Of a stretch of DNA of 64,000 nucleotides, positions 1-64,000 are shown piece by piece; position 1 is the stretch's first letter; the number at the start of each line of letters is the position of its first letter. The DNA comes from Romanomermis culicivorax (Eukaryota; Nematoda; Enoplea; Mermithida; Mermithidae), in assembly GCA_963922205.1 (NCBI GenBank), contig CAWUHX010000214.1, positions 310,001 to 374,000 of the forward strand, given 5' to 3'. Below the pieces are notes generated by a model. That model had not been told where the DNA came from. It did not search any database and was given only the letters and a program-made list of their open reading frames with translations. The position numbers were made by a program, and so were the translations under genes.

Positions 1-2262
1 ATAGAGAGAAAACTGCCTTCATCACCTACAATGGGCTCTATGAATTTTCAGTAGTGCCTTTTGGTCTCCGCAATGCCCCTGCAACTTTTCAATGACTTAT
101 GGACTTAGTCCTAAGTGGTTTGCAGTGGTCAAGTTGCCTAGTCTATCTAGATGATGTTTTGGTGTTTGGAAAGACTATCGATGAACACATCACCCGATTG
201 GAGGAAGTTTTCCAACGATTACAAGATGCTGGTTCCAAATTAAGACTAGAAAAATGTCACTTTTTGCAGTCAGAAATCTCTTACCTTGGTCACAGAATTT
301 CACCAGCAGGGATTCGACCTGATGAGGGGAAGATAAAAGCAGTCCAGAAATTCCCTACACCAACGAACATAGACCAACTTCGAAGTTTTCTTGGCTTGGC
401 CAGTTATTACAGACGATTTATTAAAAACTTCGCCAAAATTGCTCACCCTCTACATCAACTGCTGAAGCTAAATCAACAGTTTTATTGGACGGACAGCTGC
501 CAACAGAGTTTTGAAACTTTGAAAACTACTTTAGTCACATCACCCCCTGTTGATTCACCCAGATTTTCGCAAAGCATTCACATTACACACAGATGCCTCA
601 ATTGAAGGAATAGGTGCAGTACTTTCACAAGAGATTGAGAAAGGTGAACAACCAATAGCATTTGCTAGTCGAAGCTTGAACAAAGCTGAAAGAAACTATT
701 CAGTCACTGAGCAGGAAGCATTAGCAGCAGTTTGGGCTGTGAAACACTTTTGACAGTACCTGTACCAACAAAGAGTAACAGTTTACACTGACCACCCAGC
801 ACTTAGCAGCGTTTTTCCGAAACCGAACCCCTTTGGACGAATTGCAAGATGGGGACTAGCCTTACAGGAATTTCAAGAACTAAACATCAAGCACCGACCG
901 GGAGGTGTAAATAAAAATGCTGATGCTTTATCCAGACACCCCATCTGTGCTGCTGCTGCAGAACCTACTAATCATTTTGGGACACCAGAAATGAAGAATA
1001 AAATTCGTAGCACTCAGGAAACAGATGAATTTTGCAGAAAATATTTGAATTACATTTTGCTTAACAACCTACCAATTGATCATAAGGAGGCACAGCATGT
1101 ACAACTCACAAAGAATGAATATTTGACAGTTGAGCGCATATTGTATCGAGTACCCGAACCACCAGAAGTAGAACCCAAATTAGTTGTGCCTAGATCAATG
1201 ATTGACGAAATTTTAGAAGCCTGTCATAATGACCTTTTTCTGGTCATCTGGGATTTGTTAGGACATTGGCTAGAATTCGTACACATTATTTTTGGCCTGG
1301 GATGTATAAAGACGTCCAAATCCATTGTGAAAAGTGTGTGAGTTGTGCAATGAAAAAGACAGAAGGGAAAAGAATAAGAGCACCATTGGTTCCAATCCCT
1401 GTTACAGGACCTTTTGATCACATGGCCGTTGATATTTTGGGACCTTTACCTATGACCGAAAATGGACACAAATATGCCATTGTTTTCACAGAGTATTTGA
1501 CAAAATACGCCACTGCTATACCCATACCTGATGGGACAGCAGAAACAACAGCGCGAGTTTTTGTTACAGAAGTTATTCTACGTTTTGGAGCACCCCTTAT
1601 CCTCTTATCTGATAAAGGAGCCAATTTTTTGTCAGCTCTTGTGCTTAAAATTTGCGAATTGTGTGGTACTCGGAAAATCAATACTACAGCTTATCACCCA
1701 CAAACAGACGGACTCACTGAGAGATTCAATAAAACTCTATGTACTATGGTCGCCATGTATGTTAACAGTGAGCATACCAATTGGGACAAATATCTACAGT
1801 ATGCCTGCTTTGCATACAATAGCTCGCCACAAAAATCAACCAAATACTCACCTTTTTTCCTCTTGTTTGGTCGCCATCCGAACTTGCCCATCGACGCTGC
1901 CTTGACCTTTCGACCGAGCTGGTATCGCATTGATTTTGATCACTACGCTGACGAATTCCAACGTTTCTTGTCGGAGAGCCTTGGTCATCTGCAAGAAAAA
2001 CATTGAAAAAGCACAGAAAATGCAAAAGCTACAATACGACAAAAAGCAACACGAACTCCAACTGAAAATTCGGGATGAAGTTTTCAAATATAATCCTACC
2101 GTCAAAATTCGTCATTCTCCGAAATTCACTTTCCCATGGCAAGGACCCTACATCGTTTAGGAAATAAGGCCCCCTATAGTTCGCATCAACTTACCTAATG
2201 CACGAGGAACACAAGCGGAGTGGATACATATAAATCTACTCAAGAAAAAGAAAAGTACATAA
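1..2262 (+). pseudogene. Ty3/gypsy retrotransposon pol fragment (RT-RNase H-integrase), decayed
   Basis: The 3' part of a gypsy-type pol enters from the left window edge. Reverse transcriptase is seen from the [11 protein letters not shown] block, followed by the catalytic YLDD at about 142-153, a connection domain, RNase H (TDAS at about 589-600, the TEQEALA block near 706-726) and a tail with NADALS at about 919. The integrase has a CxxC zinc knuckle near 1337-1350, then a DDE core: D in AVDILGP (about 1425-1445), D in LLSDKGANF (about 1605) and E in LTERFNK (about 1710). Coding continues to a TAA at 2260-2262. It is dead: TGA at 91-93, a frame change between 545 and 600, TGA near 751, another frame change near 1262 and a TAG at 2158. 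Gag, protease and the 5' LTR are outside the window or missing. Confidence 0.9.
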
Positions 2263-2334
2263 GATAAAAGTGAAACCTCGCCCACCAAGATACGATCAGA
2301 AGAAATTTCATTAGAAAATATGCAAGAAGTGCCT

Positions 2335-2905
2335 CTAAATGTCCGGGAAACGGTTCAAAAATGCATTCGACCACTCGTCCCATGTGTGAAGAGGGGGATT
2401 CCTAGCTTCGACGTCTGCAAGGTAAATTAGGGCAGGGCCCCGCAGATAGGTGGACAAAAATGCAGTTTTCCGATTTAAGGTAGTGGTTCCAGCCAACACT
2501 GATATCCTTGAAAATCGTTTTTCCCAATCTGTCCAATTGATATCACTGGGGTCTCCAGAGAAAGGTATCAGGTCTCCAGAGTGTTGAATTATCGGTCGTG
2601 TGTCATACATTTCTCCCACATGATTCACAGTTTGACGCAGTAATTCTTGCATTTCTTGTAAGTTTGCCAATGGATTTGGTTGTGCCATTTCTGGATCAAA
2701 ATTGACTTCTGCTAATTCTTCTTCACTAGATGAGCTACTATCTGATTCTGGGGGTGAAACTGTGTTTGCACTGTTTTTTGTTCTTCTAGGTTCGAGAAAA
2801 TTGTGAGTGGCGTCTGCAATGATATCGTCAACAGTATCAAAAAGTGCTCTGCGAGCCGTAATTGAACAGTGATCAAAGGCGAAGTTTTGCGGTCAGTAAG
2901 ATTTG
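2335..2905 (-). pseudogene. gag-like retrotransposon fragment
   Basis: An open frame on the minus strand, about 190 codons, has the look of a gypsy gag N-terminal half: an acidic serine-rich segment (run SSSSSEEE at about 2715-2740), then a Met-Ala-Gln start-like point at 2688 and a capsid-like stretch with FSGDPSDINWTDWEKRF and AFLSTYLRGPALIYL blocks, close to the F-G-D...W..F pattern of many retrotransposon capsids. It stops at 2335 right next to the 3' end of the plus-strand pol, so the two pieces meet tail to tail and cannot belong to one uninterrupted element. The frame is closed upstream by a TGA near 2906, so its real start is unclear. Confidence 0.6.
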
Positions 2906-3044
2906 TGTTAGCAAAATTTACTGAGTGAGAAAAGTTTTTGGACAAAGTGTTCCTTGGAGATAAGAGGAATCTGTCTTTCCAAGTCCAAATAATTTCGGTG
3001 ATCCTTTTTGACTAAAATCGATCAGAAGGTGATGAGGTGTCGAG

Positions 3045-3062
3045 TCCTGTCTTGACTCGCCA
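3045..3062 (-). other. possible LTR end and primer-binding site
   Basis: On the minus strand a TGG-starting stretch (3062 down to about 3045, TGGCGAGTCAAGACAGGA) lies two bases after a sequence ending in CCCCACA, as expected for an LTR end followed by a tRNA primer-binding site. It lies about 140-160 bp upstream of the minus-strand gag-like fragment, the right place for a 5' LTR. The LTR would run from 3065 rightwards on the plus map; its far end is not defined. The primer tRNA is not identified. Confidence 0.35.
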
Positions 3063-3246
3063 CTTGTGGGGCTGTTGAGTTGTCAAAAACTGAATGTGGT
3101 TTGCTGGTACAAATTTGTGATCCTGTGATTTTGATATTTATAAACCTCGTTGTATTCTTTGCTGTTTTTGGTTCTTCGCTCATGTTTTAGGTTTAGACGA
3201 TGGAGTGAACAAAGAGGATAAATAAAAAAAGGAAGAAACTGGGGCG

Positions 3247-3657
3247 ATGCTAGGAAGGTAAGTTGGATGCAAGACTCAAAAAGATGTGAACAAACTCTAA
3301 TAGTGTTAAGAAGACATACGGTAACCAATTCAAAGATTCTTTTATTTACAGACGCGGCTATTACGAAGCGGCAAGAAAATTGACGACCATGGGTGAACAA
3401 AAGAGCGAAAAATACATTACCCATCTCCAAAAGTAAGAAAAAATACAGCTTATATATAAAATATTATGCGAAAAAAACTAGAAAGCGAAAAGGTCAGATA
3501 TCATCAAATTTCATCAAATATTTTTTTTTCGATGCAGGATTCCAATGGCGACAAGGCGTATGATGCAAATCGTCCATCGATTCCGATCTTTTGGTGAGTC
3601 TTTATCATCCAAATTTATCTAAAGTTTTTTTTCCTATCTTTTCCTTCATTAGAATGA
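3247..3657 (+). CDS. possible small spliced gene, unknown function
   Basis: Four segments join in phase at good splice sites: 3247-3257 (ATG, donor GTAAGT), 3352-3432 (acceptor ACAG, donor GTAAGA), 3538-3593 (acceptor GCAG, donor GTGAGT) and 3653-3657 (acceptor TTAG, stop TGA). The product would be 50 residues, basic, with RRGYYEAARKL near the N-terminus and HRFRSFE at the C-terminus. The introns (94, 105 and 59 bp) match the short introns of FNTA. I recognise no family. The first coding exon is only 11 nt, so the true gene may have more exons upstream, or this may be a chance chain of sites. Confidence 0.3.
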
Positions 3658-3740
3658 CTCACGTAACTGGAACGAGTGAAGGACGACGTCAAAGAAAGCT
3701 AAGAGGTTAGTTTTACTGTAGCTTTTTATCAGCTTTCCGA

Positions 3741-4028
3741 CACAATGTGTCGCACTTAACGCTCATTTTAGAAGTCAATATTTCAATCAAATTGTTGAAA
3801 AGATTCTAATAGACAGCGCAATTTGCAAGAATATGTGCAGCGCCTTACCCCTTGACCTCCCGCGGGGCGTGTGGCCTGGCCCTTCACAATGTGTCGCACT
3901 TAATGCTCATTTTAGTAGTCAATATTTTAATCAAATTGTTAAAAAGATTCCTAGAAACAGCGCAATTTGCAAGAAATTGTGCGGCGCCTTACCCCTTGAC
4001 CTCCCGCGGGTTGTGTGGTCGTGCCCAA
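3741..4028. repeat. tandem duplication, two copies of about 144 bp
   Basis: Copies start at 3741 and 3885 with CACAATGTGTCGCACTTA and diverge slightly. Each includes the block CTTACCCCTTGACCTCCCGC and a GC-rich end, unlike the AT-rich surroundings. No coding potential recognised. Confidence 0.8.
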
Positions 4029-4211
4029 GCCTCCCAAGGTGGTGTCCCTGCCGTTTGACGCGTTTTTAGCTTCTTGTAGCTACTTTAGAATTAGATGAGC
4101 AAGTTGATTCTTTTGCAACATTGATCGATAATCTGACAAATAAACTGTGTATACACTTATCATTATAACGCTACAGTGCGCACCAGCTGCAGTAATACCG
4201 TTAGCACTTTT

Positions 4212-6370
4212 GGCACTTGTGTAGTTTAGGGAGTACGGAATTTTTTTTTCAAAATTTTCCCAAATTTAAACTTTAACATCTAAAATGATGATGCTGATTA
4301 CTAATATGTCAATAGTTTCCCATCATTAAATCAAATATTTGGACTGGAAACTGGGTGTACTCCTATGACAAATTTTTTTCCAAGTTCACATATTTGTGAT
4401 CATGTTACGGTAAGTCGATGATGTTGATCACGAATGTGCCGATAGATTTCCATTCTATCAATTATATTGATCGTATGATTTGCATTTTATTAGTCTGAAG
4501 TAGCCTATCTTGCGAAATTTGCATTTTTTACGAATTATGACAAAATCGATTTTTTTCCGTCAAAATTTGGTAAGTCGTTGAAACCCAAATGATGTCACAC
4601 AATAGAACAACGAAAGCGACCAAATAATACACACTGCACTCACTCGAAGTGAATTATCGACTATTGCAATTGTATGTAGTGTAAACTGAAAACTGATGTT
4701 TTTTACACAAACTATGTAATGTTGATAAAAATGCAAACCTCACAGTTACAGCAAATGTTTTCTGGTCAATATATTTGATAGCACGGTAAACCACTGGCAT
4801 TTTCGTGATTAGCATCATCAGTTTACCAGGGTTGGCAAAAACCAAACTTTTGAAATTTCGACTTTTTGGTTTTTTGGTTTTTTAGTGGTTTTTTATGGTT
4901 TTTAATAGTTTTTTTGGTTTTTCTATGGTTTTTTAGTGGTTTTTTTTGGTTATGTTTGGTACATCAAAATAACTATGTAAAAAACTGCTGGAAGCTCCCT
5001 GTATCATCTAGGATTAGTTAGGGAGCCGTAAAATGGCAGCTAGAAGTATTAATCTTATCAGAAGTGTCATTATTTTATGCTTTAGGAAATCCCTATTTAG
5101 CAATAGAAATACAGTAATAGTGGGCACATAAAAAAGGAACCATGAGTGAAGAACACAGGAAAAGTAAAAATGGAACAGAGCATGCGATATGTAAGGGGCG
5201 AATTCAAGGAAAAGAAGAAAAATTACAAATAAAGCGAAATATACAATACACAATGCACGTAATCAAAACTCAAAAGAAATCAACTACAGAATTGTATCAA
5301 TGCATCACATATATACATATGCACAGAGAAGTTGAAATGACACAATTTTTAAGTATATCGTTTTCGATAAGAGGGTTTTAAATTGATAGATTATTACATA
5401 TGTTATTAATATTACAAATTGCAGTTGAAGGTCACACATAGACATTTAAGATGTTTCCAAATTTTTGCTTTTCAAACCTGTCTACGAGCTATAACTACAG
5501 CAGGTGGGTCTTAGTATATATACTATTCTCGCTTGCATGATAAATACATATTTTTGTACGATTTTTTCTACTTAGTAGCGACGTCAAGTCCCATAAAAAT
5601 GAACCACTAAAAAGCTCCTCTCTTTGTTAACCTACAGTACGCTTAACTGATCTGTATAAAATTTCATTATTGCTGTCTCATTTATATGTTGAAATTTCGA
5701 GCTAAGAAAATTAAAAAGCTTACCGTAACAATAAATTCAGTATATTAAACTCACTCATGTTTTATAACATTTTGATGATGATATGGATCAATGGATGTCA
5801 CTCCCTATGGTCGGAGTACACTCCACGAAAGATTTAGTGTCTACTTTTTTGTGAGCAAATTATAGCAAAGTTGACTCATGTACTAAATGTGTGCTTGCAA
5901 GATGGATACAACGGATATCGATTGATTTATATTACATCTTTTGAGTACGAAATGTATCATAAAAATACGACTTTTTTCTACTTTGTAGTGAAGTCAATTC
6001 AACTAAATTAATTGTTTTGTTGATTTAGATAGACACCAATACATGCCTAGAAGATCGACTAATGTGAAAAAGCAGTTTCCCAATGATTTTGGAAAAAAAA
6101 CCAAAAAACCAGAGATTTTCCAATTTTTTGTTTTTTTTAAAAAACCAAAAACTAAAGCCTTGCCAACCCTGCAGTTTACCCATGACATGATCACAAATAT
6201 GCAAATCCTGAAAAAAAATTGTCATAGTACTCCCTGTTTCCAGTTAAAATATTTGATTTTATGGAAAAATATTGTCGTATTCGTAATCAGCATCATCATT
6301 TTTGCCCGAAATGAGCAAATTTGGGAAAATTGTGGAAAAAATTTCGTACCCCCTAAACTACACAAGTGCC
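4212..6370. mobile_element. non-autonomous TIR element, TSD GCACTTTT
   Basis: The ends are inverted: GGCACTTGTGTAGTTTAGGG at 4212 and its complement ending at 6370. Similarity between arms continues for roughly 190 bp (4212-4400 against 6180-6370). The flanks carry a perfect 8-bp duplication GCACTTTT (4204-4211 and 6371-6378), typical of hAT-like insertion. There is no transposase. A second element (4827-6171) is inserted inside. Confidence 0.85.
4827..6171. mobile_element. nested TIR element, CAGGGTTGGCAA ends, TSD CAGTTTAC
   Basis: It starts CAGGGTTGGCAAAAACC and ends GCCTTGCCAACCCTG, with a perfect 8-bp duplication CAGTTTAC at 4819-4826 and 6172-6179. Subterminal regions are strings of GGTTTTTT (left) and AAAAAACC (right). 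No transposase is seen; the short open frames inside have no recognisable family. CAG ends and 8-bp duplications point to hAT. Confidence 0.85.
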
Positions 6371-7261
6371 GCACTTTTCTCGTGGCCCACCGTGACCTTT
6401 TTTTTGCGGTTTATGTGATTTCACAGGGAGAATATATTTTGGTGGCTCCGTGAATACAGTACGTGTACAACAAAGTACAAATCACTTATTCCCCGCTTCC
6501 TTGGCCAAACGCACCAATTTTTTGGTGCATCGAATAATCAATATTTTGCCATTTTCTCAACATTTTTACTGAAGATGCACAATTTGGCAGTAAACAGTAA
6601 ATTTCCCAATCCCAACAATTACAACATAGACTTCTGCGCTACGCGTAAGAAAATTGTAACCTCGGTAAAATGTCGAAAAGCACACAACAAAAATCTTCGT
6701 ACGAAGCCAAAAATGTTTGTCTCCTACAAAAACCAACTGTTCTGTACATCTGTCAATTTCTCCACTTTCATACATCAAAATCACTCATGCAGTAAATGCA
6801 TTTTCAAATCTATGGACACCGGTAAACATTTTTTTCATACTGACCACGCACTCAATAAAAATAGCCAATAGCAGTTCTTCTAAACACATTGCCTTCAAAG
6901 TGGCTTATCCATTATGACACTTCCAAAATTTTGTGTACCAGTATTTTGTTCCATTTCACTCGACCAGTAAGTCATTCTCACTGGGGTGCTAAATGAATTT
7001 CCAAACCTAAGACCGAGGTAATACCCCCTTACCTCCTATGGAGTGCTCTGACCTGCGCTAATGAAAACTTTAGCCGCCCTAATAAAAATTAAAACAAATT
7101 GGAGGAGAATTAGCGGCTGCGCTGATGGGTATGCCGCTGCAAAGTATTAATACGAGAGTAGGTACACGTTATTATCTAGATATCCGCGTGGCTGTTAAAC
7201 CAAAATATACCATCTTGTCATCCACTGTTTGCAAAAAGTGATTATATCTGTTAGTTGGGAA
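6371..7261. other. upstream region of FNTA, no gene recognised
   Basis: AT-rich non-coding DNA. A stretch near 6690-6755 (AAATCTTCGTACGAAGCC and following) resembles the subterminal sequence of the hAT at 17.7-24.7 kb, so a small remnant of that family may be present. Nothing else supported; no convincing core promoter seen directly upstream of the FNTA ATG. Confidence 0.4.
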
Positions 7262-10200
7262 ATGGATGTCGACGGTTGGATTCCGTATGATAAGCGATCA
7301 GAATGGTCGGACTTGACGCCAATTTTCCAAACTGACGAGGAAAAAAGTGTTGTTAATATCGCATATTCAGAAAAGTGTAAGCTGAAAGAAATATAGTAGA
7401 ATTAAAATCTACCAACCTACTATTTTTTGCTTTTAGTTGCCCTGGTCTACGCGTATTTTCGATCTATTATTCAAGCGGAAGAAAAAAGTGACAGAGCTTT
7501 AGAACTGACCAAAGATGCAGCATTATTGAATCCTGCGAATTATACTGTGTGGTAGGTACGCAAGGTCGAATAATATCGTTTAGTAAACGCTTATTTGTTC
7601 TAGGAAATTCAGGCGAGATTTGATTTCACATTTAAATAAAGATGTCGATCAAGAAATTATTTTTTGCCACAGCGTTATCGAGGAAAATCCGAAAAACTAT
7701 CAAGTTTGGTGAGAAATTGAAGTTCAATATTTTCGCTTGTGAAGAAATCGGTTTTTTTCTGATTGAATACTTAACATGCATGTAATAGGGCATATGGAAT
7801 CCCCACTCAAATTTTTTCGGCACCCGTTATTCGGCTTTGAGTACCTGTTGCGTCCCTAGCTCATATATAGAATAATTTGAAAGTATCGTTTTGTCCTTTT
7901 TACGTTACTGTCATTGAACTCGTGATCAGTGCTGGACAGAGGCTAAAATCCTTGCAGCTATCAAGATCTACTTCTAGCTTAGTGACAGAAAAATCAACTT
8001 ATCGGCTCAGCATTAACTCACTAGTATGACAAAACCAGTCATGTAATAGGGGTAGTCGGGGTGATATTTCACCACCCTCCTAGGTTCTAGGTTCGGCTAC
8101 CCCAATCTTTCTAAAATACGTTAACGACCCCTCTCTTTCAGATGTTACTGCAACTATCACATTAGTGTCTGTTGTTGTAATACATCTGCAAACTTTTAAC
8201 CACTCCCATATGTTGAAGCTGTCACGTGTCTAAATAAAACGATATTCTGCATCTTTTTAAACTGTTGTTTTTTGTAAATGTGATTTTCTTACCTCTTGAA
8301 AGCGACTTTACGTGTAAAACATGGAAGGATGACATATCCATTTTTTGGTGAAACTCTTCCCAGTTTTAAGTTTTCAGATGTCTAGAGCCATGTTAAATAA
8401 TATCTTATTTCTATCCAATGTTTGTTATTTTCATCGATTTCATCATCTTTACTTGATCGTATTTTATAAGTATCATCGGGCCTGTAGGCAGGGGGTTGGG
8501 GGGCCATGGCCCCCCAAATGTTTCAAGTGTTAAAAAAACGCAAAGGTACCTTTGTTTTTTTTCGTCCAAGGAAGAGTCAAGTCAGAAATACCAATTTTAC
8601 AGTAAATTAAGTGAAAAAATGTGTGCTCCCCAAAAAAAATTTCTGGCTACAGGCCTGAGTATCATGATATTTGCGAAGCTTCATGAGCACTAGAATTTTT
8701 GTCTTGACAAATAGTGTATCCCTGAAAATACTAGATTAAAGCTGACTCACCGACGTCATTGTGATCTGAAGGTCTTATGACGTCCTCGATGGGCAGTCGA
8801 TGAAAATCATCAGTTTCTGTCGTAGACAACCTTTTGAGAGATAGAAAATTTAATTAACTGAAATTAACCTTAAAGTGCCTATGCCTTTGTCCAGTTTTCA
8901 GAACATCTCCGGCCTGGAGATCGTTGACCGAAGTTGCCAGAGGCTAGAGTCATCTCCTCTGATCATTATCCTCACACCTTCCCCCAAATAGATGAATATC
9001 GGATTCCTCCCATAATGTCACCCCAACCAGCCTGACCGATGTGTTACATGTATGCTTCATGATAATAAAAATCAAAACTACCGAATTTGTCGCTTATGCC
9101 GGTAACACTTACACACTTTTCCATGTCAAAATCTACCTTCCATTTCAAATAATTCCTTTCTTTGACTTGAGATTGAACCGCCAATTTTGAATGTTATTTG
9201 AACGACAAACTATTTAGAGTCTCTATTTAGGCATCATCTTAAATTGTTAGTCGAAATATCGGGTAACTGCGGAGAAGAACTACAGTTTACCGACTTGATG
9301 TTGAGGGACGATTCAAAAAATTATCATGCTTGGCAACATAGGTAAGTTTTCAAACTAATAAAATATCTTGAATATATTGTCCTGCTTTCTCCTACGCAAT
9401 ATCCGTAAAAATATTAAGTTTCTCCGCAAGTTTGAATTCTCACTGTAAATAAATTGGTGGATTAGAGGAATTGGTAGATTATTGATGAGGCGGAACAATT
9501 TATCATACCTGTAATCACTTGAGTACTACCCGATAAAAGCAATTTTTGAGGGGAGTAAGCATACATGCACGTTAGGGTGGTAGGGGGTAAACCCCCTGTA
9601 TGAGACCCAGGACACCTTCTCTGGTCCAAAAAATCGTCGAACACCCCTCCCTGAACTTTTTCTAAAACAGTTTTTTCGATGATTTTTACGCATATTTTGT
9701 CTAAGAAACATGCTGGTGGGACTTTTTTCTTTTTTTGCTCACCTATCCCCCGCTCCCCTCGATAAAAAGTCCAAGGACCCTCCCCTGGGAAATTCTTGCC
9801 GTGCATGTCTGTGAGTGAGTAGCCAACTTTCTGAAGCTTCTAGGTTGGGGATGAGCAAGTGTTTAGAAATGCATTTTGTCGATTAAAAAATGAACAAAAT
9901 ACGTCTGTAATTAACTAATTTTTGCTTTAAAATAATACTGAGCATTATTTCGGCGCGTATTTTTTATTCTTTGGTCGATTTTTGCTCCAAAAAGAGTAAT
10001 TTTCGACCAAAAAATGGGTTTTTTTCGTGGATTTCCGGCCAGCTGGGGATAGCTGTCGACAACTGAAAGCTGGAGGAGAGGATCGTCGACAAATAACTAT
10101 ATGATTGAAAATTTGGGGTGCACTCAGGGTTTTTTCCGCACGCCTTCATCCGCACCATGCGGAAATGACCCAAAAATTTTTCCGCACACGAAAATTTTTT

Positions 10201-13200
10201 CCGTTCGAAGTTTAAATCATTTGAAAAATATGTGAAATGAGCGAAAATTATAGATTGCTAAGAAAATAATGTGAAGTATCTGTTTCTCTAGCTCAAAAAC
10301 ATTATTTTAGCTTGATTAAACAAAATTAATAGTTGCTGCTTTCATTTCTGTTATTAGCTGATGATTTATAGATTTCAATTGATTTTCCAATTGATTCAAT
10401 TTCTACATTTTGATATTCTAGAATGCTGAAAAATTAGCCTTTTAAACCATTATCTCTAAAATAAAAGATTTGCATTTTCAGTCGAAAATCGTGTAGTTTC
10501 CCAATGACCAAATTTGTGTTCACAAAGTTCAGAAAACTTCAAGTGAGAGAAAGAATTCATGAAGATCAACATTAAATCTCAATTTTCAACAAAATCCGAA
10601 CCTAATACTGAAGATTACTAATCGATGAATGGGATGAGGAACTTTAAATCATGAAAACCATGCACACTTAACTTCCGATGCATCACACCAGAGAATTTTT
10701 GAACAAAGGAGCTACTGAAATGTTGGAAAATGTATTCTAGAGATAATTTGTAATACTTTCGGTTTAGATTTTTCCTAGAAAAATGATGGTATTAAATAAA
10801 TGTGTGGGGAAATGTGGAAAAAATCAGCTAATTCGTATGAAAATTCCAATTCACACTACAAAGTGACGAGTTTTACTCACTCTAGCAGAGACCTATAAGA
10901 TTGATAGAAACAATCAGGGACAACCTAGAAATCAAAGTAAACTTCTTTTTGGCTGCGCTTCAGCTAAATTGTAGTTAATATTATAAATTATTTTCTATGC
11001 CGGCGCGGAGCGCCGGAAAAATTTGAGATTTTGACCAGCTAAATTGCACCAACCTTTTCACCAATGCCAGCAGTAGAAACACCCAAAAAAATTTCCGTTC
11101 TGTGCGGAAATGCCCAAAAAATTTTCCGCACAGCCTAAAAAAAGTCCGCACTGTGCGGAAAAAAACCCTGGGTGCACTCTTCCCCGCAATCCACGTATAT
11201 GCAGGTATCCAATTAACTGATCTGATGTCCTTTATTATAGCTTAGGCAAAAATAAAGTTTTCTGATTTTATATTAGCAGTAAAACGCAGTATTCACGTAC
11301 TGTTTTATATATTTTTTTATGATTTCTAAAACTTTAGACAATGGGTTGTCAAAATATATAGATTATGGTCGAACGAGTTAAGCTATTCGGAAGAACTGCT
11401 CATTGACGATATTCATAATAACTCGGCTTGGAATTATCGATATTACGTAATCAGCAATACGTCTGGGTTCCTATCGGAAGTACTGGACAGTGAATCAGAG
11501 TAAGTTTTGAGCACAATATACTCCTGAGATGTTAAGAAGTTATAGTTTGGTTGACAAATATATTTAAAGTCGATACAAATTGAAAAGAATAGTATAGACA
11601 TTTCTAAACATGATTTCTAAACACGTATTCAACGAATATGTAACATTCATTCGCTTAAAAATAAAGCCAGCACCATACAGAAAGTGGGGAGTAAACCCTC
11701 CTACATGAGACCCAGGGCACCGTCCTGGCCTGAAAAAATCATCAAACACGTCTTGAACTTTTCCTGAACAGCTTTTCTGATTAATTTTATGCCTATTTTG
11801 TGTGAATAACATTCTTGTGGAGCTATTTTTTCGTTTTTTGCTCGCTCACCCCTACTAACTCTCGATAGGAAGCCCGAGGACCCCCCTTTAAAATTCTTGC
11901 TGTGCGTTTCTGTCCAACACTCACTGCAAAAATTCCGATGTTATCTAAAAATAACTATGATAACAGAAATAAAAATACGTGTGCTTTTGTAGAACAGTGA
12001 AACATTTGAAATTCTATGTTGAAATAGTTTTTTTGCATTGAGTCGATTTCTGTAATTCTGCAAAAATACCATTTTTACGAAAAAACAGTACTCACAGCAT
12101 TTTGTTTTCTTATCCTGATCGTATTTCTTTTTTCCTCTTAAATGCATTATTACGGTACTCCCAGGGCCGTGCGCAGGATTTTTTCATGGGGGGCGGACTA
12201 GATTTTTTCACTGAATAGCCCCAGAAAATGTTGATCTTACGCGGATGATATACTGTGTGCATCACCGTTTTTTTCCTCTAAGATTTTTTCCACATGAGAA
12301 CCGGACCCAAAATTTTTTTCCTCATTTTCCAAAAATTTTCCACATTTTTAAAAACGCTTATAATGTGGCTACGGATCCTTTTTTATGCATTTTAGGAGCA
12401 TACCCAAGCATTTTGTTGTATTTGTAGTCATAAACCTGCAAAAATGAGGAAAAAATTGAGAAAATTCTGGTTATGTTAGTCAAAATGAGCTCATGAAGAA
12501 TATATTGGTGTTCTATATAATGGTCCGGCGCCGAGCGCCGGAAAAATTTTTTGATTTTCAGTTTCTAAAACGCTGGAAAATGAACTTTCATAACGTTGGG
12601 AAATAAATTAAAATCAGACTGATGAAGCGTAATTTGCCTCCCATTCCGGCGCGTAGCGCCGGAAAAATTTTCGGGTTTTTGTATTCTAAAACGCTGAAAA
12701 ATAAATCTCTCCATCAGATAATTCGTGAACAAATGTTTTGAAATCGCGTTCTAGAGTAATGTCTTCAATTTCCACCTTCAATAAACGCAAAAGTTCAGAT
12801 TGCAAACGTTAAAAAAATTCCAATCATCGAGAGAAAAAATTGAGAGACTTGAGGAAAAATCTCTATTTTCGGCGACATAATTGACTGTAAACGATTAGAA
12901 AATGAAACGAGCTAACTTGATTGATAGAAACTGTTGATCATTAATTAGTACGTCGAAGTAGATATGATAACGGCCGCGCCTGATAGAATATAGTTATAAT
13001 TATACCCATGACCGGCGTGAAGCGCCGGAAAATTTTGAGATTTTGACCTTTTAAAGTCCACCAAAACGCATGTTTTCGGTTTAGAGTTGCTGCCTCAATG
13101 GGGGGGGGGCGGCCCCCCCCCTTGCGCACGGCCATGGGTACTCCTTATACTCTAATTCTCCAGAACAAAACCCCGAACGGATCACTGATAGGTTGATGCT

Positions 13201-16200
13201 CATCTCACTTTTGTTGGTTGAATGATTCCCATGTTGTCTAACGCCAAGCTTATCTGGATTTTTTAGTTGTCAAACGTACATGTTATTGGGGGGAGAGTGC
13301 TATAGGATTCCCGAGAAATCGTCGACCATATGGCCATACGGAAAAATACTGACAATTGTCAACTTTTTTATGAAAAATGTCAATTTTTGAACAAAAAATG
13401 TTAAAAACGTCGATTTTCTCGGTGCTCCGTGTCATGAATACATTTTTTGCGGTCGTATTAGACAAAAATTACTATTTTTTTGAACCATTTTTCGGACTTT
13501 TTGTTAAAAAACAAATTTTTTCCCTTCAGAGACCTCTCCCCCTAAAGTTTTTGGGATCACTGCAGGGTTTTTTCCGCACTGGCCGTTCCCCATCTTGTGG
13601 AAATTAACCAAAAAAATATGCTTCCGTCCCGTGCGGAAAACTCCAAAAATTTCCGCATGACCCCAAAAAATCCGCTCTGTGTGAAATAGGCGAATTTTAG
13701 GGATGGTAAACACGAAGAAAATAATAAGGGAATAAAATAATAGATGTGGAATTAAGGAGGTTCAGAATTTGATGTGGAAGTGCGTAGGAATAATAATAAT
13801 AATACAATGAATAAGGCAAATTAATAAATAGAATAATAGAAATAGAATAAAAAACGTAACGATGAATAATTGGCGATTGGGTGCAGGGGCGGCTAGGTGG
13901 GACGCTGTTAACCATAAACTTTATTATTGACGATAAATCTGACCGATGATATCACATAAAAAAGACACAAAAACGGACTGACTCACTTGGCCAAAAAAAA
14001 GGTACACGATGACAAAAACACAAAATGAATGGTTATGTTAATTTTGCAAATATATACTAAATTATAAAGTGATGCATATGAACAAATGTTATAGAAGATT
14101 GGCGGTTTTGAAAAGGTTTTACTGTAGGTGAAGTAGTGAAGAAAATGTTAGTATCAGTTTAGCTAGCATTTGGTGTTTAACGGCGGCCAGTGTTTTTTTT
14201 GCACAAGCTGTTTTGCACGGTGCGAAAAAAGCGCCAAAAAAGTTTTGCACGCCCAAAAATTTTTTTGTACTATAACTATAAAACTATTAAAAATTAGTGA
14301 TAAGTGAAGCCAGACATGCTAAAGGCCGCGCCTGAGCTTGACAATAAATAATAATGATTATTAAAGCCAGGGCCGTGCGCAGGATTTTTTCATGGGGGGC
14401 GGACTAGGTTTTTTTACTGAATAGTCCCAAAAAATATAGATTTTATACGGATATACTGTGTGCATGCTGCCTCGCCCACCCCCCTTGTGCACGGCCCTGA
14501 TTAAAGCTATAACCCGCGCGAAGAGCCGGAAAATTTTAAGATTTGGACCTACTAAAATGTACCAAAATGCTCCTTTTCTGTATGAAAACACCAAATTTTT
14601 TCCACACTTGATAAATATTTTTTTGCACGGTGCAAAAAACCTGGAAAAAAGTTTTGCACGAGCAGAAAAAGTTTTGCGCAGTGTTTTGCACAGTTAAACA
14701 TAAACAAAAAAAACACTGACAGCGGCCCAAAAAAGTCGCCCGGCTGCCCCCCCCCAGACCTCAGGACGTTACTTGTATGTTGCCAAGGTATATGTTTGGT
14801 TCGTGTACTGAGACCTAGATTAGTTTCCTCGTTTGGATAGTTGCGTGGCTGACGCCTGACTTTATTGGGATCTGCGACAAAATGTCTCCAACAAAATATC
14901 TCCAATATATGATCCCCATACAGAATGTCTCCGTACAAAATATCCCCAACAAAATATCCCCGATAAATGATCAATGAACAAAATGTTCCCGTGCAAAATG
15001 TCTCCAACACAAAATCTCTCCAACAAAACGTCTGTAACAAAATATCCCCAACTTATAGTCCCCGAACAACAAAGATATTTCCATGGTCTCATTGGGGAAG
15101 GAGTTTTCGACTACTGGGAATTCAATGGATGCCGTCACTTTACACAAAATATCCGGGTAAGAAAAAAGCATATTTTCGTGATTTTTTGTCGGAGAGTTTT
15201 CGACCGCGGGGAATTCAATGCATGTGTTCACATTACACAAAAAAATATCCGGGGTGTAAACAAGCGTATTTTCGTGATTTTTTGGTGGAATGTGTTTTCG
15301 ACCCCTGGAAATTCAATGGATATAGTCACTTTACACAAAAGTTATCCTGCGTGAGTAGTATAGAGGGGGGCTTAGTCGTAAAAAGCTCCCCGGCCCATGT
15401 TAAACATAGGCGTTGGACTTGGAAAAAAATTCACAACCTCCCCAACACACAAAACATAGCCGACCATCTTCCGACTATTATGACGTCATTTTTCCAGGTG
15501 GAAAGAAGCATGAAGTCACACCTGGGGTAGAAAGAAAAAAGTTGCCGAAACTTGGCCCACCCACATCTCCGTCAAAACTCAAGATAATGTGCCATATATG
15601 GTGCTTTTCGGAATCAGCTCAATGAGATCTATCGATTAGTACCCAACACGACCCATTTAGGACAAAAGCTCAAATTTTGTGGGGGGGGGGGGTTCTGAAA
15701 ATTTCAATTTACTGTGGGCTCTACTACCAATTATGTTATTTGTTGATATGCATTGCTGCTGCCGCCATCCGCCGCCGCACCTGTTGGGGGGGAGGAGGAA
15801 AGTTCGCCGAGCTAATAAAGCTGAAGCTGCCACTTCAAGCTTCACATAGCTAGCCTATTTGTTAAATGGAATAAACAATCAATATGAGCAATAAGTCATG
15901 CGATATTCAACAGAAGTTGTGTACTCACTCGCACTGATCACAGGATCAGTCCCAGCGCCAGCCGCGAGGAGGCTAGTACACATGTGGCGCCAATACTTTC
16001 ATAGAAAGTACCCACAAATTGGAGAATAGTCATGCAGTACTTGAGTTAAAATTACCAGAAGTCTTGCACTACACATAGTTGCCTGATGTCAGACCGTCAT
16101 TGGCTCCTCACCATGCACCTAACATCCTGCAGACACACACATATATGCTCAACTCCAGGCCGTCATTGGCTCCTCACCATGCACCTGAAACCCAGCATAA

Positions 16201-19200
16201 AGTTGCATGACCCTAGACCGTCAGTGGCTCCTCACCATGCATCCAGTGCCTTGCTAAAAAATCACAAAGTTCAAAAATTGAACTGGCAATTCATTTTTTT
16301 GTACTGCTGAAATATTCTCTTCTTTATGTTAAAGTAAGAATGTCTACACAGTAGACATACAAATATAACTATAGTTGAAAAAATAGATAAATGAAAGGAA
16401 CATCACAAGTCCAATGGTACAGTTGTTATGCCATCTTCTAGGACTTTTCTTTTCATATAAAGGTATGGGAGACCCTGTTTTTCTTGGACATATGTCCAGA
16501 TTTTATTATCTGATAACATTCTGAAACCAATGTTTGTTCGGGTCCAGGGTTTCATTGTTTCCAGTACAGCTGCATACTTTTCAAAGGTGAGGTCATTGAT
16601 CTTTTTCATGCCCCTTTACAGCTGATCTTCTTTTCACCTTCCCCTACCCCAATATATGTGTTTGCTGAAAGACAACACATGGATGTCCCCTGCCACTAAA
16701 CTTTTAGTAAACCAGGTATTCTTTTTTGCTCTGGTTTTGTAACAAACCATTTCGGGTATACTTTATCCATAAATTCTTCCTCAGTTCTGGTTTTACTATA
16801 TCTAAGAGGTTAGATTCAGATATTGTGAGGTAGATGCTGTCAGTGTCTGTTTCCATGCATTGATAATTTGCTGGATCAAAATATTTTTGTAAGACATCAT
16901 AAAAAAATTCCCGCGTTCCAATTTTGGCCCAGTTATAAACTGAAAGGCCAACTACAATGGGAAGGTCAAAGACAATTTCTTTTTTCCTCATGTGGACTTC
17001 ATAACAGTTATCTGTTACACATTTGAGTTTTTTTATGTATGGGCTCAGACCAAATTCAGCAGCTTTTTCATAGTCAGTGTATATAACATCAACATGGCCT
17101 TCTTTATTAGTTAGAGTTTTTCCATAGCCAGTGTTGCCTAGCAGCTTAAATGTATCTGCTGTCATAGACAATTCTGGATTAGCATCTCCTTGACCATGCT
17201 TTGTGACCTTGTCTCTGAATGCTTCAAAGGGTGTGGTTTTGTCAAACTGAAGAACCTCGTGAATTTTTTCTAGGATAAGACCATGTTTTACGAGAAACTG
17301 AATCATTGGGGTCGAGATCATAAGCTCTCTCCCAAAATAGCTGCTGATTAAGTTCTTTCTAGGTTGTTTCAACTGATTGGTCTTTTCTGCATATTGTTTC
17401 ATGAGGTCACCAGCATCATTTTTACCCACTTCAGCATGCTTTATGATTGGTGGGAAGTCAGCATATAGTTCTTTTAGAGAATCTGGTGTATAGATATCTA
17501 CTTTTGCAAAGCCAAATACAGATCCATCCAAAATGGCTCTTTCCATACAATTTTTATCTACATATTTTTGGAACTGGTACCTTCGGAAGAAATGAGGGCA
17601 GTTTTTGCTTCTTTTCTGTATATATTTCTGGTGTTCAGCTTCCCATTGGCACTCCCAAATAGTTATTAAATTATAGCCCAATGATCTTATATAGGCCTCT
17701 TTTTCCAGTCGTTTAGTATGCTCTTCAACACCAGTGTTTTTTTTTGTACAAGCCTCTTTGTACGTGTACAAAGATCGAAAAAAAATTTTGTACGCAAGAT
17801 TTTTTGTTTGTACAGTGTAATAATAGCAGCATGCATAAAGAGCTTAAAAATTTACACAAAAATTATCAAAGAATTTGAGCATAAGTGCATGTAAAAAGTA
17901 CATAAGAATGAAGTTTATAAGTTTTAAAAATTTATTACCATCAACATTTTTAAATTGCGAAAATTTATGGCATTTCAAGTCAGACAATTCAAAAATTCAG
18001 AAGCTCGCTCGTCATCCAAATCAGATTCTTCTGAATCATTTTGGGAATTCTGGGATGTTTCTTTGCGACATATCTTTTTTGCCGGCAACCCTATATTATA
18101 GCAACCACGTTCACTCATTTCTATCCAAATCTTGTAAGAGTCGGACAGGTCCATTTGATCGTAGGGAGGCAAGGTAAGCTTCACACGCATTAAAGAATCA
18201 AGAACTTTGACATGCAGTCTGGCGCGAGCTTTGGTTTTGATATGATGAGCCAAACTGAAAATGTAGAATGAATTGAATTACATTAATAATGCAGGTACAT
18301 AAGATATCATAAGCTTTCGAGTAATAAATTCATTAAATATGCATAACTTACCTAAATCCACGTTCTACAATGCCATTTTGCACATTCATGGAAAGCAAAA
18401 CACAGCACAATTTGCTCAAATTTGGATATGTATCAGTACGGTGTGCGCATATCGAGCAGACGTTCCACCATTCTTCTTCACAGTTTGGTTTGCCGGCCAG
18501 TGGAAATAGAGGAAAGCACTAAAATTAAAAAGAATATATACTTATGAATGAATATGAATAGACTAGACTAGACTTACTTTCAAGTCTTCCCATTTGTTAT
18601 AAATTTCACTATCGTCCAATTCCAAAACAGTGCGGTATGTTTCTTACAAAACTTTAACATTGTTTCGTCCAAATGCAATATGTTCTTCAGCCGATAAAGT
18701 TTCAGATGATTCGTTCGGTGGTACAAAAGTATGGAAGGCTCTCTACAATTTGGAATTGTCAGTTATCAATCGATGGCGCATTCGATTCGAGAGCAGTTCA
18801 ACCAATGCTAGAAAATCAATAAATATTTATATATGTATACACTTTATATACATATTCATAGCATAATGAAAATTACTTATAACTTCACGTTCAACAGCCA
18901 ATCGATTATCGTCTGATACAGTGCCGGGTTTCAAAAGTTTGTCAGTCACAATTTTGTTGACATTTTCTTCAACATCGGTCATGAATTTTGTAGCCATTGG
19001 TCCCTTGATGAAATTTGTGCCCAAATATCGATCATGTAGTAGTGATAAAGCGGTTTCAACCATGCCCTATGATTTTCGATATATACAGAATTATAAGTAC
19101 TATGTATAAACTAATTACGGGAACATCAAATGGATGAACAACATTTGATTGAAATTTCAAACAAAGCTTGTGAATAGGCTCTAACACGTCGCACAAATGA

Positions 19201-22200
19201 AACACTGAAAGTTGATATTTGAAATTGCAAATACGTTTAGGTAATCCCTGAAATTTATATATTTTTAGATAGACTATATGCAACATTTGAAAACGTTAAT
19301 ATAAATTTTTCCTCACTTTTAACTGCGGGTAATTAGTCGAATCTTTTGATTTGAGGTACATCAAAATAGGCAGAGCCATACGCCCTAGAGATTTAACAAC
19401 ATCGAAACGTGACAACCAACTATAAAGCATGAGTAAACTTAAAATTTTTAGTTCATCAATAAGAAAGAAAAATAATTCTAACTGAATATCAAAAATGCAT
19501 TTTGGTGCAATGTAAGTTTCTTCCAATGCCTTACACAATTCTTCTAGCCAGTGTTTTTTTTTTAGCGCGGCGCTAATGAAAATTTTTTGGGCTAATGAAA
19601 AATGATAGTCATTAGCACAGCGCGCTAATGAAAATTTTTGCTGAAACTTTCGAGTTGAAGTTAAAATTTCAAGTGATTCGAAAATGCATTAACATTTAGA
19701 AATTCGCAGCTCAGTAGCATAAGGAAACACTTCTTATAGTACATCATATTAATCCAAATACATGTACTCATGGTTGGATCAAATTCTGGAAAAAATGCCA
19801 TCAGCTATAAATTCAAAAATTTATTATCGCAAGTTTACCGGACATCACAAATATTTTTCGTTGACTAAGAATAACTGTTAATCACACTTTTCTCCCATGT
19901 TGTAACGGCCACGGCTCTATTCTCGCTTCCAAATTTCGACTGCTTTGCTGTTATCAAAACGATCGTACGTGGGGCAATTTAGTCGCAAGGGAACCAAGGA
20001 ATCCAATGTATCAAGTTTAATACGGGCCCGATTTTTCATTTTGATCGCGTGAGCAGTACTGAAATTTCATAAATCAATTCCACATATTTTGTCAATAAAG
20101 AATGCAACATCATTATTAAAGTTAATTTACCTGAAAGCTCTTTCTAGGATGGCATTCTGGGCGTTAAACGAAAGAAGAATTTTGGCCAGGATACTCAATT
20201 TTGGGTACAAGTCCGCTTTTTCTGCACAAATTTGGACTATTTGAATCCAACTTTTTTCACAGTCGACATTTTTGCACGGGGGCAACAAAGTGAAACGCTG
20301 TAAAATTATTATTTACAAACTAAATTGTATCGTATTATTCAAGTTAGATGTATTACTTTAAAGTCATCCCATTCTTGGTATACATCTTCTGAAAACGTGA
20401 ATGGTCCTTTGGAGTAAAACTTGACCAACGTTTTGATTTCGTCTTTTCCATATTCAATCCGGTCAAATCCAGAAATGTCGGCTATTTCTGAATTCGGCAC
20501 AAAAATTCGAAAGGCTTTGAGGATGACGTTGTCATTGCTCAATCGCTCTTTGACTCGTTTGACTATTTTCCGCGTGAAATCTGTAAGGAGAATTTCGTTA
20601 CACCTTGTTTAATCACACAAATTTCGATAATGAACTCATACGCGAGTCGTAATTATAATAATTACCTTTGCTTTCATTTAAAACCTTTTTTCGTGTTGCA
20701 TTCGCGATTGTTTTGCTGGGAATGAGATGCAGAAGTGGACTCATTTGATTGGATATAGAAGTTTCCAACGCGGTCAGATTGCGACCAGTAGATGTAACGT
20801 CCTCTCGCAAAATATCGTCATAAACTGACAAGGCCGATTCAACTTTTGTCTGAATTGCGGTTTCATAAAGACATGAACTGTGTTTATGAAAATGATTTGA
20901 ATACTCACATTCACATCGAACGGGTGTACAATATTATATTGAAAATGCAGCATAAGGCGATTCAAAGGCTCGAGCAAATCAGCTATGGCGTGCAACGAGA
21001 GAACATATCTGTAGTAGAGAATTTTCTTTTTCAGTGCCTGTAAAAAAGAATACTTGTAAAATTATAAAAATGTCGCTTCAAATAAAAGCACATTACTTTC
21101 GCCAGAATGTACTGTGTTTCATCCATGGACTCGATGAGTGTCAGGATGGGCAACATCATCCTGATGATATAAGTGACGACACCATACCGGCTCAACCAGC
21201 TAGAAAAGAGTAAAAATTAACATTAGAAAAAATATCACATATTTTTGTTCCATCAAGCTAACCCTATATTAATATGAATTATTAAATATTAATATGAATT
21301 ATGAACATATCTGTATTCAACAAGATAACTTTAACTCCTACATTCAAAACGTCCTTAATAGCGAGGGCTTCTCTATGTGCCACGCAATGCATATCAATCA
21401 TAGTTGTCAACTGATGTTCTTCACGTAATTTTTTCCCCACTCCATTTCGTTTTCCGAGCATCACTGTGGCCCCGTCGCTGGTGAACAAAACTATCTTCTT
21501 CATATTGATAATATTTCTGTCGAGAAAATTAAGGATTTGATCCACGATCACGTCAGCTGTACCGTAATCAACTTCCAGCATGGCCAAGAAATGAGAAGTT
21601 GCAACGGATTCATTGGCATGAATTGCAGTATAATACAAAATCAAATGTTTATGTTCAGTAATGTCTGTTGATTCGTCTAAGTGCAGATTGAAGCAACAAA
21701 CTTCGCGCAGTTTTTTGATTTCTTTTTTAAACACGCTTTCATTGATGGTGCTCAAAAAATTGTAGGTCGAGAAGCTCGATTTATGACTGCTTGGCAAGTT
21801 GATTTTGTGCTCCGCCGTTTCGCATTGGTCAACAAGAAGATCGTGTAAAGCCAAAGTTCCAGACAAAGAAATATTTTGCTGGACACAAAACAGTACGTTT
21901 TTCATCAATTTTTCTACGCCCTCGTTCGCTTTTTTTGTTAATGTGGAAACAGACTCTTTCAAAAAATTTTTCGAGCGATTTTTCTGCGCCGCAACTGCGT
22001 TTAAATGATCCTGGTCTTTTTGCTCCTGATATTGAAACGCATAAACCCGCCAGGTCGCAAATAACTTTTCGCGTGCCCATGCGTTTCCGACTTTTTCCTC
22101 TTTGCATGTCGGGCAGTAAACTTTTTTACCTGAAATGTATTCATTTGAAAATCTTTGTTTAATTCAAACAAAAATTGATATATCGTTTCTTACTTTTGAG

Positions 22201-25200
22201 ATCAATCAGACGAAGCCAATTGAACTGCTTGAGCCAGTTGTGCTTAAAATCGTACTGACAAATACACGTATCAATTTTGCGTTTTTTGTTGTCCGTGGTA
22301 GTCACTTCCACGTCTACTTCACCGGTTTCAGTATTGCTGATTTCCAACAAATTTTCGACGACGTCTTCATTTACTACTTCCTGTGTTTCTTCGTTTTGAT
22401 GAATAATATCATTTTCGACTGGTTTAGTCAAAAAAGACAGCAAAGATTTCTAAGCCATTTATATAAATGTAAAGTTAATCCAACAAAGCCGATTTTCCAG
22501 TGTCGATTTGGACCCTGATTTTTGTTCCTATTCGAACCCGTACGCCTTACCCGACTTTTTGACAGGCCTAACCTGGAAAATGCAAATTTTTAAAATGAAT
22601 CAAAATATTTTCATCAAAATTGGTAATTCTTCATTAAAAACAAGAATTTGTTAAAAATTTATTAAAAATCATATTTTCTCTTTGACAGAAGACATTTTTA
22701 ATTTAATGCATATATAGATCTATAAATGTCAAGTCAAGAAAATAAAAAAAATAAAATGTATTTAAAACAAAAAAATTAAAAAATTTAATAAAAATTAAAA
22801 ATTCGCTATTTGAATTTGATTATATTGTACAGTAATAAGAAGTCAAGATTTTTTAAAAAGACAAACAAAATTAAATCAGTTAGTTGATGAAAAAAAAGTA
22901 TTCTTTCTCTACCCAATGCCCATAACAATCAAAAGCACAGCACACACACCAAATATGCACAATGCCCAAAATGGAATGTGATGATTTTTGATAACCTGTC
23001 TGTATGACATATTACATATTCTACGGATTGACTATACTATGTGTTTTAATCGAAAATCAACGCGCGCGAAAAATTTATTTCTGTGCAGTGTGCACTAACG
23101 AAAATTGTTCTGCGCTAATGAACTAAATGTTCCATTAGCGCCAGCACTAACGGGAGTGACGCTAAAAAAAAACACTGCTTCTAGCTCATTTCGAGTTGTT
23201 TGCAATGCTAGAAAGCCGACTAATTCTTTCGTTTTTTGTTTGATCGACCAAAAATAACTTGATTCTTTTTCCTACAAATAATTGACAATTAAAACACATA
23301 TAATATTTAAAATAAAAATATATACATTCAAGACATCTTTCATTGCTAGAGCCTCTTTATGCGTGACACAGTGACTGTCAATTAAATGGGCGATGCCTTC
23401 GTCGTTTTTCAATCTTTGCGCCACGCCTTTCTTGACCCCTAACATAACAGACGCACCATCGCTTGTAAATTCAGTCATTTTCTTCAAATTGACACCGTTC
23501 CCAACAAAAAACTCGGTTATTTTTTGGCACAATGATTTAGAATCAGCCTGCTTGATGCGCAAAATCGCAAGAAACGTAGTTTCTGTCGAACAATTGCCAG
23601 CATTCCACAAAGTTGCATACAACATCAAATGCTTTTGCTCCATTATGTCCGTCGATTCATCAACATGTAACGTGAAACAAATAGACTCACACAATCAAGT
23701 AATAATGGCCTAAAACAGAGACGCGTCGATTGCCTTCAAAAATTGATACATCAAAAAATTTGATTTGTTCGAATTCACAATTATATTTGAATTGCTACTG
23801 GTTTCACCAAGATAATGAAGGAATGTGTGCAAATCAGTGGATGTTGATATCCGCTGGTTATGTTGTACAACGAACAAAACTTTTCGTATGATTCGAATAA
23901 CCGCTTCACCATCTTTTTGTTGCGCAACTTTAGCTGCGGTTTTGATGGCATTCAGAGGTCGCGTTTTAATAGCTGCTACCACTTTTGCATGATCTTTATC
24001 CTTTTGTTCGTGATAATTGAAAGCATCAGTTCGCCAAGTAGGCAATATTTTTGATGAACTCCAGATAGTATTGACTTTTTCAGATTTGCAGAAATCGCAA
24101 TAAACTTTCTTTTCATCAAATGATGCAATTTTTAGCCACAGAAATTTTTTGAGCCAAATATGCTTGAAACCATATTGCCGATTCAGAGCTACGGGATTTT
24201 TCGTAGAATTTTCGTCTTGTTGTTCAGTTTCTTCATCACTCAAATTAATTTGATTGACTTCGTTATTCTCTTCATTGACCGTCATGTCGTCATCAAAATC
24301 TTCATTAACCAGTTCGTTTGATGGTGATGAATCTGAATTTTCACTGGGTCATTTGAAAAATTGTAATGGACTTTTTTGAGACATAATCTAAAATAGAGAC
24401 GATTATCTCAAACGAGCAGTTTTATGAATTTGCAATCAATCATACAGCAAATACATATGATTTTTGAATAGATAGGAAGCAAAATACAGCTAGAAATTGG
24501 AACTTAGAAGCAAAAATGAAGATGAGGTATAAAATTTATTCCAGTAAAACAATATTTTTACCTTATCATCAGTAAAAAAATCTTGAAAAAATCTTTGTAC
24601 ATTGTAGAAAGATTGTCAAAAAATCTTTGTACGAGACCAAAAATCTTTGTCCTGTACAAAAAAAACAACACTATCTTTTTTTGTGTTTGCCTTATTAAGT
24701 GTACAGTTGTGGCAATGTCAGTAACACCCATAAAACTCATATACTGTATTGGTATCCTGGCAGTAACCATCCACAGGCAAGTGCTTGGGGCCTATGCATT
24801 TCTCTTTACCATTCCCCAGATGCTGAATGAAATGGGCATTTTCCCAGCTTTCTTTTTCAAGCCATTCAATTGAGACTTTTTTAGCACTATTTATTTTATG
24901 GAACTTATTTTCTTTGAGAACCCAGTGATCAAAAAAGCCTGTTGGTGTTGGCATTGACTGAGCCCATAAGTACAGTGCATTAAAGTCCAAGCCGATTATA
25001 GTTTTGACAGGTTTTTTGGGGTTATTTTGTATGTATGTTTGATCTTTCACTGCTAAATGGATCATTACCATTGCCAAGCCACCATGCATACTTGACTTTA
25101 GAGAATAATGTAGATTTTTTGATTTTTCTGAAAAAAGAGAATACTGGATGTCTGGTATACTTTTGAACAAGTATCTTTCAGTTACACCAGGCAAAGACAT

Positions 25201-28200
25201 CGCTTCTCTAAAGATGTCAATATGGCATTAGTCCCAATAAAGCTTTGCCATTATGGTGACTGCTTCTAGGAATGGAATGACATCTCTAAGGTTATAAAAT
25301 ATTAGAAAATCCATCAGTGTTTGCATTTGATTCTCTGTCCAGTACCTTTGACAGATTTCATAGTCATCTTTAGTAATGTGTTCTTTCCTAAGATTACTAT
25401 AAAAACCTTCAGGTGGTGGTAATGAAGTTTCATTCAATTTTTCAAAAGAGTCCACATACTCATATGGGAATTTGGCCTTAGCAAGAGAAGCCCCATATGC
25501 TCTCATAAATGTGTCAAGGCTGAAGCCAGGGGCTAAATATAATGATATGTCCAAGAATTTAGGATTTTCAGTAGAGAGACATAAAAATGCACCATTTCCT
25601 AAAATTGCTTTTGGCCATGGACTTTCCTTATTTTCCCTCACTTGTTGAACAAGCTTTGGAAAAATATTTCTCTTGATAAGATTGATATCATACTTTCCAG
25701 AGTTAAATCCCAGGCATGTTAGCTGAGTGCAATACCTCCCAAGTCGATTTTTAACACCAATGATTGAGTTCAAATACCCTTTTTGATGTCTTAAATCTTT
25801 TTTGCTATCATATAATTCTTGTACATATGCTCTGCAACTCGATATCATAGAGTTTAAATGTTCCAAAACTGACTTATATTGATTAGACAAAATTTCATTT
25901 TGCCTAAAGCTAATCAATTCAAGACGCTCTAGCTTTTTTTGTACTAAAATATCAGGATCATTCTCCACAAAGCTAATTGCGGTGAACCCAGGAACATTTG
26001 TTGCAACAGCACATGAAACTAGTTGGCGTTCAGTTATAAGAGTTAATTTTTCCGAATTCTGATGAGGTTTTTTGGCAAGGATGGCTTCAAAGTCATACAC
26101 AGCATAGAATGGACAAAAATGTTGAGTTTCATTCACAAAAATCTCCAACTCTTTTAACTGGTCAAATTTTGACTTTTTGACCATATATACACCAGGTGGG
26201 AATTTATGTACAGTTTCTCCCTCATGACAGTGATTTTTGGCATGGTCATTAAGTTTTTCCTTTTTTCTGAATAGTCTGTTACAAGAAAGACATGAATATC
26301 TCTTTGCATATTGATCTAAATTTACAATATAGCTGTAATGAGCTTTTCCATTTTCAACAAAAGAAACATCCAAATTAAGAAGTTTGTTATATTTTTGTAC
26401 TACATTTTTCCAGCACACTGCTATTTCTTTTACTATGTCTAAATGGAAAACCTGTACATCTATATGAAATAATTCGTCAATCATTTCTAGATCAGTGTAG
26501 GGAACTCCAGAAAACAATTTTATAACTTCAGGAATTTTTTTTCTCTTGACAATATTTGATAAAAAGTTTGAAAACAATATTCTTATTTTCAAAACTTCCA
26601 GTAAGGCATTGAGCAATGCAGCGAAACAAGCAAAGATTATCAGTAAATTTATTTCTTTGACTATCTTGGGTCATACACAGGAGGTTATTTTGTTGGTGAG
26701 AAACTATTCCTGGCAAGCAAAAATTTTTACACCCTACCACAAAATTTTTTTGAGGTATAACATAAAATTCAATATTGCTTATAAGATATAAAGCCCACTT
26801 TGTATCTGGGCAAGTAAATTTTTCCTCAAAATCAATATTCCCCATAGTTTCAACTAATTGACTCAAATCCTGTCCATCTTTTATGAGAACTGGTTGACTT
26901 AGGATTGTGAAGTTAATGTGACATGCATACCAGTATTTCAACTCACCTGATTCTCGGTTTTTTAATAGGCATCCAATCGCACCATTAATTTTAAAGCACT
27001 CTTTTTCACTTTTGTAAATATCGTCTAGCAATACTTTGACATTGCCATGAACAGCTCCCCATTGATAATTGTATGTATGGTGCAACATATTTAATGTTGA
27101 CCTGTTTGTTCTAATCAGGGACCAATAATTCAATTAAATCTGGTGGTGATTCTGGATCATCAGAAATGATTTGTCCAGTTGTACTAGGTATTTCACATCC
27201 ATCCACATTCATTGGAAGGTTTTCTTCTGGTTTGATCATTAAACAACTGCCACTGTGCTTTGAGGCAAGTAAGTCTTTTGAGTTGGTAAAGTCAGTGGTA
27301 CAATATAGACAGTGGTTGCCCTCATGTTGCTTCTGATAGTGTTTCTTCAGGCCTTTTACCTGTGTGAAGACTGAAGCTCACTGAGGACACCTGTACCGGC
27401 AACCTTGATTAACTGGTCTTACATGTTCATTTAGATATCTCTCTTCACCAAACTGCCCTCCACATTCGACACAATTGATTTGTTTCTCCATAATAATCAA
27501 TAATAACATAAAATTTAAAACATAAAGTTTCAAAGTTCACCTTTCTTCAAGTTCTTAGAAATCACTAATGAGCTTTCTCAAATTTTTCCTGCTTTTATAC
27601 TCTTCTGGGTAGGATTACTGTAGGCTGCATAGGAAGACCAAAACTTGTGCATCAATTCCATCAAATGTCACATCTTTCTCACTTTTTCTGATGATTTATA
27701 CTGAAATAAACTGGTTTTTTCTTATCTCACTTTTTGATCTGTCTTTCAAGTCAAATTTAATCAAAATGCACATATAAAAACTTTCTTGCTTAGGTCACTT
27801 TTCTTTAGACAAGCAGTCACCTTATGAGTCATTTTCTCAACTACCTTTGTATAAAAGTATTTCTTGCCTTTTAGCTAGCCTTGATTCACAACAATGAGCA
27901 TGTGAATCACTTGAGCTTCTAATACTGTAATTCACTGCTCTTTCAATTTGATCTCTTTGCTACTTTCACAAGTGGCAAAACATGCTGGACTTAACCATCT
28001 TTTCATCAACATAAAATGTTTCATATGGTGGGAAGGTTTTCAATCAATAAAGTTTAGGTAAACAAATAACAACTGGCTCTCTTTCAAAATTGATTGCTGG
28101 CTATAAAAGTTGGCTGGCTCTCTAAAATGAAGAAAAAACATGGATGCTAACCACACTATTGAACATTTTCTAGCTTGCCTGGAAAGGCATAATGGGAAAA

Positions 28201-31200
28201 CAGTTTTTACTGAGATATGGTATTGTGTGGCTTTTTTGGCTGTACTAACAATACTGACTCTATTGAAATTGTTGAGAGAATATTTAGAAAACCTGTTCTC
28301 AAAAAAACCTGGGACTAGTACAAAAAGTGTCAGATTCAATACTGCAGATGTATAAATAAAAGTTTTACAGCAGCATGCTTAAGACAAATGGATAAGCTCT
28401 TTGAAAGCATATACTTTAACCCAAGCACAGAGTATTGTAGTGTTCATAACCTGTTAGGACAGGCAAAAGCTAGTAATCCCAGGGTCACCCTGCATTCAGT
28501 TAAGGAATGGTTACAAAAACAGCCAACCTATACTGTACACAAGTATGCTAGGTGCCATTACCCCAGGAATAATGTTCTAGTTACTCATATTGATGAACAG
28601 TAGCAAATGGATCTCGCAGACCTTAGTTCACTTGCCAGGCATAATGATGGATACAAATTTCTTTTAAATTGTATAGATGTCCTGTCAAAATTTGCATGGT
28701 CTGTACCCTTGAAAATAAAAATACATCATCTATTTTGCATGCCTTCCAAACAATTTTGAAATCTGGTTGAAAGCCACAAAAAATACAGACTGATGCTGGT
28801 ACAGAGTTTACAAACAAAGCCTTCCAGGCCTTATTAAAAAAACTTGGCATTAGTTTTTTCATAACTGCCAGTAAAACTAAGGCTAGCATTGTTGAGCAGT
28901 TGAATAGAACTTTGAAGGAAAGAATGTGGCGTCATTTTACTCAAAATAATACATACAAGTACCTAAACATTCTACCCCACTTGCTAAACTCTTACAACTC
29001 CACTAGGCATAGGACCACAGGTGTTGCTCCCATTGATGTTATTGATGATGTAAATTGTTTAAAAGCTTTTCAGGAAATGTAAGTCTAGTGTACAATTTAA
29101 ACTGGTCCCTGGTGACAAGGTACGCATAAGCAAAGTCAAAAGGACTTTTGAGAAGGGTTACACTCCCAATTGGAGTGATGAAGTTTTTGTGATTTGTGAG
29201 CAAAAAGCTAGATATCCCCCTGTATATACCGTAGAAGATCAGCTGGGAGAAGTCATACAGGGTGTATTTTATGAGCCAGAACTACAGAAAGTTGATGAGA
29301 TTACAGATATCTGCATTATAGAAAAGATTATACGAAACAGAAAAAGGGCTGGGAAAACTGAATACTTTGTTAAATGGAAGGGTCACCCAGATAAATTCAA
29401 TAATTGGGTGACAGATTTGGTAAAACTATAGCTACAGTATGAAAACTAAACAATGATTTGCAGGTCTAAAAGTTTTTACCTGTGCCTGACATTTCAGTAT
29501 ACAAGCAACTTCATTATTATTTTAATCATTTAATTAACTAGAATGGAGTCAAAGAAAGTTAAAGCTCCTATTGAACTTTGCGCTCGAAACTTGCCGAGAG
29601 CCATGTATCCCTTAATGATTGAACTGTGTTATTTTTGTCAAAAGAATAGCTCTGAATGGGAGTGTTTCCAGTTGTCTCAGGGTAAAACATTCTCTACTAT
29701 TGAAATGTGCCCAAAATGTCTGGAATACAATAAGGCATTGCAGGAAGCTGGCACAGCTGTACTAAAGAAGCAGCTGGCTGATAGACAGGCACTCATCTTC
29801 AAGCCTACAGTAAATTAATGAAATGTGATTTGCAAGTATTCTGTAACATTTTTCATGTATATAAGTTGTAAATTCTCCTTAGTCTTCAGTCTTCAAACTT
29901 CTCCTTCTACAGTGTAGTCACTTTTTCAAAATGGAGGGTATTTTTTTTAATGTTGCACTGAGTATGGGCACTTTTCTCAAAAGACCTTATACTCAAAAAG
30001 ATGTGGCCAGGTATGCGTCATATTTTTGGGATCAAATAAATGATGGCTACAAGCACAAATGGAAGATTTTAGCTAAAGTAGCTAATGAGCTGGATCATCA
30101 TACAGGCAAAAGAAAACTGGCTGGGTTTTAGCATTTTGCCAAGGCACTAGAGGGTTTGATGAAAACCTGCAGTGCTGGACCCCTTTTGTTTGAGATCTGG
30201 ATGAATCTGAGTCCAGAAGCCATGCAAAAATACAATGATGAAGGTATAGATATACCCTATTAATGTTGTGATAATTGTAATTAAATATTGTAATGAAAAA
30301 TGAAAGACAAGAAAAAAATTAAGCGAAAAAACAAATTAAAGCACAATTGCTGGTATTCCCAGCATGTTGCATGTTATAAAAGTTGAGAATTTATAAAAGA
30401 AAAAAACATGGCTGTAAAATCTAATCACCCTTTTACATGTATTGTTGCTGGCCCTACAAAAGCTGGTAAAACAACCTTTGTAAAGAATTCAATACTAAAT
30501 GTGAAGTACTTGATTGAACCAGTTCCTGAACATATTCACTGGTTCTTTAGTGAGAAGCAGCCAGTCTACAATGACTTACCTGGAAGGGTCAACTTCTATC
30601 AGGGGTTACCTGACATGAACTTGATTAGAAAGCCCAGTCCTGTATCCCAGCTTGTTATACTAGCTGATCTGATGCAGGAAATGGCAAAAAATAAGCATCT
30701 GGACATTCTTTCTACTGGTGGATGTCATCACATGAATGTGTCTGTGATACACATTGTTCAAAATGTTTTCTTCGAGGGTCTAAGAACATTTAGAATAAAT
30801 GCAGATTACCTTGTTTTGATGAAACATCCTGCAGATAGGCTCCAAGTAAAAACTTTGGCAAGACAGTTGTTTCCTGATAAAGTAAAGTACTTTCTCGAGT
30901 CTTTTGAAGATGCCACATTTAAACCATACAGTTATATAATTATTGATCTTTCTCAAACAACACCTGATAAACTTAGACTCAGAGCTGATATTTTCTCAAA
31001 ATTTTCCACAATATATGTGTCAAAAGTATAAAAGTTGTCTATTCTTGAGTTGTATAGTCAAAATGCCTTGTGATCATCTTAGACATAATATTGATTACAT
31101 CATGGTACTAGCTAAGGCTAAACCCAAGCAACGTAAAGCTATTATTAGCACCGCTGATTGTGAACTGATACTTTGTTTGTGTGAATGTATACTCAGCTTC

Positions 31201-34200
31201 CTCGAAGGCAATATAAAAGTTGACAAAAATACCTTGAATAAATTAAGTTCCCACAAGGGACATTTACGAGTATTAGCAGATGAGAAAACAAGTCTCAGCA
31301 AATGACGAGACATTCTAGAATGAAAAGGTGGATTTTTGCCTGTATTGTTAGCACTAATTTTAGGAATAGCTGGACAATTACTAGCTGATGCAATTATAAA
31401 AAGATGATGCATACAAATAAAATGATTCTTGTACGGCATGACATTGGTCATAAGGAAGACATAACAGCTAATGTAATGACTGCTTTGGATAAAGAAATGA
31501 ATGACATTTTAACTAATAAGTCATTGGCCTCTGACAGAAAGATAATCTTATACAATCAAGTGTTGCACAGATATAGGCAGGCTACACAGGATCAAACCAG
31601 ACCTTATGAGTTGACTATTAGTGAACCTGTTGCAGGACACCCCATTCCTGATCTGGAAGAAATAACACTGAAGCAAAAAAAGCCAGACACTGCTGAAAGC
31701 ACTGTTGATATTACCCCGAGAAAAGATGTGCTGTATGAAAAAACTATGAAAATTGTACCAAAAAAGTGGCATAGTCAAGCTAAAATGTTATATGATTATG
31801 CTAAAGATAATCCACACATGGAGTCATCAGATAAAGGAGAAATGATTCTGAAAGGCACCAAAATAAGTGGAACCAATATTGTTGATTTGATTCCTGATGT
31901 GGCAAGAGTTGGTCCGAGTCGCCAGCAAGCAATAGGGTCAGAGTTGTTTGTAAAGAACCTCTTAAAGGAGAATGTGCCTCATACATGTAATTGGGGGGGG
32001 GAAGTGCTATGGGAACCCCCCAGAAATTATCAACCATATGGCTAGCCATTGGGCGACCCCCTCAGGATTTTCCAATCCTATAGCTAGCCATATGGTGCCC
32101 TAGGGACCCCCATAGTTTTAGTCAGAAAAATACTGAAAAATGTCATTTTTTCCATGAAAAATGTCAATTTTTGAACAAAAATGGTTAAAAACGTCAATTT
32201 TCTCAGCACTTCGCGCCATAAGTACATATTTTATCATTTTTTAAACAAAAATTACTAATTTTTAAACTGTTTTTTCGGACATTTTTCATGGAAAAAATCA
32301 GATTTTTTTCCTTCAGGGACCCCTCCCCCCAAAATTTTGGGAATTACTGACCCCCAGTCCCAAAAAAGTCCTCCAACCCCCCCCCCCAGACTTCAGAGCT
32401 CCATTACATGTATGATGTGCCTTGAGATATTTTTGTAAATAAGTCCAGGCTGAATGTTGGAGGTGAAAGTGGACCCGTAGATGATAAAAAAATTAAGGCA
32501 CCCAAAAGCATTACACCAAGGTCTAGATGGTTAGAATTTGGAAAAGTATAAAAGTTGTTTTTACAGCATTTTGTAAACTTATAAAGATGAGACAATACTT
32601 CAATCCAGAAGATTATGCAACTTGGCTTCAGTACTATAATGAACAAGCTGAACAAACTGGCTATGGTTTCAAAGGCTTCAAAGGCACTCCATATCAGCGT
32701 GGAGGAGGTCTGGGAAGTTTCTTTAGATTGTTATTCAGAATGGCCATTCCTGTTATTAAGTCAGCTGCTGGCCATATTGGTAAGCAAGCACTATCCACTG
32801 GTGCACATATTGATTTAGCGGAAGGTCCATCTATACAAGAATCTCTAGAAGAACATGGCCGAGCAGCACTCTCCAAGTTGGCCCACAGTGGGGGAGATGC
32901 CTTGCAGACTGGAAGAGGCTTGGGGACTAGACCAAAAGGTATAAAAGTTGAGAAAAATAATATATTCTCAAAGAAAAAGAGAAGGAAACATGGCTCTAAT
33001 TGATACAATTTCTAGTATTAGTACAAAGTCCAAATTGGACTTTTTCACTGTACCTCCCACACAAGTAGTAATTAAATGAGGCTACTGGGATGAAGTTAAC
33101 CAGATAAATCCTATCACAAATGATGGTCCATATGAATTTCATATACCTCCAGATCCTCACATGATTCAGCTTAGCAAAAATTATCTGTACATGACCTTGA
33201 AAATTACTTACACAGTTCCTGCTGGTGGAGCTGCACCAGTAATTGCACCTATCAATCTGATTGATAAAGCATTTTTCAGACAAGTAAAGCTCTTCCTGAA
33301 TAGTCATCTCATTCATGATTGCGGGGATAAGTATGCCTACAGAGCATTCTTTGAAACTGATTTATATGCTGGTTTTCATACTAAAAATAGCCACTTACAG
33401 TCTTCTTTTTATACTATGGAAGCTGATCCTAAAATAGATACTCTTGATTATCAGGGCTTTAAAAACAAGGTAAAGCACTTTAAAAACGGTCGAAAAGTTG
33501 AAATAACAGCTCCTCTTCATATTTATGTTCTAATGCAAGATCAATATTTACTCAGCAATACTGAGCTCAAACTGGACCTGATCTGCAATAGTAATCCATT
33601 TGTTTTACAGTGCCCAGATGGTGATGCAGAAAACAAAAAATTGGAAGTTTCCCAGATGAAACTCTTCATCAGGAAAGTTGAAGTTCTTGACAGTGTTGGA
33701 TTGGCTCTGGAAAAAGCAATGTCAAAGACACCAGTCAAGTACCCAATTAGACGAGTCCAAATGGTGAATCTTCATATTGCTACAATGTACAATGCAATCT
33801 ACACGTCTGAATACTCTATTCACTGCTCAGTTGCTATGTAGGATGATTATAGCATGTGTCAATGTGGATGCATAACATGGAGAAATAAAAAAATCTCCAT
33901 TTAATTTTAAATGTTACAGTATAAATGAAGTCAAAGTTGTCTCTGGTGGTCAAGCTTTTCCAGCCACTTCATTAAGACTTGATTTTGCCAACAACAAATA
34001 TATTCGAGTGTATGATCAGCTCTTTGAAACTCTAGACATAGCTGAAGATAACAAAGAGAATGGCATTGGCAGACTTAATTTTAAAAATGGACAGTGCTAC
34101 TTTGCCTTCAATTTTACACCTGATGAAGATGATAGTGGACATTGGGACTTGATTAGAGATGGTTCCACAAGTATAGAATTGACGTTTGCTGATGCAGCTA

Positions 34201-37200
34201 TAGAAGTTATTGTTTATGCAGAATTTCACAATTTGATTATGATCGATAAAAATAGGCACGTCTTTAATGACTATACTGCATGAATACCTCTGAAATCTAC
34301 ATCTTGGTCAATATAGATCAAGCTCTCAGACAAATCTCCAATGGGGCATTCCCTATAGACTGTTTACCACCTCTTGACACTGTACCTGCAGCATTAGTTG
34401 TAAATCTGGACAAGCAGGATGAACCTGGTTCACACTGGGTAGCTCTGTTTGTTGATAAAAAACATGCATGTTGTTTTTTTGACAGTTATGGCCTGAAACC
34501 ACCTCAACAGCTTAGGAATTACACAAAGACTATATCTACTTCTTACAAGTGCAATACCAAATGTGTTCAACAGTACCTGACTGCTAGATGTGGTCAGTTA
34601 TGTGTATACTTTCTTGTGTGGATGGTTAGAGGTATAAGTATGAGAGATATTGCTGGTAGTTTGGAACAAGGCTATGCTGATGAATTTGTCACTGGCTTCA
34701 TCAACAGTCTCTTTAGAACAAATACTCCCATATATGATGATGTATTTTTATTTGAACAGCTCAACAGAATATAAAAGTTAGTTTCTACCATAATGACGTA
34801 TTGAAAAATGGATTTTTCACAGTTTTATGTAACATTACCGAGCAATGCTCAGAGTGATCCGAGTAACTCGGCTTCAAATTTTAGTATCAAGTTGCCTCAT
34901 AGATTAATTTTGCAAGGTGAATGGGAATGTGCACTTTGTGAATTCATCTACCCAAATACGTAGTTCAATATAACACCTAGTGATAATGTAATAAAATTTT
35001 ATGATCTTCAGACCAATACTAGGCAATTACTAAAAATACCTTCTACAAGGTATGAATCTATAATAGATTTAATTGAAGCTATTCAACAATCCATCAGGTT
35101 GTTGAGTGAACAGGAAAAAGTTCCATATAATGAGTTTATCGAATTTTCATACAGGAGATTAGCCAGAGCAGTTGTCCTGAAAGTGAACTTGACTAGAATC
35201 AAGAGGATAAAATTAAGTGATCCTTTACTCTACCTGTTGGGCTTTGAGAAATCACAACTAGAAACAACTTCATCTGAAAAATTGAAAATTGCTGCTGCAC
35301 ACCCTGCTGATATGAAGGCTGCTCTTGAAACTATGTATGTTTATTGTAACATCATTGAACAACAGATTGCTGGTGATATTTTAGGCCCCCTCCTCCCTAT
35401 TGTTAATATAGATGGAGCTTTTGGTGACATTATAGATAAGATATATATAGCTCCTCACTACTTGCCTGTACTTGTAAAAGATATCGATTCTATCAAAATT
35501 TCAATTAGAACAGATCAAGACAAACCTATAAAATTTGTCACTGGTAAAACAACTGTGAAGTTACACTTTAGAAAGCAAAGTTTATTCTAAAAATGCAAGT
35601 ACAAAACATTACTATCACAGCTGAACTTGGCTGTGGACTCACTTTGGACTCACTTAATAAAAAAATTGGATGGCTCTAAACTGACAATGAGAAAATTCAG
35701 GTCACTGATTTGGCGCCTCCATGATCCAAAATGTTGTCTACTATTGTACGAAAATGGGAAGCTCATATGCGTGGGCATTAAGGCAACTCAGCAGGCTGTG
35801 AAAAGTATAGATTATGCAGCAGAAATACTGCTCAAACTCAGTTATCAGCCAAGACCCAGGGAATTTAAAATGTGCAATGTTGTTGGGTCATACGCCCTAG
35901 ATCACTGTATCAATGTTGTGGAATTCTATAACGCTCATAAGGGTCAATGTGATTATTCTCCTGAATTATTTCCTGCACTGAAATATACAATTAACAAGCA
36001 AGGCCTATGTGCATTGATTTTTCACAATGGTAAAGTTATTACAGGAGCAAAGACCTACAGTGAACTGCAGAAGAACTTCAAAGAGTTACTTGTCAATTTT
36101 TGAACTTGATGGTAGAAAGCTGAAACATTCATTCTCTGCAATGGAGCCTTGACTTATGTGGGAGAATTCCTATGCATCCTGTGCATTATGCTGTGTGTAG
36201 ATATGTTCAAGCTGGAAGATATAGAGAATTGGGTGCTGATCCTTCACCAATTAAAAGAACGAAAAGGCTGATGAAGAAAGAATCCACTTGGGATCACAAC
36301 TATACTAGGAAAAAGTAAAAAAAACAAAAAAAACAGGTATTGTGGGTACTTTCTATGAAAGTATTGGCGCCACATGTGTGCTAGCCTCCTCGTGGCTGGC
36401 GCTGGGACTGATCCTGTGATCAGTGCGAGTGAGTACACAATTTCTGTTGATATATCGCATGACTTATTGCTCATATTGATTGTTTATTCCATTTAACAAA
36501 TAGGCTAGCTATGTAAAGCTTGAAGCGGCAGCTTCAGCTTTATTAGCTAGGCGAACTTCCCTCCTCCCCCCCCCCCCCCCAACAGGCGCCGCGGCAGTGG
36601 CGGATGGCGGCAGCGGCAATGCAAGGTAACAAATAACATGAATGGTAGGGCCCACACTAAATTGAAATTTTCAGAACCCCCCCCCCCCGCACAAAATTTG
36701 AGCTTTTGTCCTAAATGGGTCGTGTTGGGTACCAATCGATAGATCTCATTGAGCTGATTCTGAAAAGCACCATATATGGCACATTATCTTGAGTTTTGAG
36801 GGAGATGTGGGTGGGCCAAGTTTCGGCAACTTTTTTTCTACCCCAGGTGTGACGTCATGCTCTTTTCCAGCAGGAAAAATGACGTCATAATAGTCGGAAG
36901 ATGGTCGGCTATGTTTTGTGTGTCGGGGATGTTGTGAATTTTTTTCCAAGTCCAACGCCTATGTTTAACATGGGCCGGGGAGCTTTTTACGACTAAGCCC
37001 CCCCCTCTATACTACTTGCGTGTAAACAAGCGTATTTCCATGAATTTTTGGTGGAAGGATTTTCGACTGGGAGGAATTCAATGGATGCGGTCATCATTAC
37101 TTTACACAAAACTTATCCTGAGTGTAAACAAATGGATTGCTGCAATTTTTTGGGCTGAGGGGTTTTCGGTATGGAGAATCGATAGATGCAGTTACATCAC

Positions 37201-40200
37201 ACAGAAAACTATCCTGAGTGTAAACAAACGTATTGTACGAAACATTTACATCAAAGTTTACCGCCTTAGCTGTCTGGGGATATACAGGGGATGTAGAAAG
37301 TATAGCCGACGATCCAAATTTGTATAATGTGTGGGGCAATACAGGAGGCTCACTTTCCAAGAACGCCTGCCTGATTGTTATCAATTTAAATTTTGAAATT
37401 TTATGATTGACCAAAACAAACAACTCCTGAAGGCTGGTACAGAGGATTCCTCCAATTAGTTGGCGCCGAGCACCCTTCAATCTGAAATTTCATTCAGGCA
37501 TTACAAAGTGACTAAAGCATCAACCAAATGAAAATTGAACGGTATTTCGCTGGTCAGTATACATTGAATTTCCAATATTCGAAAGCCCGTCACCAAAAAG
37601 ACCACGGAAATACCTTTATTTTACACGCAGGTAACTTTTGTGTAAAGTGACCACATCCATTGAATTCCCCGCGGTCGAAAACTCCTTCCACCAAAAATCA
37701 CGAAAATACGCCTGTTTACACCCCGGATAATTTTTTTGAGTATAGTGACCACATCCTTTGAATTCCCAATAGTCGAAAACCCCTTCCTCTGTGTTCAGGG
37801 ACCATAAGTTGGGGATATTTTGTTGGATATTTTTTTAGAGACGTTTTATTGGAGACAATTTGCACGGGAACATTTTGTTTGGGAACATTTTCTTCGGAGA
37901 TCATTTTTTAGGGATATTTTGTTGGAGACATTTTGCTGGAGATATTTTGTGGGAGACATTTTGTTGGGAATATTTTGTATGGAGACATTTTGTGTTGGGA
38001 TATTTTGTTGGAGACATTTTGTCGCGACACCCTTCATTGCTGTTCCCAGATCAGTTGATTTCTCAGTTGCATACCTGTACTTGGGGGGGTTGGGGGGGGA
38101 CCCCCCCCCCCAACTTGGCCAACCCAGTACCCAAAATCATTTACCCCCCCCCCCCCAGTTGGGAAAAAATTAAAAAAATTTGCCAAAAAGTGTATGTTTT
38201 TTGGCCTTTTTTGGGAAAAATTTCGACTTTTTTCTAACCCCTCCCCCCAAAATTTCGGATTTACCCCCCCCCCCCAACTGGTCGGAGGTCTTACAGGTAT
38301 GCTCAGTTGACTGCCAAAATTAGTTGCTAGTTTCTTAAATTTGCCGGTGGGTGTTACTGTTTCCATGATTAGGTTGTTTTTTCCCAAATCGGCTGGTTCT
38401 TAATAGATTGATTGGTTAGTTGACTCCCTGATTGGTTGGTTGGTTGTTTGTCAAGTTTGTTGGTTGGTTGGTCGGCTCTCAAATCGGCTTGTTCTACCCA
38501 AATTTTATTTGTGGTTGATCCACATTTCCTGGTTTATTGTTTCCCAATTTCGTTAGTTGCTTCACAGACCAGTTGGTTATTTGATTGACTCCCAGATTGA
38601 TTGGTTGTTTTATAAATTGAATGATCGCTTCCAGACATGCCCGGCACGGCAGTAGGGTGGAGGATGAGTGAGCCAAAAATACAATGTTCATCATGTATAG
38701 TATGTATAAAAATAATTGAAAAAATCTATCTTCAAAAGAGTTCAGGGGATGTTTGACAACTTGTTTTCGGGCCAGGAATTGTCCAGGCTCTCAGGTAGAA
38801 GGGTTCACACATATGTACTTGTGTGATTCACGGAATCCACTTGATTTTTTCGTCTAAACTTGAAGAACGAATGTGAAACTTGAAAAACATGTTTGAAGTT
38901 CCATATGACTTCAAATCAAGTTTTGCATCACGATGCAAAAATGAAGTTATAATCGTACGCGCAATCACAAATTGTCATTGTACTGGCAACAGAAATGCTT
39001 CTTTTTTTAGCACGGTGCTAATGAAGTTGGGCCTGTGCTAATGAAAATTTTAGTCGTGCTAAAAAAAGTAACACGAGTGGGACTCGTGCTAAAAAAGAAA
39101 ACCATGACTTGCGACCACTTTTTTGAAAACTACTTTATCCAGTTCCTACAGTTTTTAAGTTTTTTATAAATATCTTCGATTTAAAAAACTTTTTTATATA
39201 AATTTTTCCTTTTTCCACGCTTTGCCTTGGGGCAATACTGCTTTTTTACGACAGTTGCCATTGTATGTTGAACGCAGTTTCTCACGCTTCTTTCTTGTCT
39301 AAAATCTTTTTAGTGAATTTAGAAGAACAAATTTTGAGGATGAAAAATGAATCGTAAAAGCTGTATTTCTGACTCAAAAACTTCACTTGAAAAAGTGCGT
39401 TAATTTTTCAATGAATTTTTCGTTGATGAGGAAGTATTTTTATGAATATACGCAAAACTTTGAAGTTTATTTTTCTGATAGCTTACTATTTAAATTGTCC
39501 TGAACATTTTTAACCGTTTATTCTACGGATGTTCCATGTACCAGTGCTGGCGCCGGTGCCATGACAACAGTCAGTGCTACCAGTTTTGGTACAGATACTT
39601 GAATTTTGATGAAATGTAATTCAATAGCTCCAAAAAAGCCTTGTTTTCTAAAACTGGAACAACTAGAATAGGCTGTTGATCGAAACACGTGAACAGCGCC
39701 ATTTTTCGAATTAAAACCTGTGAACTATCACGGTCGATGTCCCATGTTTCTACGAAAGTATCTTCTAAGGTCATTCGATTGGTGTTGTTTCTACTTTTTC
39801 CCTGCTTGAACCTCTATTTTGACTTTTTGTGCTGCTTTTTGTTCGGCTAAATATTTCACGCTACTCGCTGGATAGCTTGCCCTTGAAGCCGCTGCGCCTA
39901 AAGGTCACCACATAGCATAATTTCTTAGTGCAATAGTTGCTTATTGCTTTTGTTTCATCATCAATCGTCAAAATAGTCAAAAAGTTCCAGAAAACAGCAG
40001 CATGACCAGAAGTAGTCACTGTCCAGACTTGATGATTAAACTAACTTATTGTCATCTGCAAAGAACGAAATACCTAGTAAATATTGTATACCAAACTCAT
40101 TCATAAAGTAAAATTGATGACAAATATAAAAGGACACACAATAATAGGTAAAAATAGCACGTTAGGTTGGCACCGGGACATTATACATGCTCATAGGGAG

Positions 40201-42142
40201 GGGCAGGGAGGTTGGGGGCCATGGCTCTCCACGAAATGTTCATGTGTAAAACCCTTAGTTTTTTTCTTCAAGAAAGAGTCAAATCAGAAATGCCAATTGG
40301 GTGAAAAAATGTATAGCTTCCTAGCTTTCCCGGTTTTTTGATCAAAATTGTTCATTTTAGTTTTAAAAATGACATTTTTTGTGTTTTAGCTGGATAGTGG
40401 GGTGGTTTGGACACCTGTCCTGATGTTCTTTGACACCTGAAATGTTGGCCCACGCTAAAAGTTCACGCATACCAGGCATACATGCACTTAGGGGATAGGG
40501 GTGTAAACCCCCCCCTAGACCCTGGCCACCCCCCTTGCCGAAAAAATCGTCAAACACCCCCTCCCCTGAACTTTTTCCAAGACAGCTTTTTTTGATAGTT
40601 TTTGTGCACATTTTGTATGAAAAACAGGCTTGCAGAACTTTTTTTGTTTTTTCTGTTCACCCACCCCCCCCCCCGACCCCCTGGAATAAAGTCCATGGAC
40701 CCTCCCCCCTGGAAAATTCTTGCCGTGCATGTCTGATACTAGGGTACGTGATCATCCCACGTTAGGGATGAGGATCAAACCCCGAGTTACATGTATGTTT
40801 TTCCGTTATTATATATATCAAAAAGCAGTGCAGGGCAATAGTAGAATTTCTTGTTGGTTGCAGAATCCAAATTTTTGATTAGCTGCATGAATTTCGAATT
40901 TTATTTGCCCGCTTTCATCTCAAAATTGATACTATATTTACTGTTTTCTGCAAATTTATGCAAAATGGTTGATTTCTAGCTGGTGTATTCGGTTTTTTAG
41001 CTGGTTCTCTGCATGGTTTAAAAACATCACCACATTGTCCAAGTACAATAAAAGGTCAATTACTGTTTCAAAGTCAGGAAATTTTTCTCAAAATAACAGG
41101 AAAAACTTTAAAAAGTCAAAGAATTTTGGTTCGTTTTTCTAAAGGCACATTTGATATATTCGGAATTTTCGGATCATATAATGTAATGATGGAGGGTGCC
41201 GTTGGAATCCGAACCACCCATAACTCGTCGGCCAAACAGTGGCCCCAAAATTTGTCAATCGCATGGCCGAAATGTGCTAGCCATAGAAATGCCATCATTT
41301 TGAATGAAAAAAAACTAAAAAATATGAAATTTATGACAGATTAAAATCATTTTTGAACAAAAATGTTAATTTTTTGATGCCTCCTGAAGGCAAGAACTAA
41401 TACTACTTTTTGTAATATTTTTCGAACTTTTCTCGCAAGAAATCGAAATCTTTCCCTTCATTGACCGACCCTCCCCCCCTTAAATTTTGAGTAAGCGATG
41501 ACGCCACCAATAAAAAGGTCGCCTGACTTTCTCCAGACCTCGGAGCTGCATAAAATGTGTTTCAGATTCACTTGCCAGTTCATCGAAAAGGCGCCGCACA
41601 ACGAAAGCGCGTGGAACTATCTGGCTGGGTGTAGTATACGTCATTTTTTGCAATATAATTGTTGTTCTCATCTGCTACTATTTTTTAGACTTACTGAGAA
41701 GTGTAACGATGTCCAGAAGCGCAAAATTTGGGCATTTTGTGAAGAATTGTACCTAAAGAAGTGTAGGGCGAGTCATCTCTTATCATTCATGTTATTTGGC
41801 ATTGAACAAATGATCGCTGCATCAAATCATCATGGCACAGCGGCGTTGAAAATGCGCGCCAAAGAAGTAAAAAACAATATCCCTTGTGCCTTTATACTTT
41901 TACGAAACTCTGGTGAATATTACTGTAGGGAGGTAATCTTTTCAGCAAATTGTCAAAATTTCGCTAACGATCAGGAAATTTCACTGACAAAAATGATTTA
42001 CCAGCTCCGTGTGCACAGTTTCTTTTCAAGCTCTAAGCGATTGTATACGATCATTTTTCCAATTTAGCTATTGCGTGAATTGCGAGAAATCGATCCCGTC
42101 AGACGGAATTATTGGGAATTCTTAGACGCCAGATTTTTCTAA
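7262..42142 (+). CDS. FNTA: protein farnesyltransferase / geranylgeranyltransferase I alpha subunit, 8 exons
   Basis: Exons 7262-7376, 7437-7551, 7604-7708, 9231-9341, 11338-11499, 41566-41628, 41689-41866 and 42068-42142 join in phase to 924 nt, a 307-residue protein ending in TAA. It carries the PPTA-type alpha-alpha repeats of the family: [35 protein letters not shown] and [11 protein letters not shown]. The C-terminal RRNYWEF block matches the end of known FNTA proteins. Family role: the alpha subunit pairs with FNTB or PGGT1B in the cytosol and helps bind the isoprenoid diphosphate during CaaX-protein prenylation. The length is near fungal RAM2 and shorter than mammalian FNTA, which has an N-terminal extension. 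All junctions use GT-AG. The exon 5 to 6 junction, across 30,066 bp, is contiguous in the family alignment, so no coding sequence is missing. The gene looks functional. Confidence 0.93.
8477..8657. mobile_element. short MITE in FNTA intron 3, TSD AGTATCAT
   Basis: Ends CGGGCCTGTAG and CTACAGGCCTG are inverted. A perfect 8-bp duplication AGTATCAT flanks it (8469-8476, 8658-8665). 181 bp, internal GGGGGGCCATGGCCCCCC palindrome near the left end. A degraded relative lies at about 40196-40340. Confidence 0.85.
9560..9811. mobile_element. MITE, CATACATGCAC family, copy 1
   Basis: 252 bp, ends CATACATGCAC and GTGCATGTCTG. Flanks GGAGTAAG / TGAGTGAG agree at 6 of 8. The interior is shared with copies at 11674-11912 and 40477-40735. 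It lies in FNTA intron 4. Confidence 0.75.
10125..11170. mobile_element. non-autonomous hAT-like element, TSD GGTGCACT
   Basis: 1,046 bp, ends CAGGGTTTTTTCCGCAC and GTGCGGAAAAAAACCCTG. A perfect 8-bp duplication GGTGCACT lies at 10117-10124 and 11171-11178. The subterminal regions repeat TTTCCGCAC / GTGCGGAAA several times on both sides, like transposase-binding sites. No transposase. A half copy of the same family lies at 13563-13685. Confidence 0.9.
11674..11912. mobile_element. MITE, CATACATGCAC family, copy 2 (diverged)
   Basis: Interior is clearly homologous to 9560-9811 (GAGACCCAGG...AAATTCTTGC order). The ends are mutated (CATACAGAAAG). Flanks GCCAGCAC / TCCAACAC agree at 6 of 8. Sits near the start of the giant FNTA intron 5. 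Confidence 0.7.
12162..13136. mobile_element. hAT-like MITE, CAGGGCCGTGCGC family, TSD GGTACTCC
   Basis: Ends CAGGGCCGTGCGCAGGATTT and CTTGCGCACGGCCATG; perfect duplication GGTACTCC at 12154-12161 and 13137-13144. Most of the interior (about 12260-13085) is missing from the 132-bp relative at 14368-14499 and is related, inverted, to 57174-57860, so this copy probably hosts a second element. The interior holds three copies of a CCGGCGC..GCGCCGG hairpin. Confidence 0.85.
13563..13685. mobile_element. truncated copy of the CAGGGTTTTTTCCGCAC element
   Basis: Begins with the exact end seen at 10125 and continues with degenerate TTCCG/CGGAA subterminal repeats, but has no matching right end. From here to about 14180 I recognise no gene; the DNA is AT-rich with a small GC-rich patch near 13885-13905. 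Confidence 0.65.
14188..14718. mobile_element. non-autonomous hAT element, CAGTGTTTTTTTTGCAC ends
   Basis: Ends CAGTGTTTTTTTTGCAC and AAAAAAAACACTG. Flanking ACGGCGGC / ACAGCGGC (7 of 8) at 14180-14187 and 14719-14726. Multiple TTTTGCAC / GTGCAAAA subterminal motifs. The CAGTGTTTTTTTT end resembles those of the two autonomous hATs at 17.7 and 19.5 kb. It contains a smaller MITE at 14368-14499. Confidence 0.85.
14368..14499. mobile_element. short MITE, CAGGGCCGTGCGC family, TSD ATTAAAGC
   Basis: 132 bp, ends CAGGGCCGTGCGC and GTGCACGGCCCTG, perfect 8-bp duplication ATTAAAGC at 14360-14367 and 14500-14507. It is the unfilled relative of 12162-13136. Confidence 0.9.
15354..16017 (+). repeat. 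Polinton left terminal inverted repeat
   Basis: 664 bp; matches the complement of 36340-37016. Begins AGTAGTATAGAGG with a G run, contains a second G run near 15681 and a GCCGCC-rich patch at about 15760-15780, and ends at CCCACAA. Confidence 0.93.
16018..16402. repeat. subterminal region with three copies of a 27-bp repeat
   Basis: The core CCGTCATTGGCTCCTCACCA (plus TGCACCT) starts at 16094, 16160 and 16218 (spacing 66 and 58 bp), with one or two changes in the third copy. It lies between the left TIR and the 3' end of polB. No gene seen. Confidence 0.75.
19549..23177. mobile_element. hAT transposon 2, nested in hAT 1, TSD CTTCTAGC
   Basis: 3,629 bp with ends CAGTGTTTTTTTTTTTAGCG and GACGCTAAAAAAAAACACTG and a perfect 8-bp duplication CTTCTAGC (19541-19548, 23178-23185). 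Subterminal CTAATGAAAATTTT / CATTAGC repeats occur at both ends. AT-rich non-coding DNA fills about 22560-23060 (5' side of the transposase gene). A tiny relative with AGCACGGTGCTAATGAA sits at 39002-39097. Confidence 0.95.
19917..22458 (-). CDS. hAT 2 transposase, nearly intact
   Basis: Multi-exon transposase related to that of hAT 1. N-terminal acidic region; TTF zinc finger split by an intron ([16 protein letters not shown], about 22100); HLDESTDI (about 21670), [10 protein letters not shown] (about 21475), [15 protein letters not shown] (about 21385). Then exons with WLSRYGVV (about 21195), [13 protein letters not shown] (about 20950), [26 protein letters not shown] (20230-20135, hAT dimerisation segment) and a last exon ending in TAG 19917-19919. 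Introns have GT-AG borders. The ATG at 22458 is followed at codon 3 by TAG (22450-22452), but an in-frame ATG at 22443 avoids it. No other break was found by eye. This is the youngest insertion in the nest. Confidence 0.87.
27492..28101. promoter_or_regulatory. divergent intergenic region between polB and the + strand genes
   Basis: AT-rich, no gene recognised. It separates minus-strand polB from the plus-strand gene series. On minus, TATAAAAGC occurs at 27592-27599, about 100 bp upstream of the polB ATG; on plus a TATAAAAGTATTTC occurs at about 27851. Neither has the close spacing of the plus-strand boxes, suggesting that polB is controlled differently. Confidence 0.4.
28102..28112 (+). promoter_or_regulatory. 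TATAAAAGTTG box of membrane-protein gene
   Basis: Exact TATAAAAGTTG, 38 bp before the ATG at 28140. Confidence 0.75.
28140..28355 (+). CDS. small single-pass membrane protein of the Polinton
   Basis: 71 residues, intact. Residues about 25-45 are hydrophobic ([20 protein letters not shown]), followed by a basic stretch and a polar tail, so one transmembrane helix is likely. No family recognised. It has its own TATAAAAGTTG box and its stop codon TAA (28353-28355) lies inside the TATAAATAAAAG box of the integrase gene. Its place next to the integrase and its size recall small membrane proteins in other large Polintons, but the function is unknown. Confidence 0.6.
   Translation: MDANHTIEHFLACLERHNGKTVFTEIWYCVAFLAVLTILTLLKLLREYLENLFSKKPGTSTKSVRFNTADV
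28351..28362 (+). promoter_or_regulatory. TATAAATAAAAG box of integrase gene, overlapping upstream stop codon
   Basis: Variant of the element's box, 37 bp before the ATG at 28388; contains the TAA of the membrane-protein gene. Confidence 0.65.
28388..29431 (+). pseudogene. int: Polinton integrase with chromodomain
   Basis: Retroviral-type DDE integrase that inserts the element and produces the 6-bp duplication. Catalytic residues are visible as D in QMDLADL (about 28610), D in QTDAGTEF (about 28790) and E in [13 protein letters not shown] (about 28895). The C-terminus carries a chromodomain ([20 protein letters not shown], about 29325-29385, then NNWV), as in other Polinton integrases. Breaks: TAG at 28601-28603, a one-base frame change near 28711, TGA at about 28768 and TAA at about 29080. 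The copy cannot make a full product by simple translation. The N-terminal zinc-binding region (H and C residues around 28440-28560) is only partly recognisable. Confidence 0.93.
29543..29818 (+). CDS. Polinton zinc-ribbon-like protein, unknown function
   Basis: 91 residues, intact. Two CxxC pairs (CYFC near residue 30, CPKC near residue 58) suggest a treble-clef or zinc-ribbon fold. The rest is polar and basic at the C-terminus. I recognise no family. A weak box, TCTAAAAGTTTTTA at about 29464, lies farther upstream than in the other genes. Small zinc proteins are often regulators in viruses, but that is only a guess here. Confidence 0.55.
   Translation: MESKKVKAPIELCARNLPRAMYPLMIELCYFCQKNSSEWECFQLSQGKTFSTIEMCPKCLEYNKALQEAGTAVLKKQLADRQALIFKPTVN
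29931..30262 (+). pseudogene. small Polinton ORF with one stop, unknown function
   Basis: Opens at ATG 29931, 73 bp after a TATATAAGTTG-like box (about 29858). It reads 66 codons to a TAG at 30129-30131 and then stays open in the same frame to a TAA at about 30262, total about 110 codons. The continuing frame ([12 protein letters not shown]..., LSPEAMQKY) looks coding, so the TAG is probably a decay mutation. No family recognised. Confidence 0.5.
30375..30385 (+). promoter_or_regulatory. TATAAAAGTTG box of ATPase gene
   Basis: Exact match 33 bp before the ATG at 30408; a second TATAAAAG follows at about 30391. Confidence 0.75.
30408..31031 (+). CDS. atp: Polinton genome-packaging ATPase (FtsK/HerA type)
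   Basis: 207 residues, uninterrupted. Walker A is [10 protein letters not shown] at residues about 15-24. A Walker-B-like strand, [11 protein letters not shown] (residues about 83-93), follows, then [25 protein letters not shown], the helicase-like arm region typical of Polinton and adenovirus-like packaging ATPases. Role in the family: ATP-driven movement of element DNA into the capsid. The Walker B strand reads L-A-D where most relatives I know have an acidic pair, so activity could be affected. The stop TAA (31029-31031) lies inside the next gene's TATAAAAGTTG box. Confidence 0.9.
   Translation: MAVKSNHPFTCIVAGPTKAGKTTFVKNSILNVKYLIEPVPEHIHWFFSEKQPVYNDLPGRVNFYQGLPDMNLIRKPSPVSQLVILADLMQEMAKNKHLDILSTGGCHHMNVSVIHIVQNVFFEGLRTFRINADYLVLMKHPADRLQVKTLARQLFPDKVKYFLESFEDATFKPYSYIIIDLSQTTPDKLRLRADIFSKFSTIYVSKV
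31027..31037 (+). promoter_or_regulatory. TATAAAAGTTG box overlapping the ATPase stop codon
   Basis: Exact match, 36 bp before ATG 31063. Bases 31029-31031 are also the ATPase stop codon. Confidence 0.75.
31063..31407 (+). pseudogene. small Polinton virion-type protein with hydrophobic KGGFLP tail
   Basis: About 115 codons with in-frame TGA at 31303-31305 and 31321-31323. The first 80 residues are basic with conserved-looking blocks ([24 protein letters not shown]). After the two stops the frame stays open with [20 protein letters not shown], a glycine-rich hydrophobic segment similar to short proteins I know from other Polintons and adinto-like elements. Membrane activity or capsid packing are possible roles (inference). 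The stop overlaps the next gene's ATG (ATGA at 31404-31407). Confidence 0.6.
31404..32551 (+). pseudogene. Polinton protein of unknown function, interrupted by a MITE
   Basis: The frame opens at ATG 31404 and runs about 190 codons to the MITE (31980-32414). It includes [22 protein letters not shown] and, later, [19 protein letters not shown], a block I recognise from many Polintons without a known function. After the MITE a second open stretch (about 32433-32551) ends in [11 protein letters not shown] and TAA; that TAA lies inside the next gene's TATA box. The match of this tail with other elements, and the target duplication around the MITE, show that the gene was once continuous. A stop or frame change near 32440 adds further damage. 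Confidence 0.65.
31980..32414. mobile_element. MITE, CATACATGTAAT family, TSD ATGTGCCT, in a Polinton gene
   Basis: 435 bp, ends CATACATGTAAT and ATTACATGTATG, perfect 8-bp duplication ATGTGCCT (31972-31979, 32415-32422). The same family is at 13275-14779 and 41175-41559. Runs of G at the left and C at the right, and internal TTTGAACAAAAA / TTTTTTCATGAAAA strings. Confidence 0.92.
32547..32557 (+). promoter_or_regulatory. TATAAAAGTTG box overlapping upstream stop codon
   Basis: Exact match, 40 bp before ATG 32587; contains the TAA (32549-32551) of the preceding gene. Confidence 0.75.
32587..33003 (+). CDS. Polinton minor virion / core-like protein
   Basis: 138 residues, intact. I chose ATG 32587 because it lies 40 bp after the box at 32547; the ATG at 32527 would precede the promoter. 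Contains [21 protein letters not shown] (residues about 39-60), an amphipathic glycine-hydrophobic segment, then a region with GKQALSTG, and a basic C-terminus with KKKRRK. Glycine-rich amphipathic plus basic tail recalls adenovirus membrane-lytic or core proteins; Polinton relatives have the same architecture. Its last 14 nt overlap the capsid gene in another frame. Function is inferred only. Confidence 0.65.
   Translation: MRQYFNPEDYATWLQYYNEQAEQTGYGFKGFKGTPYQRGGGLGSFFRLLFRMAIPVIKSAAGHIGKQALSTGAHIDLAEGPSIQESLEEHGRAALSKLAHSGGDALQTGRGLGTRPKGIKVEKNNIFSKKKRRKHGSN
32940..32950 (+). promoter_or_regulatory. TATAAAAGTTG box of capsid gene, inside the upstream coding region
   Basis: Exact match, 50 bp before ATG 32990. 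It lies within the coding sequence of the preceding gene, where it encodes part of GIKVEK. Confidence 0.7.
32990..34283 (+). pseudogene. mcp: Polinton major capsid protein (double jelly roll, hexon-like)
   Basis: About 430 codons. It starts MALIDTISS and contains the family's blocks [18 protein letters not shown] (about 33129-33160), the insertion-domain stretch with GFHTKNS (about 33370), [10 protein letters not shown] (about 33750), then [15 protein letters not shown] (about 33940-33985), [21 protein letters not shown] (about 34110-34175) and [17 protein letters not shown] near the C-terminus. This is the capsid shell protein of Polintons and relatives of adenovirus hexon. Breaks: TGA at 33077-33079, and a disturbed stretch from about 33790 to 33930 containing a stop at 33839-33841 and a frame change. 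The final TGA overlaps the ATG of the protease gene. Confidence 0.9.
34280..34774 (+). CDS. pro: Polinton cysteine protease (adenain / Ulp1 type)
   Basis: 164 residues, intact. The catalytic order is H in GSHWVAL (residue about 54), D in FFDSYG (residue about 71), then Q and C in [12 protein letters not shown] (residues about 108-119), as in adenovirus maturation protease and Ulp1-like peptidases. Family role: cleavage of capsid and core precursors. Translation could be coupled to the capsid gene through the ATGA overlap, as no TATA box lies close upstream. The stop TAA (34772-34774) is inside the TATAAAAGTT box of the next gene. Confidence 0.92.
   Translation: MNTSEIYILVNIDQALRQISNGAFPIDCLPPLDTVPAALVVNLDKQDEPGSHWVALFVDKKHACCFFDSYGLKPPQQLRNYTKTISTSYKCNTKCVQQYLTARCGQLCVYFLVWMVRGISMRDIAGSLEQGYADEFVTGFINSLFRTNTPIYDDVFLFEQLNRI
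34770..34779 (+). promoter_or_regulatory. TATAAAAGTT box overlapping the protease stop codon
   Basis: 38 bp before ATG 34808; the TAA at 34772-34774 is the protease stop. Confidence 0.72.
34808..35590 (+). pseudogene. Polinton minor capsid protein (penton, single jelly roll)
   Basis: About 260 codons, one in-frame TAG at 34961-34963 (codon 52). Starts [15 protein letters not shown], followed by [16 protein letters not shown], the N-terminal signature of Polinton penton-like proteins. The C-terminal part contains [15 protein letters not shown] and [15 protein letters not shown]. In the virion such proteins occupy the fivefold vertices. The frame is otherwise intact, so the break is recent or marginal. 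Confidence 0.82.
35593..36103 (+). pseudogene. TATA-box binding protein (TBP) homologue encoded by the Polinton
   Basis: About 170 codons forming both lobes of a TBP core. The start ([19 protein letters not shown], 35596-35655) matches the first strand and helix of TBP. After a one-base frame change at the A run near 35657-35663 the reading continues. Lobe 1 has [12 protein letters not shown] and [15 protein letters not shown]; the hinge has [11 protein letters not shown]; lobe 2 has ELFPALKY and [14 protein letters not shown]. The four Phe that kink DNA in cellular TBP appear as F (KFRSLI), Y (LLLY), F (ELFPAL) and F (ALIF). There is no N-terminal extension. It is the last gene, after the capsid genes, and has no typical box directly upstream (TATAAAATTTG at about 35527 is a weak candidate). 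The divergence and absence of introns make a recent host pseudogene unlikely. Confidence 0.9.
36104..36339 (+). other. possible short degraded ORF after the TBP gene
   Basis: One frame around 36150-36318 reads [16 protein letters not shown]..., with a basic tail ([12 protein letters not shown]) ending in TAA. It could be the 3' end of a small gene, but no start is clear and no family is recognised. Confidence 0.3.
36340..37016 (-). repeat. Polinton right terminal inverted repeat
   Basis: 677 bp, complement of 15354-16017. Differences are mainly the lengths of C runs. Confidence 0.93.
38070..38301. mobile_element. MITE, CATACCTGTA ends, TSD CTCAGTTG
   Basis: 232 bp, ends CATACCTGTACTTGG and CTTACAGGTATG, with G and C runs; perfect 8-bp duplication CTCAGTTG (38062-38069, 38302-38309). 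Confidence 0.88.
38304..38620. repeat. degenerate TTGGTTGATTG-type simple repeat
   Basis: Low-complexity run of TTGGTTGG, GATTGATTGG and TTAGTTG units with longer partial repeats (CCCAAATCGGCTGGTTC at about 38382 and CTCAAATCGGCTTGTTC at about 38478). No gene. Confidence 0.7.
38621..40195. other. intron 5 DNA, no gene recognised
   Basis: Mostly unique AT-rich sequence. At 39002-39097 an inverted pair TTTTTTTAGCACG / CGTGCTAAAAAAG with GCTAATGAA motifs is a remnant related to hAT 2. An open frame on minus at 39577-39774 (65 codons) has no recognised family. Confidence 0.4.
40196..40340. mobile_element. degraded relative of the MITE at 8477-8657
   Basis: Shares GGTTGGGGGCCATGGC and AAGAAAGAGTCAAATCAGAAATGCC-like interior (7 or more aligned blocks) with 8477-8657, but the ends are worn. 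Confidence 0.6.
40477..40735. mobile_element. MITE, CATACATGCAC family, copy 3
   Basis: 259 bp, ends CATACATGCAC and GTGCATGTCTG; flanks ATACCAGG / ATACTAGG agree at 7 of 8 (40469-40476, 40736-40743). Confidence 0.82.
41175..41559. mobile_element. MITE, CATACATGTAAT family, abutting the FNTA exon 6 acceptor
   Basis: 385 bp, diverged copy of the family at 31980-32414: left CATATAATGTAAT, right complement of CACATTTTATGCAGCTCC, with the family's GGAGCT and C-run blocks. The flanking 8-bp duplication is TTTCGGAT (41167-41174) and TTTCAGAT (41560-41567). The right copy contains the FNTA intron 5 AG acceptor and the first two bases of exon 6. Confidence 0.78.
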
Positions 42143-43849
42143 TTTGAAACCTTCTGGTTGATTATGTTGTGTTTATCTTATTGTCATTTCGTGAATATTG
42201 TGATTGATTGAATTAAATCAGCTGCAATCCATTAATAGTCGCGATGTCACGCCAATAAGAATAAGAATATCATGTCATTATGAGTTTCAAATAAGAGAAC
42301 AACACGGATGACGTTATCCTTAAGTACCAGCCGTAATCCTTGAAATTTTGTTTGTATGTTTCATGTCCCAATTTTCTGTGAATATCTGGTCATCGCTATT
42401 TAGAGAGGCGCATAATTTTCGACGTCGACTGAAAATTTCGGACCACAAGTTCAACTAGCAGCATTGAAAACGGTAAACATGAATACTTGAAAATTTTACG
42501 ATTGACCGACTTATAAATGTCTTTTTTGCATCAACAGACTTTCCTGATTCGTGGACACGGCTGATATGGTGGAAGGCGCTGCCATTATGTACGTTACTAT
42601 ATTTGCGGGCATTGCATCATGAGAAAGTGATTATAACAAAAGTATACAGTCCTTCCACTACATTTTCTCGCTTTTTCAATCTTTTTTTCTTTTTTGGAAC
42701 ACGCGAAACAACAAGCAGGTTAATTCATTTTCAGTATGCTGAGTAAATTCGGAATCATCCTCCACTACGTTGGGTATATAATGGCTTTGTTTCGCGTTGT
42801 CCACTGTCAACTCGCATAAATGCTGTTATTTCTTGACTAGTGTGCAAAATAAATGAGTGGCTTCATTCGGTCGCCTATTTTTTGTCCACAAATGACCGGT
42901 CAATCATCCTTCGACTGACTCGCAAAGAAGGGATGAGTATGGTACTGTATATCGAGCGTCAGACTCCCGCTGAGTAAGGTTTCCCGAACAATGGCACTCA
43001 GAATAGAGGAGTGGCATAAAGCCCAATTCGGAAGTGCAGTCGCCGACAAAAATCCTAGGATTTTTTACTTCTGAACATGGTAATGTAAGCATGTCTCAAA
43101 ACAGCGGTTTCCTAAAAGTCGTGTCTAATACAACTGTCCTATGCCAAAAATAAATGAAAACGATTTATCGCACGTGTTTGAAGAAAGGGAACATAGATAA
43201 GCGTGCAGAATGCTGTGAATGGAACATTCGGAGTGTTCGACGATTTTCAGGCAATGATAATCGTACGCAGGTGATTGACGGGCTCACAGAGAGTGCTGTC
43301 TCAATTTATCCAAGGAACTTCACTCAAGTCACTCAAGGTTTTCGGAGCTAAAACTCGGACTGCTTTAACTTACCCTTCTGGGAGTTAAACCCGAATACTC
43401 AAACTATTTTCCAAATAGTTTGAATCAACCTAGATCACACATTTGATTTTCAATTTACTAAATTACAAATGCACCGCTTCACTCTACAAAAATATCTCTA
43501 ACACACACAAGGACACGACCGCATGTCAACCCAACAAACAATCACAATGAATAATCTTTCACAATTTCATTGGACATCCTAACCACGCCCCCCTGGTCTC
43601 TCGACACAATTTCTCTTGACTGTTCTTGCCAATCTTTCTCAAAATTGACACATTCTTTACAAAACACCAAAATGCTCTACAACACTCCTCCCTGTTGTGA
43701 TGTAAATGGCCTCAAGGAATTGGAGGTCTCGGTGGGCGAAGTTGACAATTTCGACGTTTTGATCATATGTGAGCGTATAGCTCATATGGGCAGCATTTTC
43801 ATGGCGACAGTGGTGCTTTGATGATATCACGGTGCCTCATAGAAAAGCA
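42143..43849. other. region 3' of FNTA, possible LTR-like debris
   Basis: No gene recognised. TATATAATGG at about 42774 and AATAAA at 42849 lie in an LTR-like arrangement, and a minus-strand reading of 43380-43700 also looks like LTR or leader sequence, but I could find no paired repeat. The open frame at 43154-43351 (+) has no recognised family. Confidence 0.3.
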
Positions 43850-44300
43850 TATTGATCATTGCAACCCATTGCTGATGTCACCGCATCTCGTAAAAAAGAA
43901 TTTTGATAGTCACTCCCCTTGCTGAGGTCACCACGCCTCTTGGAAAAGCATTTTGTTGTCAGCGCCTCTTGCTGATGTCAATGCTCCTTGTAGAAAATTG
44001 TTTTCATGGCAATCCATTGCTGGATGTGGACATGCCTCAGGAAAAAAGGTTTTGCTGATGGGCCCCCATTGATGACATCACAGCGCCTTGATAGGGAGTA
44101 GTATGGAGATGAGTGCCACTTGCTGACGTCAACGCCCCTTGTTGAAGAACATTTTGGTGATGAGCGTGGAATGCTGACATCAATGCGTGTTGTGGGAAAT
44201 TGTTTCCAAGATGAGCACCCATTTCTGACATCGTTGCCCCTCTTTCTAAAATGTTGTGATGCGGGGCATCACTTGCTGACGTCACGGAGTGGACAGCAGA
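43850..44300 (-). repeat. minisatellite, 50-51 bp period, with CRE-like TGACGTCA cores
   Basis: TGATGTCA/TGACATCA/TGACGTCA-type octamers occur at 43873, 43923, 43973, about 44021 (worn), 44073, 44124, 44175, 44226 and 44277. The period of 51 is a multiple of three, so on the minus strand it reads as a 17-residue repeat. Confidence 0.8.
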
Positions 44301-44477
44301 GGTGCCTGCCTGCATAGGAAGATCCGGGGCATCTGAAAAAGCATTAAAAATTGGCTGCGCCAAATTGGACTGAAAATAATGAGGATTAATTGAGGTAGTC
44401 ATTCCCCCTATTGGAAATATTGATGTTGCTGACGTCGGTGGCATCCCCCCATTGATTGTAGGTGATAAGGCCATCAT
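44037..44477 (-). CDS. repeat-containing ORF, unknown
   Basis: 147 codons on minus. The C-terminal two thirds are imperfect 17-residue repeats around H-x-Q-N-x-L-x-x-G-A-x-T-S; the N-terminal third (MMALSPTINGGMPPTS) is P/T/S-rich and non-repetitive, and the frame is open some way upstream of the ATG. Further repeat units continue left of 44037 beyond a stop. It could be a coding tandem repeat of a retroelement gag or a chance open frame through a minisatellite. No family recognised. Confidence 0.3.
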   Translation of the reverse strand: MMALSPTINGGMPPTSATSIFPIGGMTTSINPHYFQSNLAQPIFNAFSDAPDLPMQAGTSAVHSVTSASDAPHHNILERGATMSEMGAHLGNNFPQHALMSAFHAHHQNVLQQGALTSASGTHLHTTPYQGAVMSSMGAHQQNLFS

Positions 44478-45140
44478 TGGAGAAGGGGCTGGTGAAAACC
44501 GCTTTGAAACATCTTGAAAATTGGACGAAAATTGGACGAAAAATCGGGTGGTGTGTTCTAGGGTTGCAACAGGCGAGCCAGACGGTTCACCAGTGTTATA
44601 TTTGAAAATAATAGGATGGTGGGGTTTGGGCAGCTCTGACAGATTTCTGGCCTCCTTGATCCATGGGGTTGGAGGAAGGAGGTAAAATCAGTAAGAGGAA
44701 TTCATGTGCAGGAGAGATAGCCAGGGATTGACCTTAACATCAGTGCTTCCCTGTGCAAACCTTGGAATGACTCCTTACTCAGGGGCGAGAAGTCCAGTAC
44801 AAGAGATCTTGTTTTCCCAAGAAATGCCTGACTAAAACTGGTCAGACTCCTTTTACACTAGTTTATTTTGAAATGCCCTGATTCGGCAAAAAAAAGAATA
44901 TACTTGCTTTAATAGGTGCCAAGCTAGAAAAAGAAGTGGTCTAGATTTAGTTTTTTTAGAAAGGATGAAAATCCAGTGTGACAAAAGTGAATTTTTGGAA
45001 CTTTAAACCAAGTTCTTCTTAACCATGCATGAAAACCGTCATGGAAGCACATTGAAGTTTTAATTTGGTCATCTTCACGTCAAAGAAACAGTAAAAACGA
45101 TCTCAAAGCTAGGAACTCTCATTTTCAGTGAAAGTGTATT
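44478..45140. other. no gene recognised
   Basis: Unique AT-rich DNA between two minisatellites. Only short open frames. Confidence 0.4.
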
Positions 45141-45860
45141 AAGTGACCATTTCCATTGAATTCCCCATGATCAAGAGGCCCCCAACCTCAAAAACTGCAG
45201 AAATACCTTTGTTTGCCCTCAGAACAATTTTTTTGTGTGAAGTGACTGCATCCATTGAATTCTCTGTGGTCAAAAACCAATTCTACCAAAAAATGACGAA
45301 AATATGCTTGATTACACCTGGGACAATTTTCCATGTAAAGTGATTCGATTCGATAAATTCCCTGTGGTCTAAAACCCTTTCCACCAAAAAATGAAAAAAA
45401 TATTTTTGTTTACACCTAGAACAATTTTCCATGTAAAGTGATTGGATTCAATAAATTCCCCATTGTTGAAAAACCCTTCCATCGAAAAATCATAAAAAAC
45501 GATTTACACCCAAAATATGTTTTTGTGCAAAATAAGTGCATTCATTGAATTGCCTGAGGTCTAAGACCCCTTGCCTCAAATAATGACAAAAATACGTTCG
45601 TTTACACCCATGATAATTTTTTGTTTAAAGTGATGAATCCATTGGATTTCCTGCGCTCGGAAATCCCTTCCACCAAAATATCACAAGAAATGATATTTTA
45701 CATGCTAGATAATTTTTTTGGGTAAAGTGAGTGCATTCATTGAATTCCCCATGGTTCAAAACCTCTTGCCTCAAAAACTCACAAAAATACACTTGTTTAC
45801 ACTCGAGACAATTTTTCATGTAAAGTGACCACATCCAGGGAATTCCCAATGGTCAAAAAC
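45141..45860 (-). repeat. tandem array of the 97-bp unit also found in the foldback element
   Basis: About eight units, each with GTAAAGTGA..CATTCATTGAATTCCC and a TTTACACCC-TTTT spacer, starting near 45141, 45239, 45337, 45434, 45531, 45627, 45723 and 45820. Orientation is that of the right arm of the 14874-38025 element. No foldback ends were found around it. Confidence 0.85.
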
Positions 45861-46336
45861 CCATATCCACATATTGGCCTTACATTTCTGTCGATTAGAT
45901 GTTCTGCAGAATGTGGATATGTGTCTGCACTCTGATGCAGAGTCCACCATTTAGACTTGCACATCCATCAAAAAAGTTGCCAACTTCAACAACTCATTTG
46001 GAATTTTCGAACGAAATATCCACAATCTGTGAAACATATCCACCTTTTAGTCATGGGAAAAGTGGATTGTGAATCCGCTGATCAGAGATAAATATCTGCA
46101 AAATATCCCCATCCACTGATTAGTGATACCCTATTTTGACTGGGAAAAATCTCCAATATGTTTGGTGTACGGATATGTAGGAATGCTATTACATAACTGC
46201 CTGCAACCTGGTGAATTATTTTCAAATTAGAATTTTGTAAATTAAAAAACAGCCAGTTGGTGGTCATTTACTGGAAGAGAACTGCAAGGCGTGTCCCCAA
46301 AACACCGAAACTAGCATTCTCATTACAGCATGCCAC
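45861..46336. other. junction region upstream of gypsy pol
   Basis: No gene recognised until about 46280, where the frame of the following pol is already open (CKACPQN block). The gypsy element therefore appears to be 5' truncated here. Confidence 0.4.
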
Positions 46337-47983
46337 TTGAAAAGAAATCAAATAATTGGCCATACTAATTCAGTGTTGTGGGATACTGATAACCAAGATC
46401 AGCTAAAGGGGAAGATAGTCGAGGATTTGGAGAAGCTGCAAACTTGTGCAGTTCAAGCTAGACCTGAGTCTCCTCAATCGGATGAGAAAGTATTCAAGGA
46501 AGCTTTGTACAATATGCTGGCTAAATCCAACATACCATCTGAACAATTGGAACAAGCTCTACGATGTCTCGCAAAATATAGAGACCTGTTCAGCTTGCCC
46601 AATGATCCTCCAACTACTACACCCTACTTGACCTGTAAAATCAATACAGGCGATGCAGCCCCTGTGGCAAAAAGGTACCACAGGACTCCTATTAATTTAC
46701 GGCCACATGTTCGTGAGCATGTCCAAGATATGCTCAAAAAGGGTGTAATTGAGCCATCAAAGTCACCTTGGGCAGCTCCATTATTCCTTGTAGGTAAAAA
46801 GGATGGTACCAAGCGACCAGTAGTGGACTTTAGGGGTATAAATGATGTTGCCAAGGATGATAAGTATCCCATTCGTAGAATGGATGACTATCTAGACTGC
46901 TTAGGTAAAGCAAAGTTTTATACCACCTTAGATCTCAAATCAGGGTATTGGCAAGTGCCAATGGATGAAGAAAGCAAAGAAAAAACTGCTTTCATATGCC
47001 AGGAAGGGCTGTATCAATTTATGGTCATGCCCTTTGGCCTAAAGAATGCGCCAGCTGAATTCCAGCGTATGATGGAAAGAGTTTTGCATCCATATGTGTG
47101 GAAAATCTGTCCAGTTTACATAGACGATATTATTGTGTTCTCAAATATGTTTGAGGAACACCTAGTTAATTTAGAGCTAGTCCTGCAAGCTCTAAGAAAG
47201 GCTCATTTGACCTTGAAGCTCGAGAAGTGTGAATTCCTGCCTGAGAGAGTTCATTTTTTAGGACATATCTTAAATTCGGATGGAGTTTCCCCAGATCCGA
47301 AAAAGGTCAAAGCTATTAATGATTTCCCATTCCCAGAGTCTAAACAAAAACTGCAAAGGTTTTTAGGTATGTTGCAGTGGTGTAAGAAGTTCTTACCAGG
47401 GTTAGCTAAACATGCTGAACCATTGTATAAATTAACTGGGAGGAACTGTGTTTGGGAAATTATGGAGGTTCACCATCAGGCTTTTAGGAGCCTGAAAGAA
47501 GCACTATTGTCAGTGCCATTTCTAAGGTATCCAGTTTTGGACGGGTCTGCGGACTTTGTCCTTCAGACAGATGCCAGCTGAATGGCACTAGGAGCAGTCC
47601 TTTACCAGGAGACCAAGTCCGACCGCTGGGTAGTTGCCTATAACAGCAGAATTTTAAAAGCGGATGAGAAAAAGTGGTCAGCCACGGAAAGGGAGTGCTT
47701 GGCAATAGTGTATGGCTTAAAGTTATACAAGCACTACCTAGTAGGTCATAGAGTGATCATAAGAACTGATCACAAACCTTTGTTGTCTATGAAGGTCAAC
47801 GCCATGACCAATGGTAAATTAAAGAGATGGTATTCATTCATCTCTCAGTTCAACCATAAACTAGAATATGTGCCTGGAAAACAAAATGCCATGGCAGACT
47901 TTTTGTCCAGGATGGATGAACCAGACGATCAAGTGGAAAAGATACCGCCAAAATGGGAACATATGTTTTCAGAGGATAAATGA
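46337..47983 (+). pseudogene. Ty3/gypsy pol: reverse transcriptase and RNase H
   Basis: Long frame with one TGA at 47579-47581. RT blocks: KKGVIEPSKSPWAAPLFLV, RPVVDFRGIND, TTLDLKSGYWQVP, MPFGLKNAPAEFQ and the active site VYIDDIIVFS (about 47120-47145), then FLGHIL and LGMLQWCKKFLPG. The TGA falls directly after the RNase H TDAS motif; RNase H continues with ALGAVLYQ, ERECLAIVYGLKLY (about 47690-47735), IRTDHKPL and MADFLSRM. Protease and gag are absent upstream. The frame is well preserved, so the insertion is probably fairly young. Confidence 0.93.
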
Positions 47984-48380
47984 GAGTCTGGAAATCTGAA
48001 AGATCTTGAGGCACAGCTAATTGAGAAAAAGCATCTCAATTTGGTAAAGAGATTCAGAATTCTGACAGATCGGAATCCTGAAGACGGTACTCCATTATAT
48101 CCAGAGCCAAAAGGTAAGGAAAATCAGAGGACTGATATGAGTCCGAGATTCACCCAAATTTATCCAGAAGATTCTGAGGGTGATCCAGAATCAATCTCGC
48201 CTGCAGACTTGGTAAATGCCGTAACTACAAGGAGCATGGCGAACGAAGCAGAGAAGAGTGATCAGGCTCAGATCCAGCCTGATGGCAATCAGGGTAAAGA
48301 AAAGGTAAGTAGGGGAAACCAGGAAAAGAGTAAGGAAAAAAGAGCTCTGGTTATACCCAGAAAAAGAACAGGAGTTTACT

Positions 48381-49808
48381 TTGGCAGATCCCAAAGAGAA
48401 TGAATTGCCAAAAGGGCTAATTGGAGATGATCTCATGGCCCTCTTGCAGAGAAAAGACGAGGTATTACGACCATACTTTGATAGATTGGATCCAAATGGG
48501 ACAACCAAGTATCACAGTGGATTTTATATCCAGAATGAAGTGTTATACCGCGAAGCCGGACAGGGATCAGATGATCAGGTGGTTGTCCCATCCTGCCTTA
48601 GGGACCATCCTTTGCACCAGTATCATGGTGCCCTAATGATGACTCATCAGGGGTTCAAAAGGACCCTTGCTATGATTAAAAAACAGTTCTGGTGGCCTGG
48701 AATTGAAAAGGATGTCAGGCACTGGATAAAATTTTGTCCAGTATGTCAAATGGCTAATCAGGGAAACACGGAAATTCCTCCACTGATACCAATTATTCCA
48801 CAAGGTCCTTTTGACATAGTATCAGTGGATATCGTGGGTATTTCTCCACTTAGTGAGAAGAGACCCTATGTCATAGTCTCTCAGGACTATTTTACAAAGT
48901 GGGTTGAAGCTGAACTGATCCCGGATCAGTCAGCTAGCACCGTTGTAGATACTTTTCTACAATCTATTGTATTTAGACACGGGACTCCACGGAGACTACT
49001 CAGCGATAGAGGAGGTTGTTTTACCTCAGATCTGATGAAAGAAATCTGCAAGTTATTAGAGTGTCAAAAAATTTATACGACAGCCTACCATCCACAAGGT
49101 AATGGTATGGTAGAAAGGTTCAATCGGACACGCATTAAGCAGCTCAGAAAGGTGGCCATTGAGGAAAAAGATAACTGGCCAAGATACTTGAGAGCCGTGT
49201 TGTTTGCATATAACGCTACACCACATGCAGCCACGGGGCAATCCCCGTTTTCATTGCTTAGAGGTCATGAGGCAACCTTCGGGTTAAACTTATCGAAAGC
49301 ATATGACATTGTAATGCCGGACAGCAATGCAGAGGCATACAAATTTGTGTTGACCAATCATTTAGTCAACTTATACGAGGATATTGCCAAAAATATCCAG
49401 AGGGCTGCAGAGAAATCGAAGAAATACTTCGATAAAAAATCTAAACAAAATGGGTTCAAGAAAAATGATTGGGTTCTGCTCAAAGTAGACAAGCAGAAAA
49501 AATTAGGACTACCATGGTCCGATCCATTCATAGTTACTGACATATCACGAGAAGCGGAGAACGTTGTGACCATTGTACATTGGGACAACCGGCTAAATCG
49601 CCAAACTGTTTCAATCAGCAGGTTGAAACATTTTTGTTACCAGACCACTAGGGTCTTGCCACGAATAGCGCGAGCCAATCAGGATGCGCCACATGACGAA
49701 AATACATCAATTTCCAATATGGCACAAACAGTTACAACTGGAGCGCCAAACCAAATGAAATCATTTGGAAATTCGCTCAAGGCGAATCTATGCGCGATCT
49801 CGCGTTGA
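48381..49808 (+). CDS. Ty3/gypsy integrase
   Basis: About 475 codons, uninterrupted. HHCC zinc finger: HQYH (about 48616) and CPVC (about 48738-48750). DDE core: D in VSVDIVGIS (about 48825), D in LLSDRGGCF (about 49000) and E in MVERFNRT (about 49110). The C-terminal part has KKNDWVLLKVD...GLPWSDPFIV, the GPF/Y-like segment of gypsy integrases. It overlaps, in another frame, a linker ORF (48041-48403) that follows RNase H, so pol needs a frame change between RNase H and integrase; this may be a mutation or recoding. No chromodomain seen. Confidence 0.92.
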   Translation: MADPKENELPKGLIGDDLMALLQRKDEVLRPYFDRLDPNGTTKYHSGFYIQNEVLYREAGQGSDDQVVVPSCLRDHPLHQYHGALMMTHQGFKRTLAMIKKQFWWPGIEKDVRHWIKFCPVCQMANQGNTEIPPLIPIIPQGPFDIVSVDIVGISPLSEKRPYVIVSQDYFTKWVEAELIPDQSASTVVDTFLQSIVFRHGTPRRLLSDRGGCFTSDLMKEICKLLECQKIYTTAYHPQGNGMVERFNRTRIKQLRKVAIEEKDNWPRYLRAVLFAYNATPHAATGQSPFSLLRGHEATFGLNLSKAYDIVMPDSNAEAYKFVLTNHLVNLYEDIAKNIQRAAEKSKKYFDKKSKQNGFKKNDWVLLKVDKQKKLGLPWSDPFIVTDISREAENVVTIVHWDNRLNRQTVSISRLKHFCYQTTRVLPRIARANQDAPHDENTSISNMAQTVTTGAPNQMKSFGNSLKANLCAISR

Positions 49809-50234
49809 ATTTTTTTAAATTATGTACATATCTCGCGCGTGTACTTACTAATTTTAAATTAAATATGTAATATTTTGTAATATTTATCGCTTTTGAATAT
49901 TGTTCGTATTTATTTTGTAAATTTTTCATATTTATATCAGACTTTGGGAAAAATTCTTCGGAATTTTAGACCAAAGTGTCAACCCAAAATATTTCTGGCA
50001 TTTTTCCAAAAAATTAAACTTTCAAATTTTTCATTTTTTCTAAAATCAAATTATAGCTGTCCCGCTTATCTGAATTCTAAACTTCCATCGGAAGCAAGAA
50101 GTAAAATATTCCCCGAATCGCGATAAAAAGGAAATTAGCAGAACTGCTATATAAAACTTTTTCAGCGTTTGAAAAATTTTAAATTTTTACAAATTTATTA
50201 TTCGAAAAAGAAAAACATTTCCGAGTGAAAAGAA
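49809..50234. promoter_or_regulatory. possible LTR / promoter region between pol and the exonuclease gene
   Basis: AT-rich with a clear TATATAAAAC at about 50149-50158, about 80 bp before the ATG at 50235. It could be the 3' LTR of the upstream gypsy or a promoter of the following gene. No second copy that would define an LTR was found in the window. Confidence 0.4.
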
Positions 50235-52162
50235 ATGGGAAAAGGCGCGCGGAACCACCAACAAGCTCTGTCGCGCGAGTGGTCGCACACAGAGCGCCAC
50301 GTCGAATATGGGAGACCCCAGCACTGGCAAGATAACCGGTTTTTCTTTATTGATGGTAAGTTTCGAACTTATTTTTATCAAACATTTTTGGAAACCGCAG
50401 GTAATGCCCAGAAGTCACTGGAAGACCAGCTCGGCGCCCCAAAGGGCAGACGAGGTTAGAACTTAGAGGGAACGAAAAATGGGAGTACTGAGAAGCGGAA
50501 GCTCGAAGCCAAGCAGGGAATTTCCAATTTGGAAATATACCTGATACCACCGAGAGCTATACAATTCAAGGGAAACCTAGAACCTTGGGTTCAGCCCATT
50601 TTAAAGTTTTATCATCAAAAATTTATCAAAAATTTATTATTTTCAAATCAAATCAAATTATATCACTTTTTCGATATCTAAATCATTAAAAATTATCAAT
50701 TTCGAGCGCTATAAAAATTGTGAATACAGCGCCATAAATGGAGTATAGTTGGTCCCTCAAGCAGCTGGTCAGAGATTGGTGTCCGATCAAGTGGTGGACA
50801 ATTGGATCAGGTCTACCCTCCCCAACATATAGAGTTAGCAAGGGTAAGATTTGGTGAGGTGTTAGTTGCCTACCAGCTCAATGTTTGTATATCAGTGGCT
50901 CACCTAACAACCCTGCACTAAATTTATTTTCCGCGAAACTTAACCCGCTTGGTGTTGTGGTGCTGGTGTAGTATAGACCCAAAAATACGCTGAAAAAAAG
51001 GGGAATAAGCACTGAAATTAATAGTATCTTGTAATGTTTAGATTACAACGTCAAGAAGGTCGTGCGGATCCACGAACTGGACCAGTGGTTCAAAGCCACT
51101 TTTGGATACTGGCCGGCTAATCCCAAGGAACCTAGAATGGTAGACATGGGGAAGGTCAGCCAGGTACTCCACTTCATCCGAGAAGTTTCAATCTTCAGAG
51201 GACAGCCAGTTTGTGGATTTGACATCGAAAAAGTCCATCAGGATAAAGTCGCCACCTTGTTCAAAACGAGAGAGGTCGATAATCCGATGGGAAAACAATT
51301 TGCCCGATACGTAAGCTTCGCGCTAACCAATGGTCAAACGTACGTTATCGATACCACGACCATGATACTCAGAGAATGGACAAGCCTCCACAACTTTCTA
51401 AATTCCGACATGCTGTTCGCCGGATATTTGGTATTGGAGGATTTGGTGAGTATCTATAATGTATGTGGTGCAGGGCGAGAAAATAAGGACAGGGATAAAA
51501 CTGTGCCTTTAAGGGAACATCTTAGGAAGACTAAAGGTCGGTACTTTGATTTAGACCATTTCGCCCTAACCATGGTAGGGGTTAACCTGGAGAAAAAATG
51601 TTTTCAGACAGGTATTTGTCCCGAAACCTTCCGGTTAAAGGGACTGTTCACGGAATTCTATTTGATAGACGTGGGCCCTTATCAATATGACTTTTCACTA
51701 AAGGCGAACCGTGATCGGTTTGCCAAAAGAGGTATATTGCCGGAAGAGCTTAGGTATGCTGCTCTAGATGCATATTACTCTTTATTGGTCATGTTTGCCC
51801 TGATTCACTATGGCATGGCCGATCAGCTGCTAATGCAAATGCAGATTTTCGATCATGACAAGGTTGATCCCAAACAGATCAATACCGTTGCCTTACACTT
51901 TTACCAACAGTATTTAATGATTCCAGGCAACGTGAATAGAGAGATGGGGCTAGGCACCCCAGTTATGGAAACCGATCAGGTACAGCCTAACATGGTCTAT
52001 CACATGATCAAAAGTGAAATGTACAACCGTTGGGCCGTACAAATGCAGGGAAATAACACCAGTTATTATACTGCACCCACGGAGTGTAATCCTGTCCGTC
52101 CTCAGGGAGTGCAACTGCCAAGCGGTTTTTATCCACTGCTTCCCAGAGATGGTAGCCAATGA
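50235..52162 (+). CDS. spliced ORF with RNase D-like (DEDD) 3'-5' exonuclease domain
   Basis: Exon 1 50235-50355 (ATG, donor GTAAGT) joins in phase with exon 2 from 51042 (acceptor TTTAG) to the TGA at 52160-52162: 413 residues, intron 686 bp. Residues about 80-290 look like a DnaQ-fold 3'-5' exonuclease of the RNase D/WRN type: ExoI with D-x-E in CGFDIEKV, ExoII-like [11 protein letters not shown], a middle part with [16 protein letters not shown], and Exo[20 protein letters not shown], giving the Y...D signature of DEDDy enzymes. The region after residue 310 is not recognised. The stop overlaps the next ATG (ATGA at 52159-52162). Such a tight, overlapping series suggests a retroelement, not a host gene, though a host exonuclease cannot be excluded. 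Confidence 0.72.
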
Positions 52163-53842
52163 AGGATGACAGATACACTGAAGACAGTGATCCGGACGAA
52201 ATCCAGGATGTTCAGATACCAGACTGGGTTAACATCGCAAAGGATATCTTGGAAAATCTCAAGTCAAGTGGAACCTATTGGGATTTAGATGGTAAGATTT
52301 CTTTGACGTTATACGAAAACGCTAAGCTATACTGGCAACAGGCCGGGAAGCCCAATGAAATCCCACAAGAAGTGTTTTCAGCGAATAGCCACTACCCAGT
52401 GGGTATTGAAGGTCATAGACAGGCCTATAAGACCAATTTTTATACACCAAATTTGGCTAAAATTTCAGGCATGTTAGATAAGTGAAACTTTGCAGAGTTA
52501 GAGGTCATCTGTAAGTTCATGCCATTGGCCTATCATTTTGCATGGCCTCACTCAAGAGCATCGTGCGATTACCAAACTAGCGCTCTGCTGAATTATAACT
52601 TTCTATATAGTTATACTAGAGAAGGACAAGAAATGATAAAGCGCATATCCTGGAAGTCAGGCGACCGCCTGGCTTATTATTTAGAGCTAGCAGCAACGCT
52701 ACTGCCGTCAGAACCCCGCTTAACCCGCATTAAATCGCCCCTCTACTTCCCAAACGGCGCAAGCCCGAGGGGCGGGACAAGTTAAAACGCAGCCGCAAGT
52801 GCCAGCGCCGGTGGCCAAAGCTACACAACCAGCTTTGGACACTGCTGCTACGCAAGCAGCTGCAGTAGTAGTCGTGGTGCCGCCGCCAACGCAACCAGCG
52901 GTGGCACAGCCGACTCAGGTAGCTCAGATACAGCAGCCGGCCGAGCCTGAGCCAGAAGTCGTCACTATTATGCAATCTGTACCTCCGGCACCAGCTGTTT
53001 TGCCACCTAAAGTAAAGCAGCTTTTGCCGAAGATACGAAATTCAGACTCTGAGTCCAGTTCAGAGGAGGATGTTGATGAAGAAAAAGAAGGCCAAATTCT
53101 GGAATCTGGGGGTCAGACATCGGAAAACAAGGATGCGATGGAGGTCAAAACTCAGAAACAGGCTTTTGAGGAGGAGAAAATCCAGACTCAAATTGATGAA
53201 GCAGTAACAAAAATGTCGGGAATTGATGTCAGACTGGAAAAGATGCAAGAGGCATCCCAGGAGATACCCGTGAAAGCCAAAGATCCTAGGGATCATGATA
53301 GACAAGCGGAGCAGGAGGCCCTACAGGCCAAAATCCAAGAACAAAGAAGGCTGACGCAGCAGGAATTCCTGCGTCAGAGGGCAATTCAGAGAAAGCCGAA
53401 GGAGCAGGCATTAGCCGATGACAGCTCAGATTCAGCTATTGCAGCAACAGAGCTGATGAAGAGGGGAAGAATTGCTGAGGAAGGAATCCCTGGAGTTTAT
53501 TCCCCAGATAAAGTTGGGCAGATGTTAGCTGAAGGTATGTCGGAAAAATTTATCCGACACTTGGCCAGGGAAAAGGTAAGGCCCAGGAAAAGGATAGGTA
53601 AGGCCAAAGCACGCAGACTTGCAGCTCAAGGTCAGCAGCAACAAGGAGTGGCCCCCACCGGTTCTGAAAATGAAGCCTACGACACGGCCGAGGAGACCAC
53701 CACCCCGGAATATTCGACAAGTCAAAAGTCGAGAACGGAGACTACAAAAAGTCAAATGAGGACGGAGACTGCAAAGAGTCAGATGCGAACGGAGACCTCC
53801 AAAGGCCAGACGAAATCGGATGAAAACCGGCGGAGAGGTTAG
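52159..53842 (+). pseudogene. gag-like ORF with proline/alanine-rich and coiled-coil regions
   Basis: Begins at ATG 52159 overlapping the exonuclease stop. It has an in-frame TGA at 52483-52485, then continues open to about 52785, and changes frame near 52730 to a long frame ending at 53842. The first part contains LYSYTREGQEMIKRISWKSGDRLAYYL. Then comes a low-complexity P/A/Q/V segment (52800-52990), an acidic S/E stretch (about 53045-53080), a long charged, probably coiled-coil region (53160-53420) and a basic [13 protein letters not shown] block (about 53580). The end has three S-Q-M-R-T-E-T repeats. No family recognised; composition suggests a nucleocapsid precursor. Confidence 0.55.
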
Positions 53843-55161
53843 TACGTCATCTGGCAAGAGTAAATCCATGCCCACCAGCTATACGGCAAAAAGTAGTAAA
53901 CCTGCAGGGAGCATTTTGGTAAAGCCCGATCTTGAATCGGAGGAAAAGTTGATCAAGAAGGTCAAACTGAATGTGGTGGTTAATAGACCCGAAAGGGAGC
54001 CACAGCAGTTTGTCACTCCTGGTCAATTAGCTGAAACTCTGATTGATTATTGGGAGTGGCAGCGGGAACAAAGGCGCCTGATTGGGCCCATCTCATTCGA
54101 AAATCCAGAGGTCGCCAATTATTTCGCCTTTGACCGCCAAGAGCGGCCCATTATTTACAGAATGGTCAATGATACCATGGCCGAGATCCATGAAAATTAC
54201 CGCCAACAGTTCGAAATGCAGGGCGGATTTATGTTTGACGGAGAACGCCTCCCCGAGGAAATTTGGGAATGGATTATTTTAGTTCTCATCCCCAGATGGC
54301 TTCAGGACTACGACCCTTCAGACATCTTTACGGCCATAAGGTATGTGACCTTAATGATATTTCTACAGTTGGACTTCGTGCCGATCACGCCGACGGCAAT
54401 TGGTAGGTGGTATGCCCAGGCGTGTTCATTTGCGAACAGACAACTAGTCCTTGAGGCCCAGGGAAACCGCGTAGACGATGTCTACATTGCAGCCTTTAAT
54501 CAGTACATCTTTATGGGCTCGCAGAGGTTAAACGAGATGGGTGTTAAGAAGAAGGCACCAGGTGATGACAGATCCCAAGCTGATAAATATCAGCGAACAG
54601 CTGCCAAGAGCCCAAGTAAGTTCAAGGTGCCTAGACTCCCTCCGGCTAAGAAACAACCGCCGATGATACAACCATCGTCTACTGCGACCAGCCAGAAATC
54701 GTATAGTGAGGCTGCTAGCACTTCCTATAAATGTCCCCTTTCTCGATCAAAATCAATATCATCAAAATCTCTCAATTCAATTTTCCGGACTCAAAAACCT
54801 CAGCGCAGCAGCTCCACTAGCAGTGGTCCAACACAAAGGCAGCAGGGGAGAGACGATATGTTCTCAAACCTGGCCCTGTACAGGGCTAGACCGGGGTATG
54901 ACCAAGGTCAAGCCAGAGGAGGCTTCAGAGGGCGCCCTCAGTGACCCTACAGAGGCCGAGGAACCTGGCAATACCAAGGTCAAGACCCGGAGGCCCAGTT
55001 CCATAATCCGAATTTCGAGCTGCTTGGTAGATGCGGCGGAAGCCAACAAGGCCGTAACAAAGGCCAGGATGGAGGTCAGACCCGAGGCCAACCAAGCCAG
55101 AGGGGATACTATCGAGGTAGACCTCGAGGAGGTTACCGAGGCGGCGGGCAGCAGCAGTAAT
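53820..55161 (+). pseudogene. gag-like capsid ORF with C-terminal RGG box
   Basis: Overlaps the preceding ORF by 23 nt in another frame, the layout of a frameshift-linked pair. Residues about 60-230 are a globular alpha-helical region with [42 protein letters not shown] and [19 protein letters not shown], plausible as a capsid domain. Then S/T/Q-rich linkers and [11 protein letters not shown] at 54942-54944, and in the same frame a further RGG/RGRP-rich tail (about 54945-55161) ending RGGYRGGGQQQ. RGG boxes bind RNA and replace the usual CCHC knuckle here. No exact family recognised. Confidence 0.6.
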
Positions 55162-57173
55162 TAGCCGCACAAATTTTGGCCCAAAAATTTATCTTTTCAC
55201 ATTTATTTTTATTAATTTCATAAAATATAAAATCCAAAAACACTAATAAAATCACAAAAATCCAAAAAAATCAAAAAACAAAAAATCCAAAAAAATCAAA
55301 AAACAAAAAATCCAAAAAAATTATTTAAATTTTGGTGCTGCTGGCCAACTAAAATTTTCTTCTTGACAAAACCGGTGCAAAACGCAACCGCAAAAACATT
55401 CTAAATTTTTGGCGACATTTTTTGCTCAATTTTTAGCACATTTTAATTTTGTGATATCCGTACATTCCGGTGTCGTCTTTTTGTATCGTAATATAATCTC
55501 GTATTTTAGTTTAATTTAGAAAAAAATAGAGATGCGGGAAATTGATTTGCATGCGGTTAGACCCATGGCCAACGAATTGCCACAGCAGGCAGACTGAGCG
55601 GCCAAGCCTGAAATCGACCACATTCGGCACTGACGTCACCGTCGTACTCCTTAGGGCAGGAGGTTATTCCACCAATGCCGAGGTCAAAATGGGGGTCACT
55701 TGCCAGTCATTGCGGCAAAGCCCTTGGTATTCCTTGTGTCCAACAACCAGCACAGGAGTCTGATTAGGACAGACTGTGAAACGGGAGTCCGAGTGAGACA
55801 AACTGTAAATCAGGAGTCAGCCAGAATAGTAGATTTTTTCTTTTTGATTAATTCTTTTAATACCGGGGTAACCCGGCCGAAAGTTTTTTTTCTACCTCCC
55901 ATAGGTCGGTTTCGACGCGCGAGGGATGTTGGGCACCCTGTTGATGGCAATTCGCATGGGGAAATCGACATGCAAATCGACAAAAATGGACGACCAGCGG
56001 CACAGACATTTGCATAGAAATGGAGCGCCAAAGAAAGACCAAAAAAGATATAGTGAAATCATTATTCACTACTATCATCTTTTTATGTTATTTTTCATAT
56101 AAACTGCTGGCGTCCATTAAAATATTTCCCAGCATATCAACTTTATTTGCATATTGTGAACTGTGGTGTAGCCACATTCTTTTTAGTGTTTCGCTGGAAT
56201 TATTGCTTAATACATTCGTTTTCTATTTAGATTGTTTGTATCGGCGAAGGCGGAGGGCCAGAGGCCCAGGCGCCAGCTTGCACCAAGTAAGCTTTGGGAA
56301 ACCCCTTACGGGTTATACCCAAGTAAGTTTATCCCTGAGGGGATTCCTTGTCTCAGCTAGGAGACTGCGGAGCTCCTTGGTGAGGCCCCACATTTAGAGT
56401 AAAGTTTATCTTTGTTGCTGTAGGTCGGGGATATTTGGACTGTTGCACTATCACCGAGGCTTAGCCAAGGGATTAGTTCTAACAGGTCAGATCAGACCCC
56501 AAGGCACCATCTTTTCTTACGACTCTTGAGGAAAGACCTGCACAACAGTTGCATTATATCTTATGGTGCATGACACCTTTATACACTGGCTAACTTTATC
56601 AATGTTGCATTTTATTGTATGACGATCTTTTACTATGTTATGAGGTCAAAAATGTACATAACTCCATTTGGGTCAGAAGGGCACATGTTGTTGCTCCGAG
56701 GTGTTCATTTGTGTTTTCTCTTGTTTTCCCCTGGTTACATTTATTTGTTCTTTCTTTGTTTTCTTTCCTTTCCTTGGTGTAATAAAGGTATGTTATTTCA
56801 TGAGAAAATTATACAGATAAGAGAATGGCGGTAAAAAGTTCAAAGCTGAGAAATGCTACGAGTGCAGTACTCGTGAGGGAATGGAAAACATAATGGAATT
56901 AAGACATGAAGTGCAAAATTTCAATAAACGGTGCCCCAGAAATGATGGCACCCCTAATAAATGGTGCATAAAATGAACCTATAAAACAGCTGCATTTATA
57001 CAAATTTTTATGGTACTTCATGATTACTGTGAGTGAATTCAAATTATCAGAAAATTACAGGTCAGTAATCAAGTTTTTCCCATTAGATACACAGCTACTG
57101 GTTCTCTTACTGTAGTATCGATCATCTATATCTTTTTGTGCGCACGCACGGCAGCAGCGGGCGAGCCAGGGTC
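55162..57173. other. no gene recognised; AT-rich tail and GC-rich stem-loop patch
   Basis: 55254-55321 holds about three copies of a 25-bp A-rich unit (ACAAAAAATCCAAAAAAATC). Around 56240-56400 there are short self-complementary GC-rich stretches (GGCCAGAGGCC and GGGAAACCCC). Short open frames (55542-56017) lack family features. Confidence 0.4.
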
Positions 57174-57860
57174 ACCGTTTTTTTTCCTCAAATAGGGTGT
57201 TTTGAGGAAAAAAATTCCCAAATGAGGAAAAAAATTTAGGGTATAGTTCCCATTGAGGAAAAAATTTTGGGGAATTCAAAACCGAAAAGATGTGTTTTGG
57301 CAGACTTAAAAGGGTCAAAATCTCAAAATTTTCTGGCGCTTCGCGCCGGTCATGGGTATAATCTTAACTATTTTCTATCAGGCGCGGCTGTTAGCATATC
57401 TACTTCGACTTACTAATTAATGCTCAACAGTTTCCATCAATCAAGTTAGCTCGCTTCATTTTCTAATCGTTAACAGTCCATTATGTGGCCCAAAATTGAC
57501 ATTTTTCATCAATTCTATCAATTTTTCTTCTCAATGCTTGGAAGTTTTTAAACGTTTGCAACCTGGACTTTTGCGTTTATTGAAAATGCAAATTGAAGAC
57601 ATCATTCTAGACTGCGAAACTTCTATTCATAAATATCTGTTGGAGAGATTTATTTTCTAGCATTTTAGAATATAAAAACCCGAAAATTTTTCCGGCGCTT
57701 CGTGCTGGAATGGGGAACAAATTACAGTTCATCAGTTTGATTTTTATTTATTTCTCAACGTTGTGAAGGTTCATTTTCCAGCGTTTTAGAAAGTTCAAAT
57801 CCAAAAAATTTTTCGGCACTCTGCGCTGGACCAAGAGCTAAAAAAATTAGATGATTCTAA
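57174..57860. mobile_element. element related to the filler of 12162-13136, inverted
   Basis: Starts with GTTTTTTTTCCTCAAATAG and TGAGGAAAAAA strings; 57330-57850 matches the complement of about 12520-13080, including three worn CCGGCGC..GCGCCGG hairpins (about 57335, 57690, 57813). Ends and target duplication not defined. Confidence 0.65.
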
Positions 57861-57979
57861 TCGGAACCATTAAAATGTCAATAGAGCGGATAAATTCCTG
57901 AGAACTCTATCGTTAACATGCTTTTTTTACCCTAAAATATTTTTTTTTACCCTAAAATATTAAGATTGGAAAAACGTCA

Positions 57980-58195
57980 ATTTATTTGCTGATCAAGTTA
58001 CTCATTTGCCATGAGGATCAACAGCCACTGGTGGCATCAACTTTGAATTTCTCCCATTTTAACTTATTTGCTGATCAAGTTATTTATTTGCCACAAGGAT
58101 CTACGGCTACTTGTGGCATCAACTTTGATTTACATCGATTTGAAAAATTATTGCCACAAGGATCCACAGCTACTTGTGGCATCAACTTTGATTTA
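57980..58195 (+). repeat. short tandem repeats at the 5' end of the LINE
   Basis: Three cores around TTGCCACAAGGATC (about 58005, 58087, 58149; periods 82 and 62 bp), each followed by CTTGTGGCATCAACTTTGA, directly upstream of ORF1. Tandem 5' repeats often serve as internal promoters of non-LTR retrotransposons. Confidence 0.7.
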
Positions 58196-58269
58196 TGTGG
58201 ATTTGAAAAATAAACATCGAATCGAACGTTCATATTTCTTCAACTACTTATTTTTTGGATTTATGTTAA

Positions 58270-58896
58270 ATGGCTGACAACAGCAATGAAGAAGACGGGG
58301 ATCAAGCCCCAATGCGTTTAGACGAAATTGGTCTGGTGGATAATAATACGCCGACCCTGCGAGAAATATACGAGTCCGAAAGTGGTAAAATTGGTTTTAT
58401 ATCTTTGAATAATGAAATTTTTAGGAAAAAGACATTAATTAATATTTGCATCGAACTCGAGACGAAAAATGCTAATGATATTTTGCCCAGTAATATATCC
58501 ATGCTAAATAACAACACATTAAAACTCCATTTCGAGACACCAGAAAAGCATGATCAAGCCGTAATGATGAAATATAATATATTCAACTTAAAAATAGAAG
58601 TAATCAAGCCACGCCTATCTCGATTTACAAAAATTCTAAACTTAGGACATTTATATGGTAATACCATACCCGAATATGTTAAACATTCTGAAGTAGAAAA
58701 TTGGCTAATGATTAAATTTCCTGGCTTTAAAATTGCTGAAGATAATAATACAAAATTTTTGCCAATCAAAGACTGCAAATTGATCCATTCAAATGTTTGC
58801 GCTATTAAAATCGAGATTACACCAGAAATTAAAATCCCCAGTGTTGTTTGGTTTCATGTTCACCCAATGATTAAACCTATTAAATTACAACTCTAA
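58270..58896 (+). CDS. non-LTR retrotransposon ORF1, N-terminal part
   Basis: 208 codons from ATG 58270 to TAA. Polar acidic N-terminus, then an alpha/beta region with LETKNANDILPSNIS and IEVIKPRLSRFTKILNLGHLYG, in keeping with the RNA-binding ORF1 domains of many LINEs, but I do not recognise a precise family. It is followed 22 nt later, in another frame, by a CCHC zinc knuckle, so ORF1 has been broken by a frame change near 58896-58918. The stretch from 58394 on is repeated exactly at 61041 onwards. Confidence 0.7.
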   Translation: MADNSNEEDGDQAPMRLDEIGLVDNNTPTLREIYESESGKIGFISLNNEIFRKKTLINICIELETKNANDILPSNISMLNNNTLKLHFETPEKHDQAVMMKYNIFNLKIEVIKPRLSRFTKILNLGHLYGNTIPEYVKHSEVENWLMIKFPGFKIAEDNNTKFLPIKDCKLIHSNVCAIKIEITPEIKIPSVVWFHVHPMIKPIKLQL

Positions 58897-58917
58897 TTTT
58901 ATGGCATGGAGACTTAA

Positions 58918-59241
58918 TGCCGAAAATGTATGCAGCCGGGCCACATGCCAAAAGATTGCAGTGTTACTTACGAAAATCTTCCTAAACCACGGACAAACAT
59001 CAAATCCTACGCATCTGTTACCACGACAACACAAGTACGTAATCCAACAACTTCAGAAAGTTCATCAATAGCAAGTGTAAACTCGGATTTACCAATTTCA
59101 AAAATTAATGTCGTAGAAAAACAAAACACGTCGATGAATAATTACCCCCATCTATTTAATTTCATGTTGATGTCGAAAAAAATGGGACTACATACCGTTT
59201 TATACCTACAAATGTATTTTGTTGAACCATTTCCCCCGTAA
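58918..59241 (+). pseudogene. LINE ORF1 middle part: CCHC zinc knuckle and linker
   Basis: CRKCMQPGHMPKDC (58918-58959) is a C-x2-C-x4-H-x4-C knuckle directly after a TAA (58915-58917). It is followed by a serine/threonine-rich linker of about 65 residues. The frame closes at 59241, where the NADAR domain continues in a different frame, so a second frame change lies at about 59205-59222. Confidence 0.75.
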
Positions 59242-59767
59242 ATTTACCATCCATGGTCAAACTTATAAGAGTACTGAACACTATCTATTTGCCCAAAAAG
59301 CCAGCGCAATGAATCTTCCAGAGAAAGAAAATCAAATTATTAATTGTGATAACGCAGCCATAGCGAAGCGACTTGGCGAACAATTTGATTGGAACAACAC
59401 AACAACACCTTGGGCCGAATTTGCTTCTAGGACATTGTACGAGGCAAATTGGTATAAATATTCCCAGTCAAAGCATTTACATCGTGCCTTATTTAATACG
59501 CTCAATTACGAATTAGTCCAAACAAACCCATTTGATCCATATTGGGGTATCGGTATACGAATGGATGATCCTCGTATTAACAAGCCCAATAATTGGGGAG
59601 CCAATAATTTCGGCAAAATTTTGATGAAGTTACGGGACAAGATGCGATGGAATGTTGATTTTCAAAAAGAAGCAGAGCCGTCAACTCGTTTTTTGAATGG
59701 GCAAGTTAAAAGAGGCCCAGAAGTTTTATCACCTGATGTAAATGATAGTAAGCAGCCTACAATCTAA
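59219..59767 (+). CDS. NADAR (YbiA-like) domain of the LINE ORF1
   Basis: About 182 codons. The NADAR family's motifs are all present: F-x-I-x-G-x-x-Y-K-S-T-E-H-Y-x-x-AQKA (about 59237-59312), A-K-R-L-G (about 59363), PWAEFASRTLYEANWYKYSQ (about 59409-59468), DPYWGIG (about 59536-59556) and NNWGANNFGKILMKLR (about 59588-59635). Known NADAR enzymes are N-glycosidases; E. coli YbiA acts on a riboflavin-pathway intermediate and others remove ADP-ribose from guanine. Here it lies between the zinc knuckle and the endonuclease ORF, so it is the C-terminal domain of ORF1. The key E of the TEHY motif is retained. Its role in the retrotransposon is unknown. Confidence 0.9.
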   Translation: MLNHFPRKFTIHGQTYKSTEHYLFAQKASAMNLPEKENQIINCDNAAIAKRLGEQFDWNNTTTPWAEFASRTLYEANWYKYSQSKHLHRALFNTLNYELVQTNPFDPYWGIGIRMDDPRINKPNNWGANNFGKILMKLRDKMRWNVDFQKEAEPSTRFLNGQVKRGPEVLSPDVNDSKQPTI

Positions 59768-59859
59768 GAATTCTGGTCAGAATTTTCTAACCCTGCATTG
59801 ATTCAAACTTTTTGACTTAGCTTTTTTATTTTTTTCCATTAACTGCTACGCGAGGGAAT

Positions 59860-60741
59860 ATGCTCAGAGTAGCGACTCTGAACTGTGCAGGGTTATTGAG
59901 GAATGATTTGAAACTGAGCAAAATTTATGAGCAAACAAAAGATATAGATATACTAGCTTTACAGGAAACACATTTTAAAATTAAAAAAGATTCATTCCTT
60001 TTTAAGTGTACTTTTGAGAAATATTTTGCTTATAAACTTTCTTCTGCTGACACAAACTGTACTGGTATAGCTTTGTTAGTTAACCATACTTGTAGACTGA
60101 AATTGAAGATAAAAGTTTTTGAAATGAAAGGCAGGGTACTAGCATATCTTGCAGAACTGGAAAAGAAAAAGTTTTATATTATGGTAATCTATGCTCCTGC
60201 AAAAGACTCTGATAGAGCAAATTTTTATGACAGTCTTTACAAAAAAATCAATGATTCCTTCAGGCATCACGATGAGGCAATCATCCTAAGTGACTTCAAT
60301 TTTACAGAGTGTGGTCTTCTTGACAGAGATTCATTCAGATTCAAAGAAGAAGAAAAAGGAAAAGAAGAGTTCGAGGCTGTGAAAAGTAAGCTGGGATTGT
60401 ATGATATTTTTCGACTAAACCATCCAAAGCTGAAAATTTTCACACATATTTCCAATGCTCATAAATCAGCTTCAAGAATTGATAGAATTTACACAACAAA
60501 ATTTTTGTCTGACTCTTTCAAGAACTACAGACTACTTGATCTAGGAATAAGTGATCACAAGCTCTTTATGGTAACTATCAAATTGAATTTTTTGCTAGTT
60601 ACATTTGGGCCTTCTTTTTGGAAAATGAATAGTAGTTATCTTAGTAAAAAAAATGAGATCATAAAGGAAGTTAGAAAGTCTTTTGAGAAAAATTTTGAAG
60701 ATCTTATAGACACTTCAGGCAAATCCTTAATTAATAAATAG
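59860..60741 (+). CDS. LINE ORF2, APE-type endonuclease, copy 1
   Basis: 293 codons. Apurinic-endonuclease-like domain: TLNCAG (N, residue about 8), LQETH (E, about 37), VIYAPA, ILSDFNF (D and N, about 145-150; most families have G before DFN), SRIDRIY (about 208-214) and SDHKLFMV (about 232). In full elements this domain continues into reverse transcriptase. Here the frame stops at 60741 with TAG and further coding remnants run to about 61040, where the duplicated segment begins again. It nicks target DNA to prime reverse transcription. Confidence 0.92.
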   Translation: MLRVATLNCAGLLRNDLKLSKIYEQTKDIDILALQETHFKIKKDSFLFKCTFEKYFAYKLSSADTNCTGIALLVNHTCRLKLKIKVFEMKGRVLAYLAELEKKKFYIMVIYAPAKDSDRANFYDSLYKKINDSFRHHDEAIILSDFNFTECGLLDRDSFRFKEEEKGKEEFEAVKSKLGLYDIFRLNHPKLKIFTHISNAHKSASRIDRIYTTKFLSDSFKNYRLLDLGISDHKLFMVTIKLNFLLVTFGPSFWKMNSSYLSKKNEIIKEVRKSFEKNFEDLIDTSGKSLINK

Positions 60742-60982
60742 GAAAATTTCAAAGTAAACATAAAGCAGGATTTTATATATCTCAAAAAGAAAATTGATAA
60801 GAAGAATTTTAAAATAAGGAAGAATTGTGAAAACAAAATGAATGAGATAAGAGGAAAATTGAAATGTAATAATCAGGATCTGGGATTAAGAAAATAATAT
60901 AGAAAAGTTAAGAATGAGTATAAAATAGTGATCAAAGGTCTAATTAATGAAAAGCTGAGTAAAACTCATTACCAAGACATTC

Positions 60983-61543
60983 TTGCTGATAGATGTTCAC
61001 TTGCAACTGCAAAAGTTTTGCAAAAAAGGTCTGCTGAGAGGTTTTATATCTTTGAATAATGAAATTTTTAGGAAAAAGACATTAATTAATATTTGCATCG
61101 AACTCGAGACGAAAAATGCTAATGATATTTTGCCCAGTAATATATCCATGCTAAATAACAACACATTAAAACTCCATTTCGAGACACCAGAAAAGCATGA
61201 TCAAGCCGTAATGATGAAATATAATATATTCAACTTAAAAATAGAAGTAATCAAGCCACGCCTATCTCGATTTACAAAAATTCTAAACTTAGGACATTTA
61301 TATGGTAATACCATACCCGAATATGTTAAACATTCTGAAGTAGAAAATTGGCTAATGATTAAATTTCCTGGCTTTAAAATTGCTGAAGATAATAATACAA
61401 AATTTTTGCCAATCAAAGACTGCAAATTGATCCATTCAAATGTTTGCGCTATTAAAATCGAGATTACACCAGAAATTAAAATCCCCAGTGTTGTTTGGTT
61501 TCATGTTCACCCAATGATTAAACCTATTAAATTACAACTCTAA
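60983..61543 (+). pseudogene. ORF1 part, second copy, fused to ORF2 sequence
   Basis: Same as ORF1 from 58394 on, but its first 19 codons come from the ORF2 region before the junction at 61040. The chimeric start is a by-product of the duplication. Confidence 0.85.
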
Positions 61544-61564
61544 TTTTATGGCATGGAGACTTAA

Positions 61565-62414
61565 TGCCGAAAATGTATGCAGCCGGGCCACATGCCAAAA
61601 GATTGCAGTGTTACTTACGAAAATCTTCCTAAACCACGGACAAACATCAAATCCTACGCATCTGTTACCACGACAACACAAGTACGTAATCCAACAACTT
61701 CAGAAAGTTCATCAATAGCAAGTGTAAACTCGGATTTACCAATTTCAAAAATTAATGTCGTAGAAAAACAAAACACGTCGATGAATAATTACCCCCATCT
61801 ATTTAATTTCATGTTGATGTCGAAAAAAATGGGACTACATACCGTTTTATACCTACAAATGTATTTTGTTGAACCATTTCCCCCGTAAATTTACCATCCA
61901 TGGTCAAACTTATAAGAGTACTGAACACTATCTATTTGCCCAAAAAGCCAGCGCAATGAATCTTCCAGAGAAAGAAAATCAAATTATTAATTGTGATAAC
62001 GCAGCCATAGCGAAGCGACTTGGCGAACAATTTGATTGGAACAACACAACAACACCTTGGGCCGAATTTGCTTCTAGGACATTGTACGAGGCAAATTGGT
62101 ATAAATATTCCCAGTCAAAGCATTTACATCGTGCCTTATTTAATACGCTCAATTACGAATTAGTCCAAACAAACCCATTTGATCCATATTGGGGTATCGG
62201 TATACGAATGGATGATCCTCGTATTAACAAGCCCAATAATTGGGGAGCCAATAATTTCGGCAAAATTTTGATGAAGTTACGGGACAAGATGCGATGGAAT
62301 GTTGATTTTCAAAAAGAAGCAGAGCCGTCAACTCGTTTTTTGAATGGGCAAGTTAAAAGAGGCCCAGAAGTTTTATCACCTGATGTAAATGATAGTAAGC
62401 AGCCTACAATCTAA
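61565..62414 (+). pseudogene. zinc knuckle and NADAR domain, second copy
   Basis: Exact repeat of 58918-59767: knuckle at 61565-61606, linker to 61888, NADAR 61866-62414 in another frame. The same two frame breaks are present, so they predate the duplication. Confidence 0.9.
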
Positions 62415-62506
62415 GAATTCTGGTCAGAATTTTCTAACCCTGCATTGATTCAAACTTTTTGACTTAGCTTTTTTATTTTTTTCCATTAACTGCTACGCGA
62501 GGGAAT

Positions 62507-63388
62507 ATGCTCAGAGTAGCGACTCTGAACTGTGCAGGGTTATTGAGGAATGATTTGAAACTGAGCAAAATTTATGAGCAAACAAAAGATATAGATATAC
62601 TAGCTTTACAGGAAACACATTTTAAAATTAAAAAAGATTCATTCCTTTTTAAGTGTACTTTTGAGAAATATTTTGCTTATAAACTTTCTTCTGCTGACAC
62701 AAACTGTACTGGTATAGCTTTGTTAGTTAACCATACTTGTAGACTGAAATTGAAGATAAAAGTTTTTGAAATGAAAGGCAGGGTACTAGCATATCTTGCA
62801 GAACTGGAAAAGAAAAAGTTTTATATTATGGTAATCTATGCTCCTGCAAAAGACTCTGATAGAGCAAATTTTTATGACAGTCTTTACAAAAAAATCAATG
62901 ATTCCTTCAGGCATCACGATGAGGCAATCATCCTAAGTGACTTCAATTTTACAGAGTGTGGTCTTCTTGACAGAGATTCATTCAGATTCAAAGAAGAAGA
63001 AAAAGGAAAAGAAGAGTTCGAGGCTGTGAAAAGTAAGCTGGGATTGTATGATATTTTTCGACTAAACCATCCAAAGCTGAAAATTTTCACACATATTTCC
63101 AATGCTCATAAATCAGCTTCAAGAATTGATAGAATTTACACAACAAAATTTTTGTCTGACTCTTTCAAGAACTACAGACTACTTGATCTAGGAATAAGTG
63201 ATCACAAGCTCTTTATGGTAACTATCAAATTGAATTTTTTGCTAGTTACATTTGGGCCTTCTTTTTGGAAAATGAATAGTAGTTATCTTAGTAAAAAAAA
63301 TGAGATCATAAAGGAAGTTAGAAAGTCTTTTGAGAAAAATTTTGAAGATCTTATAGACACTTCAGGCAAATCCTTAATTAATAAATAG
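62507..63388 (+). CDS. LINE ORF2, APE-type endonuclease, copy 2
   Basis: Identical to 59860-60741, with the same motifs and the same TAG end. Confidence 0.92.
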   Translation: MLRVATLNCAGLLRNDLKLSKIYEQTKDIDILALQETHFKIKKDSFLFKCTFEKYFAYKLSSADTNCTGIALLVNHTCRLKLKIKVFEMKGRVLAYLAELEKKKFYIMVIYAPAKDSDRANFYDSLYKKINDSFRHHDEAIILSDFNFTECGLLDRDSFRFKEEEKGKEEFEAVKSKLGLYDIFRLNHPKLKIFTHISNAHKSASRIDRIYTTKFLSDSFKNYRLLDLGISDHKLFMVTIKLNFLLVTFGPSFWKMNSSYLSKKNEIIKEVRKSFEKNFEDLIDTSGKSLINK

Positions 63389-63574
63389 GAAAATTTCAAA
63401 GTAAACATAAAGCAGGATTTTATATATCTCAAAAAGAAAATTGATAAGAAGAATTTTAAAATAAGGAAGAATTGTGAAAACAAAATGAATGAGATAAGAG
63501 GAAAATTGAAATGTAATAATCAGGATCTGGGATTAAGAAAATAATATAGAAAAGTTAAGAATGAGTATAAAATA

Positions 63575-64000
63575 GTGATCAAAGGTCTAATTAATGAAAA
63601 GCTGAGTAAAACTCATTACCAAGACATTCTTGCTGATAGATGTTCACTTGCAACTGCAAAAGTTTTGCAAAAAAGGTCTGCTGAGAGTAGAACAATAACT
63701 TCAGTCAAGACAGAGTGTGGTAATATATTAGAGGATCAATTAGAAGTTTTAGAAGAGTATAGAAGACAATATGAGAAGCTTTTCAAAACAGTTGGCACAA
63801 GTAGAGAACACAAACAATTTCTTTTGGAAGAAAAATCAACTAAAATGGTTTCTGATGATCAAGTTACTCAGAGAAGAATTTTCAGAAGAAGAAATTAGAA
63901 AGGCAATTTTTTCATTCAAGGAAGGAAAATCACCTGGAAGTGATGGAATTCCTATTGAGTATTATCAAAAGTTTATTGATTCTTTGGTACCTATATTGAA
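63575..64000 (+). pseudogene. LINE ORF2 continuing into reverse transcriptase, cut by window edge
   Basis: After the second copy the frame continues with RQYEKLF and, after a frame change near 63860, EEIRKAIFSFKEGKSPGSDGIPIEYYQKF, the first conserved block of L1/Tx1-like reverse transcriptases. The rest lies beyond the window. Confidence 0.88.

Follow-up and report, generated by a model that had tools for sequence, protein, structure and literature searches.

Polintons of the nematode Romanomermis culicivorax carry genes for a diverged two-lobe TATA-binding protein (TBP), and a TATA box, TATAAAAG, recurs upstream of many of their other genes. Judged from sequence, the element-borne TBP probably starts transcription from the element's own boxes. 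That an element of ∼ 21 kb would hold a self-contained promoter system, with a diverged TBP lineage of its own and TATA boxes on most genes, we regard as an evenly balanced proposition. We know of no account of what activates the capsid genes of Polintons; a TBP dedicated to the element, with boxes to match, would give an answer open to direct test.

A TBP gene inside a Polinton

The window (the whole 64,000-nucleotide stretch of DNA that was analysed) contains a Polinton whose terminal inverted repeats (TIRs) have four main arms that are 94–97% complementary (Table 1). The rve, A32 and DJR matches each fall below curated cut-offs; its identity as a Polinton rests on the gene set taken as a whole, together with the repeats and the evidence of sister copies. 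The rve fragment (PF00665) gave 23.6 bits against a cut-off of 32.6 (E = 6.5e-5), and a DJR-like domain was seen in the capsid protein of sister copy L045 (E = 3.7e-4); the chromodomain (PF00385) scored above its cut-off (E = 5.5e-8). The protease profile PF00770 was also above cut-off in L045 and below it in L033. Of 14 sister copies, 8 encode the major capsid protein in a single ORF of 429–444 aa. No Pfam polymerase domain matched the three broken polymerase pieces of the window that were scanned, and PF03175 identified a polymerase in the related lineage-E element L031 (E = 2.3e-23). The window and element pieces scanned, part of the ORFs, contained no TFIIB or polymerase-subunit domain.

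Table 1. Coordinates of the Polinton features in the window
Feature	Position	Strand	Basis or remark
Left TIR, clearest part	15359..16017	.	inverted arms
Fragments of polymerase gene, separated by other sequence	16704..27536	-	position and by eye
TATAAAAG box upstream of polymerase gene	27592..27599	-	
TATAAAAG, target gene uncertain	27850..27857	+	
TATAAAAG upstream of small ORF before integrase	28102..28109	+	
Parts of integrase (rve core fragment, chromodomain)	28771..29431	+	PF00665, PF00385
TATAAAAG box of ATPase gene	30375..30382	+	second octamer copy at 30392
A32-like packaging ATPase	30408..31031	+	PF04665 (Pox_A32), 20.8 bits, narrowly under the 22.8 cut-off; E = 3e-4
TATAAAAG box of small gene between ATPase and X218	31027..31034	+	
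TATAAAAG box ahead of X218, inside small gene	31212..31219	+	
X218 gene	31389..32045	+	ORF, sister-copy comparison
TATAAAAG box of X158	32547..32554	+	
X158, small conserved gene	32587..33003	+	tblastn match in sister copies, ORFs
TATAAAAG box of major capsid gene, within X158 coding sequence	32940..32947	+	
Major capsid protein, two open pieces	33080..34283	+	sister-copy ORF
Adenain-like C5 protease	34280..34774	+	PF00770, E = 7.4e-5, 22.9 bits, cut-off 21.3
TATAAAAG box of penton gene, overlaps protease stop	34770..34777	+	
Penton (minor capsid) gene	34808..35590	+	longer uninterrupted homologues in sister copies
TBP gene, broken copy	35593..36103	+	PF00352 and solved-TBP matches, translation
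Right TIR, clearest part	36340..37009	.	inverted arms

The capsid, protease and penton genes lie upstream of the TBP gene, which starts immediately 3′ of penton (itself with a stop near its start) and ends about 240 bp short of the inner edge of the right TIR. Gene order and the inverted arms confirm the location given in an earlier note on this DNA: inside the Polinton, past the capsid genes and ahead of the right TIR. That note had read both lobes of a TBP core here, and this holds: PF00352 matched the translated region significantly, in two stretches (96.9 bits, cut-off 22.9, E = 6.1e-28), ORF 35591–36103 matched solved TBPs (1c9b, E = 3.9e-20), and the motifs that it quoted are found in the translation. 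The gene's identity as TBP stands but its intactness does not: the first ∼ 25 codons, in the ATG frame from 35593 to about 35670, sit in a different frame from the remaining lobes, which follow the frame of ORF 35591–36103. By eye, the ATG-frame N-terminus resembles that of uninterrupted sister copies. An AlphaFold2 model of the open part (147 residues, pLDDT 84.9, pTM 0.65) matched plant, human, yeast and archaeal TBPs, with E values of at most 0.001 for 44 PDB chains and Foldseek query TM scores of 0.86 to 6uep, 0.85 to 1jfi and 0.84 to 1cdw.

Copies in the genome and linkage to the capsid genes

The 359 Mb genome contains at least 201 non-host TBP loci, the union of three genome searches. 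The PF00352 search (150 scored of 438 candidates) gave 110 merged loci, including the split host TBP on C95; the window TBP gave 150 rows among the matches listed, merging into 145 loci; and a lineage-E TBP contributed 57 rows that belonged to lineages D or E or were otherwise new. A stop-free frame of at least 170 aa over about residues 26–163 was present in 62 of the 145 merged loci (hand count among the matches listed, window excluded; judged by frame, start codons unchecked). At least five lineages, 30–36% identical to host TBP, can be distinguished: A (window-like), B, C, D and E, plus a broken F. Identity to A is 60–66% for B, 36% for C, 31% for D and 34% for E, and lineages C, D and E match PF00352 at 141–150 bits, in two stretches each. 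C181 (L006), considered as a host TBP paralogue, was rejected as a broken lineage-E copy. Broken lineage-E pieces also lie, several apiece, on C5, C73, C34 and C118.

Window-type Polinton genes in the same order, with TBP behind penton, were found in 14 of 20 examined stretches of 9–10 kb. In the other six the window genes matched TBP alone or, in L039, also opposite-strand capsid fragments. Polymerase-like ORFs were recognized by eye in L031, L032, L037 and L043, and in L031 also by PF03175.

The earlier note had asked whether other Polintons of the genome carry the same gene, and they do: 96 of the 119 merged A–C (window-like) capsid loci have a same-strand TBP at most 4.5 kb downstream, among the matches listed. 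For capsid loci longer than 600 nt, a TBP lies within 4.5 kb downstream in 80 of 95 and within 15 kb in 83 of 95, leaving 12 that have no TBP within 15 kb, again among the matches listed. Conversely, a listed capsid lies upstream of 96 of 173 TBP loci (two genome searches pooled, among the matches listed). A diverged capsid family (39–40% identity, at least 27 loci) had a TBP nearby in 0 of 27 cases among the matches listed, including 20 kb on either side.

Selection, age and origin

The TBP is, as far as its codons allow us to judge, under purifying selection and an old gene of the Polinton. By the Nei–Gojobori method its dN/dS is 0.11–0.37 in the eight pairs whose dS is above zero and under 1.3; between families, dS is at least 1.87 wherever it could be computed. 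The TBP outpaces the capsid protein in rate of change and equals or exceeds the protease. Equal scores and identities of copies on several contigs suggest that the elements moved recently. In two pairs the dS of TBP is several-fold above that of the neighbouring genes (0.31 against 0.07–0.09 in L042/L045, 0.99 against 0.13–0.23 in L036/L040), suggesting that the TBP end was exchanged between elements.

In a careful tree lineages A–C form one clade (100/98) and D/E a second with the metagenome proteins P0001, P0052 and P0122 (100/97), both separate from host and other TBPs. The union of the two clades has a support of 89/79, which is not secure. In AU tests, grouping A–C with host TBP was weakly rejected (p = 0.038) and grouping all lineages with host TBP was not (p = 0.124); long branches make the placement unsure. 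The separation from host TBP that was to be sought in a tree is seen in the topology, but the AU test does not enforce it for all lineages. There may have been one ancient capture or two, and the TBP may have been taken long ago from some eukaryote.

These data bear on the idea that a recent retrocopy of host TBP landed in one Polinton, a single-insertion outcome that the earlier note had named as fatal to its reading. The Polinton TBP is indeed intronless, and the host TBP on C95 appears by eye to be split into exons. However, the at least 201 loci, their low identity to host TBP, the identical gene position in diverged families, the between-family dS, the trees and the AU result for A–C given above all speak against a recent retrocopy; on these comparisons we consider it refuted, with next to no chance of being right.

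The closest database proteins among the matches listed are P0001, P0052 and P0122, which come without genomic context. A single-sequence search of the protein database with the window TBP found no relatives; in the profile searches the best 120 of 648 and the best 120 of 2410 matches were examined. Scans of viral contigs with the window TBP, TBP alignments A1, A3, A4 and A6, capsid A7, ATPase A9 and penton A10 found none, and are insensitive to distant TBPs because A6 (cellular-type TBPs) picked up no giant-virus TBP either. A quick tree had placed P0073 in a 15-row set with the Polinton proteins (SH-aLRT 95); this grouping was dropped, as the careful tree puts P0073 with P0123 and P0124. These three metagenome TBPs (171–221 aa) form a clade of their own (100/98) apart from the sampled cellular TBPs.

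Conserved and rebuilt surfaces

The Polinton TBP is core-only, with two lobes and without an N-terminal tail. On the accepted roles and yeast numbering of the intercalating Phe and Asn residues, all four Phe are present in lineages C, D and E, and three plus a Tyr in A and B. The Tyr replaces the second Phe of lobe 1, as the earlier note had stated and the translation and sister copies confirm. The two saddle Asn are present in every lineage row compared, and A, B and C have Val in place of the Thr of lobe 1.

In five representatives, 62 of 104 saddle cells, at 21 positions that we take to contact DNA, are identical to host TBP. The convex helices are identical in only 12 of 82 and 10 of 70 cells, compared with 284 of 860 for the whole core. 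Calculated per protein over 10 Polinton rows, identity is 6–16% in the convex helices and 28–35% elsewhere. Thirteen other TBP-family proteins, several of them metagenomic, served as controls; in nine, the convex helices (51–67%) resemble the rest (51–70%), and four have weaker convex helices (P0102 25% against 52%, P0078 35% against 55%, P0085 41% against 64%, P0068 45% against 57%), P0102 being about as skewed as the Polinton TBPs. On these alignments, rebuilding of the convex helices is strongest in the Polinton TBPs and not unique to them.

The best conserved class is the TFIIB-contact stirrup, identical to the host in 21 of 25 cells (five representatives). With the binding residues kept, we infer that the Polinton TBP would bind both TATA DNA and TFIIB. 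The stirrup also argues against a role as a DNA-bending protein for genome packaging or replication rather than transcription, as do the TATA boxes that stand upstream of genes; the position of TBP as the last gene of the capsid cluster would suit such a role, which we consider very unlikely.

TATA-like boxes

Counted over the late regions of the window copy and 14 further loci, 15 copies in all, TATAAAAG occurs 67 times in sense and never in antisense orientation, against 3.9 expected from first-order Markov resampling, a comparison that gives no p-value because the copies are related. The boxes lie ahead of the X158, capsid and penton genes in families A, B and C, sit inside the ends of upstream genes and are retained across indels. 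Gene starts were measured at 22 places, leaving out the family A capsid start. At 14 of them TATAAAAG is 41–63 nt upstream of the first ATG; at seven, all penton, it is 11–23 nt upstream of the first ATG of the ORF, and there the conserved penton N-terminus, by eye, starts downstream of that ATG; one, X158 of L045, has no box. Individual boxes are absent from some copies (L041, L044). The window holds 11 TATAAAAG octamers, 10 of them at 27592–34777, with 5.0 expected across its whole length.

No TATAAAAG was found within 110 nt of the TBP start, or before the protease, in families A and B. TATAAATA precedes TBP in families C and D, and in the lineage D elements L037 and L038 boxes of the TATAAATA type stand ahead of both TBP and a minus-strand ORF. 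As a single-copy control, an element without TBP was examined over 4.9 kb that include its penton, X158 and capsid genes, and no TATAAAAG was present there.

The recurrence of TATAAAAG upstream of the element's genes bears out the expectation of TATA boxes matching its TBP. Two further parts of the original proposal, that the TBP acts solely on late capsid genes and that it can work without its host counterpart, are not supported by these data. The boxes of the window also precede the ATPase and polymerase genes, and a 'late genes only' reading was dropped. TATAAAAG is a canonical box, of a kind that cellular TBP binds well, and host TBP may therefore suffice.

A model for transcription of the element

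The earlier note's central idea, a promoter-recognition factor brought by the element itself, survives as a probable reading in the form of a Polinton-owned, non-recent TBP with matching boxes, late specificity and host independence being conjecture. In our model the element would thus supply both the factor and the promoters: its TBP would bind the TATAAAAG boxes, bend them, and recruit TFIIB and host RNA polymerase II. Partners of host TBP include TFIIA, TAFs, Mot1 and NC2. Since the convex surface of the element TBP no longer seems to fit host partners, it may escape the controls placed on cellular TBP. A first round of transcription could be served by host TBP, with amplification by the element's own.

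The canonical nature of the boxes would equally allow host TBP to serve them while the element TBP interferes with the host, titrating TFIIB or occupying cellular TATA promoters, and a changed convex surface with a kept stirrup could also make a dominant-negative form. Yet TBP and TATAAAAG occur together in families A–C and are both missing from the one TBP-less copy sampled, so that a partner of the boxes fits better than a decoy; we think host interference unlikely.

Relation to known systems

Cellular TBP and TBP-related factors share with the Polinton TBP the two PF00352 lobes, the saddle Phe and Asn residues, the PELFP stirrup and the predicted fold. The Polinton protein differs in being 30–36% identical to host TBP (6–16% in the convex helices), in having no N-terminal tail and in being encoded within an integrated virus-like element. 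Giant-virus and asfar-like virus TBP-like proteins have the TBP fold in common with it, at 12–20% identity in 11 structural matches with E 0.001 or better; the genomes of those viruses are far larger. CpV-BQ1 is reported to encode a TBP and two TFIIB proteins (PMC12085832).

The β/γ-herpesvirus vTBPs (EBV BcRF1, KSHV ORF24) are likewise virus-encoded TBP-like proteins with boxes at viral genes (PMC4893493, PMC12529657). They act with further viral factors to recognise late boxes of the TATT type, and ORF24 carries an additional DNA-binding domain at its C-terminus. By comparison, the Polinton TBP is core-only, and the recurring box is TATAAAAG, not TATT, on genes of several kinds.

With known Polintons/Mavericks the elements share TIRs, a chromodomain piece, a C5-like protease and penton, and probably integrase pieces, an A32-like ATPase and a DJR-like capsid; they differ by the extra TBP gene and the repeated TATAAAAG boxes. 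No Polinton TBP was found in the open-access literature searched. The terms TATA and TBP are absent from the main texts of PMC11071308, PMC8097293 and PMC4028283; transcription and promoter are also absent from PMC11071308 and PMC4028283, and PMC8097293 mentions promoter.

The gene connects Polintons with the TBPs that herpes-, giant and asfar-like viruses encode. If our reading is true, few known DNA elements with a true two-lobe TBP would be as small as these Polintons. Their protein would be a TBP that has escaped TFIID-type control in nature, and thereby a natural experiment in which of its surfaces transcription requires.

Other mobile sequences in the window

ORFs resembling hAT transposases lie at 21282–24348, within the Polinton span amid the polymerase pieces (by eye). 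Further downstream, a LINE-like ORF run at 58270–60741 is repeated about 2.65 kb away at 60959–63388; three ORFs give the same translation in both runs, and the first agrees over most of its length.
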